Notes under the pieces: generated by a model
What the model was told of the DNA's origin: nothing
What the model saw: the letters and a program-made list of their open reading frames with translations, nothing else
The model's database searches: none
Position numbers and translations under genes: made by a program
Shown: in pieces, positions 1-36,469 of the stretch
Numbering within the stretch: position 1 is the stretch's first letter
How the letters are laid out: each line of letters begins with the position of its first letter
Source of the DNA: a virus
IMG/VR virus record: IMGVR_UViG_3300025138_000132
Location: 1 to 36,469 of that record
Strand: one strand, 5' to 3'
DNA: 36,469 bases

Positions 1-1
1 C

Positions 2-238
2 CAAGAAGAATTAGATTCAAAAGGATGGGAATATGATCCATTGAATGGTAATACAGTACTTAAAGGTGATATGGATAAATGGTACGATGCAGATCCAGTA
101 ATTCAAGAAGCTCAAGGCAAAATAGCTTACTTACAAAATATTAATGACACTTTAAAGGAAATATTAGATAATATTAAATGGCGTCATCAGAATATAAAGA
201 ACATGATAGAATGGAGAAAGTTTACTAGCGGTATCTAA
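2..238 (+). CDS. uvsY: UvsY recombination mediator, 5'-truncated by the window edge
   Basis: The frame is open from the first bases of the window to a TAA at 236-238, so the N-terminus lies outside. The visible 78 residues end in a helical stretch (IKWRHQNIKNMIEWRKFTSGI without its last residue is typical) that resembles the C-terminus of T4 UvsY. In T4, UvsY loads the UvsX recombinase onto gp32-coated single-stranded DNA. A TTG at 41 could be read as a start, but the open frame upstream encodes similar charged residues, so I treat the gene as partial. Its stop overlaps the uvsW start (TAATG), the T4-like neighbour order, which strengthens the call. Similarity is over a short segment only, hence moderate confidence. 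Confidence 0.7.
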   Translation, partial: QEELDSKGWEYDPLNGNTVLKGDMDKWYDADPVIQEAQGKIAYLQNINDTLKEILDNIKWRHQNIKNMIEWRKFTSGI

Positions 239-1734
239 TGGAAACTATTACTGTTAAAAAGAAAAATGAAACTTGGCTTGATATTGAATGCGAAGCATCT
301 ATAGAAAGAGAGTTGTCTGAACACTTTTGCTTTTACGTCCCTGGGTATAAATTTATGCCAGCTTATAGAAATAAGATATGGGATGGGAAAATAAGGTTAT
401 ATGATTCAAGGAAAAAACAGCTCTATGTGGGCCTTTTTGACTATCTCTGTGACTTTGCTTCGATAAGGGACTATAGTGTGGTTTCAGAGGGGTCAAAATA
501 CTATGGTACTCCGGGTGAAGTTCTCGAACCCTTACTAGAGGGCCTCTTGTCTGATATTACACTGACAGTGAATCGTTCCTTAGTAACCCCAAGGCCATAT
601 CAAATGGAGGGACTCTCGCACACGCTTTCAAAACAAAAATCCTTATTACTATCACCTACAGGTTCTGGTAAGAGTCTGATTATATATTTGGCCATGAGAT
701 ACTATCTGAAGCATCACGACGGAAAAGTATTAATAATAGTACCTACTACTAGTCTTGTAGCTCAAATGTACAATGATTTTCAAGACTATTCTGTGCTAGA
801 TGATGATTGGGAAGCTACTGAACAGATACATCAAATAATGGGTGGCAGAGAAAAACATGGAATTAAGAATAGAGTCATAATATCTACTTGGCAATCAATT
901 TATAAATTACCACATGTATGGTTCCAAGATTTTGGAATGGTTGTAGGTGATGAAGCTCATAATTTTAAAGCTAAATCATTAACTGCGATTATGGAAAAAT
1001 GTACTAATGCCCAATATAGAATGGGTACTACAGGTACATTAGATGGTACGCAAACTCATCAGTTAGTATTGGAAGGATTATTTGGCCCAGTATATAAGGT
1101 GACAACTACTAAAGAATTAATAGATGCTGGTACGTTAGAACAATTAGATATATCTGTATTGTTATTAAAGTATAAAGACGAGATTTGTAAAGAGATCTCT
1201 AAATGCAAGTATCAAGAAGAATTAGACTTTATCGTAAGATATGGTCCAAGGAATAACTTTATATCTAACTTAGCTGTAGATCAAAAAGGTAATACACTTA
1301 TATTATTTAACTTTGTTGAAAAACATGGTAAACCTTTACATGATCTGCTTAAGACTAAAGTAGATAAAGATAGAAAGTTATTCTATGTATCTGGAGAAAC
1401 AGATGTAGATGATAGAGAATCGATAAGAGCTCTTACTGAAAAAGAAGATAATGCTATTATTGTTGCTAGTCTCGGTACGTTTTCTACAGGTATAAATATA
1501 AAGAGGTTGCATAATTTAATCTTCGCTTCACCTTCGAAGTCACAGATAAGAGTATTGCAATCGATCGGTAGAGGACTTAGAAAATCCGATATGAAGACTC
1601 AGGTATTTGATATAGCTGACGACTTACATTGGAAGAGTAAAAAGAACTATACACTTAACCACGCAGCTGAAAGAATTAAGCTGTATGCTAAAGAGAAATT
1701 TAATTACAAAGTACATGAGGTAAAAATTGGGTAA
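238..1734 (+). CDS. uvsW: UvsW superfamily 2 DNA/RNA helicase
   Basis: This 498-residue protein matches T4 UvsW (503 aa) in length and motif order. Walker A GSGKS lies near residues 142-146, the DEAH box near 238-241 (VVGDEAHNF), motif III-like TGTLDG follows, and the C-terminal RecA-like lobe contains the SIGRGLRKSD motif VI. UvsW unwinds branched recombination intermediates and R-loops and ends origin-dependent replication in T4. The ATG at 238 shares its A with the uvsY stop codon, suggesting translational coupling. The 3' end overlaps the next gene by 8 bp. Confidence 0.95.
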   Translation: METITVKKKNETWLDIECEASIERELSEHFCFYVPGYKFMPAYRNKIWDGKIRLYDSRKKQLYVGLFDYLCDFASIRDYSVVSEGSKYYGTPGEVLEPLLEGLLSDITLTVNRSLVTPRPYQMEGLSHTLSKQKSLLLSPTGSGKSLIIYLAMRYYLKHHDGKVLIIVPTTSLVAQMYNDFQDYSVLDDDWEATEQIHQIMGGREKHGIKNRVIISTWQSIYKLPHVWFQDFGMVVGDEAHNFKAKSLTAIMEKCTNAQYRMGTTGTLDGTQTHQLVLEGLFGPVYKVTTTKELIDAGTLEQLDISVLLLKYKDEICKEISKCKYQEELDFIVRYGPRNNFISNLAVDQKGNTLILFNFVEKHGKPLHDLLKTKVDKDRKLFYVSGETDVDDRESIRALTEKEDNAIIVASLGTFSTGINIKRLHNLIFASPSKSQIRVLQSIGRGLRKSDMKTQVFDIADDLHWKSKKNYTLNHAAERIKLYAKEKFNYKVHEVKIG

Positions 1735-2122
1735 TTCAGAGATAAACATTAGACATTTTAAACTGATGAGTGGTGAAGAAATTATTGGATTAGTAACTCA
1801 AGGATATGATAATACTGATCCTGCTACTATTGTTATTGAGAGACCATTTAAGATAGTAACTAATATGCTAGGTGGCATACACTTTACTCCATGGTTTCCT
1901 TTTTCTACGCAGAAGCTTTATAGTCTAAATAAAAAGACTATCGTTCATGATGTTAAGTTAGACGAAGATGTAGCTCAAGAATATATTAAGATTGCTACTT
2001 CTGATGCTCCTGCTGTTAAGAAAGTTAGTATGAAATCTACTGATGATATGTACACTGAAATGGAAGAACTGATAGAAGATTTTGATGATGAGATTCATGA
2101 AGAGAATAAAACGATTCATTAA
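1727..2122 (+). CDS. Sm-like (LSm-fold) phage protein, copy 1
   Basis: A 131-residue protein with an N-terminal beta-rich region containing LMSGEEIIGLV and, further on, FTPWFPFS, followed by a very acidic C-terminal tail (about residues 105-128). The same two motifs occur in the gene at 16713 (LSSGEEIIANV, FMPWMPYT), so the two are paralogues. An Sm-like protein of putative cyanophage origin has been solved structurally, and this motif pattern fits that group; RNA binding is inferred, not shown. I use the TTG start at 1727 because GAGG at 1717-1720 gives a good ribosome-binding spacing and the start overlaps the uvsW stop; an ATG at 1766 would remove the first beta strand. Confidence 0.7.
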   Translation: MGNSEINIRHFKLMSGEEIIGLVTQGYDNTDPATIVIERPFKIVTNMLGGIHFTPWFPFSTQKLYSLNKKTIVHDVKLDEDVAQEYIKIATSDAPAVKKVSMKSTDDMYTEMEELIEDFDDEIHEENKTIH

Positions 2123-2133
2123 TTATTCTACTA

Positions 2134-2154
2134 TACCCCTTTCCCTCCAGGGTA
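2134..2154 (+). terminator. Weak hairpin after the Sm-like gene
   Basis: TACCC at 2134-2138 can pair with GGGTA at 2150-2154 around an 11-base loop. It lies just after the stop of the uvsW/Sm-like unit and before a new promoter, the right place for a terminator, but the stem is only 5 bp and no T-tract follows. Low confidence. Confidence 0.3.
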
Positions 2155-2195
2155 CAATATATTATACCATAAAACTAAGCAAATGTAAAGGATTA

Positions 2196-2212
2196 TTTCA
2201 CAAAAAGTGAAA
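2196..2212 (+). promoter_or_regulatory. Palindromic operator candidate TTTCAC-N5-GTGAAA
   Basis: TTTCAC (2196-2201), five A bases, GTGAAA (2207-2212). The same palindrome with the same 5-base centre occurs upstream of the promoters at 6035 and 8434. A further GGTGAAAA half-site lies nearer to the -35 box of the gp55 promoter. It could bind a repressor or activator; no protein is identified. Confidence 0.4.
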
Positions 2213-2255
2213 ATAAATACACAGAAGGTGAAAATAAAAATAATCAAATTAAACG

Positions 2256-2284
2256 TTTACATTTCGCCTAAACTGTGGTATAAT
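2256..2284 (+). promoter_or_regulatory. Sigma70-type promoter P1 for gene 55 operon
   Basis: -35 TTTACA at 2256-2261, 17-bp spacer, -10 TATAAT at 2279-2284 preceded by GG and followed by ATA. The expected start is near 2291, leaving a leader of about 29 nt with TTGGAG ahead of the gene 55 ATG at 2320. Confidence 0.85.
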
Positions 2285-2319
2285 ATAACTATATAATTTA
2301 ATTTTGGAGAATAATTATT

Positions 2320-2898
2320 ATGGCTAAGATACCAGCTAAAAAGAAACCACATTACGTGAATAATAGAGATTTTTCTGAAGCAGTCATGGATTACGCTACG
2401 GGCGTACACGCGGCTAGAGCAGAGAATTCGCAAATACCAAAAGTAACTGATTATATCGCTACTTGTTTTATCAAGATTGCAGAGGGTCTAAGTCATAGAC
2501 CAAACTTTGTAAGATATACATATAGGGAAGAAATGGTTATGGATGGAGTAGAAAACTGCTTAAGAGCAATTAACAATTATAATATTGAGACAGCTACCCG
2601 AACAGGTAAACCAAATGCTTTTTCATATTTTACTCAGATATGTTACTTTGCTTTCATTCGTAGAATAGCTAAAGAAAAGAAACAACAAGATATCAAGTTT
2701 AAGTTTATTGAAAAAATGGGCATAGAAGATTTCGTTCAAATGGGAATGGATAACGAAGGGGCAGAACAAACTATGCAATATGTAGATACCTTAAGACAGC
2801 GTATTAATAAAGTACAAGATAAAGATAAAGCTATTAAAGACTTTGCAAAAGAAGAAAAGAAAAAAGAAGCTCGTAAGTTAGAGCTTTTTATGAGCTAA
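2320..2898 (+). CDS. 55: Late-transcription sigma factor gp55
   Basis: The 192-residue protein aligns along most of its length with T4 gp55 (185 aa): a YVNNRDF start, IAEGLSHRPNF in the middle and a helical segment ending in AFIRRIAKEKKQ. T4 gp55 is a divergent sigma that replaces host sigma70 and recognises TATAAATA late promoters, working with gp33 and the gp45 clamp. Four TATAAATA elements in this window (10671, 13286, 20973, 31582) are its expected targets, and gp45 is encoded here; gp33 is not seen. TTGGAG lies 10-15 nt before the ATG. It heads an operon with genes 47 and 46. Confidence 0.93.
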   Translation: MAKIPAKKKPHYVNNRDFSEAVMDYATGVHAARAENSQIPKVTDYIATCFIKIAEGLSHRPNFVRYTYREEMVMDGVENCLRAINNYNIETATRTGKPNAFSYFTQICYFAFIRRIAKEKKQQDIKFKFIEKMGIEDFVQMGMDNEGAEQTMQYVDTLRQRINKVQDKDKAIKDFAKEEKKKEARKLELFMS

Positions 2899-2899
2899 T

Positions 2900-3961
2900 A
2901 TGAAAGTAGCAATATTAAATGACACCCATTGTGGTGTGAGAAACTCGTCTGATATATTCTTAAATTATCAAAAAAGATTTTATGAAGAAGTATTCTTTCC
3001 TTATCTTAAAGACAACGATATAAAACAAATACTACATTTAGGTGATTACTATGAGCATCGTAAGTTTGTTAATTTTAAAGCGTTAAATCAAAATAGAAAA
3101 GACTTTTTAGAGCCTATGCGTGATGCAGGTATTACTATGGATATTATTCCTGGCAATCACGACGTATATTTTAAGAATACTAATGAGCTTTGTTCTCTTA
3201 AAGAACTGCTTGGGTATTTTACTTCTAATGTAAATATTATAATGGAACCAAAGGTCTTAGATTATGCTGGATTAAAAGTAGCAGTTATTCCATGGATTAA
3301 TAATAGTAATTACGAAGAATATACTAAGTTTGCAATGACATGCAAAGCGCCAATACTTGGAGCTCATCTAGAATTAAAAGGATTTGATTTAATGGCTGGA
3401 ATGCCTAACCCTCATGGTATGAGTGCTGATATCTTTAGTAGATTTGAAACAGTATTATCTGGTCATTTCCATACTAAATCAAGTCAAGGTAATGTAACGT
3501 ATCTTGGATCTCAAATGGAGTTTACATGGGCTGATGTAGATGACCCTAAGTACTTCCATGTCTTAGATACTGAAACAAGAGAAATAACTCCAGTACGTAA
3601 TCCTATAACAATGTTTAAAAAGTTTGTATACGACGACGAGAACAACGATTACGACAATATAAATATAAATGAGTTTGAGAAAAAGTTTGTAAAGATCATT
3701 GTACTAAACAAAACTGACCTTTATATGTTCGATAAATTTATTGATCGGCTTCAATCTATTGAAACTTACGAGCTCAAGATAGCTGAGAACTTTGAAGAGT
3801 TTCTTGGCGAAAGCGTAGAAGATGAAAAGGTCTCTTTAGAAGATACTACTGAATTGCTGGATTCTTATGTAGAAGCAGTAGAAACAGACTTAGATAAAGA
3901 GAAGCTTAAGTTGAAATTGAGAGAGTTTTATACAGAAGCTCAAAATTTAGAGATTATATGA
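2900..3961 (+). CDS. 47: gp47, SbcD/Mre11-like nuclease subunit
   Basis: A 353-residue calcineurin-like metallophosphoesterase with the full motif series: NDTHCG (residues 7-12), LGDYYEHR (near 47), PGNHDVY (near 83-89), GAHLELKG and SGHFHTK (near 187-193). With gp46 it forms the Mre11/Rad50-type complex that resects DNA ends for UvsX-dependent recombination, which in T4 also drives late replication and host DNA degradation. The start lies 1 bp after the gene 55 stop, and the stop overlaps the gene 46 start by 4 bp (ATGA), so the subunits are probably translated coupled. Confidence 0.95.
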   Translation: MKVAILNDTHCGVRNSSDIFLNYQKRFYEEVFFPYLKDNDIKQILHLGDYYEHRKFVNFKALNQNRKDFLEPMRDAGITMDIIPGNHDVYFKNTNELCSLKELLGYFTSNVNIIMEPKVLDYAGLKVAVIPWINNSNYEEYTKFAMTCKAPILGAHLELKGFDLMAGMPNPHGMSADIFSRFETVLSGHFHTKSSQGNVTYLGSQMEFTWADVDDPKYFHVLDTETREITPVRNPITMFKKFVYDDENNDYDNININEFEKKFVKIIVLNKTDLYMFDKFIDRLQSIETYELKIAENFEEFLGESVEDEKVSLEDTTELLDSYVEAVETDLDKEKLKLKLREFYTEAQNLEII

Positions 3962-5673
3962 TACAGTTTAAAACATGTAGGTGGAAGAATTTCCTCTCCA
4001 CCGGTAATGAGTTTATTGAAATACAATTAGATAGAACACCATCTACTTTAGTAGTTGGACAGAATGGTGCAGGTAAATCTACCCTTCTAGATGCACTTTC
4101 TTATGGGTTATTTAATAAACCTCATAGGGATATAAAAAAGGATCAACTGATTAACTCAGTGAACGGTAAGAGAGCTGTAGTTGAGGTTGAGTTTGAAATA
4201 GGCGGTATTGAATTTAAAGTACATAGAGGTATAAGACCAGGCAAATTCGAAATTTGGCAGAATGGTAATCTTATTAATCAATCATCAAACGCAAGAGATT
4301 ATCAGAAATTCTTAGAACAGAATATATTAAAACTAAACCATAAGTCATTCCATCAAGTAGTAGTACTTGGATCAAGTTCTTTCATTCCATTCATGCAATT
4401 GCCTGTTTGGTCTAGAAGAGAGATAATAGAAGACTTATTAGATATTAATATATTTTCAAAGATGAACCAATTACTAAAAGAACGCAATTCAAAGATACGT
4501 GAACAATTAGTAGATATTAATCATCAATTAGATTTAACTAAGAGTAAGATTGATTCTCAAAACAAGTACATACGTAATCTAAAAGATCTTAACGACGATT
4601 TGATAGAACAGAAACGTGATTCAATTAAGGAACATAAAACAGAAATCACGCGTCTATTTGAAGAGTCAAAAACAATTGGAAAAAATCTAACAATCATGGT
4701 TACCTCTGAAGAAGAAGCTTATCAAAAGTATACAGATCAAGTAGCACATATTAAATCCCACAATCAAGTACTAAATAATAAAATCAAAGATTTAGTTTCG
4801 GAATCAAAATTCTATGAAGATAACGACCACTGTCCAACCTGTGACCAAGACATTTCTGAAGAAAAGAAAGAATCAAAAATCAGTCACGTTAAGTCATGCG
4901 CAAGAGATGTACAAACAGAAAAAGAAGATCTCCAAAGAAGACTCAATGTCTTGTCTACAGAAGGTACTACTATCAAAACAAATCTAGATTCGTTAAGAGC
5001 TAGTCAAAATAAGATTAATAGTAATAATGATGCAGTTACTATATTACAAAAAGAAATAGATAAAATTCAAAAAGAAATTAATAAGATTAATTCTTCTCAA
5101 GGCGATGTAAAATCAGCTAAAACTGAATTATCAGATATGAGAGATTCTAAAGATACTTTCACTGATAAGAAAATCGAATACGTAGAAGAAAGAACTTATA
5201 ACGAAGTAATAGGAGAGATGCTTAAAGATACAGGTATCAAGACTAAAGTAATCAAGCAATACTTGCCGGTCATGAATCGTCTGATAAACCAATATCTGCA
5301 AATCTTAGATTTCTTCGTAGCATTTCATCTTGATGAGAACTTTAACGAGACTATTCGTTCTAGACACAGAGACTCATTTAATTATGCGTCATTCTCAGAA
5401 GGAGAAAAACAGAGAATTGATTTATCATTACTTTTTACTTGGAGACAAATTGCCAAAATGAAGAATTCAGCAGCTACAAACTTACTGATTCTTGATGAGA
5501 CATTTGATTCTAGTCTAGATGTTGATGGTGTAAATAATCTAACAAAAATTCTCAGCACCTTAGAAGAAGGTACAAACATCTTTATTATATCTCACAAAGG
5601 AGATATATTAGAAGATAAATTCAGATCTAAAATCGAGTTCTATAAGGATAGAAACTTTAGTAAAATTAGATAA
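3958..5673 (+). CDS. 46: gp46, SbcC/Rad50-like ATPase subunit
   Basis: A 571-residue SMC/Rad50-family protein (T4 gp46 is 560 aa). Walker A GQNGAGKST is at residues 34-42. Long heptad-rich coiled coil on both sides flanks the zinc hook CPTC at residues 292-295. The ABC signature FSEGEKQR lies near 479-486 and Walker B LLILDETFDS follows near 510. It is the ATP-dependent partner of gp47 in end resection. All catalytic motifs are intact. Nine bases separate its stop from the start of the tRNA, so the tRNA is probably cut from the same transcript. Confidence 0.95.
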   Translation: MIQFKTCRWKNFLSTGNEFIEIQLDRTPSTLVVGQNGAGKSTLLDALSYGLFNKPHRDIKKDQLINSVNGKRAVVEVEFEIGGIEFKVHRGIRPGKFEIWQNGNLINQSSNARDYQKFLEQNILKLNHKSFHQVVVLGSSSFIPFMQLPVWSRREIIEDLLDINIFSKMNQLLKERNSKIREQLVDINHQLDLTKSKIDSQNKYIRNLKDLNDDLIEQKRDSIKEHKTEITRLFEESKTIGKNLTIMVTSEEEAYQKYTDQVAHIKSHNQVLNNKIKDLVSESKFYEDNDHCPTCDQDISEEKKESKISHVKSCARDVQTEKEDLQRRLNVLSTEGTTIKTNLDSLRASQNKINSNNDAVTILQKEIDKIQKEINKINSSQGDVKSAKTELSDMRDSKDTFTDKKIEYVEERTYNEVIGEMLKDTGIKTKVIKQYLPVMNRLINQYLQILDFFVAFHLDENFNETIRSRHRDSFNYASFSEGEKQRIDLSLLFTWRQIAKMKNSAATNLLILDETFDSSLDVDGVNNLTKILSTLEEGTNIFIISHKGDILEDKFRSKIEFYKDRNFSKIR

Positions 5674-5681
5674 CACTTACA

Positions 5682-5756
5682 GTTCTCGTAGTTCAATGGA
5701 TAGAATATCGGTCTTCTAAACCGCTGATACAGGTTCGACTCCTGTCGGGGACGCCA
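5682..5756 (+). tRNA. tRNA-Arg (anticodon UCU), CCA encoded
   Basis: A full cloverleaf can be folded. The acceptor arms GTTCTCG (5682-5688) and CGGGGAC (5746-5752) pair over 7 bp with U-G wobbles. The D-arm contains the AATGG loop, the anticodon loop is CTTCTAA with TCT at 5715-5717, and the T-arm is CAGG-TTCGACT-CCTG. Discriminator G and an encoded CCA end the gene. The lowest anticodon-stem pair appears to be a T-C mismatch. It reads AGA, which this phage uses very heavily for arginine. No promoter of its own is visible; it sits inside the gene 55-47-46 operon. Confidence 0.93.
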
Positions 5757-5771
5757 ATACAGGAAAACAAA

Positions 5772-5966
5772 ATGGAAGTAACTTACGTAGATTACAACTT
5801 TAAAATGAGCCCATACGGCATACAGTTCTCAGATACTGGTCCAGATAAATTAACAATGGAACAATTAGATAAACATGACTTTAAACAAGGAGATAAGTTT
5901 GTACTCTATACTGATACTCAAGGCCAAGTTTGTCTTAAAAAGGATAGAGACACTGGTTTCTTATAA
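5772..5966 (+). CDS. Small conserved-type hypothetical protein
   Basis: A 64-residue protein not recognised. It is soluble and mixed in charge, with aromatic residues at the N-terminus and a predicted beta-rich end (DKFVLYTDTQGQVCLKK). AGGA lies upstream of the ATG, in the 15 nt after the tRNA CCA end. It is the last gene of the gene 55 operon, before the promoter at 6035. Confidence 0.65.
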   Translation: MEVTYVDYNFKMSPYGIQFSDTGPDKLTMEQLDKHDFKQGDKFVLYTDTQGQVCLKKDRDTGFL

Positions 5967-5982
5967 CTCTGAGTTCTAAGCT

Positions 5983-6045
5983 TATAAAAAGTGATAAAAG
6001 TGCTAATTATTTTCACCAAAAGTGAAATTAATCGTTTACATTTGC
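5983..6045 (+). repeat. 63-bp upstream regulatory repeat, copy 1
   Basis: Identical to 8382-8444. It spans two AAAGTG-like words, the palindrome TTTCAC-N5-GTGAAA (6011-6027) and the -35 region of the promoter. Its duplication ahead of the two partner genes suggests deliberate co-regulation. Confidence 0.85.
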
Positions 6046-6063
6046 CCCGAAATGTAGTATAAT
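6035..6063 (+). promoter_or_regulatory. Sigma70-type promoter P2 for the HExxH/VWA gene
   Basis: TTTACA at 6035-6040, 17-bp spacer, TATAAT at 6058-6063, followed by ATA. Here AG rather than GG precedes the -10 box. A GTGAAA half-site ends 7 bp before the -35. Expected start near 6070. Confidence 0.85.
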
Positions 6064-6095
6064 ATACATATATTGATAATAAATAAAGGAGCAAA

Positions 6096-8363
6096 ATGAA
6101 CCATAATCCAACAATCGCAAAACTACTTGCTAAAGAAAATGTTACTGTTCAACATGGTAACTATCATACCGCTTGGTTTGATATTAAAAACAGAGTACTC
6201 GGTCTTCCTATCTGGAAAGATATGGGTAAAGATGTATACGATCTTTTAGTTGGTCATGAAATTGGACATGCTTTATATACTCCTTTCGAAGGCTGGCATG
6301 ATTCTCCAGAAAAGCTGGAAGGTTGCCCTAGATCTTATATCAATGTAATTGAAGATGCTAGAATTGAAAAGTTTGTTAGATCTGATTATCCTGGTCTTAT
6401 TAGACCAATGGCTAATGGATATAAAATTCTTTTAGAAACTGGATTCTTTTCTGATGTAGATAATATCAATTGGAATGAAGTAAAGCTTATCGATAAGATT
6501 AATCTTAAAGCTAAGTTACAAAATCTAATTGAAGTTCCTTTTAATTCAGAAGAGCAAGTATACTTTGACAGAGCTTTTACAACTATTACATTTGATGAAG
6601 TTGTAGAATTATGTAGAGACATATTAGCTTACACACAAGAAAACCAACCAGAATTACTAACTCCGCCACCTGCTTCGGATGACGATCAAGACCTTGGTAA
6701 TAATGAGAATGATGATTTACCACAAGGGCATGATGACGTACAAGCACCAGGAGAAGATAATGAAACAACAAATGAAAAAGATTCTGAATCAAGGAACGAA
6801 AACTCAGAAGAAAATTCAGAAGATTCAGACGAGAATTCAACAAGTTCAGAAGCAGAAGAAAGCGCTAAAGATAAAGATATTCCAGCTGGAGATACAGATA
6901 AACAAAAACAAACTCCAGATGCTGATGAATCGCTTACAGATAATTTCTATAGAAATGCAGAAAGAGACTTAATTGATTTAGATGAAGATGGCAGTCAAAC
7001 ATTATATGTAAATGGTCCTTCAAAAGAAATCATTAATGATGTAGTAGTACCTTATAAAAAACTAGCAGAATACAGAGAAAGAATGAGAACTAAAAGATTT
7101 GCTTTTCCTGAGTATGAAGAAAAAGGTGATTTTGCAGCTCAATACGAGATCGTTAAAAAGATGTATACACAAAAAATGAAAGACGTAAAAGTTTCTATTA
7201 GACCTGCAGTTAAAGAGTTCGAACAAAGAAAAGCTGCTCAAAGATGGCAAAAAGCTTCTACTGCTAAAACTGGAATGCTTAACGTAAATAAGCTTCATGC
7301 TTATAAAACTGATGATGATATATTTCTAAGAGCTACTAAACTAGCTGATAGTAAAAATCATGGAATGATGATGATGATCGATTATTCAGGTTCTATGTAT
7401 ACAACATTAGGACATGTATTAGATCAACTTATTCATTTAGTTGCTTTCTGTAAAGCAGTTCAAATTCCATTTGAGGTATACGGATTTACATCAGTAAATA
7501 CTAGAGCTAAATACATCAGAGATATGCATATTGATGGTGATATATCAATGGCTGATTGTTGTTTACCACAACTAATTAGTTCAGATCTTAATAAAACAGA
7601 CTATACAGAAGCTTTATTTCAGCTATACCTCAGACATGTATGTATGACAGATTTAAAGAACTATGGAGAAGATGACGAAAATGGTTTAAGCTGGAGATTT
7701 AAGATGGCTCATGATGACTTTATGGCAACTTCAGAAAAATTAGGTTCTACACCTCTTAATCAAGCTCTTGTATTAGCTCACACATTAATTAAAAAGTTTA
7801 AAGCTAAAAACGCTGTCGAAAAAATGAACTTTGTAGTTCTTTCAGATGGTGATTCAAATAGATTGAATAAAGAGTCAACGATGGATCATGAACTGTATAC
7901 AGAAAGTAACTGGTATGGTAGCCGCAATGTAATTGCAATTATTGAGAAAAAGAAAGTCGTTCTTAAAGATCTAGGAAGAAGAGGAACTAAAGATCTTTTA
8001 GCTAGTCTTCAAAAAAGATATGGATGTACAACTTTAGGTTTCTTTGTATCTAGCGATAATCATGATTGGAGATCAAAAGTCGGAGAAGTTAATAATAATG
8101 ATTACAGATATGGATCAGACTTCTACAAAGATGCGAGCAATATGTATAGAAAAGACAAAGTCGCTCATTATCAAAATGTTCTTGGGTACGACGAGTTCTA
8201 CTTAGTAAAAGGCCAGAAGCTAGCAACTCAATCTGATACTCAAATGGACAATCTTGGAAATGACGCATCGAAAGGTCAGATTGGAGCAGCATTTAAAAAG
8301 AAAGCTAAATCAAAGAAGGCCAATAAAGTCCTATTAACTAAGTTCGGAATAGCTGTAGCTTAG
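6096..8363 (+). CDS. CobT-like protein: HExxH metallopeptidase-like N-terminus plus VWA domain
   Basis: A 755-residue protein. HEIGH at about residues 54-58 is a zinc-metalloprotease signature, and a conserved VIEDARIEK follows. A low-complexity acidic Ser/Glu/Asp/Asn linker spans about residues 195-280. The C-terminal half has a von Willebrand A domain with the MIDAS motif DYSGSMYT near 429-436 and later LSDGDSN. Such proteins in marine T4-like phages are often labelled CobT or peptidase. The next gene encodes a MoxR/CobS-type AAA+ ATPase; AAA+ and VWA pairs typically remodel or metal-load target enzymes. Nothing else in the window concerns cobalamin, so the CobT name should not be read as a B12 role. 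AAAGGAG precedes the ATG. Confidence 0.8.
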   Translation: MNHNPTIAKLLAKENVTVQHGNYHTAWFDIKNRVLGLPIWKDMGKDVYDLLVGHEIGHALYTPFEGWHDSPEKLEGCPRSYINVIEDARIEKFVRSDYPGLIRPMANGYKILLETGFFSDVDNINWNEVKLIDKINLKAKLQNLIEVPFNSEEQVYFDRAFTTITFDEVVELCRDILAYTQENQPELLTPPPASDDDQDLGNNENDDLPQGHDDVQAPGEDNETTNEKDSESRNENSEENSEDSDENSTSSEAEESAKDKDIPAGDTDKQKQTPDADESLTDNFYRNAERDLIDLDEDGSQTLYVNGPSKEIINDVVVPYKKLAEYRERMRTKRFAFPEYEEKGDFAAQYEIVKKMYTQKMKDVKVSIRPAVKEFEQRKAAQRWQKASTAKTGMLNVNKLHAYKTDDDIFLRATKLADSKNHGMMMMIDYSGSMYTTLGHVLDQLIHLVAFCKAVQIPFEVYGFTSVNTRAKYIRDMHIDGDISMADCCLPQLISSDLNKTDYTEALFQLYLRHVCMTDLKNYGEDDENGLSWRFKMAHDDFMATSEKLGSTPLNQALVLAHTLIKKFKAKNAVEKMNFVVLSDGDSNRLNKESTMDHELYTESNWYGSRNVIAIIEKKKVVLKDLGRRGTKDLLASLQKRYGCTTLGFFVSSDNHDWRSKVGEVNNNDYRYGSDFYKDASNMYRKDKVAHYQNVLGYDEFYLVKGQKLATQSDTQMDNLGNDASKGQIGAAFKKKAKSKKANKVLLTKFGIAVA

Positions 8364-8381
8364 AACTTATAGGAATATGTA

Positions 8382-8444
8382 TATAAAAAGTGATAAAAGT
8401 GCTAATTATTTTCACCAAAAGTGAAATTAATCGTTTACATTTGC
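8382..8444 (+). repeat. 63-bp upstream regulatory repeat, copy 2
   Basis: Identical to 5983-6045, including the palindrome (8410-8426) and the -35 box. It precedes the AAA+ gene just as copy 1 precedes the VWA gene. Confidence 0.85.
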
Positions 8445-8462
8445 TTAGAACTATGGTATAAT
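8434..8462 (+). promoter_or_regulatory. Sigma70-type promoter P3 for the MoxR-like gene and gene 45
   Basis: TTTACA at 8434-8439, 17-bp spacer, TATAAT at 8457-8462 with GG before and ATA after. Expected start near 8469, giving a leader of about 50 nt with AAGGAG near the ATG at 8521. Confidence 0.85.
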
Positions 8463-8520
8463 ATACATATAACTTGATAAAAAAGTGATATAAAAAAGGG
8501 AATAAGGAGCCCACTACATT

Positions 8521-9702
8521 ATGAAAAAATCAACACAAATAATCTTACAGGAACTTGCTAAAAGGTTCCCAGATAAAAAAGAGTTCAGGAAAAGCGAAGT
8601 AGAAGATACTGCGCTAGATCTTGGTTATACTGGAAAAGACTATGGAGTCTTAGTTTCAGCAGAGCACAGGATCAGACGTGGAGTCTTTAACTTACAAGCT
8701 CTTGTAGAAGAGTACTCTCCAACTCCTGATTTCAGTCAGCAAGTTGCTCAAATACCAGCTCAAGGAATAGCTATGGCGCCACAATCAGTTGTAAATACTG
8801 AAAAAACTTACGCTCAAATCGATCCAACATTTGTACCATGGGGTGCATTTTCTGATATTAAAAGAGTTATTACTTCTGAAATGTTCTACCCTGTATATGT
8901 TTCTGGTCTATCTGGAAACGGTAAAACTTTTATGGTAGAACAAGCATGTGCTAAACTTGGTAGAGAATTCATTAGAGTTCAGATTAATCCTGAAACTGAT
9001 GAAGATGATTTACTAGGTGGATTCAGACTTGTTAATGGAGAAACTGTTTTCTCTAAAGGTCCGGTTCTTAAAGCTATGGAAAATGGAGCAATCCTTCTCT
9101 TAGATGAGATCGATAGAGCTACTAACAAGATCATGTGTTTACAAGGTATCTTGGAAGGTAAGCCAGTACTAGTCAAAAAGACTGGTGAAGTTGTTTCTCC
9201 TACAAAAGGTTTTAACGTAATTGCTACTGCAAATACTAAAGGTAAAGGTTCAGAAGACGGCAGATTTACTGCAGCTTCTATCATTGATGATGCTTTCCTT
9301 GAAAGGTTTACTATAGCTATCGATCAACCATTTGCTTCAGCTGGTGTTGAAAAGAAAATTCTTCTTAACCACTTTGCAAAGTTTACTGAAATGGACGATG
9401 ATGATGGAACAAGCATCGAGTTTACTGATAAACTTATTGCTTGGGCTGATATTATCAGAAAAACATTCTATGATGATGGAGTCGATGAAGTTATTTCAAC
9501 AAGAAGGCTTTGCCACATTGCTCAAACTTACTCTATATTTCAAGATAGAATGAAAGCAATTAATTTATGTATTTCTAGATTTGATGATGATACTAAAGAA
9601 GCGTTCTTAGATCTTTATACTAAAATCGACGCGGATGTTAACGCATTCAATCAACCTGAAGTTGAAGAAGTCGCAGATCAGGAGGACGATATTGACTACT
9701 AA
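8521..9702 (+). CDS. MoxR/CobS-type AAA+ ATPase
   Basis: A 393-residue protein. Residues 1-100 form a separate, probably DNA- or partner-binding helical domain. The AAA+ core starts with Walker A SGNGKT near 132-137, Walker B LLLDEIDRA near 194-202, then a sensor-like NVIATANTKGKGSEDGRF and a late R-finger region (STRRL). The C-terminus is very acidic (EVADQEDDIDY). It is the likely motor for the HExxH/VWA protein upstream, with which it shares a duplicated promoter region. CobS in cobaltochelatase is a relative, but a B12 role is not supported by context. The start is set by AAGGAG upstream of the ATG. Confidence 0.85.
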   Translation: MKKSTQIILQELAKRFPDKKEFRKSEVEDTALDLGYTGKDYGVLVSAEHRIRRGVFNLQALVEEYSPTPDFSQQVAQIPAQGIAMAPQSVVNTEKTYAQIDPTFVPWGAFSDIKRVITSEMFYPVYVSGLSGNGKTFMVEQACAKLGREFIRVQINPETDEDDLLGGFRLVNGETVFSKGPVLKAMENGAILLLDEIDRATNKIMCLQGILEGKPVLVKKTGEVVSPTKGFNVIATANTKGKGSEDGRFTAASIIDDAFLERFTIAIDQPFASAGVEKKILLNHFAKFTEMDDDDGTSIEFTDKLIAWADIIRKTFYDDGVDEVISTRRLCHIAQTYSIFQDRMKAINLCISRFDDDTKEAFLDLYTKIDADVNAFNQPEVEEVADQEDDIDY

Positions 9703-9991
9703 AACAAATTTTATTTTTAATGAAGATCAGCTCTGTAAAGAGCTGGCTTCGTATATCGAGCAGACTTATAGTCAACACTACTCGAAAAACAAGTTTCAAG
9801 CAACTGAATTCATCATTGACGGAGGTCATGGTGAAGGATTTTGCATTGGGAATATCCTTAAATACGCTCAAAGATATGGGAAGAAGGAAGGATATAATCG
9901 TGCCGACTTAATGAAGGTACTACATTATGCAATAATTGCGTTATATGTTCATGACGAACATACTACTAAACCACAAAATGAGGAGGCTTAA
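9692..9991 (+). CDS. DUF3310-family phage protein
   Basis: I choose the TTG at 9692, preceded by GGAGG at 9681-9685 with a 6-base gap, inside the end of the AAA+ gene (11-bp overlap). This gives 99 residues. The region EGFCIGNILKYAQRYGKK followed by YNRADLMKVLHYA matches the GN-hKY-hRY ... DL-KA-(Y/H) pattern of DUF3310 proteins, which are widespread in phages and sometimes annotated as nucleotide kinase-like. The function is not established. The end is followed directly by the clamp gene. Confidence 0.7.
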   Translation: MTTKTNFIFNEDQLCKELASYIEQTYSQHYSKNKFQATEFIIDGGHGEGFCIGNILKYAQRYGKKEGYNRADLMKVLHYAIIALYVHDEHTTKPQNEEA

Positions 9992-10675
9992 GTGAATATT
10001 AGCAACGAAACCTTGGAGGTATTGAAGAATTTTTCTTCGATTAATCCTAATATAGTATTTGAACCTGGACAAAAACTTAAAACTATCTCTGAAGCCAAGA
10101 ACATTATGGCTATCGCAGAGACAGTCGAAGATTTTCCAGAGTTTGGAATCTATGATTTAAACGAATTTTTATCTGTACTCAATCTAATTGATAATCCAAG
10201 TCTAGCATTCGATACCAATATGGTTAATATCGAAAATGCTACTACTGGACCAGGTAAAACATCAGTAAAGTATTTCTTTTCAGATAAAGAGATTCTTACA
10301 ACGCCGCAAAAAGATATAACAATGCCAGATGCTGAATTTGGTATCGAACTTGCAGCAGATAAATTATCACAAATTAGAAAAGCAGCTGCAGTCTTAGGAC
10401 ATTCAGAGCTTGCTATTAGTGGTAAAGACGGTATAATTAAATTATCAGTACTTGATACAAAAGACTCAAGCGCAAACGTGTTTGATATGGATTTAGATGC
10501 AGACAATGCATGCAAGAATGAATTCAACTTTATAATTAACATACCTAATTTAAAACTTCTTGAAGGTGACTACTTTGTTACGATATCTTCGAAACTGATC
10601 TCACAATGGTCTAATTCGAATTATCCAATAACTTATTTTATCGCTTTAGAGAAATCGTCAGATTTTCGTGTATAA
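9992..10675 (+). CDS. 45: gp45 sliding clamp
   Basis: The 227-residue protein matches T4 gp45 (228 aa) through the N-terminal LKNFSSINPNI, the IYDLNEFLSVL segment and the C-terminal NEFNFIINIPNLKL and YFIALE. It is the trimeric processivity clamp of DNA polymerase gp43 and the enhancer of gp55-dependent late transcription. The start is GTG at 9992, with AGGAGG at 9981-9986. The last codon and stop overlap a TATAAATA late promoter (10671-10678). No C-terminal anomaly is seen. Confidence 0.93.
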   Translation: MNISNETLEVLKNFSSINPNIVFEPGQKLKTISEAKNIMAIAETVEDFPEFGIYDLNEFLSVLNLIDNPSLAFDTNMVNIENATTGPGKTSVKYFFSDKEILTTPQKDITMPDAEFGIELAADKLSQIRKAAAVLGHSELAISGKDGIIKLSVLDTKDSSANVFDMDLDADNACKNEFNFIINIPNLKLLEGDYFVTISSKLISQWSNSNYPITYFIALEKSSDFRV

Positions 10676-10678
10676 ATA
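10671..10678 (+). promoter_or_regulatory. T4-type late promoter TATAAATA (L1)
   Basis: A perfect late-promoter octamer that overlaps the gene 45 stop. Transcription would start near 10685 and run into a leader hairpin and then the acidic protein gene. Confidence 0.75.
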
Positions 10679-10695
10679 TAATAACATGAAAAGAA

Positions 10696-10720
10696 AAGAG
10701 TCGCCAATTATGGGGCTCTT
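10696..10720 (+). other. 5' leader hairpin after late promoter L1
   Basis: AAGAGTC (10696-10702), one unpaired G, CC pairs with GG GGCTCTT (10712-10720) around loop AATTAT: about 9 bp with a single bulged G. It sits about 10 nt into the predicted late transcript. Similar leaders follow L2 and L3. Confidence 0.5.
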
Positions 10721-10748
10721 AAATTTGTCTAACCTATAGGAGAATATT

Positions 10749-11012
10749 ATGACAGATGCAAATCAAGCAGCAGAAACTGCAGCACCAGCACCAGGAATCA
10801 CTCTTGGAGATATGGCAACGATGGTTCAAATCGTTGATCTATGCTCAAAAAGAGGAGCTTTCGAAGGTCCAGAACTAGAAGTTGTCGGCGGATTAAGATC
10901 CAGAGTCGTAGCTTTTGTTGAGGCTAATCAGCCAAAAGACACTGAGGCCCCTGAAGGCGATGTACCGGTAGTGGATGCAGAACCTGTTGAAGACTCTACT
11001 GAAGAGTCCTAA
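10749..11012 (+). CDS. Small acidic late protein, unknown function
   Basis: An 87-residue protein. An Ala/Pro-rich N-terminus leads to a predicted helical core (LGDMATMVQIVDLCSKRGAF, then VVGGLRSRVVAFVEA) and a strongly acidic tail rich in Glu, Asp and Pro. I do not recognise a function. It has its own late promoter and hairpin leader, plus a terminator directly after it, so it is a monocistronic late gene set inside the replication cluster, which suggests high expression during particle assembly. AGGAG lies 8 nt before the ATG. Confidence 0.75.
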   Translation: MTDANQAAETAAPAPGITLGDMATMVQIVDLCSKRGAFEGPELEVVGGLRSRVVAFVEANQPKDTEAPEGDVPVVDAEPVEDSTEES

Positions 11013-11017
11013 TTCGT

Positions 11018-11036
11018 GTGGGGTGCAATGCCCCAC
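11018..11036 (+). terminator. Hairpin terminator after the acidic late gene
   Basis: GTGGGG (11018-11023) pairs with CCCCAC (11031-11036) around TGCAATG, followed by an AT-rich run ATTATATTATT. GC-rich stem in AT-rich surroundings, between a late gene and the next early promoter. Confidence 0.7.
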
Positions 11037-11054
11037 CAATTATATTATTAATCG

Positions 11055-11083
11055 TTTACATTATGCCAAAAGTATGGTATAAT
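11055..11083 (+). promoter_or_regulatory. Sigma70-type promoter P4 for the clamp-loader operon
   Basis: TTTACA at 11055-11060, 17-bp spacer, TATAAT at 11078-11083, GG before and ATATA after. Expected start near 11090; AAAGGA lies before the ATG at 11107. Confidence 0.85.
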
Positions 11084-11106
11084 ATATAAACAACAAAGGA
11101 ATTATT

Positions 11107-11370
11107 ATGGAAAAACGTGAATCAACTGAACTGTTAACAGCTTTAAAAAAAGGCTCAGTAACAGTTTCATTTCGAAAAATAGACACAGGGGAACTAAGAG
11201 TTATGCCCTGTACTCTCAATCCAAAAGTATTAGAAGCAAATGGTGTAACAATGGAAATTGATTATTCTGCTCGCGATATGGAAGCTTATCCAGTATGGTC
11301 TTTAGATAAAGACGCCTGGAGATCATTTAGGCTTGATACTGTAGAAGGTTGGGAGGTATTAGGTGAATGA
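11107..11370 (+). CDS. WYL_2 / Sm-like SH3-fold protein (DUF2693 type)
   Basis: An 87-residue protein with the pattern of DUF2693 (WYL_2): LKKGSVTVSFRKIDTGE, then VMPCTLNP, then DAWRSFRLDTVEGWEV at the end. The fold is predicted as a small beta-barrel related to Sm/SH3; these proteins are common in T4-like cyanophages and their role is unknown, perhaps nucleic-acid binding. It is the first gene of the operon that encodes the clamp loader and RegA. Its stop overlaps the gene 44 start by 8 bp. Confidence 0.7.
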   Translation: MEKRESTELLTALKKGSVTVSFRKIDTGELRVMPCTLNPKVLEANGVTMEIDYSARDMEAYPVWSLDKDAWRSFRLDTVEGWEVLGE

Positions 11371-12298
11371 ATTTCTCTGGGTAGAAAAATACAGACCGTC
11401 TAAGATTGACGAAACTGTATTGCCTGACAATATTAAAAACACGTTCAAAGACATCGTAGCTGGAGGAGAGTTACATAATATGTTATTGACTGGTACTCCT
11501 GGTACTGGTAAAACAACAGTAGCTAGAGCTTTATGTAACGAATTAGACTTAGATTATCTATTAATTAATGGATCTGAAGAGTCTGGTATCGATACGTTAA
11601 GAACTAAAATTAAACATTTCGCATCAAGCGTATCTCTTTCGGGTGGATATAAGGTTGTAATTCTCGATGAAGCTGATTACTTAAATCCACAATCTACCCA
11701 ACCTGCTTTAAGAGCGTTCATTGAAGAATTCAGTTCTAATTGTAGATTTATTCTTACATGTAATTTTAAAAATCGAATCATAGAGCCTCTACATTCTAGA
11801 TGTTCTACTATCGAATTTAATATTGCTCAAAAAGATATGCCACCATTGCTAGCTCAGTTCTTAGATCGTTGCGAAATGATTCTTAAAGTGAACAATGTTA
11901 ACTATGAGAAACAAGTACTAGCTGAACTCTTAATGAAACATATGCCAGACTGGCGTAGAGTTTTAAATGAATTACAAAGATACTCAGTATCAGGCACAAT
12001 AGATTCTGGCATACTTGTCAATCTTAATGACGTCTCAATTGATAAACTAATTAATCATCTTAAACTTAAAAACTTCAGAGGTATGAGACAATGGGTTGCA
12101 GATAATATGGACAGCGAACCAGCTGCTTTATTCAGAAAAATATATGATAATATGAATGACTATATTGACCCCCAGTCGATTCCTCAAACAGTTCTTATCT
12201 TAGCTGATTATCAATACAAGAACAGCTTTGTAGCAGATCATGAACTAAACTTAGTAGCATGCTTAACTGAAATTATGGCAGGAGTCAAATTCAAATGA
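11363..12298 (+). CDS. 44: gp44 clamp-loader large subunit
   Basis: A 311-residue AAA+ clamp-loader ATPase (T4 gp44 is 319 aa). It opens with FLWVEKYRPSKIDE, has Walker A GTPGTGKTT near residues 44-52, a DEAD Walker B at 102-105 and the arginine-finger SRC motif (LHSRCSTI) near 144. Four gp44 subunits plus one gp62 load gp45 onto primer-template junctions. The start is GTG at 11363, in the overlap with the preceding gene, with GGGAGG at 11351-11356; the ATG at 11367 is in another frame. Confidence 0.95.
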   Translation: MNEFLWVEKYRPSKIDETVLPDNIKNTFKDIVAGGELHNMLLTGTPGTGKTTVARALCNELDLDYLLINGSEESGIDTLRTKIKHFASSVSLSGGYKVVILDEADYLNPQSTQPALRAFIEEFSSNCRFILTCNFKNRIIEPLHSRCSTIEFNIAQKDMPPLLAQFLDRCEMILKVNNVNYEKQVLAELLMKHMPDWRRVLNELQRYSVSGTIDSGILVNLNDVSIDKLINHLKLKNFRGMRQWVADNMDSEPAALFRKIYDNMNDYIDPQSIPQTVLILADYQYKNSFVADHELNLVACLTEIMAGVKFK

Positions 12299-12498
12299 AT
12301 GACTTAGTCATACAAGAATTACAAATATACAAAAATAATATCAGAGAATTGCAAGCTCAATTAGCTGCAGCTCATAAAAGAATTAGTGAACTTACTGACG
12401 AAATCACAGATCAGAAAATGAAACAAAAAAGCATGACTGAACTGAATTACGATGGTAATGAAACTCGTGGGAGGTATGGAGAAGATGAATCCATTTGA
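12295..12498 (+). CDS. Small coiled-coil hypothetical protein
   Basis: A 67-residue protein that begins in the gene 44 stop (ATGA overlap). Residues 5-45 form an amphipathic, heptad-like helix (ELQAQLAAAHKRISELTDEI), followed by a polar tail. No function is recognised. Its position between the two clamp-loader subunits, and its overlap with the gene 62 start, suggest translational coupling through the operon. Confidence 0.6.
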   Translation: MNDLVIQELQIYKNNIRELQAQLAAAHKRISELTDEITDQKMKQKSMTELNYDGNETRGRYGEDESI

Positions 12499-12865
12499 AT
12501 ACGTAAAAGCAATTAATACCTCAAAGAAAGACATTATGGTTGATGATCTAGCTGAAAAAGAATATCCAGCTTTTCTCGTTAATCGATCTCTATCTTATTT
12601 TCAAGATACAATACTCTATGCGAATGAAATGAATATACAACATCACATAGATAGTCGCCTTCAGTTTGATTTTTTTATAAATATAATTAAGAAGAAAAAT
12701 CGATTTTCAAAATGGCTTAAGCCAACTGAGATCGATAATATTGAAATAATTAAAGAATATTATGGATATAGCAATGAGAAAGCTAAATCTGTATTAGCAT
12801 TGTTCGGACAGAATGAGATCGATGCATTAAGACAAAGGATTTACAAAGGTGGAAGATCAAAATAA
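12485..12865 (+). CDS. 62: gp62 clamp-loader small subunit
   Basis: A 126-residue protein beginning MNPFEYVKAINTSKKD, with LVNRSLSYFQDTILYANEMN and FSKWLKP, a pattern I recognise from gp62 of marine T4-like phages. They are much shorter than T4 gp62 (187 aa). gp62 completes the gp44/62 clamp loader. I chose the ATG at 12485, which has GGGAGG at 12469-12474; upstream in-frame ATGs at 12452 and 12476 have worse spacing. It overlaps the preceding gene by 14 bp and the regA start by 17 bp. Confidence 0.85.
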   Translation: MNPFEYVKAINTSKKDIMVDDLAEKEYPAFLVNRSLSYFQDTILYANEMNIQHHIDSRLQFDFFINIIKKKNRFSKWLKPTEIDNIEIIKEYYGYSNEKAKSVLALFGQNEIDALRQRIYKGGRSK

Positions 12866-13280
12866 TAACCAAATAACAGACTGGTCTCCGGCATCTATGC
12901 TCGAGATTACGTTAAACGAACCAGACGATTTTTTAAAGGTAAGAGAAACTCTTACTAGAATAGGAGTAGCTTCGAGAAAAGACAACAAGCTATTTCAATC
13001 GTGTCATATTCTGCATAAACAAGGCAGATACTTTATAGTCCATTTTAAAGAACTATTTCTATTAGACGGAAAGCCTTCTAATTTAATAGTTAATGATGTA
13101 CAAAGAAGAAATACAATTGCAACTCTACTCGCAGATTGGGGATTACTATCCATGATTAAGCCAGAAGAAGCAAAGGATATAGCACCTCTACGTCAGATTA
13201 AGGTAATACCTTATAAAGACAAACAACTATGGGAACTATGTCCAAAATATAATATTGGTAATAATCAATCTGAAGATTGA
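12849..13280 (+). CDS. regA: RegA translational repressor
   Basis: Residues from MLEITLNEPDDFLKVRETL onward match T4 RegA (122 aa) closely, including RIGVAS, QSCHILHKQGRYFIVHFKE, the LLADWGL segment and the ending CPKYNIGN. RegA binds around start codons of many early mRNAs and represses translation. Two starts are possible: GTG at 12849 (143 aa, overlaps gene 62) and ATG at 12897 (127 aa), which coincides with the T4 N-terminus. The longer form is listed because an AAAGG lies near the GTG; the shorter one may be the real protein. Order 45-44-62-regA-43 is as in T4. Confidence 0.93.
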   Translation: MEDQNNNQITDWSPASMLEITLNEPDDFLKVRETLTRIGVASRKDNKLFQSCHILHKQGRYFIVHFKELFLLDGKPSNLIVNDVQRRNTIATLLADWGLLSMIKPEEAKDIAPLRQIKVIPYKDKQLWELCPKYNIGNNQSED

Positions 13281-13285
13281 ACTAT

Positions 13286-13293
13286 TATAAATA
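13286..13293 (+). promoter_or_regulatory. T4-type late promoter TATAAATA (L2)
   Basis: A perfect octamer 5 bp after the regA stop; predicted start near 13300, exactly where the following hairpin begins. Drives the Hsp20 gene. Confidence 0.75.
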
Positions 13294-13300
13294 TAATAGA

Positions 13301-13324
13301 GAAACGTCGGAATGGCCGAGTTTC
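13301..13324 (+). other. 5' leader hairpin of the Hsp20 transcript
   Basis: GAAAC (13301-13305), bulged G, TCGG pairs with CCGA and GTTTC (13316-13324) around AATGG: 9 bp with one bulge. It would form the very 5' end of the late mRNA and may protect it from 5'-end-dependent decay. Confidence 0.6.
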
Positions 13325-13358
13325 CAATAACCTTGCTATTTAATAGGAGGAACATAAA

Positions 13359-13814
13359 ATGGTAAGAAATACAATGAACGTGCCGCGTTCTTTATTTATC
13401 GGATTTGAACCGATACTAAACGAGCTTGAAAGAATCCACTCAGCTGGACGATCTCAAGATAACTATCCACCTCATAACGTTGTTAAGGTCGATGATGAAA
13501 ATTTCATTATTGAACTTGCTGTTGCGGGATTCTCGGAAGAGGACATTTCCGTTGAGGTTAAAGATGGGATACTTTTAGTAAAGGCAGAAAGCTCGATTAA
13601 AGATGATCGCGAATATGCACATAAAGGTATATCATCCCGCAAATTCGAGAAGTCCTTCCGACTCTCAGAGTTTGTCGTAATAGATGGTGCTGACCTTAAG
13701 AATGGAATACTAGTGGTGAATGCCAGAGTTGAAGTTCCAGAAGAGAGGCGTCCGAGGAAGATCAATATAGGGTCTACTGGGACATCAACAAAGAAAGAGT
13801 TTATTTCAGAATAA
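13359..13814 (+). CDS. Small heat-shock protein Hsp20
   Basis: A 151-residue alpha-crystallin-type chaperone. The sequence has the NYPPHNV entry, the alpha-crystallin core with VAGFSEEDISVEVKDGIL, a GISSRKFEKSFRL strand pair, LKNGILVV, and a C-terminal INI (I-x-I) motif for oligomer assembly. Hsp20 is typical of marine T4-like phages and is thought to guard protein folding or assembly. AGGAGG lies upstream of the ATG. It is inserted between regA and gene 43 with its own late promoter, unlike the flanking early genes. Confidence 0.92.
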   Translation: MVRNTMNVPRSLFIGFEPILNELERIHSAGRSQDNYPPHNVVKVDDENFIIELAVAGFSEEDISVEVKDGILLVKAESSIKDDREYAHKGISSRKFEKSFRLSEFVVIDGADLKNGILVVNARVEVPEERRPRKINIGSTGTSTKKEFISE

Positions 13815-13870
13815 TCTCTCAATTAGCGAAAACTCAGTAGATATGTTTAGCAACAATTTACTGGAGATAA

Positions 13871-14008
13871 ATGATGACAAAGATTAAAGCTTATATGGCT
13901 GACCATCATGATATCGCTAAGACCTTATTAGACATGATGGAGGTATTTGTAATAGCAGCAGTTTGTTTAGGTACAACACCTGCAATTATATACTTCACAA
14001 TGCACTAA
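13871..14008 (+). CDS. Small single-pass membrane protein (45 aa)
   Basis: A short open frame with two ATGs (13871, 13874) and GGAG just before. The first 23 residues are polar and His/Asp-rich; residues 24-43 are hydrophobic and uncharged (VFVIAAVCLGTTPAIIYFTM), a likely transmembrane helix. Function unknown. It follows Hsp20, most likely on the same late transcript, and ends just before a strong hairpin terminator. This and the flanking signals fill the gap between Hsp20 and gene 43. Confidence 0.6.
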   Translation: MMTKIKAYMADHHDIAKTLLDMMEVFVIAAVCLGTTPAIIYFTMH

Positions 14009-14032
14009 TAAGATCCAACGATAATATCATTA

Positions 14033-14068
14033 GAGTGGGAGTTAGTAGAAATACGAAGCTCCCCACTC
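14033..14068 (+). terminator. Hairpin terminator before gene 43, with an alternative stem
   Basis: GAGTGGGAG (14033-14041) pairs with CTCCCCACTC (14059-14068), one bulged C. The loop carries TTAGTAG (14042-14048), which is exactly complementary to CTACTAA at 14071-14077, so a second, competing pairing is possible. It ends the late Hsp20 unit. Confidence 0.7.
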
Positions 14069-14094
14069 ACCTACTAAAATAATGAAAATAATCG

Positions 14095-14123
14095 TTTACA
14101 TTTGACTTGAAATGTGGTATAAT
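14095..14123 (+). promoter_or_regulatory. Sigma70-type promoter P5 for gene 43 (leaderless)
   Basis: TTTACA at 14095-14100, 17-bp spacer, TATAAT at 14118-14123 with GG before. The expected start, 7 nt after the -10, is 14130; the polymerase ATG is at 14131. No ribosome-binding site can fit on this mRNA. Confidence 0.85.
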
Positions 14124-14130
14124 ATATATA

Positions 14131-16671
14131 ATGACAAATTTTTACACTAACGTTACTCGCTATGGAAATACTCTGCTTTACCGTGGAATAGAAAACGGTA
14201 AACGAGCTACCAAACGCGTTAAATACAAACCAAGACTTTACGTTACTACGAATCGGCCGACTGAATGGCATGCTCTTAATGGACAGCCAGTAGGAGAAGT
14301 TGAATTTGATTCTATGCGTGATGCTAAAGAATGGATTGATGAAAAGAAACATATTGTCGGTCTTGATCTTCATGGCCAAGTTCGATATGTCTCAGCATTT
14401 ATCAATGACAAGTTTCCAGGCAAAATCGAATTCGATCGTAATAAGATTAATGTAACTACAATTGATATTGAAGTACAATCTGACGACGGCTTTCCTCAAC
14501 CTGAAGATGCAGCATATCCAATTACAGCTATCTGTCTCAAAAACAACATTGACAATACTTACTATGTCTGGGGTTGTGGAGACTATGATGTTAAAAAGAC
14601 TCTTATGAAAACTAACAGAGTCATATACAAGCAGTTCGAAAACGAATCGCTACTCTTGCATGATTTTCTTGAACATTGGTCTAAAGAATCAAATACTCCT
14701 GACGTCTTAACTGGCTGGAACGTTCGTTTCTTTGATTTACCTTATATCGTAAATCGTATCAAAAGACTTATTGGCGAAGAACAAATCTATAAGCTATCGC
14801 CGTGGGGCAAGTCTCTAAAAGGTCATGCTTTCCAAGATGACAGACCTAGTTCTAAGTTTGGACGCGAACAAGCTGGATATAGAATACAAGGGATATCTGT
14901 TATCGATTATCTAGAGCTCTTTCAAAAGTTTGGATACTCTTACGGCCCACAAGAAACATATAAACTTGATCACATAGCTAATGTTGTTCTTGGCGAAAAG
15001 AAACTATCTTACGATGAGTATCATGATCTCTTTTCTCTATATAAACATAACTATCAAAAGTTTATTGATTATAATATTAAAGACGTAGAACTCGTTGATC
15101 GACTCGAAGATAAGCTTGGTCTTATTACGCTTGCTGTAACTATGGCTTATCAAGCTGGAGTTAATTATACTGATACCTTTGGTACTACAGCTATCTGGGA
15201 TAGTATCATATATCGACAACTAAATGACAAAAAAGTAGCTATTCCTTTTGCTGAAGATAAGCACAAAACAATGTATCCAGGCGGCTATGTAAAAGATCCT
15301 CATGTAGGAATGCATGAATGGGTTACTAGTTTCGATTTGAATTCTCTATATCCTTCAATTATTATGCAGTACAATATGTCTCCAGAGACTATTGCTAACG
15401 GCATGACTGAACAAGTTAATGTTGATGGATTACTATTAGATAATAAACCCGTACGTACAAAAGACATGGCTCTTGCTGCGAACGGTCAGTATTTCAGAAC
15501 TGATAAGAAAGGTATACTACCTGAAATCATCGATGAAATGTACACAGAACGTGTTGAGATTAAGAATGCTATGATTCAAGCTCAACAACAACTACAACTC
15601 ATAGATAAAAATGATAAACAAGAATTATACAAAATTGAAAGGGATATTGCCATCAATGAAAATCGACAAATGGCAATTAAAATTCTCCTTAATTCTCTTT
15701 ATGGTGCTCTCGGCAATCGTTATTTTCGATTCTTCGATCAGAGAATTGCAGAAGCCATTACCCTCACCGGACAGCTTACAATTCGATGGGCCGAATACTC
15801 CATCAATACTTACCTCAACAAAGTGTTACAACCAGCCAAACCCAAGGATTACGTACTTGCAATCGACACGGACTCTTTGTATGTTGGCTTAGGCGACTTA
15901 GTCGATAAAATCAATCCTTCTGATCCTACCAGCTTCTTAGATAAGGCTGCATCAGAAATGCTCGAACCAGTTTTAGCACAGTCTTATGATAGACTATATG
16001 CTAAACTCGGAGGCATCGATAATCGAATGGTCATGAAACGTGAAGCAATTGCAGATCGTGGTATATGGACAGCTAAGAAAAGATATATTCTCAATGTACA
16101 TGACAATGAAGGTGTACGATATGCTGAGCCTAAGCTTAAAATCATGGGCATTGAAGCTATCAAGTCATCTACTCCTGCTCCATGCAGAGATGCTCTAAAA
16201 AAGATCTTCAATGTAATCATAACAGCTAACGAATCAGATACTCAACTAGCTATTGATCAATTTAAAGGCTATTTCAGGACTCTTAATCCTGATGAGATTG
16301 CTTTTCCACGTGGAGTAACTAAAGTAAAACAATTCAAAGGTACTGATACTCTCTACAAAAAGGGTACACCAATTCATGTTCGTGGTAGTTTACTCTATAA
16401 CCACATGTTATCTGACTTGTCATTACAAAAGAAATACGAAAAGATTAAAAACGGAGAAAAGATTAAGTTTATCTATCTTCGTACTCCAAATCCAATTCAT
16501 GAAAATGTCATATCGTTTCCAACGTATCTGCCTGATGAATTTAATTTGCATAAATATATAGACTACGATACACAATTTCAAAAGACTTTCCTCGATCCAA
16601 TTGAGCCGATCCTGGAAGCAATAGGCTGGTCTTCCGAAGAACGTTCTACATTAGATGAATTCTTTGCATAA
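14131..16671 (+). CDS. 43: gp43 family B DNA polymerase
   Basis: From the ATG at 14131 the protein has 846 residues (T4 gp43: 898). The exonuclease DIE motif is at residues 112-114, as in T4. Exo II contains [12 protein letters not shown]. Polymerase motif A is [10 protein letters not shown], motif B is [12 protein letters not shown] and motif C is AIDTDSLYV. The ending [12 protein letters not shown] is T4-like. All catalytic aspartates are present, so both polymerase and proofreading should be active. An in-frame TTG at 14107 would extend it, but the promoter -10 box lies within that extension and T4 alignment supports MTNFYTNV as the N-terminus. The mRNA from P5 should be leaderless. Confidence 0.97.
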
Positions 16672-16677
16672 TAATCC

Positions 16678-16706
16678 TTTACAAATGGCTCAAAGTATGG
16701 TATAAT
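16678..16706 (+). promoter_or_regulatory. Sigma70-type promoter P6 for the Sm-like operon (leaderless)
   Basis: TTTACA at 16678-16683, 17-bp spacer, TATAAT at 16701-16706 with GG before. Expected start 16713 is the A of the start codon. Confidence 0.85.
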
Positions 16707-16712
16707 ATAACT

Positions 16713-17012
16713 ATGAAAATGAAAAAAGAAATCAAATTAGTCAGGCTATCGTCTGGTGAAGAAATTATAGCTAATGTGGAAACATATGATAACCACGTTA
16801 AGTTATACGATGGGATCGTCATGATTCCTGCTGGTGAAGGCAAAATTGGCTTTATGCCGTGGATGCCTTATACAAAAGCTGCAGATGGACTGCTTATTAA
16901 TAATAAATGGATTCTATTTGTAATTGAACCAGTCGGAGATATGATTGATCAATTTAAACAGGCAACAAGTCCTATAGACTTGAGCCAATCAAAGGGTAAA
17001 ATACAGATATGA
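16713..17012 (+). CDS. Sm-like (LSm-fold) phage protein, copy 2
   Basis: A 99-residue protein with the same core as the gene at 1727: VRLSSGEEIIANV, then a G-K-I-GFMPWMPYT segment, but without the acidic tail. It is almost entirely the small beta-barrel domain. RNA binding is inferred from fold relatives. A second ATG occurs at 16719. There is no ribosome-binding sequence, and the predicted transcription start is the start codon itself. The gene ends in a 4-bp overlap with the MazG-like gene, so it leads an operon. Confidence 0.72.
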   Translation: MKMKKEIKLVRLSSGEEIIANVETYDNHVKLYDGIVMIPAGEGKIGFMPWMPYTKAADGLLINNKWILFVIEPVGDMIDQFKQATSPIDLSQSKGKIQI

Positions 17013-17413
17013 GTATGAACTGGCCACAAGATATCACAGAAATGCAAACCGTATACGGTACGCGAGACTGGGTAGCGGCAAATAAAGATAAACTAGTTCA
17101 GTTTTTGAACTTTAGAGCTGATTTTCTACAAGAAGAATTAGATGAAACTAAAAGAGCGATTTTAGCTGAAGATGCTGAAGAAATCGTTGATGGTCTTATT
17201 GATCTTTGCGTAGTAGCAATCGGTACTCTCGATGCATTTGGCGTCGACGCTCATAAAGCTTGGAATGAAGTTTTAATAGCAAACATGGATAAATCAGTTG
17301 GTGTAAAAGAGTCAAGGCCTAATCCACTTGGACTACCAGATCTCGTTAAAGGAGATGACTGGGAACCACCATCACACAAAGGTAATTATGGCGATCTCCC
17401 TAACAATTTTTGA
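17009..17413 (+). CDS. MazG-like NTP pyrophosphohydrolase
   Basis: A 134-residue all-alpha NTP-PPase. The metal-binding pattern is visible as FLQEELDETKRAI followed by EEIVDGLIDLCVVAIG and NEVLIANMDK. This group hydrolyses (d)NTPs to monophosphates and is often labelled phosphoribosyl-ATP pyrophosphohydrolase-like in marine phages. Here it could trim host or unmodified nucleotides (for example dCTP, since a modified-cytosine pathway is encoded downstream and no gp56-type dCTPase is seen), but the substrate is inference. Overlaps both neighbours. Confidence 0.8.
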   Translation: MSMNWPQDITEMQTVYGTRDWVAANKDKLVQFLNFRADFLQEELDETKRAILAEDAEEIVDGLIDLCVVAIGTLDAFGVDAHKAWNEVLIANMDKSVGVKESRPNPLGLPDLVKGDDWEPPSHKGNYGDLPNNF

Positions 17414-18305
17414 CAGTATTTATGATAATACAACGATTAAAAGAATGGACTACGAGTCATTTGAAGAATTCGAATCAGTCATCTATAGACTTGCCGAATC
17501 CACCAAATATCGTACAAAGTCTGAAGCACCTCTCATCAGTCCTGCTATATATCTGCCTGATACTACTCGGGCTAACGATAATGTGGTTGCTTGGGGCGGC
17601 TTTGGTATTCTCGATATTGATAACTTTAGCGGTGATATAAAAGAAATTGAATCTAAGTATGAGAGATATAAATATATTTGTTATTCTACTGCAAGTTCTA
17701 GTTTACATGAGCCTCGCTTTAGGTTGGTATTTCCTTTAACCGAAAACGTTAATAAGGATAATATCAAACATTTCTGGTTTGCTCTTAATAAGGAAATCGG
17801 CGATATAGCAGATGCTCAAACTAAAGATTTGAGTCGTATGTATTATATACCAGCAAAGTATAAAGATTCATTTAACTTTATATTTACGCATGATGGTGAT
17901 ATTATGGATCCCAATGAATTGATGTCAAAACACAAATATGTTTTACCTGAAGAAAGCTTTTATGAAAGACTTCCAAAAGCTATTCAAGAAGGATTACGAA
18001 AGCATAGAGAAAATTCTCTAAATAACAAATCATATTCATGGACAGGATATAAAGACTGTCCTTTTGTCAACAAACGACAAATAGAAGAATACAAAGTTTT
18101 AAACGATGGTTGGTATTACAAGCTTTATCAGATAATGGTATCTGTTGCTGGTAATGCTGTAAGCAAAGGTTATCCTATAACAGCAAAAGAAGTTGAATTT
18201 ATAATTCGAGATCTTGATGCTGATTGTGGCAATTGGTATCTTAAAAGACCAATAGATAAAGAAGCTGAAAGAGCTATCGAGTTTGTTTTTAGAAAAAATA
18301 TATAG
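17388..18305 (+). CDS. Archaeo-eukaryotic-primase-like (prim-pol type) protein
   Basis: From the ATG at 17388 (AAAGG 6 bases upstream) the protein has 305 residues. The N-terminal part has WGGFGILDIDNFSGD with a DxD at residues 76/78, then YICYSTASSSLHEPRFRLVFPL, and DLSRMYYIPAKY near 148. This order (DxD, Ser-rich strand, R-x-R strand, D-x-SR..Y.P) is that of AEP/prim-pol proteins of plasmids and phages. The C-terminal 100 residues look like a helical primase accessory domain. No DnaG-like gp61 primase is seen in the window, so it might prime for gp41. Family assignment is by pattern only. Confidence 0.55.
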   Translation: MAISLTIFDSIYDNTTIKRMDYESFEEFESVIYRLAESTKYRTKSEAPLISPAIYLPDTTRANDNVVAWGGFGILDIDNFSGDIKEIESKYERYKYICYSTASSSLHEPRFRLVFPLTENVNKDNIKHFWFALNKEIGDIADAQTKDLSRMYYIPAKYKDSFNFIFTHDGDIMDPNELMSKHKYVLPEESFYERLPKAIQEGLRKHRENSLNNKSYSWTGYKDCPFVNKRQIEEYKVLNDGWYYKLYQIMVSVAGNAVSKGYPITAKEVEFIIRDLDADCGNWYLKRPIDKEAERAIEFVFRKNI

Positions 18306-18314
18306 GAGTATATT

Positions 18315-18833
18315 ATGAAAAAGTTGTTTTATAAACACGTAATAAAGATTTGCGTATTAGTTACCTTACCATTATGGTTTGCGTTCTTTTCTCAAGTCGT
18401 TCAAGCTTATGAAGAAACTAATGATAGATTTTGTTTAGCTCAAAACATCTATTTTGAATCTGGTAATCAACCTTATGCTGGTAAAATAGCTGTAGCTCAT
18501 GTAACTTTAAATAGAGTTGAAGACTTACAGTTTCCAGAAACTATATGCGGAGTAGTATATCAAACAAAATCATATTATACTTCATGGAAAGGAGAACTAG
18601 TTCCGCACAGAGGAATGTGCCAATTCAGTTGGTATTGTGATGGAAAGTCAGATGAACCAAAAGATTCTAAGACATGGATAGAATCGATTCGAATAGCTGA
18701 TATTGCGTTAAACAATAATCAGAATGATATTACTGAAGGTTCCCTTTGGTATCATGCAACATATATAACCCCGTATTGGGCAGATCATTTAACAGAAGTT
18801 ATAACAATAGAAGACCATAGGTTTTACAAATAG
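18315..18833 (+). CDS. SleB-type cell-wall hydrolase with signal sequence
   Basis: A 172-residue protein. Residues 9-29 are hydrophobic and end in VVQA, a plausible signal-peptidase site after residue 31, so it is exported or acts as a signal-arrest endolysin. The rest matches the SleB/Hydrolase_2 family: FCLAQNIYFESGNQPYAGK with the catalytic Glu, VAHVTLNRV, then RGMCQFSWYCDG. It should cleave peptidoglycan for lysis. AGGAG precedes the ATG. No holin is recognised next to it; the 45- and 60-residue membrane proteins elsewhere are possible but unproven candidates. Confidence 0.85.
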   Translation: MKKLFYKHVIKICVLVTLPLWFAFFSQVVQAYEETNDRFCLAQNIYFESGNQPYAGKIAVAHVTLNRVEDLQFPETICGVVYQTKSYYTSWKGELVPHRGMCQFSWYCDGKSDEPKDSKTWIESIRIADIALNNNQNDITEGSLWYHATYITPYWADHLTEVITIEDHRFYK

Positions 18834-18842
18834 GAGATAGAT

Positions 18843-19037
18843 ATGACAACAGGTGAATACCATACTTATGAAAAAGGCAACAGAGTAGCAATCGTTATGA
18901 AAAATAACGAAGGCTTTTATGTAAATCTTTTTGAAAGCAATAAGTTAATAGAAACCAGACAAGTGTATAACCATTCAGAACAGTATGCCGAAAATGTAGC
19001 AGAAAACTGGGTAGAACAAATATTATTAACAGAATGA
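18843..19037 (+). CDS. Small hypothetical protein
   Basis: A 64-residue soluble protein that I do not recognise. Residues 12-40 look like a beta-meander (RVAIVMKNNEGFYVNLFES), and the last third is helical and acidic. AGGAG lies upstream of the ATG, and its stop overlaps the next start (ATGA), so it is part of the P6 operon. Confidence 0.6.
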   Translation: MTTGEYHTYEKGNRVAIVMKNNEGFYVNLFESNKLIETRQVYNHSEQYAENVAENWVEQILLTE

Positions 19038-19480
19038 TAGATTTTACACTTGATGATATAAACCCTATTCAACTTCATGATAGAGCTTTAGAAGAAGCTA
19101 AAAAAATTAAATCAAATAAATCGTTTAAAAATAGCGGTAGAACTTGGGAAGATTTACTTAGACAAACTCGTAGAGGCCATGCTGCAGAAATCTATCTTAT
19201 AGAAGTATTAGGATATAAAGATGATGAACGAGAATACAAAGACGTTATCGATCCAGCTGGAAATTTTGTTGAAGTTAAAGTAACTAATTCAGAAAGAAAT
19301 ATACCATTCATGATCGAAAGATTTGCTAATATAAAGCTAACTGAAGAGTGGAAAGATTGGCCAGACCATCTTATAATTTTTATTAATCCTATTGATTCAT
19401 CAGAATATACTTATAATTCTAGATGGCAATGGATAAACAACCAATGGAGAGAGAACCATACAACAGATGAAAATAAATGA
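19034..19480 (+). CDS. Candidate PD-(D/E)XK-type nuclease
   Basis: A 148-residue protein with a pattern of the restriction-nuclease fold: a helix with GHAAEIYLIEVLG (E52), then D70/D73 in KDVIDPAG, then EVK at 80-82, as expected for E...D...ExK catalytic residues. After this comes an alpha/beta segment (DHLIIFI). It could attack host DNA or process phage DNA; no family name can be assigned with certainty. Last gene of the P6 operon, 9 bp before the next -35 box. Confidence 0.5.
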   Translation: MIDFTLDDINPIQLHDRALEEAKKIKSNKSFKNSGRTWEDLLRQTRRGHAAEIYLIEVLGYKDDEREYKDVIDPAGNFVEVKVTNSERNIPFMIERFANIKLTEEWKDWPDHLIIFINPIDSSEYTYNSRWQWINNQWRENHTTDENK

Positions 19481-19489
19481 AAATAATCC

Positions 19490-19518
19490 TTTACATTTCA
19501 TTGAGACTGTGGTATAAT
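19490..19518 (+). promoter_or_regulatory. Sigma70-type promoter P7 for the nucleotide-modification genes (leaderless)
   Basis: TTTACA at 19490-19495, 17-bp spacer, TATAAT at 19513-19518 with GG before. Expected start 19525; ATG at 19526. Confidence 0.85.
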
Positions 19519-19525
19519 ATATAAT

Positions 19526-19861
19526 ATGAAAGAAAGTTTAAAAGTGTTACAAGAATGTGCAGAAATGCAAACAAAAAAATCTCAAGATTATCAAAGTCAT
19601 GAGTCGACAGTACTTCAAGCGATGCATTATCGCAGAGGTATCGATACAATTCATGATATCTTAATCGGCAAGATGCAGAGAGCGACTTCAATAATTGAAT
19701 CAGGTAACGAACCTAATTATGAATCGCTAGAAGATACCTACAAAGATATGGTTAACTATGCAAGTTTTGCAGTATCATATATTCGTGGTAAAATGGAAGG
19801 ACAAGATCCTGAACGAGACATGTTTAATAAAAGGAAAATTGATGTATCAGAACACGACTAA
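19526..19861 (+). CDS. DUF1599 / nucleotide modification-associated domain 1 protein
   Basis: A 111-residue helical protein. KKSQDYQSHE near the N-terminus, then DILIGKMQRATSIIE and YKDMVNYASFAV fit the DUF1599 pattern (K..DY, K..R, D...Y), a MazG-like helical family named for its association with DNA base-modification gene clusters. A nucleotide-pyrophosphatase-like role is plausible but unproven. The mRNA from P7 should start one base before the ATG. It overlaps the dCMP hydroxymethylase gene by 20 bp. Confidence 0.65.
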   Translation: MKESLKVLQECAEMQTKKSQDYQSHESTVLQAMHYRRGIDTIHDILIGKMQRATSIIESGNEPNYESLEDTYKDMVNYASFAVSYIRGKMEGQDPERDMFNKRKIDVSEHD

Positions 19862-20525
19862 AGATATTGCAGAAATCTTTGTAAATGCTCTTGAAAATAA
19901 AGAGTTTACAATGGATAAAACTGGCTGTAAAACAATTGAAATAATTGGTGCTAATTTTATCGCAGATAAGCCAGCAATATTTGGTAAGCCAAACTATGAA
20001 TATATCGATAAAGAAATCGATTGGTACGAATCTGAATCAACTAATATTAATGATATATATGGTGATGAAAGAGAACCACCTGAAGCATGGAAGTATTCAG
20101 CAGATCCTCATGGAAATATTAATTCTAATTATGGTAAGCTTATATATTCACAACAATATTATAATCAATATGCGTGCGTAGTAGAAGAGTTATGTGATAA
20201 TCCAGATTCCCGTAGAGCATCAATGATATATCAAAGACCAAGTATATGGACTGAATATTATCAAAATGGTAAATCAGATTTTATTTGTACAAATGCAGCA
20301 ACTTATTATATTCGCGACGGCCAAGTACATTCAGTAGTTCAAATGAGATCTAATGATGTAGTATTTGGATATCGTAACGATTATGCTTGGCAAGAATATG
20401 TATTAAAATCTTTAGTTCATGATTTAGAAAAAGAAATGTATTTTGGTAGTCTTGAAGTAGGTAACATCTTCTGGCAAGTACAAAATTTACATGTTTATGA
20501 AAGACATTTTGATTTGGTTAAATAA
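19842..20525 (+). CDS. 42: dCMP hydroxymethylase (gp42 type)
   Basis: From the ATG at 19842 (AAGGA upstream) the protein has 227 residues (T4 gp42: 246). It follows T4 gp42 closely: DKTGCKTIEIIGANF, NPDSRRASMIYQRPS, FICTNAATYYIRDG with catalytic C149 (T4 C148), and MRSNDVVFGYRNDYAWQ with D180 (T4 D179). That Asp replaces the Asn of thymidylate synthases and selects cytosine, so the product should be 5-hydroxymethyl-dCMP made with methylene-tetrahydrofolate. The C-terminus is about 20 residues shorter than in T4. It implies that the phage DNA carries 5-hydroxymethylcytosine or a derivative. Followed immediately by dCMP deaminase. Confidence 0.92.
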   Translation: MYQNTTKDIAEIFVNALENKEFTMDKTGCKTIEIIGANFIADKPAIFGKPNYEYIDKEIDWYESESTNINDIYGDEREPPEAWKYSADPHGNINSNYGKLIYSQQYYNQYACVVEELCDNPDSRRASMIYQRPSIWTEYYQNGKSDFICTNAATYYIRDGQVHSVVQMRSNDVVFGYRNDYAWQEYVLKSLVHDLEKEMYFGSLEVGNIFWQVQNLHVYERHFDLVK

Positions 20526-20972
20526 ATGAACAAATGGGATCAAAGATATTTAGGCTTAGCTAAAGAAATAGCTGGCTGGTCTAAAGATCCAAGTACGCAA
20601 GTTGGCGCGATTGCGGTATCTGATATGGGTGGAGTTATTGCTCAAGGCTATAATGGGTTTCCTCGAGGAATCGAAGATAACGAATATAGACTAGCCGATA
20701 AAGAATCTAAATACAGATATGTAGTGCATGCTGAAATGAATTGTATATATAACGCAGCTTATCAAGGCTCATGTCTTGTAGGCTCAACAATATATGTACA
20801 TGGATTGCCAGTATGTAATGAATGCGCAAAAGGAATAATTCAATCAGGTATAATTAGAGTAGTATCGCCGAAAATAAAAGACGGGACTATTATTCCAATT
20901 AAATGGAAACAATCATTATATACAACGCTTGAATTATTTGAAGAAGTCGGAATCGACTATGATTTCGTCTAG
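20526..20972 (+). CDS. cd: dCMP deaminase
   Basis: A 148-residue zinc deaminase. The HAE zinc/proton-transfer motif is in VVHAEMNCIYNA (near residue 69) and the two zinc cysteines are in LPVCNECAKGII (near 97-100). The N-terminal SKDPSTQVGAI is characteristic. It converts dCMP to dUMP, feeding ThyX (30305) with substrate for dTMP. The start abuts the gene 42 stop. Shorter than T4 Cd (193 aa). Confidence 0.93.
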   Translation: MNKWDQRYLGLAKEIAGWSKDPSTQVGAIAVSDMGGVIAQGYNGFPRGIEDNEYRLADKESKYRYVVHAEMNCIYNAAYQGSCLVGSTIYVHGLPVCNECAKGIIQSGIIRVVSPKIKDGTIIPIKWKQSLYTTLELFEEVGIDYDFV

Positions 20973-20980
20973 TATAAATA
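20973..20980 (+). promoter_or_regulatory. T4-type late promoter TATAAATA (L3)
   Basis: A perfect octamer that begins right after the deaminase stop; expected start near 20987. Drives the inositol-phosphate synthase and probably the modification genes behind it. Confidence 0.75.
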
Positions 20981-20982
20981 TA

Positions 20983-21029
20983 TTATAGAGTGAGCTACTC
21001 TGGCCTCCAGCCAAATCTACTCACTATAA
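20983..21029 (+). other. 5' leader hairpin of the inositol-phosphate synthase transcript
   Basis: TTATAG (20983-20988), bulged AG, TGAG (20991-20994) pair with CTCA and CTATAA (21020-21029); an inner CTGG/CCAG stem lies at 21000-21010. The predicted transcript starts within the outer stem. Confidence 0.55.
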
Positions 21030-21058
21030 TAAACTGATATAAAAGGAGGAAATAACTT

Positions 21059-22339
21059 ATGTCAAAAATAAATATCGCCATCGCAGGCGTAGGCAATTGT
21101 TCATCAGCACTCGTGCAAGGTGTTCAATATTATAAAGAAAACCCAGAAGATACTATTGGTCTAATGTTTCAAGACATTGGTGGTTATTCAGCTTCGAACT
21201 TTAATTTCGTAGTTGGATTTGATGTAGATTCGCGTAAAGTTGGTAAAAGACTAAACACTGCAATCTATGCAAAGCCAAATTGTAATATGGAAGTATATCC
21301 TGAAGGTCATGATATGAGCTGTATTACTAATGAATCAACTGTATATAGATCACCAACACTTGATGGCATTGCGCCACATATGCATGATCTAGACGAAAAC
21401 GTTTCATTCTTAGAAGATACAGAAACTGATGCTATTACAGCAACTCAGTATCGTAAAATTCTTAAAGAAAGTAAAGTTGATGTATTACTCAATTACATGC
21501 CAGTAGGTTCTGAAGAAGCTGCTAGATGGCATATTGAAAATGCTATTCGTGCAGGAATTCATATTGTTAATTGTATGCCAACTTACATCTCAACTAAAGA
21601 TGCTATGGACTTAGAACAACTAGCAATCGATAATGGTGTTACTATTGTTGGTTCAGATATGCGTTCTGATTATGGAGCTTCTCGTTTATCTGAAGTACTA
21701 CAAGGATCTATTATGGATTCTGGTTTATTAGTTACTCAGCACATACAAGAGAATAAAGCGTGTGGAGCGACTCAAGGAGATATGCGTAGAACAGGACGTA
21801 CTGCTAACACAGATTTCTTGAATATGGCTACTAAAGACCGTCTAAAGAATAAGCATATTTCGAAAGAAAATGTACTTAATGGTCAAGCTGTAGTACGTGG
21901 TAAAGATATCGCTGGTCTTACAATGTATGCTGGTCCATCTCTTACTGTTTTTCAGAAACCAGGTGATGAGTATATTGGATCAGATAATAAAATCGCTAAT
22001 ATCGATATGGTATTTTGGGGTTGGGCAGGAGCTCGTTATGAACTAACTGCTCGTCTATCCGTTCAAGATTCTCCAAATAGCGCTGGTATCGTATATGATG
22101 CTATTCGATTTTGTAAGGTTGCTTCTGAAATGGGAATTGTTGGCTACTTACGTGGTCCATCAGCATGGTCACAAAAGACTCCACCAGAACAACTTAAAAC
22201 AGCAGATGCTAAATTTGAATGTGATGCATTAGCTCGTAGAGTTTTAACTGATAAAACAACTCCACAACTTCAACAAAATAAACCAAAGGTAGAAGATCTA
22301 ACTTATACATTCCAATCAGGCGAGAATGACTATGCGTGA
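21059..22339 (+). CDS. Myo-inositol-1-phosphate synthase (MIPS)
   Basis: A 426-residue protein. The N-terminal Rossmann motif INIAIAGVGNCSSALVQG binds NAD. VLLNYMPVGSEEAARWH, then GIHIVNCMPTY, GVTIVGSDMRSDYGASRLSE and later NSAGIVYDAIRFCK are MIPS motifs of the bacterial type. The enzyme isomerises glucose-6-phosphate to inositol-1(3)-phosphate. It is well expressed by design: late promoter L3, a structured leader and AAAGGAGG before the ATG. In context it may supply inositol phosphate or an inositol moiety for DNA modification, but a lipid or osmolyte role is possible. The stop overlaps the HAD gene. Confidence 0.9.
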   Translation: MSKINIAIAGVGNCSSALVQGVQYYKENPEDTIGLMFQDIGGYSASNFNFVVGFDVDSRKVGKRLNTAIYAKPNCNMEVYPEGHDMSCITNESTVYRSPTLDGIAPHMHDLDENVSFLEDTETDAITATQYRKILKESKVDVLLNYMPVGSEEAARWHIENAIRAGIHIVNCMPTYISTKDAMDLEQLAIDNGVTIVGSDMRSDYGASRLSEVLQGSIMDSGLLVTQHIQENKACGATQGDMRRTGRTANTDFLNMATKDRLKNKHISKENVLNGQAVVRGKDIAGLTMYAGPSLTVFQKPGDEYIGSDNKIANIDMVFWGWAGARYELTARLSVQDSPNSAGIVYDAIRFCKVASEMGIVGYLRGPSAWSQKTPPEQLKTADAKFECDALARRVLTDKTTPQLQQNKPKVEDLTYTFQSGENDYA

Positions 22340-22718
22340 TCAAATAAGAATTAATACTTTTGACATTGATGGCGTAATAGATTTTGGTGAAGATTTTACA
22401 GGCGTAAGACCTAGTTATGGTGATATTATCATAACTGGGCGGCCGATCTACGAATTAAAAAAGACTCAAGAGATGCTTATTTCTAGAGGTATAGATAATA
22501 TAGTATATTGTAATCCTCTTTCAAGAGATGACATTAGATACAATAGGAATACCTCAGGTCAATTTAAATCTGGGATAATTACTACATTAAAAAAAATAGG
22601 CTATGACATTGCAATGCATTTTGAGGATGATCCAATTCAGATCAAAGAAATTAGAAAAGATCATCCAGACCTTAATATTATACATTTGAAGCGAGAAGAT
22701 GGGATACTCGAATACTAA
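22326..22718 (+). CDS. HAD-superfamily phosphatase-like protein
   Basis: A 130-residue protein with all HAD motifs: NTFDIDGVIDF (motif I, DxDG), IIITGRP (motif II), a Lys in GQFKSGI (motif III) and HFEDDPIQI (motif IV). It has only a minimal core without a large cap, like small 5'-nucleotidase/phosphatase members. Its start lies in the end of the MIPS gene (14-bp overlap), so it may dephosphorylate inositol phosphate, or a modified nucleotide; substrate is inference. ATG at 22326 precedes another ATG at 22332. Confidence 0.8.
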   Translation: MTMRDQIRINTFDIDGVIDFGEDFTGVRPSYGDIIITGRPIYELKKTQEMLISRGIDNIVYCNPLSRDDIRYNRNTSGQFKSGIITTLKKIGYDIAMHFEDDPIQIKEIRKDHPDLNIIHLKREDGILEY

Positions 22719-23772
22719 ATACTTATACGACTGGAATACATACGATACGGAATTAATGAAGGACTTTAATTGGTTCCTTTATAAAGTTAATCAAAGAGCT
22801 TGCATTCAGCAAGGCTTTATATCTGAAAAATACGAAGCTGTAAATCGGCATGGAGAAACTGACTTTGGCTTAGGCGAAGATGTAGAATATTTCCATCCAA
22901 CAATTACTCTTGATGATCGTATGAGATTCATTGGTACTCAAATTGCTTCTCATCCAATGAGTTTGACTAACATTGTCGGTAATACAATTATATCTCATTT
23001 CTATGGAGCAAGAGGAGTTCATTTTCTAGCTTCAGGTCAAGATGGAGACTTTGTCGACTTTGATAGAATTGCTGATAAAGATAATGATTATAAAGCTTTT
23101 ATTAAAGGTAATTTAGATAAAGCTACAAAAAATAAGCAACCAATATGGGGTACTACAGAATTACATACCTCGATTCAAACGTCAGCAAGAAACTTTTGTC
23201 GGGAATACTATAATCAGCCAGATAGAAAGTTTCATGCATTTGACGTATGTGAATGGGTTGCTTCGTTTAGAGATACAAAGATAATCGAAGGAATGTTAAA
23301 CTGTAATAATATGGAACAAGTGTATACACTTCTCCGTACGTTGCCTGGCATTGGAGAGTATTATGGATTTCATTGCGCAGCTTCTACATCAGTTTTACCT
23401 CAAATGAAATATCACCATGATCAAAGATTTGTATCTCCAGGACCTGGTGCTGTATATACAATAAAATTAATGTGGCCAAATGCTCCAAAGAAAGCGTATG
23501 CTGATTCTATTTATTTTTTAAGAGAAAATTCAGATGAAATTGGACTTACAGCTAATGTTGATTTCGACAGTAATGCATTTAATATCAAACTAAGAGACGG
23601 AAGTTCTTTATTTTCTGAAGAACAAAATACTCTAAAGTACTATGGAACAGAAGTACTTTGTTGTCAGTTTGGTGTATATCTACAAATACGAGATGACGAA
23701 AAAGCATGCGCTCGTAGGCAAGTAGCAAGAGCTAAGACAACAAACACACAATCATTATCGGAGTTTATGTAA
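22699..23772 (+). CDS. aGPT-PPlase / amino-acid:DNA-transferase-like protein
   Basis: A 357-residue protein. A helix-hairpin-helix-like LPGIGEYYGFHCAAST near residues 214-229 is followed by HHDQRFVSPGPGAVYTIK near 241-258. This pairing (hairpin G-x-G, then D..w/f...GPGA) is the pattern I know from alpha-glutamyl/putrescinyl-thymine pyrophosphorylase-like proteins and the helical domain of 5-hmdU DNA kinases, enzymes of phage thymidine hypermodification. No P-loop kinase domain is fused, which fits the transferase-like clades. Here it sits with a cytosine hydroxymethylase, so it may act on modified cytosine. Assignment is by pattern. It overlaps the HAD gene by 20 bp. Confidence 0.6.
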   Translation: MGYSNTKYLYDWNTYDTELMKDFNWFLYKVNQRACIQQGFISEKYEAVNRHGETDFGLGEDVEYFHPTITLDDRMRFIGTQIASHPMSLTNIVGNTIISHFYGARGVHFLASGQDGDFVDFDRIADKDNDYKAFIKGNLDKATKNKQPIWGTTELHTSIQTSARNFCREYYNQPDRKFHAFDVCEWVASFRDTKIIEGMLNCNNMEQVYTLLRTLPGIGEYYGFHCAASTSVLPQMKYHHDQRFVSPGPGAVYTIKLMWPNAPKKAYADSIYFLRENSDEIGLTANVDFDSNAFNIKLRDGSSLFSEEQNTLKYYGTEVLCCQFGVYLQIRDDEKACARRQVARAKTTNTQSLSEFM

Positions 23773-24494
23773 TGGAATTAAGAGAATATAAAGGCGTTCT
23801 TCATCGAAAAGGAAATAGAACAGATAGAAACATGATCAACGATTGTAGAAATAACTACGAAGATTTTAGATTTTTCCCTGGGTCAGTAGTAGTCGATTTC
23901 GGAGCAAACATCGGAGGATTTGCTCATATGTGTAAGAATGGAAACGTAGATGAATATATTGGGTATGAAGCTGATCCAGAAAATTTTGAGATTCTAGCTA
24001 AGAATTTTCCAAGTGAAAAGGGTATTATTCATAGAGCTGCAGTATCTCATTTAGATGATGAGACATTAACATTTTATAGAACTCCTACAGATCAAGGAAC
24101 ATGCTCAGGATCTGTAACTCCTAATTATCGTTCAAAGAAAAGAAGAACATTAAGATATGAAGTAACTAATTATAATATAGATAAAGTACTCGATGAGCAT
24201 AGACCAACGCATTTAAAGATGGATATTGAAGGAACAGAAGCGCATTGGTTAGAACAGAACAATGGTATATTACCGAGATACATAGAAGAATTTGCACTAG
24301 AATTACATAATAAATCAAACGTTTACAAATTCATGGAAATGTGGTATAATAATATAATAAAGGATTTTAAGATAGTAAGAGCACGTGCAGATTATGGATT
24401 TGAAAATGATAACTTCTGGGAATTTCCAGAGCTTGAGATTGCAGGAAGCGGTTCTCTTTTTGGTGTAGATATATTCATGAGAAGAAGAAAATGA
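23772..24494 (+). CDS. FkbM-family SAM-dependent methyltransferase
   Basis: A 240-residue Class I methyltransferase of the FkbM type: SVVVDFGANIGGFA (SAM-binding motif I), YIGYEADPENFEIL (acidic residue of motif II), then THLKMDIEGTEAHWL and a C-terminal strand pair ending GVDIFMRRRK. FkbM enzymes usually O-methylate sugars or similar hydroxyl groups. In this cluster it may decorate a sugar or inositol attached to DNA; that is inference. The stop of the previous gene overlaps its ATG by one base. A sigma70-type promoter lies inside it at 24322-24350. Confidence 0.85.
   Translation: MELREYKGVLHRKGNRTDRNMINDCRNNYEDFRFFPGSVVVDFGANIGGFAHMCKNGNVDEYIGYEADPENFEILAKNFPSEKGIIHRAAVSHLDDETLTFYRTPTDQGTCSGSVTPNYRSKKRRTLRYEVTNYNIDKVLDEHRPTHLKMDIEGTEAHWLEQNNGILPRYIEEFALELHNKSNVYKFMEMWYNNIIKDFKIVRARADYGFENDNFWEFPELEIAGSGSLFGVDIFMRRRK
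24322..24350 (+). promoter_or_regulatory. Sigma70-type promoter P8, inside the FkbM gene
   Basis: TTTACA at 24322-24327, 17-bp spacer, TATAAT at 24345-24350 with GTGG before. It matches the intergenic copies although it must also encode protein. It would express the following genes up to the C5-methyltransferase early. Confidence 0.75.
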
Positions 24495-24754
24495 ATAATA
24501 TAGAATTAGCAAAATTACAAGATGGTCAATTAGTGTATGGTACTTATGAAGAATGTGAAGCATACGCTGAAAAAGAAGACACTTGTGTTGATATCTATTT
24601 AGATCATGTAAATCCTTCAACAGTGTATAATAAATTTAAATGGATAGGCAAAGGATTATCAGATCCTTATGCTGTTTCTGTTCCTTATAACTATGATAAA
24701 GCGAAGCCGGCTGGAACGTTTAATACTAGAGGAGTTAATACAGATAAATGGTAA
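24491..24754 (+). CDS. Small hypothetical protein
   Basis: An 87-residue soluble protein not recognised. Residues 1-45 contain QDGQLVYGTYEECEAYAEKE, a predicted strand-helix unit. The C-terminal part is aromatic and Pro/Asn-rich. It overlaps the FkbM stop (ATGA) and its own stop overlaps the next small gene, so it is embedded in the modification operon. Confidence 0.6.
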   Translation: MNNIELAKLQDGQLVYGTYEECEAYAEKEDTCVDIYLDHVNPSTVYNKFKWIGKGLSDPYAVSVPYNYDKAKPAGTFNTRGVNTDKW

Positions 24755-24909
24755 GATACTATTGGAAATTATGGGCTAAGTCCCTAGGAGAAAAAGCATC
24801 AGATGATCCAAAAGAAGCTGATATAGTTGCTCTTATGAGAACAGTTATTGTAATAGTAAATTTTGGAACTTGCTTTTTTATTATATCAGGTATACTGAGG
24901 CATTGGTAA
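24748..24909 (+). CDS. Small single-pass membrane protein (53 aa)
   Basis: A short gene starting MVRYYWKLWAKSLGEK, with a hydrophobic stretch VIVIVNFGTCFFIISGIL near residues 32-49. Likely membrane-inserted; function unknown. It overlaps the previous stop by 7 bp, and its TAA overlaps the next ATG (TAATG). Confidence 0.55.
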   Translation: MVRYYWKLWAKSLGEKASDDPKEADIVALMRTVIVIVNFGTCFFIISGILRHW

Positions 24910-25913
24910 TGAAGAATATTATTAATTGTCCTTTCATACCAATTGCAAAAAGAGCAGCATCCCATAGAGGAGCACAAGGAGTAATATATGGCGATCAAAT
25001 ACAACAAAAATACGGACACTGCGATGTCAATTATGGCGGAACAATTAGCGACCACAATGACTATGATAGTCTTTGGGTTTATCATGGCAGTGACTGGAGC
25101 GGTGGTCTCAATATGTTTGGTGGTGTCTATGGTTTTCCATATGTTCAAAACACTGTTAACTTTTCTAGATTTACCGGAAAGGTTTATTCAATTGGAATCG
25201 ATTTTCCACCGTACCATGAAATGGTTCAAGGAAAACTTGACTCCGCTAAGAAAGAAGTTCAGCCGGAATGGTTGGAAGTAGACATTGAAAATTTAAAAAG
25301 GATGTATGATACTGCAGAAACAGTTATATTTCCAAACTTAACTAAAAAATTAATCGTAGGAGATTCACATTCAATCTGTATGTATAGACCAGGTTGGACT
25401 GTAAATAGTGTTCCGTTTAAGACATTGAATGGAGCATTAAACGATGGATTAGAATCATATATCAACGTAGAGACTGAAGGTTCAGTAGAATTCTATTTTG
25501 GTAATATAGATATAAGACATCATGTATGTAGACTGGAAGGCGGTTGGGAGAAGAACGTAAAAGATCTAGCTGAACGATATGTAACGGAGGTGAAGAACTT
25601 ATCTGTTCCAGGTCGTATTTACGAACTTCTACCCATCGAGAACGAATCAAGAAAGCTTCCTCAGTCAGGATACTATAAAGGACAACCATTTTATGGAAGT
25701 TGGGATGAAAGAAACAGAGCAAGAAAACTCTTTAATGAGATTATTCATGACTCTGGATTAGGAATCGAATGGACTAAATATTTATTAAACAAAGACGGAG
25801 AACTAGATTTTGCTTATATGGAAAAGCCTAAATCAATTCATTTGTCAAGAGAATTCTATCCATATTGGAACGGTATAGAAAACAACAATAGCTTGGAGGA
25901 GTTTTTCGGATGA
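24909..25913 (+). CDS. SGNH/GDSL-like protein of the modification cluster
   Basis: From the ATG at 24909 the protein has 334 residues. The central KKLIVGDSHSICMYRPGW (GDSHS at 151-155) and YFGNIDIRHHVCR (near 196-208) resemble the nucleophile block and the fG-ID-R-H block of SGNH hydrolases. The N-terminal 90 residues are Gly/Asp/Tyr-rich and read like a separate domain (YGFPYVQN). SGNH enzymes are esterases or acyltransferases; an acyl or sugar-linked substrate is only a guess. AGGAG motifs near the 3' end serve the next gene, which overlaps by 4 bp. Confidence 0.5.
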   Translation: MKNIINCPFIPIAKRAASHRGAQGVIYGDQIQQKYGHCDVNYGGTISDHNDYDSLWVYHGSDWSGGLNMFGGVYGFPYVQNTVNFSRFTGKVYSIGIDFPPYHEMVQGKLDSAKKEVQPEWLEVDIENLKRMYDTAETVIFPNLTKKLIVGDSHSICMYRPGWTVNSVPFKTLNGALNDGLESYINVETEGSVEFYFGNIDIRHHVCRLEGGWEKNVKDLAERYVTEVKNLSVPGRIYELLPIENESRKLPQSGYYKGQPFYGSWDERNRARKLFNEIIHDSGLGIEWTKYLLNKDGELDFAYMEKPKSIHLSREFYPYWNGIENNNSLEEFFG

Positions 25914-27097
25914 AATATGCGAGTATAATACCACTTATAGGTGGAGAAACAATAGCAATGGAGAATGTTTTTGGTAAAAGACCAGAATATATTCTCACTT
26001 TTGAGGGATTTCAGGCTAATGAAGAACACCTTTTACACCGTTATAACAATGAGGTCCCATATTTGAACCTCTCAGAGGGCCACAGTTACACAGAAAAAGT
26101 TGATGTGATTAATACTGTATGCCCATGTGCAGGGCTAAGCTCACTTAGTCCATCAGCAGCAAGTAATAATCCTATGAATGATTGGATGTATAAAGCTGCA
26201 GAATATGTACTTGGTGAAGTAAAGCCAAAGGTATTCTGGGGAGAAAACGCTCCTAGATTAGCATCTAAAATGGGAGAACCTGTAGTTAAAAGACTAAGAA
26301 AGATTGGCGAAGAGAATGGTTATTCATTTTCTATATTTAAAACTAAATCCATACTTCATGGATTAAGCCAAGTAAGAGATAGAACATTCTATTTCTTTTG
26401 GGAAGGAGATCACGTTCCTTTATTTGATTATATATTAGAAAGACCAGGTAATATTGCTGATGACATACGTAATGTAGAACGTAGAAAAGACGATCCAATG
26501 AGCCAGATACTATGTAATGAAGCAAAGCCTTCAGATAATCCTTACTATCGATATGTATTAGAAGTATTAGAAGGTGGTATAACACATGAAGAGTTTGCAG
26601 CTAAAATAGAAAAAACAACTAATCCAATGGATTATATAGAAGAAAGAACTAATTATAAGAAAGTAGCTGAATGGATGAGAGAAAATGGATACGATAACGT
26701 AGCTAAAAAATGTGATAGACAATATCATAAGCTTAAAGCTGGCGGTAATATAATGCGTAAAACTACAGAAATACCTAAAGACAAGATAGGCGCTTTTGTA
26801 GGACACATGCCTACATGTTTAACTCATCCTGATGAAGATAGATACCTTACTGTACGTGAAGCTTTATCATTAATGAAACTACCAGATGATTTTATCTTAC
26901 TAAATCCTAAACGTTCTTTAAATCATATCTGCCAAAACGTACCAGTTACTACAGCTGAGCATCCTGCTCGTATGATAAAGAAATACTTTGATAATCAATT
27001 AGATATGATTGAGACTAAATTCTTAGTACAAGATAACAAAAAAAGATCCTATAAAAGTGAAAATAATCCTTTACAATTGGACCAATTTATGGTATAA
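25910..27097 (+). CDS. C5-cytosine methyltransferase homologue
   Basis: A 395-residue protein. The C5-MTase motifs are in order: motif I-like PLIGGETIAMENV, motif IV TVCPCAGLSS with the catalytic Cys at 73, motif VI GENAP (E111), motif VIII LSQVRDRTF, and near the C-terminus motif IX YLTVREALSLMKLPDDF and motif X-like NHICQNVPVTTAEHPA. The target-recognition region is long and charged. It should act on cytosine C5 or be a repurposed relative. With a hydroxymethylase making hmC upstream, its real reaction is unclear. The stop lies inside the -10 box of promoter P9. Confidence 0.82.
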   Translation: MKYASIIPLIGGETIAMENVFGKRPEYILTFEGFQANEEHLLHRYNNEVPYLNLSEGHSYTEKVDVINTVCPCAGLSSLSPSAASNNPMNDWMYKAAEYVLGEVKPKVFWGENAPRLASKMGEPVVKRLRKIGEENGYSFSIFKTKSILHGLSQVRDRTFYFFWEGDHVPLFDYILERPGNIADDIRNVERRKDDPMSQILCNEAKPSDNPYYRYVLEVLEGGITHEEFAAKIEKTTNPMDYIEERTNYKKVAEWMRENGYDNVAKKCDRQYHKLKAGGNIMRKTTEIPKDKIGAFVGHMPTCLTHPDEDRYLTVREALSLMKLPDDFILLNPKRSLNHICQNVPVTTAEHPARMIKKYFDNQLDMIETKFLVQDNKKRSYKSENNPLQLDQFMV

Positions 27098-27098
27098 T
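27070..27098 (+). promoter_or_regulatory. Sigma70-type promoter P9 for bS21-uvsX-41
   Basis: TTTACA at 27070-27075, 17-bp spacer, TATAAT at 27093-27098 with GG before. A GTGAAA half-site is at 27057-27062. The TAA of the methyltransferase gene is part of the -10 box. Expected start near 27105; GGAG lies before the ATG at 27129. Confidence 0.85.
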
Positions 27099-27128
27099 AT
27101 ACTATATATTAAAAATAATGGAGAAACT

Positions 27129-27386
27129 ATGCCAAGTATAGATTTAAGACCTCGCAAGAGGCATCCCAAAGATAAAAGGCCATCGACACCTATGCCTTTT
27201 GACGTCGCCCTTAGAAAATTTCGTAAGAAAGTAGAAAGAGCTGGGATAATTCAAGAGGTTCGTAAAAGAGAGTATTATGAAAAACCTGCTCAAGCTAGAC
27301 AAAGAAAAATGAAAGAAGCTGTTAAAAGGCAAAAGAAATTGCATGCTTCTACTCAATTATCAAGAAACCCTAGGAGGTATGTGTAA
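27129..27386 (+). CDS. Ribosomal protein bS21 homologue
   Basis: An 85-residue, very basic protein. After a short N-terminal extension (PSIDLRPRKRHPKDKRP) comes the bS21 core: PFDVALRKFRKKVERAGI, then VRKREYYEKPAQARQRK and KEAVKRQKK. bS21 sits on the small ribosomal subunit near the anti-Shine-Dalgarno end of 16S rRNA and affects initiation. Viral bS21 genes are known in marine phages. The phage copy would exchange into host ribosomes and could bias them to phage mRNAs. GGAG precedes the ATG. The stop overlaps the uvsX start (TAATG). Confidence 0.85.
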   Translation: MPSIDLRPRKRHPKDKRPSTPMPFDVALRKFRKKVERAGIIQEVRKREYYEKPAQARQRKMKEAVKRQKKLHASTQLSRNPRRYV

Positions 27387-28444
27387 TGTCTATAATGGAT
27401 AAACTTAAAAAGAATTCTAAGATTAAAGGAACTGATATCTTAGAAGATTCTATATTCTTTCAAGAGAAAGATTCAGTAGCAACATCAGTTCCAATGATTA
27501 ACGTAGCCTTATCTGGTGATGTTGAAGGCGGAATGACAAGTGGATTAACAGTATTAGCTGGTCCATCAAAGCATTTCAAAACCTCATTTGCTTTACTTAT
27601 GGCTGCAGCTTATTTAAAAGAACATAAAGATGCAGTAATGTTATTCTATGATTCAGAGTTTGGTTCACCACAATCTTATTTTGAAGCATTTGGTATCGAT
27701 CCAACAAGAGTATTACACACACCTATAACTGATGTTGAACAGCTGAAGTTTGATTTAGTGGGTCAATTAGACAACCTAGATAGAGGTGATAAAGTTTGCG
27801 TAGTAATAGATTCCATTGGTAATCTAGCTTCTAAAAAGGAACTAGAAGATGCGCTTAATGAAAAGTCTGTGGCAGATATGTCCAGAGCTAAAGCTTTAAA
27901 GGGACTGTTCCGCATGGTGACTCCTTATTTAACAATGAAGAACGTCCCTTTACTCGCTGTCAATCATACATATCAAGAAATTGGTTTGTTTCCAAAGGCT
28001 GTAGTTTCAGGTGGAACAGGTATCTACTACTCAGCAGATAACATTTGGATTATTGGTAGAAGGCAAGAAAAACAAGGAACAGAAATTAAAGGATATCATT
28101 TCATTATTAACGTAGAGAAATCAAGGTTTGTTAGAGAAAAGTCTAAGGTACCTATTAGCGTTACGTGGGAAGGTGGTATTGAAACTTATTCTGGATTGCT
28201 TGAAGTAGCAATGGCAGGTGGTTATGTAGCTAAGCCAACAGTTGGTTGGTATCAAAAGGTTGATAGAGAAACAGGAGAATTACTAGGAAGTAAAGTAAGA
28301 GAAAAAGATACTCTTAATACAGAATTCTGGGAGTCTATCTTTAAAGAAACAGACTTTAAAAAGTTTATAAAAGGGCATTATCAAATTGGTCACAAGCCTT
28401 TACTAGAAGTGGAGCTATTCGAAGATGAAAATCCAGGAGAGTGA
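27386..28444 (+). CDS. uvsX: UvsX RecA-like recombinase
   Basis: A 352-residue strand-exchange ATPase (T4 UvsX is about 390). Walker A has the UvsX-type form AGPSKHFKTSFAL near residues 58-70. Walker B is VCVVIDSIGNL near 138-148. LLAVNHTYQEIG corresponds to the DNA-binding L-loop region, and the C-terminus is acidic. It works with UvsY (left edge), gp46/47 and UvsW. AGGAGG precedes the ATG in the bS21 gene end. Overlaps the next gene by 20 bp. Confidence 0.95.
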   Translation: MSIMDKLKKNSKIKGTDILEDSIFFQEKDSVATSVPMINVALSGDVEGGMTSGLTVLAGPSKHFKTSFALLMAAAYLKEHKDAVMLFYDSEFGSPQSYFEAFGIDPTRVLHTPITDVEQLKFDLVGQLDNLDRGDKVCVVIDSIGNLASKKELEDALNEKSVADMSRAKALKGLFRMVTPYLTMKNVPLLAVNHTYQEIGLFPKAVVSGGTGIYYSADNIWIIGRRQEKQGTEIKGYHFIINVEKSRFVREKSKVPISVTWEGGIETYSGLLEVAMAGGYVAKPTVGWYQKVDRETGELLGSKVREKDTLNTEFWESIFKETDFKKFIKGHYQIGHKPLLEVELFEDENPGE

Positions 28445-28742
28445 CTATAAATATGTAGTGAATGAGAATTCATCTTTATATGGAGTTAAATTACTTAGTG
28501 GTAAATATAAAGATGTTGTATTTCAATATGGAAAGGTATCAATTAAAGAATCACCTGAATTGGATATAGCAACTTTACAATTTACTTATAGCTTAGTAGA
28601 ATCTGCAACTTTTAATGATGATGATTTAATTAATGATGAAGGGTTTAAGAATCATTTAGGTGATGTATTAACCCATGTAATAGAAACTAGAGACAAGGAA
28701 TTGGATGGAACTATCGACACAGATACCGACACAGGTACTTAA
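28425..28742 (+). CDS. Hypothetical protein between uvsX and 41
   Basis: A 105-residue acidic protein. LYGVKLLSGKYKDVVFQYGKVSI and LDIATLQFTYSLVE suggest a beta-rich core; the C-terminal end is Asp/Thr-rich. Not recognised. It overlaps uvsX by 20 bp and gene 41 by 38 bp, so it is probably a helper or regulator translated with them. A late-like TATAAATA at 28446 lies within it but is probably chance. Confidence 0.65.
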   Translation: MKIQESDYKYVVNENSSLYGVKLLSGKYKDVVFQYGKVSIKESPELDIATLQFTYSLVESATFNDDDLINDEGFKNHLGDVLTHVIETRDKELDGTIDTDTDTGT

Positions 28743-30096
28743 TCACTTATTAAATAACGAAGAATATTGCCGTAGAGTAATACCGTATTTAAAGAAAGAG
28801 TACTTTGAAGGACCGCACAAGATCACATTCGATCTTATCGTTGATTTTGTAACAACACACAATAAAATACCTTCAGGCAAAGTACTTGAACTTGAATTAA
28901 AGAAAGTACAAATGCCTGAAGATGTACTTAATAATGTCTCACGACTTATTAATGAAATTAAAGAAAAGTCTGATATTGATACTGAATATTTAGTAGCAGA
29001 ATCAGAAAAATGGTGTAAAGAAAAGGCAGTATATAATGCAATTATGGAAAGCATTCAAATCATTGATGGTAAAAATCCAGAGCAAGGAGATGGAGCTATT
29101 CCGGAAATACTCAGTAATGCTCTTGGTGTTAGTTTCGATCCTAATATTGGACACGATTATATAGATAATTCTACTGATAGGTATGATTTCTATAATACTA
29201 AAGAGGAAAGAATTCCATTTGATTTAGATTATTTTAATAAAATTACTAAAGGCGGATTACCTTCTAAAACTCTTAATATAGCTATGGCTGGTACTGGTGT
29301 AGGTAAATCTCTCTTTATGTGTCATTGTGCAGCAGCAGCAATGGAACAAGGAAAGAATGTTTTGTATATTACCATGGAAATGGCTGAAGAACGTATCGCT
29401 GAAAGAATAGATGCTAATCTAATGGATTATCCTATTCAACAAATTAATACTTTACCTAAGAATGTATTTGAAGGTAAGATACAAAAGATTGCTCAGCAAT
29501 CAATTGGTAAACTTATTGTTAAAGAATATCCAACTGGCGCAGCTCATGTTGGCCATTTCAGAGCTTTATTAAATGAACTAAAACTTAAAAAGAATTTCGT
29601 AGCAGATATAATATACATCGATTATATCAATATTTGTGCTTCAAGCAGGGTCCGTGGACTTGGCGGAAGTATAAATACTTATTCGTACGTCAAGGCAATA
29701 GCAGAAGAATTACGTGGCCTTGCTGTAGAATTTAATGTTCCAATCATGAGTGCAACACAAACAACGCGTTCTGGTTATTCAAATACTGATGTAGGATTGG
29801 AAGATACTTCGGAATCATTCGGCTTGCCAGCAACGGCGGATCTTATGTTTGCTCTGATAAGTACAGAGGAACTAGAAGAACTCGGCCAATTGATGGTAAA
29901 ACAGCTGAAAAATCGTTATAACGATCCAACCAAATACAAGAGATTTGTAGTTGGAATCGATCGTGCAAGAATGAAATTATATGATGTCGAAGAGTCAGCT
30001 CAATCAGATATTATGACTGATATGGCTCCGGATAAACCAATAAGTACGTGGGGGGATCGAGAAACAAAAGATACCTTCGCTGAATTTAAAGTATAG
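28705..30096 (+). CDS. 41: gp41 replicative DNA helicase
   Basis: A 463-residue DnaB-type helicase (T4 gp41 475 aa). The N-terminal LNHLLNNEEYCRRVIPYLKK matches T4. Walker A AGTGVGKS is near residues 195-202, followed by NVLYITMEMAEERIAERID, then IIYIDYINIC (Walker B) and SATQTTRSGYS. ESFGLPATADLMFALI is highly T4-like. It is the 5'-3' hexameric fork helicase; its primase partner gp61 is not in the window. The C-terminal tail is shorter than in T4. Confidence 0.95.
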   Translation: MELSTQIPTQVLNHLLNNEEYCRRVIPYLKKEYFEGPHKITFDLIVDFVTTHNKIPSGKVLELELKKVQMPEDVLNNVSRLINEIKEKSDIDTEYLVAESEKWCKEKAVYNAIMESIQIIDGKNPEQGDGAIPEILSNALGVSFDPNIGHDYIDNSTDRYDFYNTKEERIPFDLDYFNKITKGGLPSKTLNIAMAGTGVGKSLFMCHCAAAAMEQGKNVLYITMEMAEERIAERIDANLMDYPIQQINTLPKNVFEGKIQKIAQQSIGKLIVKEYPTGAAHVGHFRALLNELKLKKNFVADIIYIDYINICASSRVRGLGGSINTYSYVKAIAEELRGLAVEFNVPIMSATQTTRSGYSNTDVGLEDTSESFGLPATADLMFALISTEELEELGQLMVKQLKNRYNDPTKYKRFVVGIDRARMKLYDVEESAQSDIMTDMAPDKPISTWGDRETKDTFAEFKV

Positions 30097-30105
30097 GAGA
30101 AATAT

Positions 30106-30288
30106 ATGGACTATTTAAATGACGCACAAGACTGGATAATGGATAGAATCAAAGAAAGAACAAGTATCGATGGCTTAGGCTTAATCGTGGTTTGTGGTTC
30201 TGTCATATTGTTTGGTGGACTAGCTAAGCTATTAGCATGGGTCGGCCTCGCATGGGGTATATACACTTTAGTTAGAAAAGAAGGCTAA
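30106..30288 (+). CDS. Small membrane protein (60 aa)
   Basis: After an amphipathic N-terminal helix (YLNDAQDWIMDRIKERT), residues 24-55 are hydrophobic (LGLIVVCGSVILFGGLAKLL, then AWVGLAWGIYTLV), making one or two membrane passes. Function unknown; it has a size and layout that would suit a holin, but nothing proves that. AGGAG lies before the ATG. Confidence 0.65.
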   Translation: MDYLNDAQDWIMDRIKERTSIDGLGLIVVCGSVILFGGLAKLLAWVGLAWGIYTLVRKEG

Positions 30289-30304
30289 GGAGTAATACTT
30301 TATT

Positions 30305-30970
30305 ATGATGGACGTGAAACTTATATCATACTCGCAGCCAGCTGAAAACTTGGATATCCCACCAGATATACTTCAGCTGGTTGCATTCTGTGCTAGAGTA
30401 TCTAACCCAGAGAATCAACTAAATACTGAAACTGCAGAAGGCTTAGTTAAGTATCTAATCAAACATAAACATTGGTCGCCACTTGAAATGGCTTCTTGTT
30501 GTATGGAGATTACTACTACTAGAGATATAGCAAGACAGCTACTTAGACACAGGTCTTTTTCTTTTCAAGAATTTAGTCAAAGATATGCTAATCCTATTGA
30601 AGATTTAGAATTTACTACAAGAGAAGCGAGACTACAAGATAATAAAAACAGACAAAACTCCATTGATATTCCTATGGAAGACTCAATTAATTATGTATGG
30701 GAATCATACCAAGAAGTAATTATTGAACGCTGTAGGAAAGCATATGAATGGGCGATTGAAGCCGGAATCGCTAAAGAGCAGGCTAGAGCAGTTTTACCTG
30801 AAGGTTTAACTGTAAGTAAGTTATATGTAAACGGAACAATTCGTTCATGGATACACTATATTGAATTGAGATCTGATAATGGAACGCAGAAAGAGCATAT
30901 GGAAATAGCCAAAAAATGCGCTGAAGCAATTGATTACATTTTTCCTTATAATGAAATATTTGAAAAATAA
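30305..30970 (+). CDS. thyX: ThyX flavin-dependent thymidylate synthase
   Basis: A 221-residue protein with the ThyX signature RHRSFSFQEFSQRYA (RHRx7S type), KHWSPLEMASCCMEI before it and REQ-like ARAVLPEGLTVSKLYVNGTIRSWIHYIELR after it. It methylates dUMP to dTMP with FAD and NADPH. With dCMP deaminase it provides dTMP, whereas T4 uses a ThyA-type enzyme. AAGGAG precedes the ATG; a second ATG is at 30308. It ends just ahead of the -35 of P10. Confidence 0.95.
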   Translation: MMDVKLISYSQPAENLDIPPDILQLVAFCARVSNPENQLNTETAEGLVKYLIKHKHWSPLEMASCCMEITTTRDIARQLLRHRSFSFQEFSQRYANPIEDLEFTTREARLQDNKNRQNSIDIPMEDSINYVWESYQEVIIERCRKAYEWAIEAGIAKEQARAVLPEGLTVSKLYVNGTIRSWIHYIELRSDNGTQKEHMEIAKKCAEAIDYIFPYNEIFEK

Positions 30971-30973
30971 TCC

Positions 30974-31002
30974 TTTACATTTACCTCGAAATGTGGTATA
31001 AT
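30974..31002 (+). promoter_or_regulatory. Sigma70-type promoter P10
   Basis: TTTACA at 30974-30979, 17-bp spacer, TATAAT at 30997-31002, GG before and ATA after. Expected start near 31009, 3 nt before the ATG at 31012. It drives a candidate structured RNA/micro-ORF. Confidence 0.85.
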
Positions 31003-31008
31003 ATAACT

Positions 31009-31200
31009 ATAATGACAAACGCAGAAACGCGTACGTGCCACGGAGCTGATGAGCGCAAATACGATAGATTGCAGAGATGCATTGCCTCTAAAGAGGAACT
31101 TGAGCTTGGTACCGCTGAAGGTGATTTCGCTGTTATGTCAACGTGATGTCGAGCACAGTGGATTGACTGGGAAGGGATGAGATAGACCTTCCACCTTATT
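31009..31200 (+). ncRNA. Candidate structured RNA transcribed from P10
   Basis: The roughly 190 nt after P10 are clearly richer in G and C than the flanks. They contain several small hairpins: ACGC/GCGT around AGAAAC near 31018-31031, TGCA-GAGA-TGCA (a GNRA loop), CCTC-TAAA-GAGG, and a final GGAAGG (31170-31175) / CCTTCC (31187-31192) stem that may end the transcript. A 44-residue frame lies within it, so it may instead be, or also be, an mRNA. No known RNA family is recognised. Confidence 0.4.
31012..31146 (+). CDS. Possible leaderless 44-residue micro-protein
   Basis: An ATG at 31012 opens 44 codons to a TGA at 31144-31146. It reads MTNAETRTCHGADERKYDRL and onward, a polar, charged peptide with no known match. 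The predicted transcription start is only about 3 nt upstream, so there is no ribosome-binding site. Codon use (CGT, CGC, ACG, TGC) is unlike the AGA-rich neighbours, which argues for an RNA gene or for an acquired gene. Listed as the alternative reading of the structured RNA. Confidence 0.35.
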   Translation: MTNAETRTCHGADERKYDRLQRCIASKEELELGTAEGDFAVMST

Positions 31201-31205
31201 TAAAA

Positions 31206-31229
31206 GTATTACACTTTGTATTACACTTT
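31206..31229 (+). repeat. Tandem 12-bp repeat
   Basis: GTATTACACTTT occurs twice in direct succession (31206-31217, 31218-31229), just ahead of TGGAG and the ATG at 31240. It lies in the leader of the next small gene. Confidence 0.7.
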
Positions 31230-31239
31230 TGGAGATATT

Positions 31240-31392
31240 ATGACAACAGCATTTTTAGTTAAAGCAAAAGACAAAAAAGACGAAAAAAAAGAATTTAGAT
31301 ATTTATACGAGTCTTTAAGATCTGCAATAGAATTCCAAACTGGAATGGCCAACCGCGGGTTTAAAACTACACTAGAACGCATAGAAATATGA
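31240..31392 (+). CDS. Small basic hypothetical protein (50 aa)
   Basis: Begins MTTAFLVKAKDKKDEKKEF and continues FRYLYESLRSAIEFQTG to RIEI. Lys/Glu-rich and probably soluble. TTGGAG lies 6-10 nt before the ATG. The stop overlaps the next start (ATGA). No function recognised. Confidence 0.6.
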   Translation: MTTAFLVKAKDKKDEKKEFRYLYESLRSAIEFQTGMANRGFKTTLERIEI

Positions 31393-31577
31393 GTGAAATA
31401 GCTTTAATAATATTATCATTATGTGGTGTTATATATCTATGTGATTACTATTATAAAAAAGGTGTAATAAAGGGAGCAGAAAATGCTATCGATATGTTAC
31501 ATGAGCAAAAGATAATTGCTTATAAAACAGATGGAGAAATATATCCTCATCCATTTTATACTGAATCAAGGAAATAA
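31389..31577 (+). CDS. Small N-terminally anchored membrane protein (62 aa)
   Basis: The first 18 residues (MSEIALIILSLCGVIYLC) are hydrophobic and form a membrane anchor, followed by a polar Tyr/Lys-rich body. The start overlaps the preceding stop. Function unknown. A late promoter follows 4 bp after its stop. Confidence 0.6.
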   Translation: MSEIALIILSLCGVIYLCDYYYKKGVIKGAENAIDMLHEQKIIAYKTDGEIYPHPFYTESRK

Positions 31578-31581
31578 ATGT

Positions 31582-31589
31582 TATAAATA
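31582..31589 (+). promoter_or_regulatory. T4-type late promoter TATAAATA (L4)
   Basis: A perfect octamer with G after it, 4 bp past a stop codon. Expected start near 31596. No hairpin leader is visible here, unlike L1-L3. It heads the last operon of the window. Confidence 0.75.
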
Positions 31590-31621
31590 GTATTATAATT
31601 AATTTATAGGATTATAATGCA

Positions 31622-32896
31622 ATGCAACTACTACCACTAGAGCTAGAATTAAAAACAGGAGAAGATAGATTACTTAGTGAGCTAAGAATCGCTAAACCTT
31701 TAGTAAGAAAATTAAAAGCTGTTTGGACTTCATTAAAAAGCACAGTTAGAGGGCTATTTAAAAAGAAGCTTAAGAAACTAGAATTATTTGAACCCGCTGT
31801 ACTAGAAATACCAGCACAGATTAAGGAAGATATTATGAATAGTTTTGTTATAAAAGAAAATACTGGATTACTAGCTACTATTAAAGGTAACTACAATGAG
31901 GCTTTAGTTTGCAAATTCTTATTTGATTTCAATGGTCCTCAAGTAGATATAAGTAAAGATTACGAAAAATACCGCAAAGGTATTGATAAAACTGTTTCAG
32001 ATTGGAACAAGCAATTAAAATCCGCTTTAAAGCCTAAAGACTATACAAAAGCAATAAAGATTATTAGAAAAGGTAGTGCTGACATGGCCAACTATCTTAT
32101 TTCAAATTCAGTTATAGAACAAGCAACTATTATCGGATGTTATCTAGACAACCTAGCATTTCAAGATGGTATTGATTTTAAAGCAGACATTAGAGTTGCT
32201 GTTATGAAAGAAGGCAAAGAAATCCTTGATGGTTACTCACTAAAACTCTATTCAAGTAAATCTGTAGGACTAGCAAACACAACTGCTAAAGGTTTATGTA
32301 ATCACTTAGGTGGTAGTTCAGCTGCTTCTGAGTTTGAATCAGTATATAAACGAGATTCTAAATTAAACCAATTAGTACAAAAAGCTAATGATCTTAATAA
32401 AATCAAACAAGATCATAAACAACATTTAAGAGGCGATCTAAAAGCCACTAATAGATTAAGAACGTTGCGTGGATTAAATGATACTCAAATTGAAGCATTA
32501 GATCAAAAACAAATTGAAGCAGAAAGAAAAAAAGCTAGAGAACCTATCAATCCAAGAGTTGCAGCTATAGTATATAATGTACTAAAACCATTATCCAGCA
32601 CTCAAGAATTCGCAACTAATATTCTTAACATTTTAGGATTTAACGATAAAGAAACTAAAATGCTAATGGCAGTAACTACTGAAAAGAAAAGTCAGATTAT
32701 TGCAAAACATCCTGATTTAAATATGGATGACATAACCTTAGAAGATCCAAAGGGAAGAGTTACTTTAAATATTAAAGGACCTACTGGAAAAACAATTGTA
32801 ACATTTGGAGTTAAAGAAGGCGAGAAAAGATCGATTAGCGGAGCAGTATCTTTTGCTGGATTAGATGATGAAGATTTTGATGAGTACTTAAAATAA
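31622..32896 (+). CDS. Late protein, possible PD-(D/E)XK-like nuclease fold
   Basis: A 424-residue protein, first gene behind L4. Residues 1-70 are Leu/Lys-rich and helical and contain LLSELR, an L-x-E site of the type cut by T4-type prohead protease. In the centre, FKADIRVAV (D189) followed by DGYSLKLYSSKS (S206-L-K208) resembles the D ... xK core of restriction-like nucleases, although the usual acidic residue before xK is a Ser here. The C-terminal part has Lys/Gln-rich helices and then a beta domain (VTLNIKGPTGKTIVTFGV). Function uncertain; the ATG at 31622 is used because the one at 31617 is quickly stopped. Confidence 0.6.
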   Translation: MQLLPLELELKTGEDRLLSELRIAKPLVRKLKAVWTSLKSTVRGLFKKKLKKLELFEPAVLEIPAQIKEDIMNSFVIKENTGLLATIKGNYNEALVCKFLFDFNGPQVDISKDYEKYRKGIDKTVSDWNKQLKSALKPKDYTKAIKIIRKGSADMANYLISNSVIEQATIIGCYLDNLAFQDGIDFKADIRVAVMKEGKEILDGYSLKLYSSKSVGLANTTAKGLCNHLGGSSAASEFESVYKRDSKLNQLVQKANDLNKIKQDHKQHLRGDLKATNRLRTLRGLNDTQIEALDQKQIEAERKKAREPINPRVAAIVYNVLKPLSSTQEFATNILNILGFNDKETKMLMAVTTEKKSQIIAKHPDLNMDDITLEDPKGRVTLNIKGPTGKTIVTFGVKEGEKRSISGAVSFAGLDDEDFDEYLK

Positions 32897-32899
32897 TAT

Positions 32900-33076
32900 A
32901 TGAATAGTTTTAAACAATTTTTCGAAGAGATTTCTCCTGAAGTAAAGAAGGAAATAGAAGCTATTGTTAAGAAGCTAGATGATCAAGACTTCCAAGCTAA
33001 ATATGGAAGTGATTGGGAAAAAGAACAGATAAAAACAGCAATTAAATTAATTAAACGAAAAAAGGCAGCTAAATGA
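32900..33076 (+). CDS. Small late protein with a targeting-like N-terminus (58 aa)
   Basis: Starts MNSFKQFFEEISPEVKKEIE, close to the MK-x-F-x-x-F-x-x-E form of T4 capsid-targeting sequences, and continues with helical Lys/Glu/Asp residues. Its stop overlaps the next ATG (ATGA). No catalytic motif. Confidence 0.6.
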   Translation: MNSFKQFFEEISPEVKKEIEAIVKKLDDQDFQAKYGSDWEKEQIKTAIKLIKRKKAAK

Positions 33077-34314
33077 AAAGTTTAATGAACTATACTATAT
33101 TAACCGAAGCCAAGAATACTCATATGACTCATATTGAGGATTTAATCTTGGACGGTGGAGTTAAAGGGGCACGCCAGGCAATTCTCGCTCTAAGATCACT
33201 ACGAGACATGTTATCCGGTAACGCGAAGGCGCCAGTAGACGTTACGGTCAAGTGGGACGGTGCCCCAGCTGTTTTTGCAGGAGAAGATCCAACTGATAAT
33301 ACATTCTTTGTTGCAAAGAAAGGAATATTCGCTAAAAATCCAAAGGTGTATAAGTCTCATGCAGATATCGATGCTGATACATCAGGTGATCTAAATAAAA
33401 AACTAAAATTAGCATTTGATAATCTAAAAGACTTAGGTATTAAAGGAGTCATTCAAGGCGACTTTATGTTTGATAGCTCTGATTTAAAGACAGAGAAAAT
33501 TAATGGAAATAAGTACATTACTTTCCACCCTAATACTATTGTTTACGCTATTCCAGATAGCAGCAAATTAGCAAAGGAAATAAAGAAAGCTAAGTTAGGT
33601 ATTGTATGGCATACGTCATATTCAGGTGGAACTTTCGAAACTATGAAAGCGGAGTTTGGTAGAGATATAGTTAATAAATTAAAATCCTCATCGAACGTCT
33701 GGATGCAAGACGCAACATTACCAGAGCTATCAGGAAGCGCTACAATGACAGCAAAAGAAACACTGGAAGTTACTAAACATTTATCAAATGCTGGTAAACT
33801 ATTTAAAAAAATAGCAGCAAATACTTTAAAAGTAATAGAAAGCGATAAAGAATTAAATGCAGTTATAAACATATATAACAACAGGAAAGTAAGAGAAGGA
33901 CAAAGGATTACTAATACTAAAAGCCATGCAACTGGCTTAATTATGTTTGTTAAGGATAGATACCAAAAAGAAATTGATAAACTATCTAAAGCGCAGGCTA
34001 TAGAGAACAGAGAAAAGAAAAGAGATGAATTATTAAAGTTTTTTGATAAAAAGAACTTAAAAAACCTTCAAAATGTGTTCGATTTACAAAATTCAGTTGT
34101 CGATGCAAAATTAATTATTATAAATAAACTAAACAGTCTTAATAGTATTGGGACGTTTGTAAAAACAAAATCCGGATTTAAGGTAACCAACCCAGAAGGT
34201 TTCGTTGCTATAGATCGTATGGAAGGTGGAGCTGTAAAATTAGTAGATCGTTTAGAATTTGCTACTAATAACTTCAGCAAAGATATAATAAAAGGTTGGG
34301 ACAATCCTAACTAA
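33073..34314 (+). CDS. DUF6267-like, ligase-type nucleotidyltransferase-like protein
   Basis: A 413-residue protein. N-terminal MKSLMNYTILTEAKNTHMTH carries an L-T-E site. DVTVKWDGAPAVFAG has KWDG at 60-63, as in motif I (KxDG) of covalent nucleotidyltransferases such as ligases; VIQGDFMF may be motif III-like, and near the C-terminus EGFVAIDR (E375) and KLVDR (K389) resemble motifs IV and V. The protein is of a type common in T4-like cyanophages and known to me as DUF6267. Whether it is an active ligase or only shares the fold is unknown. Confidence 0.6.
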   Translation: MKSLMNYTILTEAKNTHMTHIEDLILDGGVKGARQAILALRSLRDMLSGNAKAPVDVTVKWDGAPAVFAGEDPTDNTFFVAKKGIFAKNPKVYKSHADIDADTSGDLNKKLKLAFDNLKDLGIKGVIQGDFMFDSSDLKTEKINGNKYITFHPNTIVYAIPDSSKLAKEIKKAKLGIVWHTSYSGGTFETMKAEFGRDIVNKLKSSSNVWMQDATLPELSGSATMTAKETLEVTKHLSNAGKLFKKIAANTLKVIESDKELNAVINIYNNRKVREGQRITNTKSHATGLIMFVKDRYQKEIDKLSKAQAIENREKKRDELLKFFDKKNLKNLQNVFDLQNSVVDAKLIIINKLNSLNSIGTFVKTKSGFKVTNPEGFVAIDRMEGGAVKLVDRLEFATNNFSKDIIKGWDNPN

Positions 34315-34336
34315 TTTAATGGGAAACCGAGGATAA

Positions 34337-34702
34337 ATGAAGTCATTTCACGAATATTACGCTGACGAAGCTATGTCGATGCAGACTCGTATGAAGATGA
34401 AACGAGCAGCAAAGAAGAATAAAGGCAAAATGAAAATTGCCCGTATGAAAGCAGCTAAAAAGAAAGCAAATCCAGAAAAGTTAAAACAACGAGCTATGAA
34501 ACAAGCTCGAAACATGCTTATCAAACAATTAATGAAAGGTAAAGGCAAAGATGAACTTTCATTTGGTCAAAGAGCTGGTCTAGAAAAGAAATTAGATGCT
34601 AAAAAAGGCAAAATCAAACAACTAGCTAAGAAACTATTACCTTCTATTAAGAAGAAAGAATCAGAAAAGTTTGCTAAGAAATCTAAAGGAAGTGAAGAAT
34701 AA
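34337..34702 (+). CDS. Lys-rich probable DNA-associated late protein
   Basis: A 121-residue, extremely basic protein. After MKSFHEYYADEAMSMQ it is almost entirely Lys/Arg/Ala/Met helix, with ELSFGQRAGLEKKLDAKKG near the middle. Such composition suits a DNA-binding or head-core protein. With the targeting-like N-terminus and late promoter L4 it may be an internal head protein packaged with DNA. GGAT/GAGG bases lie before the ATG. Confidence 0.65.
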   Translation: MKSFHEYYADEAMSMQTRMKMKRAAKKNKGKMKIARMKAAKKKANPEKLKQRAMKQARNMLIKQLMKGKGKDELSFGQRAGLEKKLDAKKGKIKQLAKKLLPSIKKKESEKFAKKSKGSEE

Positions 34703-34706
34703 TATT

Positions 34707-35960
34707 ATGGATATAAAAAATCTAAAAAGTTTCAGTCAATTTGTTACTGAAGATAGCAACGCAGTAGTGTTTACATTTGGTAGGTTTAATCCACCAACAG
34801 TAGGCCATGAAAAAGTATTTTCTCAACTCAAAAAACAATCACGTGGCGCGGTATATAAGATATATCCTTCACAGTCACAAGACCCTAAAAAGAATCCATT
34901 AAAATTTAAAGATAAAGTAAAATTTATGCGTAAGATGTTTCCAAAACATGCGCGTAATATCATGTCTAATAGTGGTATGAGAACTCCTTTTAATGTAGTT
35001 CAACACCTATATGATGAAGGATTTACTAAAATTACTATGGTCGCAGGAGAAGATAGATTATTAGAGTTCGATAAACTTTTAAATAAATACAATGGAGTTA
35101 AAGGCAAACACGGATTCTATCAATTCGAAAGTGGAATTAATGTTGTTTCAGCTGGAGTAAGAGATCCAGATGCTGAAGGAGCAAAAGGAATGTCTGCATC
35201 TAAACTTAGAGCTGCAGCACAAGCAGGTGATTTAAAATCGTTTGCAAATGGATTACCTAGTGGAGCTCCTGCTGAAGATTTATATAATGCTGTAAGAAAA
35301 GGAATGGGCTTAAAAGAGAAGTTCAATCATAGACAGCACGTACAATTAGACACAGTTTCTGAAACAAGAGAAGAATATATCAAAGGTAATCTATTTAATA
35401 TTGATGACTTAATTGTAGTAAAAGAAACAAATGAAGTTGGTAATATTAAATTCTTAGGTTCTAATTATGTATTAGTAGAGTTTGGTGATGTTAAAAGAAG
35501 ATGCTGGCTCGATTCAATTGAATTAGTAGAATCTAATCAAGGACCATATGAAATAGGTACTAAAGAACTTACTGCATCTTATTCAAAAATGACACCAGGT
35601 GAATCATATGATAAAATGAATGCTAAACAAAAAGCAGCTCATGACAAACCTAGAAAGAATCCAGAAAGCCAACACACTAAGAATTTTAAAAAGAAGTTTG
35701 GCGAAGTAAAAAGTTTTAAACAGTCTTTAGATGAAGCTGATGTAAAAGCAGCTCTGAAAAAGAAAGCTGATAAGAGTGGTATGCCTTATGGTATACTTAA
35801 AAAAGTATTTGATCGTGGATATGCAGCTTGGAAATCAAGCCATAGACCAGGAACAAATCCAACACAGTGGGGATTAGCAAGAGTTAACTCGTTTGCAACT
35901 AAGTCCTCAGGAACATGGGGCAAGGCCGATAAAGACCTAGCTGCAAAAGTAAGAGGATAA
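34707..35960 (+). CDS. HxGH-type nucleotidyltransferase fused to SH3-like and DUF5872 domains
   Basis: From the ATG at 34707 the protein has 417 residues. An N-terminal targeting-like peptide (NLKSFSQFVTED) is followed by VVFTFGRFNPPTVGHEKVF, with the G-x-FxPxTxGH nucleotidyltransferase motif at 25-34; the domain runs to about 190 and includes GMSASKLRAAAQAG. Residues 222-278 look like a small SH3/KOW barrel (IKFLGSNYVLVEFGDVKRR). The end (345-417) carries SGMPYGILKKVFDRGYAAW and HRPGTNPTQWGLARVNSF, the DUF5872 pattern. NAD or CDP-alcohol type substrates are typical for this fold; the actual one is unknown. Confidence 0.75.
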   Translation: MDIKNLKSFSQFVTEDSNAVVFTFGRFNPPTVGHEKVFSQLKKQSRGAVYKIYPSQSQDPKKNPLKFKDKVKFMRKMFPKHARNIMSNSGMRTPFNVVQHLYDEGFTKITMVAGEDRLLEFDKLLNKYNGVKGKHGFYQFESGINVVSAGVRDPDAEGAKGMSASKLRAAAQAGDLKSFANGLPSGAPAEDLYNAVRKGMGLKEKFNHRQHVQLDTVSETREEYIKGNLFNIDDLIVVKETNEVGNIKFLGSNYVLVEFGDVKRRCWLDSIELVESNQGPYEIGTKELTASYSKMTPGESYDKMNAKQKAAHDKPRKNPESQHTKNFKKKFGEVKSFKQSLDEADVKAALKKKADKSGMPYGILKKVFDRGYAAWKSSHRPGTNPTQWGLARVNSFATKSSGTWGKADKDLAAKVRG

Positions 35961-35961
35961 A

Positions 35962-36321
35962 ATGAAAACATTTAAAATATTGAGAGAAAGTCTTAACGAA
36001 AAGAATACGCTCTTTCCGAAAAGCAAATTTGATGATGATTTAGTTTTAAAAGCAGTTGAACTTGCTCTTAAAATGGGTGGCAATATGACCGGTGCTTATA
36101 AAAAAATAGAAGGCATGAAGCGTGGTTTAGGTGATGATAGATATGTATCAAAAGCTTTACAACTAGCTAACGAATCTGTTGACGAGAAAATGTCTGATAA
36201 AGATAAGAAAAAACGTTTAGCTTTAATTAAAAAAGCTGTTGCAAGAGTTCAGAAAAAGAATGATGACGCAGCTAAAAAAGATGCTATGAAGATGATGAAG
36301 CAAGCAGGGATGTTTGACTAA
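35962..36321 (+). CDS. Late protein with capsid-targeting-like N-terminus (119 aa)
   Basis: Begins MKTFKILRESLNEKNT: MKTF plus an L-R-E site. The rest is helical and basic with a central ELALKMGGNMTGAYKKIEG and YVSKALQLANESV, and a Lys/Asp-rich end. Not recognised beyond similarity in style to its neighbours. Stop overlaps the next ATG by one base. Confidence 0.65.
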   Translation: MKTFKILRESLNEKNTLFPKSKFDDDLVLKAVELALKMGGNMTGAYKKIEGMKRGLGDDRYVSKALQLANESVDEKMSDKDKKKRLALIKKAVARVQKKNDDAAKKDAMKMMKQAGMFD

Positions 36322-36469
36322 TGAAAACATTTAAACAATTAACAGAAGCTAAATTTAATTCAAAGAAAGAATTAGCAGCAATTAAGAAAATGGATAAAAC
36401 ATTGGAATCAGTATATAAGGACATGAATAAATTACAATATGGTAAGTCATTATACTTAAGGAAAGTCAA
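36321..36469 (+). CDS. Late protein with capsid-targeting-like N-terminus, 3'-truncated by window edge
   Basis: The frame starts MKTFKQLTEAKFNSKKE and remains open for 49 codons to the end of the window. MKTFKQL-T-E is the closest match in the window to T4 internal-protein leaders. The visible part is helical and Lys-rich. Function unknown. Confidence 0.6.
   Translation, partial: MKTFKQLTEAKFNSKKELAAIKKMDKTLESVYKDMNKLQYGKSLYLRKV

Follow-up and report, generated by a model that had tools for sequence, protein, structure and literature searches.

Within a stretch of viral DNA of 36,469 nt (IMG/VR virus record IMGVR_UViG_3300025138_000132, positions 1 to 36,469; hereafter the window), the start codons of several genes stand directly behind the -10 box of a phage promoter. 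This raises the question of whether these promoters give leaderless mRNAs while sister promoters of the same phage give mRNAs with ordinary leaders and Shine-Dalgarno (SD) sites, as a preliminary description had proposed for promoters P5, P6, P7 and P10.

Promoters of the window and the starts behind them

The strict pattern of the promoter family detected 11 near-identical promoters in the window and none in 100 dinucleotide shuffles. Their GTTTAC-type -35 box, 17-nt spacer and extended TATAAT have the architecture of T4-type early sigma70 promoters and agree with the T4 early consensus for host sigma70, as set out in an excerpt of PMC1524935; they are thus predicted to be of this kind and to be active early with the host RNA polymerase. 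The late-promoter motif TATAAATA has 12 occurrences in the window where 8.2 would be expected, a count that is uninformative on P5-P7.

Three promoters of the plus strand, P5 (14095-14123; TTTACA 14095-14100, 17 nt, TATAAT 14118-14123, with a TGTGG extension), P6 (16678-16706; TTTACA 16678-16683, TATAAT 16701-16706) and P7 (19490-19518; TTTACA 19490-19495, TATAAT 19513-19518), precede gene 43, an Sm-like gene and a DUF1599 gene, respectively. The distance from the -10 box to the ATG is 7 nt for P5 (ATG at 14131), 6 nt for P6 (ATG at 16713) and 7 nt for P7 (ATG at 19526), which bears out the tight spacing described earlier. The discriminator of P5 occupies the 7 nt at 14124-14130 (plus strand), and its transcription start is predicted at 14130 or 14131. 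The SD status of all promoters of the window was determined with one single scanner, which found no SD site before the starts of P5, P6, P7 and P10; the earlier statement that P5-P7 transcripts have none was thus correct.

The same scan placed five promoters, all on the plus strand, in an SD-led contrast class: P1 (2256-2284; leader of 35 nt, GGAG), P2 (6035-6063; 32 nt, AAGGAG), P3 (8434-8462; 58 nt, TAAGGAG), P4 (11055-11083; 23 nt, AAGGA) and P9 (27070-27098; 30 nt, GGAG). The claim that the remaining promoters of the family are SD-led holds for these five, but two of the 11 belong to neither class: P8 (24322-24350, plus strand), of the leaderless type by its gap of 6 nt, is followed at 24357 by ATA where relatives have ATG, and the minus-strand promoter at 2189 has no clear gene.

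Substitutions near each start were then counted by codon position between the window and its 92% relatives. Gene 43 (14131-16671, plus strand), which encodes a family B DNA polymerase (Pfam PF00136/PF03104), showed 8, 2 and 32 substitutions at first, second and third positions in 300 nt. The Sm-like gene (16713-17012, plus strand) showed 3/1/13 and 4/1/13 in 200 nt against relatives G010 and G011, respectively, and the DUF1599 gene (19526-19861, plus strand; nucleotide modification associated domain 1, PF07659, with orthologues) 1/0/24 and 1/0/23 in 300 nt. These patterns support coding from the ATGs of P5, P6 and P7, all three genes being predicted to be leaderless. The Sm-like product is also predicted to share the fold of 3BY7, a structure whose annotation notes a similarity to Sm/LSm-like RNA-binding proteins (Foldseek E 6e-7, TM 0.69-0.74 when scaled to query length, sequence identity 27-29%), a likeness that bears on the product and not on its start. 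P10 (30974-31002, plus strand) has its ATG at 31012, after a gap of 9 nt and a predicted 3-nt leader. Its 44-aa open reading frame (31012-31146, plus strand) had no coding signal against G011, with 2/3/3 substitutions in 135 nt, and P10 is doubtful as a leaderless case because of this; here the earlier proposal is weak.

Two classes of start behind one promoter family

Absence of an SD site is by itself nothing special in the window, where 26 of 45 chosen starts have one and many of the remaining 19 overlap the preceding gene. IMG/VR was scanned by promoter alone, and the matches listed gave 141 promoters on 118 stretches, a sample that includes related rows. Among these, the first ATG of an open reading frame lay 5-11 nt past the -10 box at 53 of 141 promoters, 12-18 nt at one, 19-25 nt at 21, 26-32 nt at 16 and 33-39 nt at 18. 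At control TATAAT sites lacking a -35 box, the 5-11 nt distance was found in 26 of 1473 cases (Fisher p about 3e-41 for 53/141 against 26/1473, kinship of rows ignored). An SD of at least 4 nt preceded none of the 53 near starts and 49 of the 54 starts at 19-36 nt among the matches listed. This shows two discrete classes of start and not a continuum.

After removal from the purely leaderless class of near cases with an SD-led in-frame ATG, the 141 promoters listed comprised 47 purely leaderless, 6 ambiguous, 67 SD-led and 21 other cases. Collapsing the matches listed at 60% protein identity left 66 subclusters, of which 20 were purely leaderless, 38 purely SD-led and 4 purely ambiguous, while 2 combined leaderless with SD-led cases and 2 leaderless with ambiguous ones. 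All near starts among the matches listed were ATG. GTG or TTG was not found in the leaderless place among the 19 listed non-ATG candidates without a near ATG, and these had an ordinary SD-led start downstream nearly always; TTG is used as a start by SD-led gp43 relatives. The predicted leaderless genes are thus confined to AUG, the ATA of P8 being the exception.

The position of the transcription start was approached through the SD-led promoters. Of 62 distinct ones, 34 have an A seven nucleotides past the -10 box (nt 7) and 46 a pyrimidine at nt 6, as expected for transcription starting at nt 7. This initiator signal is not unique to nt 6-7: the pyrimidine-A step was present there in 29 of 62 promoters and at nt 8-9 in 27 of 62. 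The idea that a T at position -1 of the ATG proves initiation at its A was rejected, the leadered class having T there too (69%). The gaps of 6-7 nt and this initiator profile together predict transcription starting on the start codons of P5-P7 or within a few nucleotides of them.

Transcription from P5, P6 and P7 would start on the initial A of the ATG, or no more than about 1 nt away, and if it starts on that A the mRNAs are therefore leaderless; they would be translated by the 5'-terminal-AUG route, with 70S ribosomes, while the sister promoters would give mRNAs with leaders of about 20-60 nt and SD sites. Leaderless transcripts, or transcripts with at most about 3 nt of leader, are very probably what these three promoters produce, and the comparative data back this far more strongly than the window alone.

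We also considered that P5-P7 are real and adjoin their genes but that the proteins are translated chiefly from longer mRNAs that read through from upstream genes, by coupling or by SD-independent binding of 30S subunits to an unstructured AU-rich start. P6 and P7 each come directly after a co-oriented gene, with no strong hairpin ahead of either promoter, the 19 of 45 chosen starts without SD show such starts to be common in the window, and translation at unstructured SD-less starts has been proposed in the available part of PMC3121790. A read-through mRNA would likewise have no SD at these starts, and a hairpin stands just ahead of the gp43 promoter in many relatives. That of the window (14033-14068, plus strand; z -3.8 against mononucleotide shuffles) is the only strong hairpin found; it has no T run, whereas its counterpart in two relatives (L021/L022) is followed by one and looks terminator-like. 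Read-through also leaves the 5-11 nt spacing and the void at 12-18 nt among the matches listed unaccounted for, and we regard it as improbable.

Leader state among relatives

Comparison with relatives also bears on whether the annotated ATGs are the true starts or an SD-led codon further downstream is used instead. The later start is true or likely in most Sm-like relatives, which carry ATGGAGAAAATAATG where the window has ATGAAAATGAAAAAAGAAATC; the ATG found there at 8-11 nt merely forms the first three letters of ATGGAG, an SD site that serves a second ATG, and their near distance was rejected as false. In the window, both the SD and the second start are absent, and the predicted leaderless form of the Sm-like gene is restricted to the window, G010 and G011/L010. 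A later start is possible at 6 of the 141 promoters listed. No SD-led in-frame ATG lies closely downstream at P5, P6 or P7, substitutions near the starts are mostly at third positions, and the starts of gp43 and DUF1599 align with the SD-led starts of relatives to within about one residue, the DUF1599 relatives using the identical start codon, preceded in them by an SD leader. A later start at these three genes is very unlikely.

The tree of gp43 was built from 66 sequences (22 near, 42 leadered and 2 without promoter). Leader state followed the clades, with 5 changes against group means of 18.8-19.8 after shuffling. Nine distant loci scored as near (L077-L083, L085, L086) have no -35 box; without this group, the tree still required 5 changes, with 13 near of 55 and a shuffled mean of 11.9. 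Two contigs binned into a Rhodobacteraceae MAG carry the gp43 relatives at 67%; we make no claim for Rhodobacteraceae as host, the binning of phage contigs being unreliable. Neither the phage nor its host is in culture.

Leader state varies by gene within one genome and by lineage, and the leaderless form is predicted in the clade for gp43, UvsY, NrdA, DUF1599, the phrog_624 gene and others. It is probably a condition that certain early genes of this marine T4-like clade have entered repeatedly and then kept within lineages, reached when a leader or an SD-led start is lost and the initiator region of the promoter comes to coincide with the start codon.

The near spacing could have arisen by mere genome compaction through deletion bias, leaving leaderless mRNAs without a selected role. 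This explanation concerns purpose and not the leaderless state, and whatever chance it is given does not compete with leaderless transcription. The switching of leader state between relatives and between genes of one genome fits it, as does the frequent overlap of genes in the window. Compaction alone would be expected to give a continuum, whereas 12-18 nt is nearly empty (1/141 among the matches listed), some families hold the spacing (6-8 nt in the phrog_624 gene, even where proteins are only about 50% identical), and the genes affected include gp43 and NrdA. We consider compaction without a selected role a real possibility, though not the probable one. It is rather doubtful that one promoter family serves two translation programmes, with initiator and start codon fused in a group of replication and nucleotide genes (gp43, UvsY, NrdA, DUF1599 and a primase-like gene) and with the gp55-like sigma factor and other early genes SD-led, as a separate translational regulon gained and lost gene by gene. 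If so, the output of the fused genes would depend on 70S or free-AUG initiation and escape SD-directed control. The preliminary description was right that two types of start occur in one phage, the classes being discrete, but the deliberate control that it read into them does not follow, as changes by gene and lineage fit relaxed selection on leaders or compaction too.

Control of gp43 and comparison with known systems

The textbook example of phage control acting on ribosome binding sites is T4, with RegA, RegB, gp32 and gp43. In T4, the operator of gene 43 consists of a hairpin about 40 nt upstream and a stretch of the mRNA that overlaps its ribosome binding site, and some T4-related gp43s do not autoregulate, according to an excerpt of PMC3014915. 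The T4/RB69 operator likewise concerns the control of gp43 synthesis, but the predicted P5 mRNA would carry neither element, the hairpin at 14033-14068 lying just upstream of P5 and no SD being present. The earlier claim that such an operator cannot be used is thus sustained, but only for transcripts from P5. The AUG itself forms part of RegA sites (same excerpt of PMC3014915) and the window encodes a homologue of this translational repressor (regA, 12849-13280, plus strand; PF01818), so RegA could still act at leaderless AUGs. We also considered that leaderless mRNAs, having no GGAG, escape cleavage by RegB. A RegB homologue (PF10715) was found in one of 10 records, that of T4, the IMG/VR records being possibly fragments, and this idea was rejected.

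The early promoters of T4, RB69 and RB49 (Straboviridae) resemble those of the window in their GTTTAC-type -35 box, 17-nt spacing, TGTGGTATAAT-like -10 box and use of host sigma70 (PMC1524935, in the part available). In contrast, a similar scan of T4 gave starts that mostly lie 20-39 nt beyond the -10 box and in most cases have an SD, and none of 25 sites at 5-11 nt. No report of leaderless genes in T4-like phages was found in the open-licence PMC literature. If the prediction is true, a large marine sister group of T4 makes gp43 and other replication proteins from mRNAs without a leader and needs other control. The occurrence of leadered and leaderless starts behind near-identical promoters, and of either state among orthologues, would offer a natural experiment on the purpose of leaderless translation, and start callers that demand an SD may miss leaderless starts.

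Leaderless genes are common in mycobacteria. The leaderless mRNAs of bacteria, such as the 171 of Sinorhizobium meliloti, all AUG, lack an SD and use AUG only, as do the genes described here, and their transcription starts at the start codon, as is predicted here, according to the accessible parts of PMC3616915 and PMC9031893; our cases differ in being predicted from sequence, in belonging to a T4-type phage and in concerning replication genes. Leaderless phage genes have already been predicted in the Cluster O mycobacteriophages (Corndog group), in which the +1 of predicted SigA-like phage promoters coincides with the start codon's first base (PMC4351075, in excerpt). These phages have few such promoters, belong to an unrelated phage group and infect mycobacterial hosts.

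Early promoters and the distance to their start codons

The phage of the window (an IMG/VR record of 36,469 bases, G+C 34%) belongs to the T4 superfamily; by its gp43, the DNA polymerase, the closest annotated phage is Phage C48C1 (52% identity), followed by cyanophages (about 47%), and IMG/VR relatives reach identities of up to 92%. The pattern TTTACA-N12-TRTRG-TATAAT matched 11 times in the window and never in 100 dinucleotide shuffles. As judged from their sequence, these matches are T4-type early promoters, having the GTTTAC-type -35 that a passage of Nolan et al. (PMC1524935) describes for such promoters.

The gap between the -10 box and the ATG was 7 nt at P5 (gp43), 6 nt at P6 (Sm-like gene), 7 nt at P7 (DUF1599 gene) and 9 nt at P10, and the starts of P1, P2, P3, P4 and P9 were Shine-Dalgarno (SD)-led and 23-58 nt away. 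The short spacing at P5, P6 and P7 noted in the preliminary description was thus confirmed, while its view that the other promoters have leaders held for P1-P4 and P9 but not for P8 or for the promoter on the minus strand at 2189, which fall outside both the leaderless and the SD-led classes. At P8 (24322-24360), of leaderless type, an ATA is located at 24357, 6 nt past the -10 box, and the same 45-aa ORF has an ATG start in the relatives G010 and G011; a lost start codon, a sequencing variant and a non-AUG start are candidate explanations. The divergent minus-strand promoter (2120-2189) points away from P1, and comparable ones were found in G010, G011, G006 and G002; its transcript, which opens G-rich and without a clear gene, is a candidate small RNA.

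Promoter-only scan of IMG/VR

IMG/VR was scanned by the promoter alone, and the search was therefore independent of downstream sequence. The matches listed, a partial sample whose members are related to one another, came from at least 118 stretches and held 141 distinct promoters with a 150-base margin (143 with a 100-base margin). Among the 141 listed, the first ATG of an ORF lay 5-11 nt past the -10 box in 53, 12-18 nt in one, 19-25 nt in 21, 26-32 nt in 16, 33-39 nt in 18, 40-46 nt in 8 and 47-53 nt in 3; control TATAAT boxes without a -35 gave 26/1473 at 5-11 nt and 57/1473 at 12-18 nt. Among the 143 listed, an SD preceded none of the 53 near starts (5-11 nt), whereas it preceded 49 of the 54 starts at 19-36 nt. 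Setting aside near ATGs that have an SD-led in-frame ATG after them left 47 of the 141 listed promoters as purely leaderless, next to 6 ambiguous, 67 SD-led and 21 other. Clustering at 60% protein identity, with the 21 others left out, gave 66 subclusters among the matches listed: in 38 all promoters were SD-led, in 20 all leaderless and in 4 all ambiguous; 2 combined leaderless with ambiguous promoters and 2 leaderless with SD-led ones. Predicted leaderless mRNA, transcribed from T4-type early promoters, is the best reading, and the leaderless transcripts proposed earlier for P5-P7 keep that standing as predictions from sequence alone.

In the 62 distinct SD-led promoters among the matches listed, base 7 past the -10 box was an A in 34, and in 46 base 6 was a pyrimidine. 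A pyrimidine-A step occurred at 6-7 in 29 promoters, compared with 11 at 5-6 and 12 at 7-8, but one at 8-9 was also present in 27. Initiation at base 7 would make the A of the ATG the predicted 5' end at P6, and the base immediately before that A at P5 and P7. P1 (ataactATA) and P6 (ataactATG) are identical save one base, at +3, so that a single change separates the initiator of the promoter itself from a start codon. An A three bases upstream of the ATG in 84% of the 31 distinct sequences of the 9-11 nt class suggests 3-nt leaders, a weak indication since the leadered class has an A there in 68%.

Predicted leaderless genes and their history

Predicted leaderless members included gp43, UvsY (PF11056), DUF1599, the phrog_624 gene, a HAD-like gene, NrdA (gap 10) and a primase-like gene (gap 9). 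Among the matches listed, the gp55-like family, whose member in C48C1 carries the annotation late sigma factor, and a second family, which we take to be gp45, were SD-led in every case. Our impression is that leaderless genes are skewed to replication. The AlphaFold2 model of the P6 product (16713-17012; mean pLDDT 83.5) matched the fold of the Sm/LSm-like protein 3BY7 (Foldseek E 6e-7) and, more weakly, Sm/LSm proteins; RNA binding is frequent among Sm-like proteins.

Substitutions relative to the 92% relatives G010 and G011 were chiefly at third codon positions in the first 200-300 nt of the gp43, Sm-like and DUF1599 genes. P10 had been described as nearly leaderless; its gap is short, but substitutions in its 44-aa ORF are 2/3/3 by codon position, and it is therefore not to be counted as a leaderless gene. 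An SD-led ORF lies farther along the P10 transcript, near 31240 (hand-counted from the sequence). The stretch 31003-31240, the roughly 240 nt that follow P10, is 92% conserved in G011; over the 135 nt tested its substitutions lack a codon-like pattern, and it could be untranslated or structured RNA before that ORF.

The leader state required 5 changes on a gp43 tree of 66 proteins, of which 22 were near, 42 leadered and 2 promoterless, and shuffled labels required far more. With the nine -35-less loci and the two promoterless ones left out, 55 sequences remained, 13 of them near, and again 5 changes were required, against a mean of 11.9 for shuffled labels. On a tree without a placed root, these changes may be gains or losses of the leaderless state. 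In the distant gp43 loci L077-L083, L085 and L086 (about 44% identity; TGATATAATGTATGAATG), a -10-like box without a -35 starts inside the preceding gene's stop codon, 6 nt from the gp43 ATG.

Most relatives compared at the P6 site have TATAAT...ATGGAGAAAATAATG AAA or similar, in which ATGGAG is the SD for a second ATG. At this site the window reads ATGAAAATGAAAAAAGAAATC AAA, lacking the SD and with ATC in place of the second ATG. The comparison illustrates a way in which leaderless starts can come about and, given the role of ATGGAG in most relatives, confines the predicted leaderless Sm-like gene to the window's own subclade. P7 relatives share the window's start codon, in most cases preceded by an SD leader. 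For the phrog_624 gene, gaps of 6-8 nt recur in relatives with as little as about 50% protein identity, though others of its relatives are leadered.

Control of gp43 and comparison with known systems

A stable hairpin (14033-14068; z -3.8 against mononucleotide shuffles) lies just upstream of the gp43 promoter and has counterparts in many relatives, among them G010, G006, L017, L021-L023, L030, L035 and L036; in L021 and L022, but not in the window, it is followed by a T run, as in an intrinsic terminator. The gp43 genes of S-PM2 and Mosig start inside the preceding gene or directly at its end, which makes an own gp43 promoter a feature of the window's clade. The T4 gp43 operator requires a leader hairpin and a ribosome binding site, according to a section of PMC3014915; the predicted P5 mRNA differs in lacking both, and a T4-type operator would be unusable on it, as the preliminary description had stated. 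Control may still act at the AUG, since the same section reports RegA sites overlapping the AUG and some T4-related gp43s without autoregulation. A RegB homologue was found, among 10 records, in T4 only.

T4 differs from the window in having no site at 5-11 nt among 25; KVP40 has 3 sites, too few to inform, and the scanned part of C48C1 has 1/7 at 5-11 nt. A full-text search of open-licence PMC papers found no leaderless report for T4-like phages or gp43. Leaderless phage genes in general are a known kind: a passage of PMC9031893 names the lambda cI gene as a leaderless mRNA, part of PMC4351075 predicts leaderless genes in Cluster O mycobacteriophages, and an excerpt of the AR9 paper (PMC5312081) states that phage transcripts are often leaderless. 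Leaderless mRNAs of these phages would be translated by the route that PMC9031893 describes for such mRNAs. According to PMC3616915, the leaderless mRNAs of Sinorhizobium have AUG-only starts, as here.

Follow-up and report, generated by a model that had tools for sequence, protein, structure and literature searches.

In T4-type phages, hydroxymethylcytosine (hmC) depends on gp42 and is glucosylated by alpha- and beta-glucosyltransferases, and in RB69 it is arabinosylated. Thymidine hypermodification, as in phages ViI, M6, PhiW-14, and SP10, uses a 5-hmdU kinase together with ADDT/PUGT, of the aGPT-PPlase families, and in hypermodification of the aGPT-PPlase type a small molecule attacks an activated 5-methylene pyrimidine in DNA. 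In a further group of phages, dCMP hydroxymethylase, dCMP deaminase, and PRA-PH are encoded near an hmC-modifying enzyme, a 5-hydroxymethylcytosine carbamoyltransferase (PMC8670742). Glucosyltransferase genes are absent from Aeromonas phages 44RR2.8t and 31, and the modification in these phages was unknown in a 2010 review (Petrov et al., 2010; PMC2993671).

The window analyzed here is the whole of a 36,469-nt stretch (IMGVR_UViG_3300025138_000132) from a T4-like marine virus of bacteria; the phage collection contains no DNA that closely matches it. At 19,526-27,097 it contains a DNA-hypermodification cassette, which we propose, with a probability of about 0.58, to be an hmC decoration cassette in which a myo-inositol-1(3)-phosphate synthase (MIPS) and a HAD phosphatase would make inositol, and a DNA enzyme other than a glycosyltransferase would join it to hmC. 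As in T4 and RB69, gp42 would yield hm-dCMP, a second enzyme is predicted to decorate hmC, and T4-like replication genes flank the cassette. Unlike in these phages, MIPS, HAD, HMUDK_hel, and SGNH proteins take the place of a glycosyltransferase, and domain searches found no alpha-/beta-glucosyltransferase or other glycosyltransferase in the cassette of this 36-kb genome fragment. The HMUDK_hel domain and the predicted addition of a small molecule to a 5-hydroxymethyl pyrimidine in DNA recall thymidine hypermodification, but here the base is predicted to be hmC, MIPS would supply the added group, no P-loop family matches the HMUDK_hel protein or the cassette (and thus no P-loop kinase domain was found), and there is no ADDT in the window, whose HMUDK_hel protein matches PF18723 only and not the ADDT domain (PF18724). 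The carbamoyltransferase phages are similar in that the enzyme acting on hmC has these three genes as neighbors (dCMP hydroxymethylase, dCMP deaminase, and PRA-PH), but the window cassette has other decorating enzymes and no carbamoyltransferase.

Phages 44RR2.8t and 31 share with the window the SGNH and HMUDK_hel domains, gp42, and the absence of glucosyltransferase genes. In 44RR2.8t, ORF233c encodes a 795-aa SGNH-HMUDK_hel fusion, and phage 31 and others are alike; the pairing of an aGPT-PPlase-type protein with an hmC enzyme is therefore not new to T4-like phages, contrary to what the original prediction had suggested. 44RR2.8t and 31 differ from the window in having no MIPS match, no C5-cytosine methyltransferase (C5-MTase) homologue, and an SGLT-type symporter adjoining the fusion, through which a sugar or polyol might be imported. 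The presence of HMUDK_hel and SGNH without MIPS in 44RR counts against inositol as the attached group.

Cassette layout and the modified base

All ORFs of the cassette lie on the + strand in a contiguous run, most of them linked by overlaps of 1-20 nt, with a single real gap of 86 bp upstream of MIPS. The originally predicted run of mostly overlapping genes is thus confirmed for every ORF, and its gene order is found again in dozens of other viral contigs, far above chance. The run begins with a DUF1599/Nmad1 protein (nucleotide-modification associated domain 1; 19,526-19,861; PF07659, E 2e-7), which was present in 61 of the first loci compared.

The gp42-type dCMP hydroxymethylase (19,842-20,525; PF00303), whose start is the ATG at 19,842 within an ORF opening at 19,758, shares 54.5% identity with T4 gp42 over 93%, and its best match in PDB is T4 dCMP hydroxymethylase (E 3e-94, vs. 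about 1e-15 for thymidylate synthase, TS). It has Asp at the Asn177 position and is nearer to T4 gp42 than to TS, and Asp180 and Cys149 are invariant in 22 homologues. Judged by this homology and the specificity Asp, it is a true dCMP hydroxymethylase that should make hm-dCMP, from which it follows that the base of the cassette should be hmC, as had been predicted. The Asp-type enzyme was also found in seven SGNH/MIPS contigs, 44RR, PTm1, and L147, which are all the SGNH contigs in which a TS-family enzyme was read, and the SGNH protein thus tracks hmC-type hydroxymethylases across contigs; the ADDT contigs read (n = 4) have Asn-type TS-family enzymes only. The dCMP deaminase (20,526-20,972; PF00383, E 9e-19) was originally listed among the hypermodification genes. 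Because a ThyX gene is present at 30,305-30,970, its role is probably the ordinary supply of dUMP for ThyX.

Proteins of the putative decoration module

MIPS (21,059-22,339; PF01658/TIGR03450, E 4e-59) belongs to the Ino1 family, with KxxSKENV and the DNK and QKTPP lysines conserved, and its profile matches Mycobacterium tuberculosis Ino1 with E 3e-94. The small HAD phosphatase (22,326-22,718) has no Pfam match but shows conserved motifs (DxDGV, T, K, and EDD), which are invariant in 16 homologues. It accompanies MIPS in 39/39 marine loci, and also in Menderavirus, Cr30, and most distant phages; in Cr30, MIPS-HAD adjoins ADDT. We predict that the HAD protein is an inositol-phosphate phosphatase, its substrate being read solely from its adjacency to MIPS.

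The HMUDK_hel protein (22,699-23,772; aGPT-PPlase clade) matches PF18723 over the cut-off (E 5.5e-12). Its AF2 model (pLDDT 87.5) has only weak best matches in Foldseek (E 0.7 or worse), mostly HhH DNA glycosylases and the 5-PmdU glycinyltransferase 8z2n, and it is predicted to be a DNA-base reading or transferase subunit. Downstream are an FkbM-family O-methyltransferase (23,772-24,494; TIGR01444, E 3e-16) and two small ORFs, of 87 aa (24,491-24,754; counterparts in close relatives only) and 53 aa (24,748-24,909; counterparts in a few relatives).

The next protein (24,912-25,913), with a start ATG supported by homologues and an extra N-terminal part, had been called SGNH-like by eye, and modeling bears this out. 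By its AF2 fold (pLDDT 84; Foldseek match to GDSL/PAF-acetylhydrolase, E 4e-5, prob 1.00) and its conserved GDS, G/N, and His blocks (GDSH, GNID, and SxHLSR, with S152, N198, and H310 kept), it belongs to the SGNH/GDSL superfamily; PDB sequence searches with the SGNH and HMUDK_hel profiles gave no match. SGNH occurs without MIPS in phage 25, L112, L143, L144, L147, and PTm1, and is therefore not inositol-specific. It was also found with UGM/GT-B-like and PLP modules in other phages, so the attached group should vary between phages. Both the occurrence of SGNH without MIPS and the weak fold matches of HMUDK_hel count against the proposed reading. A family in L112/L143/L144/L147 was considered as a relative of HMUDK_hel or ADDT and rejected, as hhalign did not support it and it has no Pfam, PHROG, or phage match.

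Co-occurrence and block exchange across phages

Between gp42 and the C5-MTase homologue, MIPS, HAD, HMUDK_hel, and SGNH are all present in 16 of 30 loci and all absent in the other 14. Among the module-less loci examined, the slot is filled by UGM with a GT-B-like gene and an epimerase, by TAGT, or by a GT-B-like gene. With phage MIPS as an independent query, 39 loci with 3-kb flanks were counted, every one within a base-modification cluster (22 with SGNH/HMUDK_hel, 12 with ADDT, and 5 with 7-deazaguanine genes). SGNH/HMUDK_hel and ADDT never co-occur (0/80 loci; Fisher p = 1.6e-6, which overstates the case because common descent of the loci and redundancy in IMG/VR leave the counts non-independent). 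A Cr30 ADDT query against viral contigs returned only Cr30 itself and one relative. Gene order varies by lineage (SGNH-MIPS-HAD-HMUDK_hel vs. MIPS-HAD-HMUDK_hel-SGNH), and in G001 the module parts lie at two separate loci, yet still co-occur. MIPS, HAD, HMUDK_hel, and SGNH, with or without FkbM, are thus a decorating unit exchanged as one block. The original prediction would have been refuted if the genes did not travel together, and they do; hmC is very probably built up further.

FkbM is an optional extra that mostly accompanies the SGNH/HMUDK_hel module (35/50 loci, compared with 3/22 ADDT loci and 0/8 others), and we predict that it methylates a hydroxyl on the attached moiety. The C5-MTase homologue (25,910-27,097; PF00145, E 1e-15) keeps the catalytic PC, EN (ENV-like), and QxRxR, invariant in 16 homologues, but its motif I is altered. 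All 30 of its loci contain gp42 and only 16 the decoration module, and it is absent in 44RR, phage 25, PTm1, and G001, all of which retain SGNH. It is therefore a general gp42 companion in the marine clade, neither module-specific nor the module core, and its originally assumed part in the decoration chemistry is not supported. Its position inside a cytosine hypermodification cluster resembles the CmoX/CmoY 5-carboxymethylcytosine system (PMC12783734), but it has CPC in place of the SPPC motif, which by the criterion of that study rejects it as a CmoX carboxymethyltransferase, and neither CmoA nor CmoY was found in the cassette.

Predicted mechanism and alternative readings

We envisage the slot between gp42 and the C5-MTase homologue as an exchangeable decoration module, filled elsewhere by NDP-sugar enzymes and glycosyltransferases. 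After gp42 had made hm-dCMP, MIPS would convert glucose-6-phosphate to inositol phosphate, from which HAD would strip the phosphate. Inositol has no anomeric carbon and therefore cannot donate a glycosyl group; its expected role is that of the attacking nucleophile, following the logic of aGPT-PPlase-type hypermodification. The HhH-like HMUDK_hel would be the probable base-reading or transferring partner, and SGNH may act on the hmC side, where it would either activate the hydroxymethyl group or tailor the finished product; this is the least certain step. FkbM, where present, would O-methylate a hydroxyl, and the expected product is inosityl-(oxymethyl)cytosine, sometimes O-methylated. Of the inositol- or amino-acid-linked group originally proposed, inositol is the better supported; an amino acid finds no support here, as the Pfam match of the protein is to HMUDK_hel rather than ADDT, and the window's cassette encodes neither a PLP enzyme nor an amino-acid enzyme. 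A CDP-inositol route through a cytidylyltransferase-like gene (34,671-35,960) was rejected, as this gene has a weak PF01467 match (E 1.5e-4) with DUF5824 and lies 7.5 kb from the cassette.

HMUDK_hel and SGNH might attach a group other than inositol, if MIPS makes another cyclitol phosphate or HAD yields another small molecule. The MIPS profile does match a five-membered-cyclitol-phosphate synthase (E 5e-50), and the UGM/GT-B-like and PLP modules beside SGNH suggest a varying group, but the Ino1 match is far better and the lysine motifs are kept, which makes this reading rather unlikely. We consider it still less likely that MIPS and HAD serve as auxiliary metabolic genes (for lipid, osmolyte, or capsule) adjacent by chance, with SGNH/HMUDK_hel modifying hmC with a host metabolite: although T4-like phages carry many metabolic genes, and 44RR, which has the SGNH-HMUDK_hel fusion, does not appear among MIPS-bearing records, every MIPS locus with flanks falls in a modification cluster, three chemistries being represented, and MIPS and HAD are exchanged as a single block with SGNH and HMUDK_hel.

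C5-MTases can couple hmC in DNA with other nucleophiles in vitro, and the catalytic residues of the homologue are invariant despite its altered motif I, so that it, rather than SGNH/HMUDK_hel, could install the group, with Cys73 activating hmC covalently. Its absence from the four SGNH-retaining phages named above and its equal presence in phages with glycosyltransferase modules render this improbable. Lastly, gp42 alone is enough for hmC, and the virus could be an ordinary hmC or glucosyl-hmC phage with the remaining genes as unrelated passengers; the lack of a glycosyltransferase in the cassette and the strict co-inheritance of the module genes across rearrangements leave very little room for this.

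Beyond hmC decoration with inositol in this virus, there is an even chance of a general phage inositol-to-DNA system, in which MIPS and HAD feed hmC (SGNH/HMUDK_hel), hmU (ADDT), and 7-deazaguanine (DpdA/QueC type). We found no published link between a phage inositol synthase and DNA modification, with a mention possible in Iyer 2013 or Lee 2022, and we propose inositol-decorated hmC as a class of base decoration, by a cyclitol and not a sugar or amino acid, for which we found no published report. Its predicted nucleoside, inosityl-hm-dC (C16H25N3O10, 419.154 Da), has the same mass as glucosyl-hm-dC, and the two could be confused in routine LC-MS; methylation by FkbM would add 14.016 Da. The proposal offers candidate functions for uncharacterized families (SGNH-like phrog_13881/17781, kinase-less HMUDK_hel, and phage MIPS phrog_33138). 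It also brings within reach of direct testing a question from the 2010 T4 review, namely which group covers hmC in 44RR-type phages without glucosyltransferases. If the general system holds, phage DNA would contain cyclitol-decorated cytosine, thymine-type, and guanine-type bases.

Gene content of the cassette and the predicted base

The window, a viral fragment of 36 kb, comes from a T4-like phage according to its PHROG gene content, with matches to a late sigma factor, SbcC/D-type (gp46/47) subunits, the sliding clamp, the clamp loader, RegA, DNA polymerase, UvsX, and others. The nine genes that the original prediction placed in a hypermodification cassette (encoding a DUF1599 protein, gp42, dCMP deaminase, MIPS, HAD, HMUDK_hel, FkbM, SGNH, and a C5-MTase homologue) are all present at 19526-27097 on one strand, most of them overlapping a neighbour by 1-20 nt, and their identities were confirmed with Pfam, NCBIfam, and PHROG. 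Further downstream, at 33073-35960, are genes encoding a DUF6267 protein and a CTP_transf_like + DUF5824 protein.

The TS-family protein of the cassette shares 54.5% identity with T4 gp42, and its top PDB profile match is T4 dCMP hydroxymethylase (E 3e-94, vs. about 1e-15 for thymidylate synthases). Preference for dCMP or dUMP is set by the residue at the E. coli Asn177 position (PMC8670742), and the equivalent position is Asp in all 22 aligned homologues. These data identify the protein as a dCMP hydroxymethylase, and we infer that the phage genome contains hmC.

An exchangeable block between gp42 and the C5-MTase homologue

When only the C5-MTase homologue was used to search viral contigs, 30 loci with enough upstream sequence were recovered, every one of which contains gp42. 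MIPS, HAD, HMUDK_hel, and SGNH (hereafter the module, with or without FkbM) behave as a single block in these loci: all four are present in 16 and none in the other 14, with no mixed cases. In the module-less loci that span the interval, the slot is occupied by a UDP-galactopyranose mutase with a GT-B-like protein and an epimerase, by a single TAGT-family glycosyltransferase, or by a set consisting of a GT-B-like protein and an epimerase, the GT-B labels being our own reading of sequences without Pfam matches. As these fillings are of the glycosyltransferase type, the slot between gp42 and the C5-MTase homologue is predicted to serve hmC decoration. No glycosyltransferase was found in the window's version of the slot.

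Alternative hmC decoration modules in the same slot, of the UDP-galactopyranose mutase, TAGT, and GT-B-like plus epimerase types, are found in loci L238, L248, L254, L256, L260, L262, L263, L264, L280, and L282, and some of them probably make new hmC sugars. The C5-MTase homologue (25910-27097), whose catalytic residues are intact, is found alongside gp42 throughout this marine clade whatever the decoration. Its assignment as a module-specific gene did not hold, as it accompanies gp42 with or without the module, nor did that of the dCMP deaminase.

MIPS and HAD in other viral contexts

Using distant MIPS proteins (from Cr30, Menderavirus, and the 159-kb contig G001) as queries, we recovered 80 loci, of which 39 have 3 kb on either side of MIPS. 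Among these flanked loci, HAD was detected in 35, SGNH and/or HMUDK_hel in 22, and ADDT in 12, while the remaining five are 7-deazaguanine clusters. SGNH/HMUDK_hel never occurs together with ADDT, either in the flanked set (0/39; Fisher p 1.6e-6, shared ancestry not corrected for) or in the full set (0/80). The six SGNH- or ADDT-type contigs compared all lack QueC and GTP cyclohydrolase I, which are present in Menderavirus and the five 7-deazaguanine loci. The order of module genes varies among lineages, and in G001 MIPS-HAD-HMUDK_hel lies some 45 kb away from gp42 and SGNH. Because the genes co-occur despite this rearrangement, their distribution among these loci, which are kin by descent, argues for the module genes being a working unit.

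In Menderavirus Ps15 (9098-14624), as in L293, L303, L310, L337, and L343, MIPS (and in most cases HAD) lies inside a 7-deazaguanine DNA-modification cluster with genes for GTP cyclohydrolase I, QueE, QueC, and a TGT/DpdA-like protein; this placement suggests an inositol-decorated 7-deazaguanine in these phages. In Caulobacter phage Cr30 (7732-12257) and in L209, L210, L213, and L216, MIPS and HAD directly adjoin ADDT and a TAGT-like glycosyltransferase. The L209-L216 contigs encode an Asn-type TS-family enzyme with a GAN motif, which we read as dUMP-hydroxymethylase-like.

SGNH, ADDT, and the type of hydroxymethylase

Asp-type enzymes are encoded in all seven SGNH/MIPS contigs that have a TS-family match, contigs without such a match being uninformative on enzyme type because many are fragments. 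They also occur in 44RR (gp42) and, in divergent form, in PTm1 and L147. The four ADDT contigs read contain Asn-type enzymes only, that of Cr30 resembling an ordinary TS. In these contigs, SGNH tracks hmC-type enzymes and ADDT Asn-type enzymes. Neither SGNH nor gp42 was found in Menderavirus. In Aeromonas phage 25, SGNH is accompanied by UGM/GT-B-like genes, and in L112, L143, L144, and L147 its partners are a PLP-type enzyme and an unknown family. SGNH is thus hmC-linked rather than inositol-linked.

In phage 25 (5773-9044), the genes adjoining SGNH encode a UDP-galactopyranose mutase and a GT-B-like protein, a hint of galactofuranosyl-hmC. L112, L143, L144, and L147 combine a gp42-type or Asp-type TS, SGNH, and the PLP-type enzyme (phrog_7093) with a shared family of about 390 aa that has no Pfam or PHROG match, possibly for an amino-acid-derived hmC modification. 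Some of the contigs labelled bacterial (L140-L147) probably represent phage sequence that ended up in bacterial bins.

The original prediction described gp42 together with an aGPT-PPlase relative as a combination not met in T4-like phages, but 44RR2.8t has both: its ORF233c is an SGNH fused to HMUDK_hel, and gp42 is present (see also PMC2993671, a review that left the hmC modifier of 44RR-type phages open). Immediately upstream of the fusion, ORF234c (7405-8928) encodes an SGLT-family sodium/sugar symporter, possibly a substrate importer.

AlphaFold models of HMUDK_hel and SGNH have pLDDT values of 87.5 and 84. The SGNH model resembles GDSL/PAF-AH enzymes (E 4e-5), and a BFVD search matched it to phage 31's fusion of the 44RR type (E 7e-25). 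PDB matches of the HMUDK_hel model are all weak, mostly to HhH DNA glycosylases and one to a 5-PmdU glycinyltransferase (8z2n), which is consistent with, though no proof of, a base-flipping fold.

Based on gene content, linkage, and conserved residues, we propose that MIPS and HAD would produce inositol, which would be joined to hmC by a non-glycosyltransferase step, with HMUDK_hel in a reading or transfer role and FkbM carrying out O-methylation. More speculatively, SGNH could activate the hydroxymethyl group (e.g., by acylation) or tailor the product.

Follow-up and report, generated by a model that had tools for sequence, protein, structure and literature searches.

A phage myo-inositol-phosphate synthase paired with a minimal HAD phosphatase: a candidate supplier of an inositol-derived DNA decoration, preceded by a structured leader RNA

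Described decoration systems and the layout of the locus

Hypermodification of phage DNA blocks restriction and CRISPR, and the decorations known from phage DNA are mainly sugars, amino acids, polyamines and deazaguanines. The closest described systems are the glycosylation of hydroxymethylcytosine in T4 and RB69, which combines gp42 with a glucosyl- or arabinosyltransferase (PMC6024577, PMC8056088), thymidine hypermodification in ViI, M6 and PhiW-14 (5hmdU kinase, aGPT-PPlase), TET/JBP hypermodification with a TET-associated glycosyltransferase, and 7-deazaguanine modification (DpdA/QueC/QueE; PMC6884629). The locus compared with them here lies in a window that is the whole stretch of DNA analysed, namely the entire IMG/VR record IMGVR_UViG_3300025138_000132 (36,469 nt, probably a fragment). 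Its virus is classed as a T4-like phage of bacteria by UvsX, RegA and a gp42-like gene. The features of the cluster are as follows:

19842-20525, + strand: predicted dCMP hydroxymethylase (T4 gp42-like), with an inferred start; 240 bits to T4 gp42 versus 46 bits to the best thymidylate synthase
20526-20972, + strand: dCMP deaminase (PF00383, E 8.8e-19)
20973-20980, + strand: late-promoter-like octamer TATAAATA, an exact match; near chance in number and unconserved
20987-21042, + strand: structured leader RNA, by covariation and a covariance-model match (E 1.3e-5, window outside training), with P1 at 20989-20994/21020-21025, CUAC at 20995-20998, P2 at 21000-21003/21007-21010 and the AAACUGAUAUAA tail at 21031-21042
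21042-21049, + strand: Shine-Dalgarno sequence AAAGGAGG of MIPS, complementary to CCUCC of the P2 loop
21059-22339, + strand: homologue of myo-inositol-1-phosphate synthase (MIPS), 426 aa, ATG start, by Pfam and Ino1 matches
22326-22718, + strand: minimal HAD phosphatase, 130 aa, obligate partner of phage MIPS, by motifs, fold model and co-occurrence
22699-23772, + strand: HMUDK_hel-family protein without the kinase domain, candidate base-modifying transferase (PF18723, E 5.5e-12)
23772-24494, + strand: FkbM-type methyltransferase, possible O-methylation of the decoration (PF05050, E 6.4e-11)
24909-25913, + strand: SGNH/GDSL-fold protein (p347), partner of the HMUDK_hel protein, by model (pLDDT 87.5), fold matches and alignment
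25910-27097, + strand: C5-cytosine methyltransferase homologue (PF00145, E 1.1e-15)
30305-30970, + strand: ThyX (PF02511, E 2.8e-42)

The 14-bp overlap of MIPS and HAD and the ribosome-binding site ahead of MIPS, both named in the original prediction, were borne out by the coordinates above. HAD and HMUDK_hel overlap by 20 bp, HMUDK_hel and FkbM by 1 bp, and FkbM and an 87-aa ORF by 4 bp, and a translational chain from MIPS likely passes through HAD directly into two modification-type genes. Elsewhere, at 6096-9702 of the window, a 755-aa protein without a Pfam match adjoins an AAA_5/CbbQ_C ATPase, with resemblance to a MoxR-VWA-type pair.

As in T4 and RB69, hydroxymethylcytosine would be made at the nucleotide level through a gp42 homologue and the decorating polyol would be made by the phage, in the same genome region; the RB69 cluster also holds a PNK-phosphatase-like gene. 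The locus differs from both in that MIPS would make a cyclitol and no nucleotide sugar, and in that no glucosyltransferase was recognised near MIPS in the window, where the candidate transferase is the HMUDK_hel protein together with the SGNH protein. With thymidine hypermodification it shares HMUDK_hel/ADDT transferases and, in the type II loci described below, a P-loop kinase; it differs in that the acceptor in the window is probably hydroxymethylcytosine, the kinase domain is missing and the added group is probably no amino acid.

The thymidylate-synthase reading of 19842-20525 was rejected in favour of dCMP hydroxymethylase on the difference in score and on the Asp which gp42 has in place of Asn, which is kept (FGYRNDYAWQ). 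The presence of ThyX, a putative separate source of dTMP, agrees with a gp42-like gene that is no thymidylate synthase. In the HMUDK_hel protein the helical domain of 5hmdU DNA kinase (HMUDK) alone was matched, its P-loop kinase domain being unmatched, and the protein is classed as an HMUDK relative with no kinase. The HMUDK_hel and SGNH proteins form a single polypeptide in Aeromonas phages such as 44RR (phrog_17781), and because of this fusion they presumably act jointly. The model of p347 matched 7toh (Z 13.7, rmsd 2.9, 166 aligned), and the GDSH block and H311 were invariant in 19 sequences, with the block-III Asn replaced in two; judged by its model, p347 is an SGNH/GDSL-fold protein with a predicted hydrolase-type fold. 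The HMUDK_hel protein and its SGNH partner are candidates for the transferase, and none of the window's genes is proven to transfer inositol.

In Aeromonas phage 44RR2.8t (L187:5408-9388) the fused SGNH-HMUDK_hel gene is immediately preceded by a phage gene for an SSF sodium/sugar symporter. This symporter is closest to vSGLT, which marks it as an importer of a sugar or polyol; specificity for inositol could not be claimed. The layout would suit import of the decorating polyol in place of its synthesis. In Aeromonas phage 25 (L188:4776-8047) a UDP-galactopyranose mutase and a 358-aa protein adjoin the SGNH protein, which suggests a galactofuranose-based decoration. The HMUDK_hel/SGNH pair, as these layouts suggest, is fed with different polyols in different phages, and the pair alone is no proof of inositol. 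The C5-cytosine methyltransferase homologue (25910-27097) is kept in type I loci, though the phage is expected to contain hydroxymethylcytosine.

MIPS, the HAD phosphatase and their pairing

The product of 21059-22339, identified as MIPS in the original prediction, matched PF01658 (E 3.2e-7; 30.9 bits versus a cut-off of 27) and M. tuberculosis Ino1 (1gr0; E 1.7e-50, residues 3-385), which upheld the identification. The residues at the catalytic positions (K265, K269, K311, D337 and K373) match those of Ino1 in the alignment, and 190 aligned phage MIPS retain them apart from a single gap, at K373. Because these residues are conserved, conversion of glucose-6-phosphate into inositol phosphate is well supported as the predicted reaction, and the window enzyme looks active. 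Since the second-best solved relative was 6k96, a five-membered-cyclitol-phosphate synthase (E 1.9e-27), the predicted product is strictly a cyclitol phosphate, most likely myo-inositol-1-phosphate. The rank of 6k96 would suit a homologue that makes another cyclitol phosphate, for example with a five-membered ring, which the same partners would put on DNA, but by profile Ino1 scored far higher (363 versus 201 bits) and every catalytic position fits Ino1, and such a product is considered very unlikely. In the literature searched, one phage paper mentioning MIPS was found, a study of phage Ps15 in which MIPS is taken for a stray bacterial gene, classed as bacteria-like, and the queuosine genes are treated apart from it (PMC9025141).

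The call of a HAD gene at 22326-22718 also stood. Across 31 diverse homologues the motifs D13/D15, T37, K81 and D101/D102 did not vary, and a minimal HAD fold was seen in the AlphaFold model (pLDDT 93.6). The Pfam search of the window proteins gave no match for HAD, PF00459 (inositol monophosphatase) included, and the sequence search for its solved relatives returned nothing convincing. The folds nearest to the model were the 3'-phosphatase domain of T4 Pnkp and Pnkp1 (Z about 13), and the sequence similarity to Pnkp was weak (phrog_415, E 1e-6).

Among 50,697 phage records, MIPS and HAD matched an identical set of 18 (Menderavirus of Stenotrophomonas, Caulobacter phage Cr30). Cultured phages carrying the pair are Cr30, IME-SM1, Moby and Mendera, and the HAD of Mendera is an annotated ORF (L001:15365-15736). 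Pairing was counted on 127 distinct MIPS from IMG/VR or reference genomes: HAD was present in 118 of the 118 distinct loci whose contig extended more than about 200 nt beyond MIPS, and in the nine distinct loci without HAD the contig ends within 208 nt of MIPS. The HAD frame started less than 60 nt from MIPS or overlapped it in 106 of the 118. Part of the loci was retrieved with a HAD query, and those retrieved by MIPS or by the RNA pattern gave the same pairing. Among 80 cellular MIPS loci, HAD or HMUDK/SGNH genes were found in one (L237), and the leader RNA and HAD were both missing from 79. This single locus (NHBP01000004.1), binned as Planctomycetaceae bacterium TMED10, is an apparent T4-like phage fragment with a complete type I cluster and leader; by its genes it is classed as a phage contig misbinned into a planctomycete MAG.

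Because HAD is the obligate companion of MIPS and no canonical PF00459 gene was found in the sequenced parts of 20 phage records with MIPS (contigs often being fragments), a role as inositol-phosphate phosphatase is plausible. Of the proposed conversion of glucose-6-phosphate into free inositol, the step to inositol phosphate held up on the catalytic residues, and the HAD step is plausible only. HAD may also act on DNA-borne phosphate, because its nearest fold is that of the T4 polynucleotide 3'-phosphatase. Inositol phosphate itself would then be put on the base, and HAD would strip a phosphate on DNA or linked to the base, with no free inositol made. The likeness to the Pnkp domain, the gene resembling a PNK phosphatase that RB69 has in its arabinosylation cluster (PMC8056088) and the P-loop nucleotide kinase of type II loci all point this way, but fold likeness does not fix a substrate and the sequence similarity to Pnkp is weak; this order of steps is rated as rather unlikely, though of real weight.

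Modification genes beside MIPS across phages and the proposed decoration

The neighbours of 207 phage MIPS loci were scored with profiles built from those loci, and MIPS lineages, defined at 75% identity, numbered 14. Most contigs are fragments, and counts of absence apply to the sequenced part. DNA-modification markers occurred in 124 of the 127 distinct MIPS loci and in 14 of 14 lineages, and the nearest marker lay less than 1 kb from MIPS in 117 of the 127. Loci of type I, to which the window belongs, carry dCMP hydroxymethylase, dCMP deaminase, MIPS, HAD and HMUDK_hel, often with FkbM, SGNH and C5-cytosine methyltransferase. Those of type II (Cr30 and many contigs) carry Tet_JBP, ADDT amino acid:DNA transferase and P-loop nucleotide kinase 3 (Ploopntkinase3), and in some a TAGT-like or GT4 glycosyltransferase is also present. 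Those of type III (Menderavirus, L114) carry QueC, QueE, GTP cyclohydrolase and a DpdA-like protein (7-deazaguanine); no DpdA was detected in the type III locus L093.

Type II loci share Tet_JBP, ADDT and the TAGT-like or GT4 glycosyltransferase with TET/JBP hypermodification, and differ from it by the constant MIPS-HAD pair and the leader RNA and, in Cr30, by a TAGT match below the Pfam cut-off. Judged by its genes, Cr30 is a likely carrier of a TET/JBP hypermodification system, to which ADDT and a TAGT-like glycosyltransferase would belong. Menderavirus and L114 carry the 7-deazaguanine genes adjoining MIPS-HAD, whereas the described pathway is without the pair (PMC6884629).

Two observations concern single genes of these neighbourhoods. 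At L002:8706-10034 Cr30 has a gene annotated as an SNF2 repair protein; it falls into one cluster with L096:38-1402, a Tet_JBP gene (PF12851, E 5e-19). Glycosyltransferases of GT4 type lie near MIPS in three different settings (L114:8565-9893, L091:12933-14192 and L121:7578-8723); inositol compounds are substrates of MshA and PimA, both GT4 enzymes, and the glycosyltransferases near MIPS may extend the decoration.

The types are mixed on the MIPS tree. The window (I) and L022 fall with L229 (II), L075 (II) with L214 (I), and L149 (I) with L212 (II), and a single clade holds L093 (III), L089 (II) and L090 (I). Such mixing is as expected of a plug-in module that would supply one decorating group, and since the MIPS-HAD pair stays intact while its DNA-modifying partner is swapped, the pair looks like the supplier of a common decorating group.

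Of the three uses that had been proposed for the inositol (a DNA adduct, a lipid or an osmolyte), the DNA adduct is clearly favoured, because modification genes of three chemistries occur beside the pair in all 14 lineages and no CDP-alcohol phosphatidyltransferase (PF01066) was found in the sequenced parts of the 20 phage records with MIPS. The inositol-lipid route was rejected on the same search. Auxiliary metabolism unrelated to DNA, in which MIPS-HAD would make free inositol as an osmolyte or for a host-type inositol lipid or a surface glycan, would agree with the Ino1-type lipid synthesis in which the same MIPS family serves in bacterial cells, clustered in Bacteroidetes with CDP-alcohol phosphatidyltransferase (PMC9246714), and with the MIPS tree, where the phage group falls in one clade with Bacteroidota MIPS. 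It is nevertheless quite unlikely: the phosphatidyltransferase is absent from the 20 records searched, DNA-modification genes adjoin the pair in every lineage and almost never in cellular loci, and HAD and the leader are absent from 79 of the 80 cellular loci.

T4-like phages tend to hold modification genes in one region (PMC8056088), and this regional clustering could inflate the type I co-location in part, though types II and III speak against it as the full explanation. Taken to its end, the co-location would reflect only the way in which T4-like phages habitually gather accessory genes around the polymerase and uvsX, with MIPS-HAD functionally unrelated to DNA modification. Type I clusters do sit in that region, but types II and III and the divergent contigs L068, L090 and L112 keep the adjacency in other layouts, and co-location by habit is judged highly improbable.

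MIPS-HAD is probably a transferable module whose product, an inositol-derived group, is destined for a modified base of phage DNA, with a structured leader controlling the translation of MIPS. This reading builds on the observed gene identities, catalytic residues, MIPS-HAD pairing, co-location with modification genes and MIPS-restricted covarying RNA, and infers from them the MIPS product, the HAD substrate, the attachment step, the linkage and chemical identity of the group and the RNA ligand. Host glucose-6-phosphate would be converted into the inositol-derived group, either free myo-inositol or inositol phosphate trimmed later. The acceptor in the window would most likely be 5-hydroxymethylcytosine, with hmdCMP made by the dCMP hydroxymethylase and then built into DNA by polymerisation. 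Attachment of the group to the base would fall to the HMUDK_hel and SGNH proteins, and O-methylation of the decoration possibly to the FkbM enzyme. In other phages the same module would be plugged into TET/JBP plus amino acid:DNA transferase systems or into 7-deazaguanine systems. The leader would act on MIPS translation probably as a metabolite sensor.

The full picture is put forward tentatively, with somewhat less than even confidence: many T4-like and larger phages would have cyclitol-decorated DNA (e.g., inositol-substituted 5-hydroxymethylcytosine, with TET-made and 7-deazaguanine analogues), an exchangeable MIPS-HAD pair, and an undescribed riboswitch that senses inositol, inositol phosphate or a related metabolite. 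If true, this would add cyclitols to the DNA decorations as a new chemical class, and the module would be common to at least three base-modification chemistries. In the searched literature nothing was found on phage inositol together with DNA modification, an earlier mention in further papers being possible, and no chemistry for the DNA of any of these phages was found in it.

The region upstream of MIPS and its leader RNA

The perfect late promoter of the original prediction exists as the exact octamer TATAAATA at 20973-20980, and a late promoter there is possible. The window holds 12 matches to the octamer versus 8.2 expected, a number reached in 12 of 100 shuffles. Within 150 nt upstream of MIPS the octamer was found in 3 of 3 members of the window subgroup, in 4 of 45 of the neighbouring subgroup, and in no other lineage. 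With a count near chance and no conservation upstream of MIPS, the strong late expression that had been proposed was unsupported and the strong-promoter reading was rejected.

The hairpin leader that had been described was confirmed as a covarying structured RNA by comparison, whereas the single-sequence fold of the window leader was unremarkable (z -0.59); the signal is comparative, and single-sequence folding is uninformative. The conserved tail AACUGAnAUA was carried by 69 of 83 distinct sequences upstream of MIPS, and in these sequences the 5' strand of P1 is followed by CUAC, the hairpin P2 (variable), CAA and the 3' strand of P1, after which come the tail and the Shine-Dalgarno sequence. 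Twenty-two representative leaders had 16 different P1 5' strands and formed 115 Watson-Crick pairs in P1, versus at most 65 with shuffled strands (0 of 20,000 permutations reached the observed number). Four of four P1 pairs were changed on both sides in an 18-leader alignment, with 100% of P1 cells paired. Covariation over the whole structure was 0.684 versus 0.19 shuffled and at most 0.09 slid, for an alignment and structure drawn by hand and a slid control that is somewhat favourable.

With the window and Cr30 left out of training, a covariance model recovered both (E about 1e-5 and 4e-5). It gave one strong match each in 15 of 20 phage records, several of which had served in training or are close to sequences that had. 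Over 2.3 Mb of neighbourhoods, 150 descriptor matches precede MIPS versus 4 in shuffled sequence; of the 12 remaining matches, at least 3 precede a MIPS with a misplaced start and the others are compatible with chance. In the IMG/VR-wide pattern scan, stem-bearing matches occurred before MIPS only, and the stemless matches before other genes look like chance and were discarded. Most phage MIPS lineages have the leader, and no recognisable copy was found in a few (e.g., L085, L097 and L114). Rfam 15 gave no match above the gathering score in the window leader, L149, L093 or seven whole loci, and the matches returned by E-value were rejected, all being far under gathering scores. The leader RNA is the most solid new element of the locus.

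One criterion for a riboswitch is that the 5' leader of a metabolic gene has a conserved fold with covariation, as the MIPS leader does. The preQ1-I riboswitch is a small translational riboswitch with a short stem, an A-rich tail and pairing between its loop and the Shine-Dalgarno sequence. The MIPS leader is like it in architecture, with a short stem, an A-rich tail and a P2 loop often complementary to the Shine-Dalgarno sequence, and unlike it in having no Rfam match and in a loop pairing that is putative, being stronger for own than for swapped partners at p = 0.053 (swap test). The leader appears to be a translational regulator, and a metabolite sensor is more likely than a protein operator because the leader is structured and confined to one gene. 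As a riboswitch candidate, possibly one serving inositol metabolism, it would be a new structured RNA family outside Rfam 15.

Repression by RegA affects many genes and takes place at unstructured sites. A reading of the leader as the operator of RegA or another phage translational repressor, in place of a metabolite sensor, would be in keeping with the RegA gene of the window (PF01818, E 1.5e-43), with the RegA annotated in Cr30 and with the position of the conserved tail next to the ribosome-binding site, but the leader is structured and limited to one gene, and an operator of this kind is thought unlikely. Besides 20987-21042 of the window, the leader with a covarying stem and conserved AAACUGAnAUAA tail was seen before MIPS in L068, L084, L086, L093, L102, L112 and L149.

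Follow-up and report, generated by a model that had tools for sequence, protein, structure and literature searches.

What does a protein with the helical fold of 5-hydroxymethyldeoxyuridine (5-hmdU) DNA kinases do in a phage of the hydroxymethylcytosine (hmC) type, next to genes for an inositol phosphate synthase and a phosphatase? The question is raised by a locus in viral DNA of 36,469 nucleotides (IMG/VR record IMGVR_UViG_3300025138_000132), the whole of which is called the window here. The window is taken to be part of the genome of a T4-like phage, probably a marine one, because its DNA polymerase is closest to that of Phage C48C1 (51.8% identity), followed by those of cyanophages. That phage DNA can be hypermodified is already known, as is the superfamily of the protein, hereafter HEL. 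The reading put forward below, with a probability of roughly 0.58, is that HEL is a DNA-base transferase of the HMUDK_hel/ADDT (amino acid:DNA transferase) superfamily, built on a fold like that of helix-hairpin-helix (HhH) glycosylases, which would join a cyclitol made by the neighboring IPS and HAD enzymes to hmC without a companion DNA kinase. The features of the locus are the following.

19842–20525, plus strand: dCMP hydroxymethylase of the T4 gp42 type, with Asp (PDB 1b49, E 1.8e-70; motif RSNDVVFGYRND)
20526–20972, plus strand: dCMP deaminase (PF00383, E 8.8e-19)
21059–22339, plus strand: IPS, myo-inositol-1-phosphate synthase homologue (PF01658, 30.9 bits against a cut-off of 27; PDB 1gr0, E 1.7e-50)
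22326–22718, plus strand: HAD, small phosphatase with DxDG, TGR, K, and DD motifs, overlapping IPS and HEL (phrog_415, E 1e-6)
22699–23772, plus strand: HEL, kinase-less HMUDK_hel-type protein, proposed transferase on hmC in DNA (PF18723, AF2 model, fold matches, 36 invariant columns)
23341–23373, plus strand: LPGIGEYYGFH, HhH-like motif, HEL residues 215–225 (G217, G219, Y221, Y222, and H225 invariant)
23419–23451, plus strand: DQRFVSPGPGA, HEL residues 241–251 (G248, G250, and A251 invariant, D241 not)
23772–24494, plus strand: FkbM-type methyltransferase, optional member (PF05050, E 6.4e-11; its cluster is found in 53 loci)
24909–25913, plus strand: SGNH-like protein, a label taken from the motifs GDSH, GNID, and SIHLS only (phrog_17781, E 5.2e-45; phrog_13881, E 4e-43)
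25910–27097, plus strand: C5-cytosine methyltransferase-like protein, optional member, catalytic Cys kept, SAM motif I atypical (PF00145, E 1.1e-15; alignment)

Family and Motifs of HEL

The open frame of HEL encodes 357 amino acids and overlaps the preceding gene by 20 bases and the following gene by one. A sequence-only reading of the window had pointed to the two motifs listed above, both of which are present in this order, and had placed the protein in the superfamily of HMUDK_hel, aGPT-PPlase, and amino acid:DNA transferases. Profile and fold comparisons bear out this membership, and neither puts HEL outside the superfamily. In the Pfam search, the helical domain of 5-hmdU DNA kinases (HMUDK_hel, PF18723) is the sole family (E 5.5e-12, 46.1 bits against a cut-off of 25), with a match that covers only residues 184–292, i.e., 109 of the 357. 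The same family is matched by all 35 diverse aligned relatives at E ≤ 0.001, and one such protein per record was found in all 18 virus records searched; the HEL protein of Aeromonas phage 44RR2.8t reaches only 16.3 to 17.2 bits against the cut-off of 25. The alignment of the 35 sequences holds 36 invariant columns, among them D182, W186, the five listed residues of the HhH-like motif, the three listed residues of the second motif, and E318, C322, and Q323.

Other sequence comparisons were less productive. PF18724, the amino acid:DNA transferase family, gave no match to HEL, PF18723 alone being reported at E ≤ 1, and a search of NCBIfam returned nothing. The PDB sequence search yielded a single weak and unusable match (E 0.34) with HEL itself and no usable match with the alignment profile (A5). 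With hhalign, HEL and the ADDT of Caulobacter phage Cr30 could not be aligned (probability 0.1), and the alignment with the HMUDK_hel protein of contig L250 spans only 64 columns (74.7).

Predicted Fold

The AlphaFold (AF2) model built from the diverse alignment is nearly all-helical (pLDDT 86, pTM 0.84); a single-sequence model (pLDDT 31.5) was discarded. Among the viral models of BFVD, it matches the 5-hmdU DNA kinase of SP10 (F8WQ30, E 2.7e-7), an aGPT-PPlase of clade 1 (A0A8S5QVR0, E 1e-3), the helical protein of phiW-14 (C9DG43, E 1.9e-3), and ORF233c of Aeromonas phage 31, and the same fold is seen in the model from phiRSL1. A Foldseek search against the PDB returned no match at E 0.001 or better. 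With VIA-align, the best solved match in the PDB is PUGT, the 5-phosphomethyl-dU (5-PmdU) glycinyltransferase (8z2n_B), with Z 10.8, an rmsd of 3.9, and 219 of 288 residues aligned, a score to be read with the caution that helical folds can reach Z ~10 by chance. The second match is a queuine-salvage enzyme of the DUF2419 type, a nucleosidase (Z 9.3), and DNA glycosylases of the OGG/AGOG/Mag type score between 5.6 and 8.9, the 8-oxoguanine glycosylases at 8.9 and below. The resemblance to HhH glycosylases noted from the sequence is thereby supported by the model, albeit more weakly than that to PUGT, and the two comparisons suggested at that stage agree in direction, subject to the same caution on chance helical scores.

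These scores also bear on the idea that HEL is a DNA glycosylase-like enzyme, excising or exchanging a base. HEL shares its helical fold with OGG1, AGOG, MagIII, and DUF2419 (Z ~6 to 9), as well as an HhH-like motif, and a nucleosidase ranks second among the solved structures. However, D241, the residue nearest in position to the catalytic Asp of the glycosylases, is kept in the close group but is not invariant, and Asp residues of the 44RR group lie two places off. The tested members of the HMUDK_hel/ADDT superfamily are kinases and transferases, the genomic context of HEL is one of DNA hypermodification, and base excision would leave IPS and HAD unaccounted for. A glycosylase activity is considered very improbable, and HEL is treated as a putative transferase in what follows.

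Base Type and the Absent Kinase

The hydroxymethylase of the window had been read as carrying the cytosine-specifying Asp, and the comparison with the T4 dCMP hydroxymethylase agrees. In the alignment, it has Asp (RNDYAW), which we take to be the specificity residue, as opposed to the Asn (RNNYAW) of two further PDB sequences of the enzyme. Where a thymidylate synthase (TS)-like gene is present in the locus, an Asp copy accompanies 89 of the 92 distinct HEL sequences (87 with Asp only, two with Asp and an Asn or unreadable copy); two of the remaining three have no readable motif and one has Asn only. The Asn-type hydroxymethylase of an hmU context is accordingly not the usual companion of HEL. 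The four distinct ADDT loci with a TS-like gene have Asn in three cases, an unreadable motif in one, and Asp in none.

The absence of a P-loop from HEL and of a recognized DNA kinase from the window, both asserted in the sequence-only reading, also held. A motif scan of HEL detected no Walker A motif, and the P-loop strings of the window are confined to ORFs that were read from their sequences as gp46-like, MoxR-like, gp44-like, and gp41-like; one more, in the sliding clamp, is a chance match. Across the loci, no conserved P-loop protein or kinase was found within 6 kb of HEL. It follows that HEL would either need no activating kinase of the classic type or rely on an unrelated kinase encoded elsewhere. 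If the kinase is indeed absent, the activation step is unexplained, and this counts against the transfer of a cyclitol by HEL.

Two side observations concern kinases. A Walker-A-like string occurs in eight HEL relatives (L117, L120, L124–L126, L130, L133, and L135), in the variable N-terminal region where it is not conserved, and is probably due to chance. The single contig L250 (L250:1468–9676) contains a whole hmU-type set composed of a P-loop kinase, an Asn-type TS homologue, ADDT, HMUDK_hel, IPS, and HAD; its split hmU-type kinase went unmatched in the remaining 15 of 16 records, among them the complete 44RR2.8t.

Partner Genes and Cassette Conservation

K265, K269, K311, and K373 of IPS, which we take to be the catalytic lysines, are kept in at least 97% of 137 sequences, and the DxD, T, K, and DD motifs of HAD in at least 97% of 136. 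On this conservation, both proteins look like working enzymes. IPS falls below the cut-off of the mycothiol INO1 equivalog TIGR03450 in NCBIfam (200.5 against 638 bits) and, in the PDB sequence comparison, also resembles a five-membered cyclitol synthase, while the same search with HAD gave no usable match.

In the close relatives of HEL (60–95% identical), IPS and HAD are both found in 71 of 71 loci with room upstream, the SGNH-like gene follows HEL in 67 of 68 loci with room, and the C5-methyltransferase-like gene is present in 49 of 53. In a second set of 60 loci, whose HEL is only ~27% identical and whose gene orders differ, IPS is present in 59, the exception being 44RR2.8t. When identical sequences are counted once and L100–L105 are set aside, 153 distinct HEL sequences are obtained, with IPS in the locus of 148, HAD in 145, and the SGNH-like gene in 139. 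Five loci lack IPS: L001 and L002, both Aeromonas sequences, and L006, L039, and L096, each of which lies where a contig or stored sequence ends. The IPS–HAD–HEL cassette is thus met in more than one gene order. Given these near-constant partners, a cyclitol is likelier than an amino acid as the transferred group, and no genes for amino acid transfer were found in the cassette. The earlier suggestion of a transferase on modified cytosine therefore stands as regards superfamily and hmC context, but an amino acid as its cargo finds no support.

The cultured phages with HEL are 19 Aeromonas records, which count as one case since the phages are closely related; none of the 19 belongs to the 18 phage records in which IPS was matched, which counts against the reading. 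All 19 encode an SSF symporter instead. A link of this symporter to inositol is a guess, in which polyol import could replace synthesis in 44RR-type phages.

Viral and Bacterial Loci of the Inositol Synthase

A role of the inositol synthase in DNA modification predicts that its viral genes adjoin DNA-modification genes even in loci without HEL. Profile scans that each retained the 80 best of the 493 to 517 viral relatives covered 147 new loci of ~500; partner classes were called within flanks of up to 8 kb, with ADDT and QueC profiles built from two sequences each. Among 70 new viral loci from the best 80 relatives, HEL is the partner in 56, ADDT in eight, and QueC in one, and five end within 480 bases of IPS. 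The 77 more divergent loci, likewise drawn from the best 80, divide into 32 with ADDT, 23 with HEL, 15 with the 7-deazaguanine genes QueC or DpdA, and seven with none; each of these seven is cut off close to IPS, either on the usual side of the partner or within its usual distance. None of the 77 contains two partner classes. As a control, 80 IPS loci in bacterial genomes were inspected: 77 have no HEL, HAD, SGNH-like, or C5-methyltransferase-like gene and three have all four, and HAD is found in none of the 76 distinct remaining loci. The three (L410, L413, and L414) carry the HEL cassette on contigs measuring 71 kb, 9.6 kb, and 10 kb, two of them from metagenome-assembled genomes (MAGs), and probably represent phage DNA placed among bacterial genomes.

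An IPS tree was computed from 354 loci reduced to 57 rows, excluding loci assigned to zero or several classes, IPS pieces below 340 amino acids, near copies at 80% identity, one of the 13 bacterial representatives, and L100–L105. The HEL label must change 15 times to fit the tree of these 57 sequences, and well-supported branches force 13 of the changes; among the phage rows, the partner switched at least 12 times. As expected, the labels cluster more than shuffled ones. The repeated re-pairing of IPS with only three types of partner argues for a common use of its product on DNA.

These distributions weigh on two alternatives. The inositol could be used elsewhere (lipid, osmolyte, or virion), its genes lying nearby only as modification islands gather accessory genes. 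The islands are indeed gene-dense and bacterial homologues occur outside phage cassettes. Such a use is nevertheless judged quite improbable, considering that 70 of the 77 divergent loci, among the best 80 of 493 to 517 relatives, have exactly one of the three DNA-modification partners, that the other seven end close to IPS, and that the tree requires no fewer than 12 partner switches. Alternatively, the group that HEL moves to hmC could be an amino acid or another amine, with IPS and HAD serving a separate step or pathway. The superfamily offers precedent, ADDT and PUGT transferring an amino acid or amine onto phosphorylated hmU, and the fold of HEL matches PUGT and ADDT-type proteins. However, PF18724 does not match HEL, no kinase is conserved nearby, and IPS and HAD, near-constant beside HEL, are met again in ADDT and 7-deazaguanine loci, so that this alternative appears unlikely compared with a cyclitol as the transferred group.

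The three partner classes raise the broader prospect of a portable cyclitol module, IPS plus HAD, that might serve three hypermodification chemistries: hmC with a kinase-less HEL, hmU with a kinase and ADDT, and 7-deazaguanine. This generalization is tentative, with chances slightly short of even. If it were true, cyclitol-bearing DNA would be a widespread and unrecognized form of modified genetic material.

Several loci are worth recording individually. Caulobacter phage Cr30 (L050:6732–11257) groups ADDT (PF18724, E 1.3e-52), a TAGT-like glycosyltransferase below the cut-off, IPS, and HAD, and the DNA of this cultured phage may thus have a thymine-type base decorated with a cyclitol; a PDB sequence search with its ADDT gave no usable match. 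IPS and HAD adjoin QueC or DpdA-type 7-deazaguanine genes in L051:9001–12693, in L234:4389–6896, and in 15 loci of L263–L339, Stenotrophomonas menderaviruses included, and the likeness of IPS to a five-membered cyclitol synthase recalls the cyclopentenediol of queuosine. Phage and bacterial IPS sequences interleave on the tree (L417, L346, L345, L415, L418, and L419), which suggests exchange with hosts. The IPS of the window groups with those of Sediminibacterium and an Acidobacteria MAG, and in a larger set that of the menderaviruses stands beside Saccharibacteria.

Proposed Mechanism and the SGNH-like Protein

In the proposed pathway, the gp42-type enzyme would supply hmC for incorporation into DNA, IPS would convert glucose-6-phosphate to inositol phosphate, and HAD would strip or remodel the phosphate to leave a free cyclitol. 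HEL could then bind flipped-out hmC and join a cyclitol oxygen to the hydroxymethyl carbon, assisted by the SGNH-like protein, and the FkbM-type enzyme may methylate the added ring. A comparable bond is made in phage ViI, where ADDT joins the serine oxygen to phosphorylated hmU. Sequence and model show the superfamily, the fold, the missing P-loop, the hmC-type hydroxymethylase, the intact motifs of IPS and HAD, and the conservation of the cassette; we infer that the cyclitol would be myo-inositol or a relative, that it would end on DNA, and that HEL would form the bond.

The SGNH-like protein follows HEL rather than IPS. Among distinct loci, it is found in 139 of 153 with HEL, in none of 30 with ADDT, and in none of 16 with 7-deazaguanine genes; in the divergent viral IPS loci, it occurs in 20 of 23 with HEL and four of the seven partnerless ones, never with ADDT or QueC. 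In 44RR2.8t, the two proteins are fused into one, and in PHROG 17781 (795 positions) the first half matches the SGNH-like product of the window and the second half HEL. A PDB search with the SGNH-like alignment gave no usable match. As a guess, this protein is the best candidate for the missing activation step.

A stronger version holds that HEL merely recognizes and flips hmC while the SGNH-like protein catalyzes the reaction, standing in for the missing kinase. The distribution and fusion just described fit this idea, as do the conserved Ser and His motifs. On the other hand, no SGNH-like gene was detected in L040 despite the presence of IPS, HAD, and HEL; Aeromonas phage 25 (L052:4764–8047) has such a gene where no PF18723 match was found; and 36 invariant HEL residues, including E318 and C322, exceed the apparent need of base flipping. 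The idea has an outside chance, and catalysis by HEL itself is preferred. In phage 25, the two genes before the SGNH-like gene were read by eye as a UDP-galactopyranose mutase and a glycosyltransferase, and the SGNH-like protein may be tied to hmC decoration in general.

Relation to Known Systems

The closest relatives of HEL differ from it in chemistry. Unlike 5-hmdU DNA kinases, with which it shares its only Pfam family, HEL has no kinase domain, was not found with an hmU-type kinase as companion, and accompanies a dCMP hydroxymethylase and IPS. ADDT likewise pairs with IPS and HAD, in Cr30 and L250, but HEL has only ~10% identity to PUGT and ADDT and stands in an hmC rather than an hmU context. 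If the reading is correct, a helical transferase known from thymidine chemistry works on cytosine without a DNA kinase.

Among hmC phages, the sections available of a study on RB69 describe an arabinosyl-hmC locus with a putative arabinosyltransferase and UDP-arabinose genes (PMC8056088). The likeness extends to modification genes between polymerase and uvsX and to a polynucleotide-kinase-like phosphatase domain, as far as those sections go (PMC8056088), whereas the window has IPS and HEL in place of the arabinosyltransferase and UDP-arabinose genes, and no glycosyltransferase was recognized in it. No paper describing a cyclitol on DNA, or inositol in phage DNA modification, was found in the open-licence literature; in the part of PMC9025141 at hand, the Ps15 synthase is mentioned only as a bacteria-like protein.

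Cyclitol DNA could have escaped notice partly because inositol-hmC and glucosyl-hmC are identical in elemental formula and in mass, so that mass spectrometry alone could confuse them. The formula calculated for an inositol ether of hmdC, C16H25N3O10 ([M+H]+ ~420.16), is also that of glucosyl-hmdC. Were a cyclitol base to be measured, DNA decoration would gain a new class, with inositol or another cyclitol joining sugars, amines, and amino acids. Cultured phages open to direct test are Caulobacter phage Cr30 and the Stenotrophomonas menderaviruses, with IPS and HAD, and the Aeromonas biquartaviruses, with HEL fused to the SGNH-like protein.

The C5-Methyltransferase-like Family

The C5-methyltransferase-like family (window 25910–27097; L054:6986–8203; L055:5363–6580) keeps what we take to be the catalytic Cys, ENA, QxRxR, and QNV motifs, with PLxGG replacing the usual SAM motif I. 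It is found in hmC-type phages, where C5 is already occupied, and the protein may use hmC instead of making 5mC. The CmoA/CmoX/CmoY carboxymethylcytosine system is similar in that phage cytosine is hypermodified with a C5-methyltransferase homologue (PMC12783734, from the portion available), but no CmoA or CmoY was recognized on reading the ORFs of the window. By our reading of the alignment, the window protein retains QNV where CmoX has Arg (same portion of PMC12783734); a role as a CmoX carboxymethyltransferase was dropped because this motif retains its Asn.

Two further phages with this family deserve mention. In the unannotated Pseudoalteromonas phage XG4 (L055:1329–5344), a nucleotidyltransferase–phosphotransferase fusion and two glycosyltransferase-like genes are flanked by an Asp-type dCMP hydroxymethylase and the C5-methyltransferase-like gene. 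In cyanophage S-TIM5, an annotated thymidylate synthase (L054:3766–4602) near such a gene has Asp at the specificity position (RSNDMATGVPLD) and may therefore be a dCMP enzyme.
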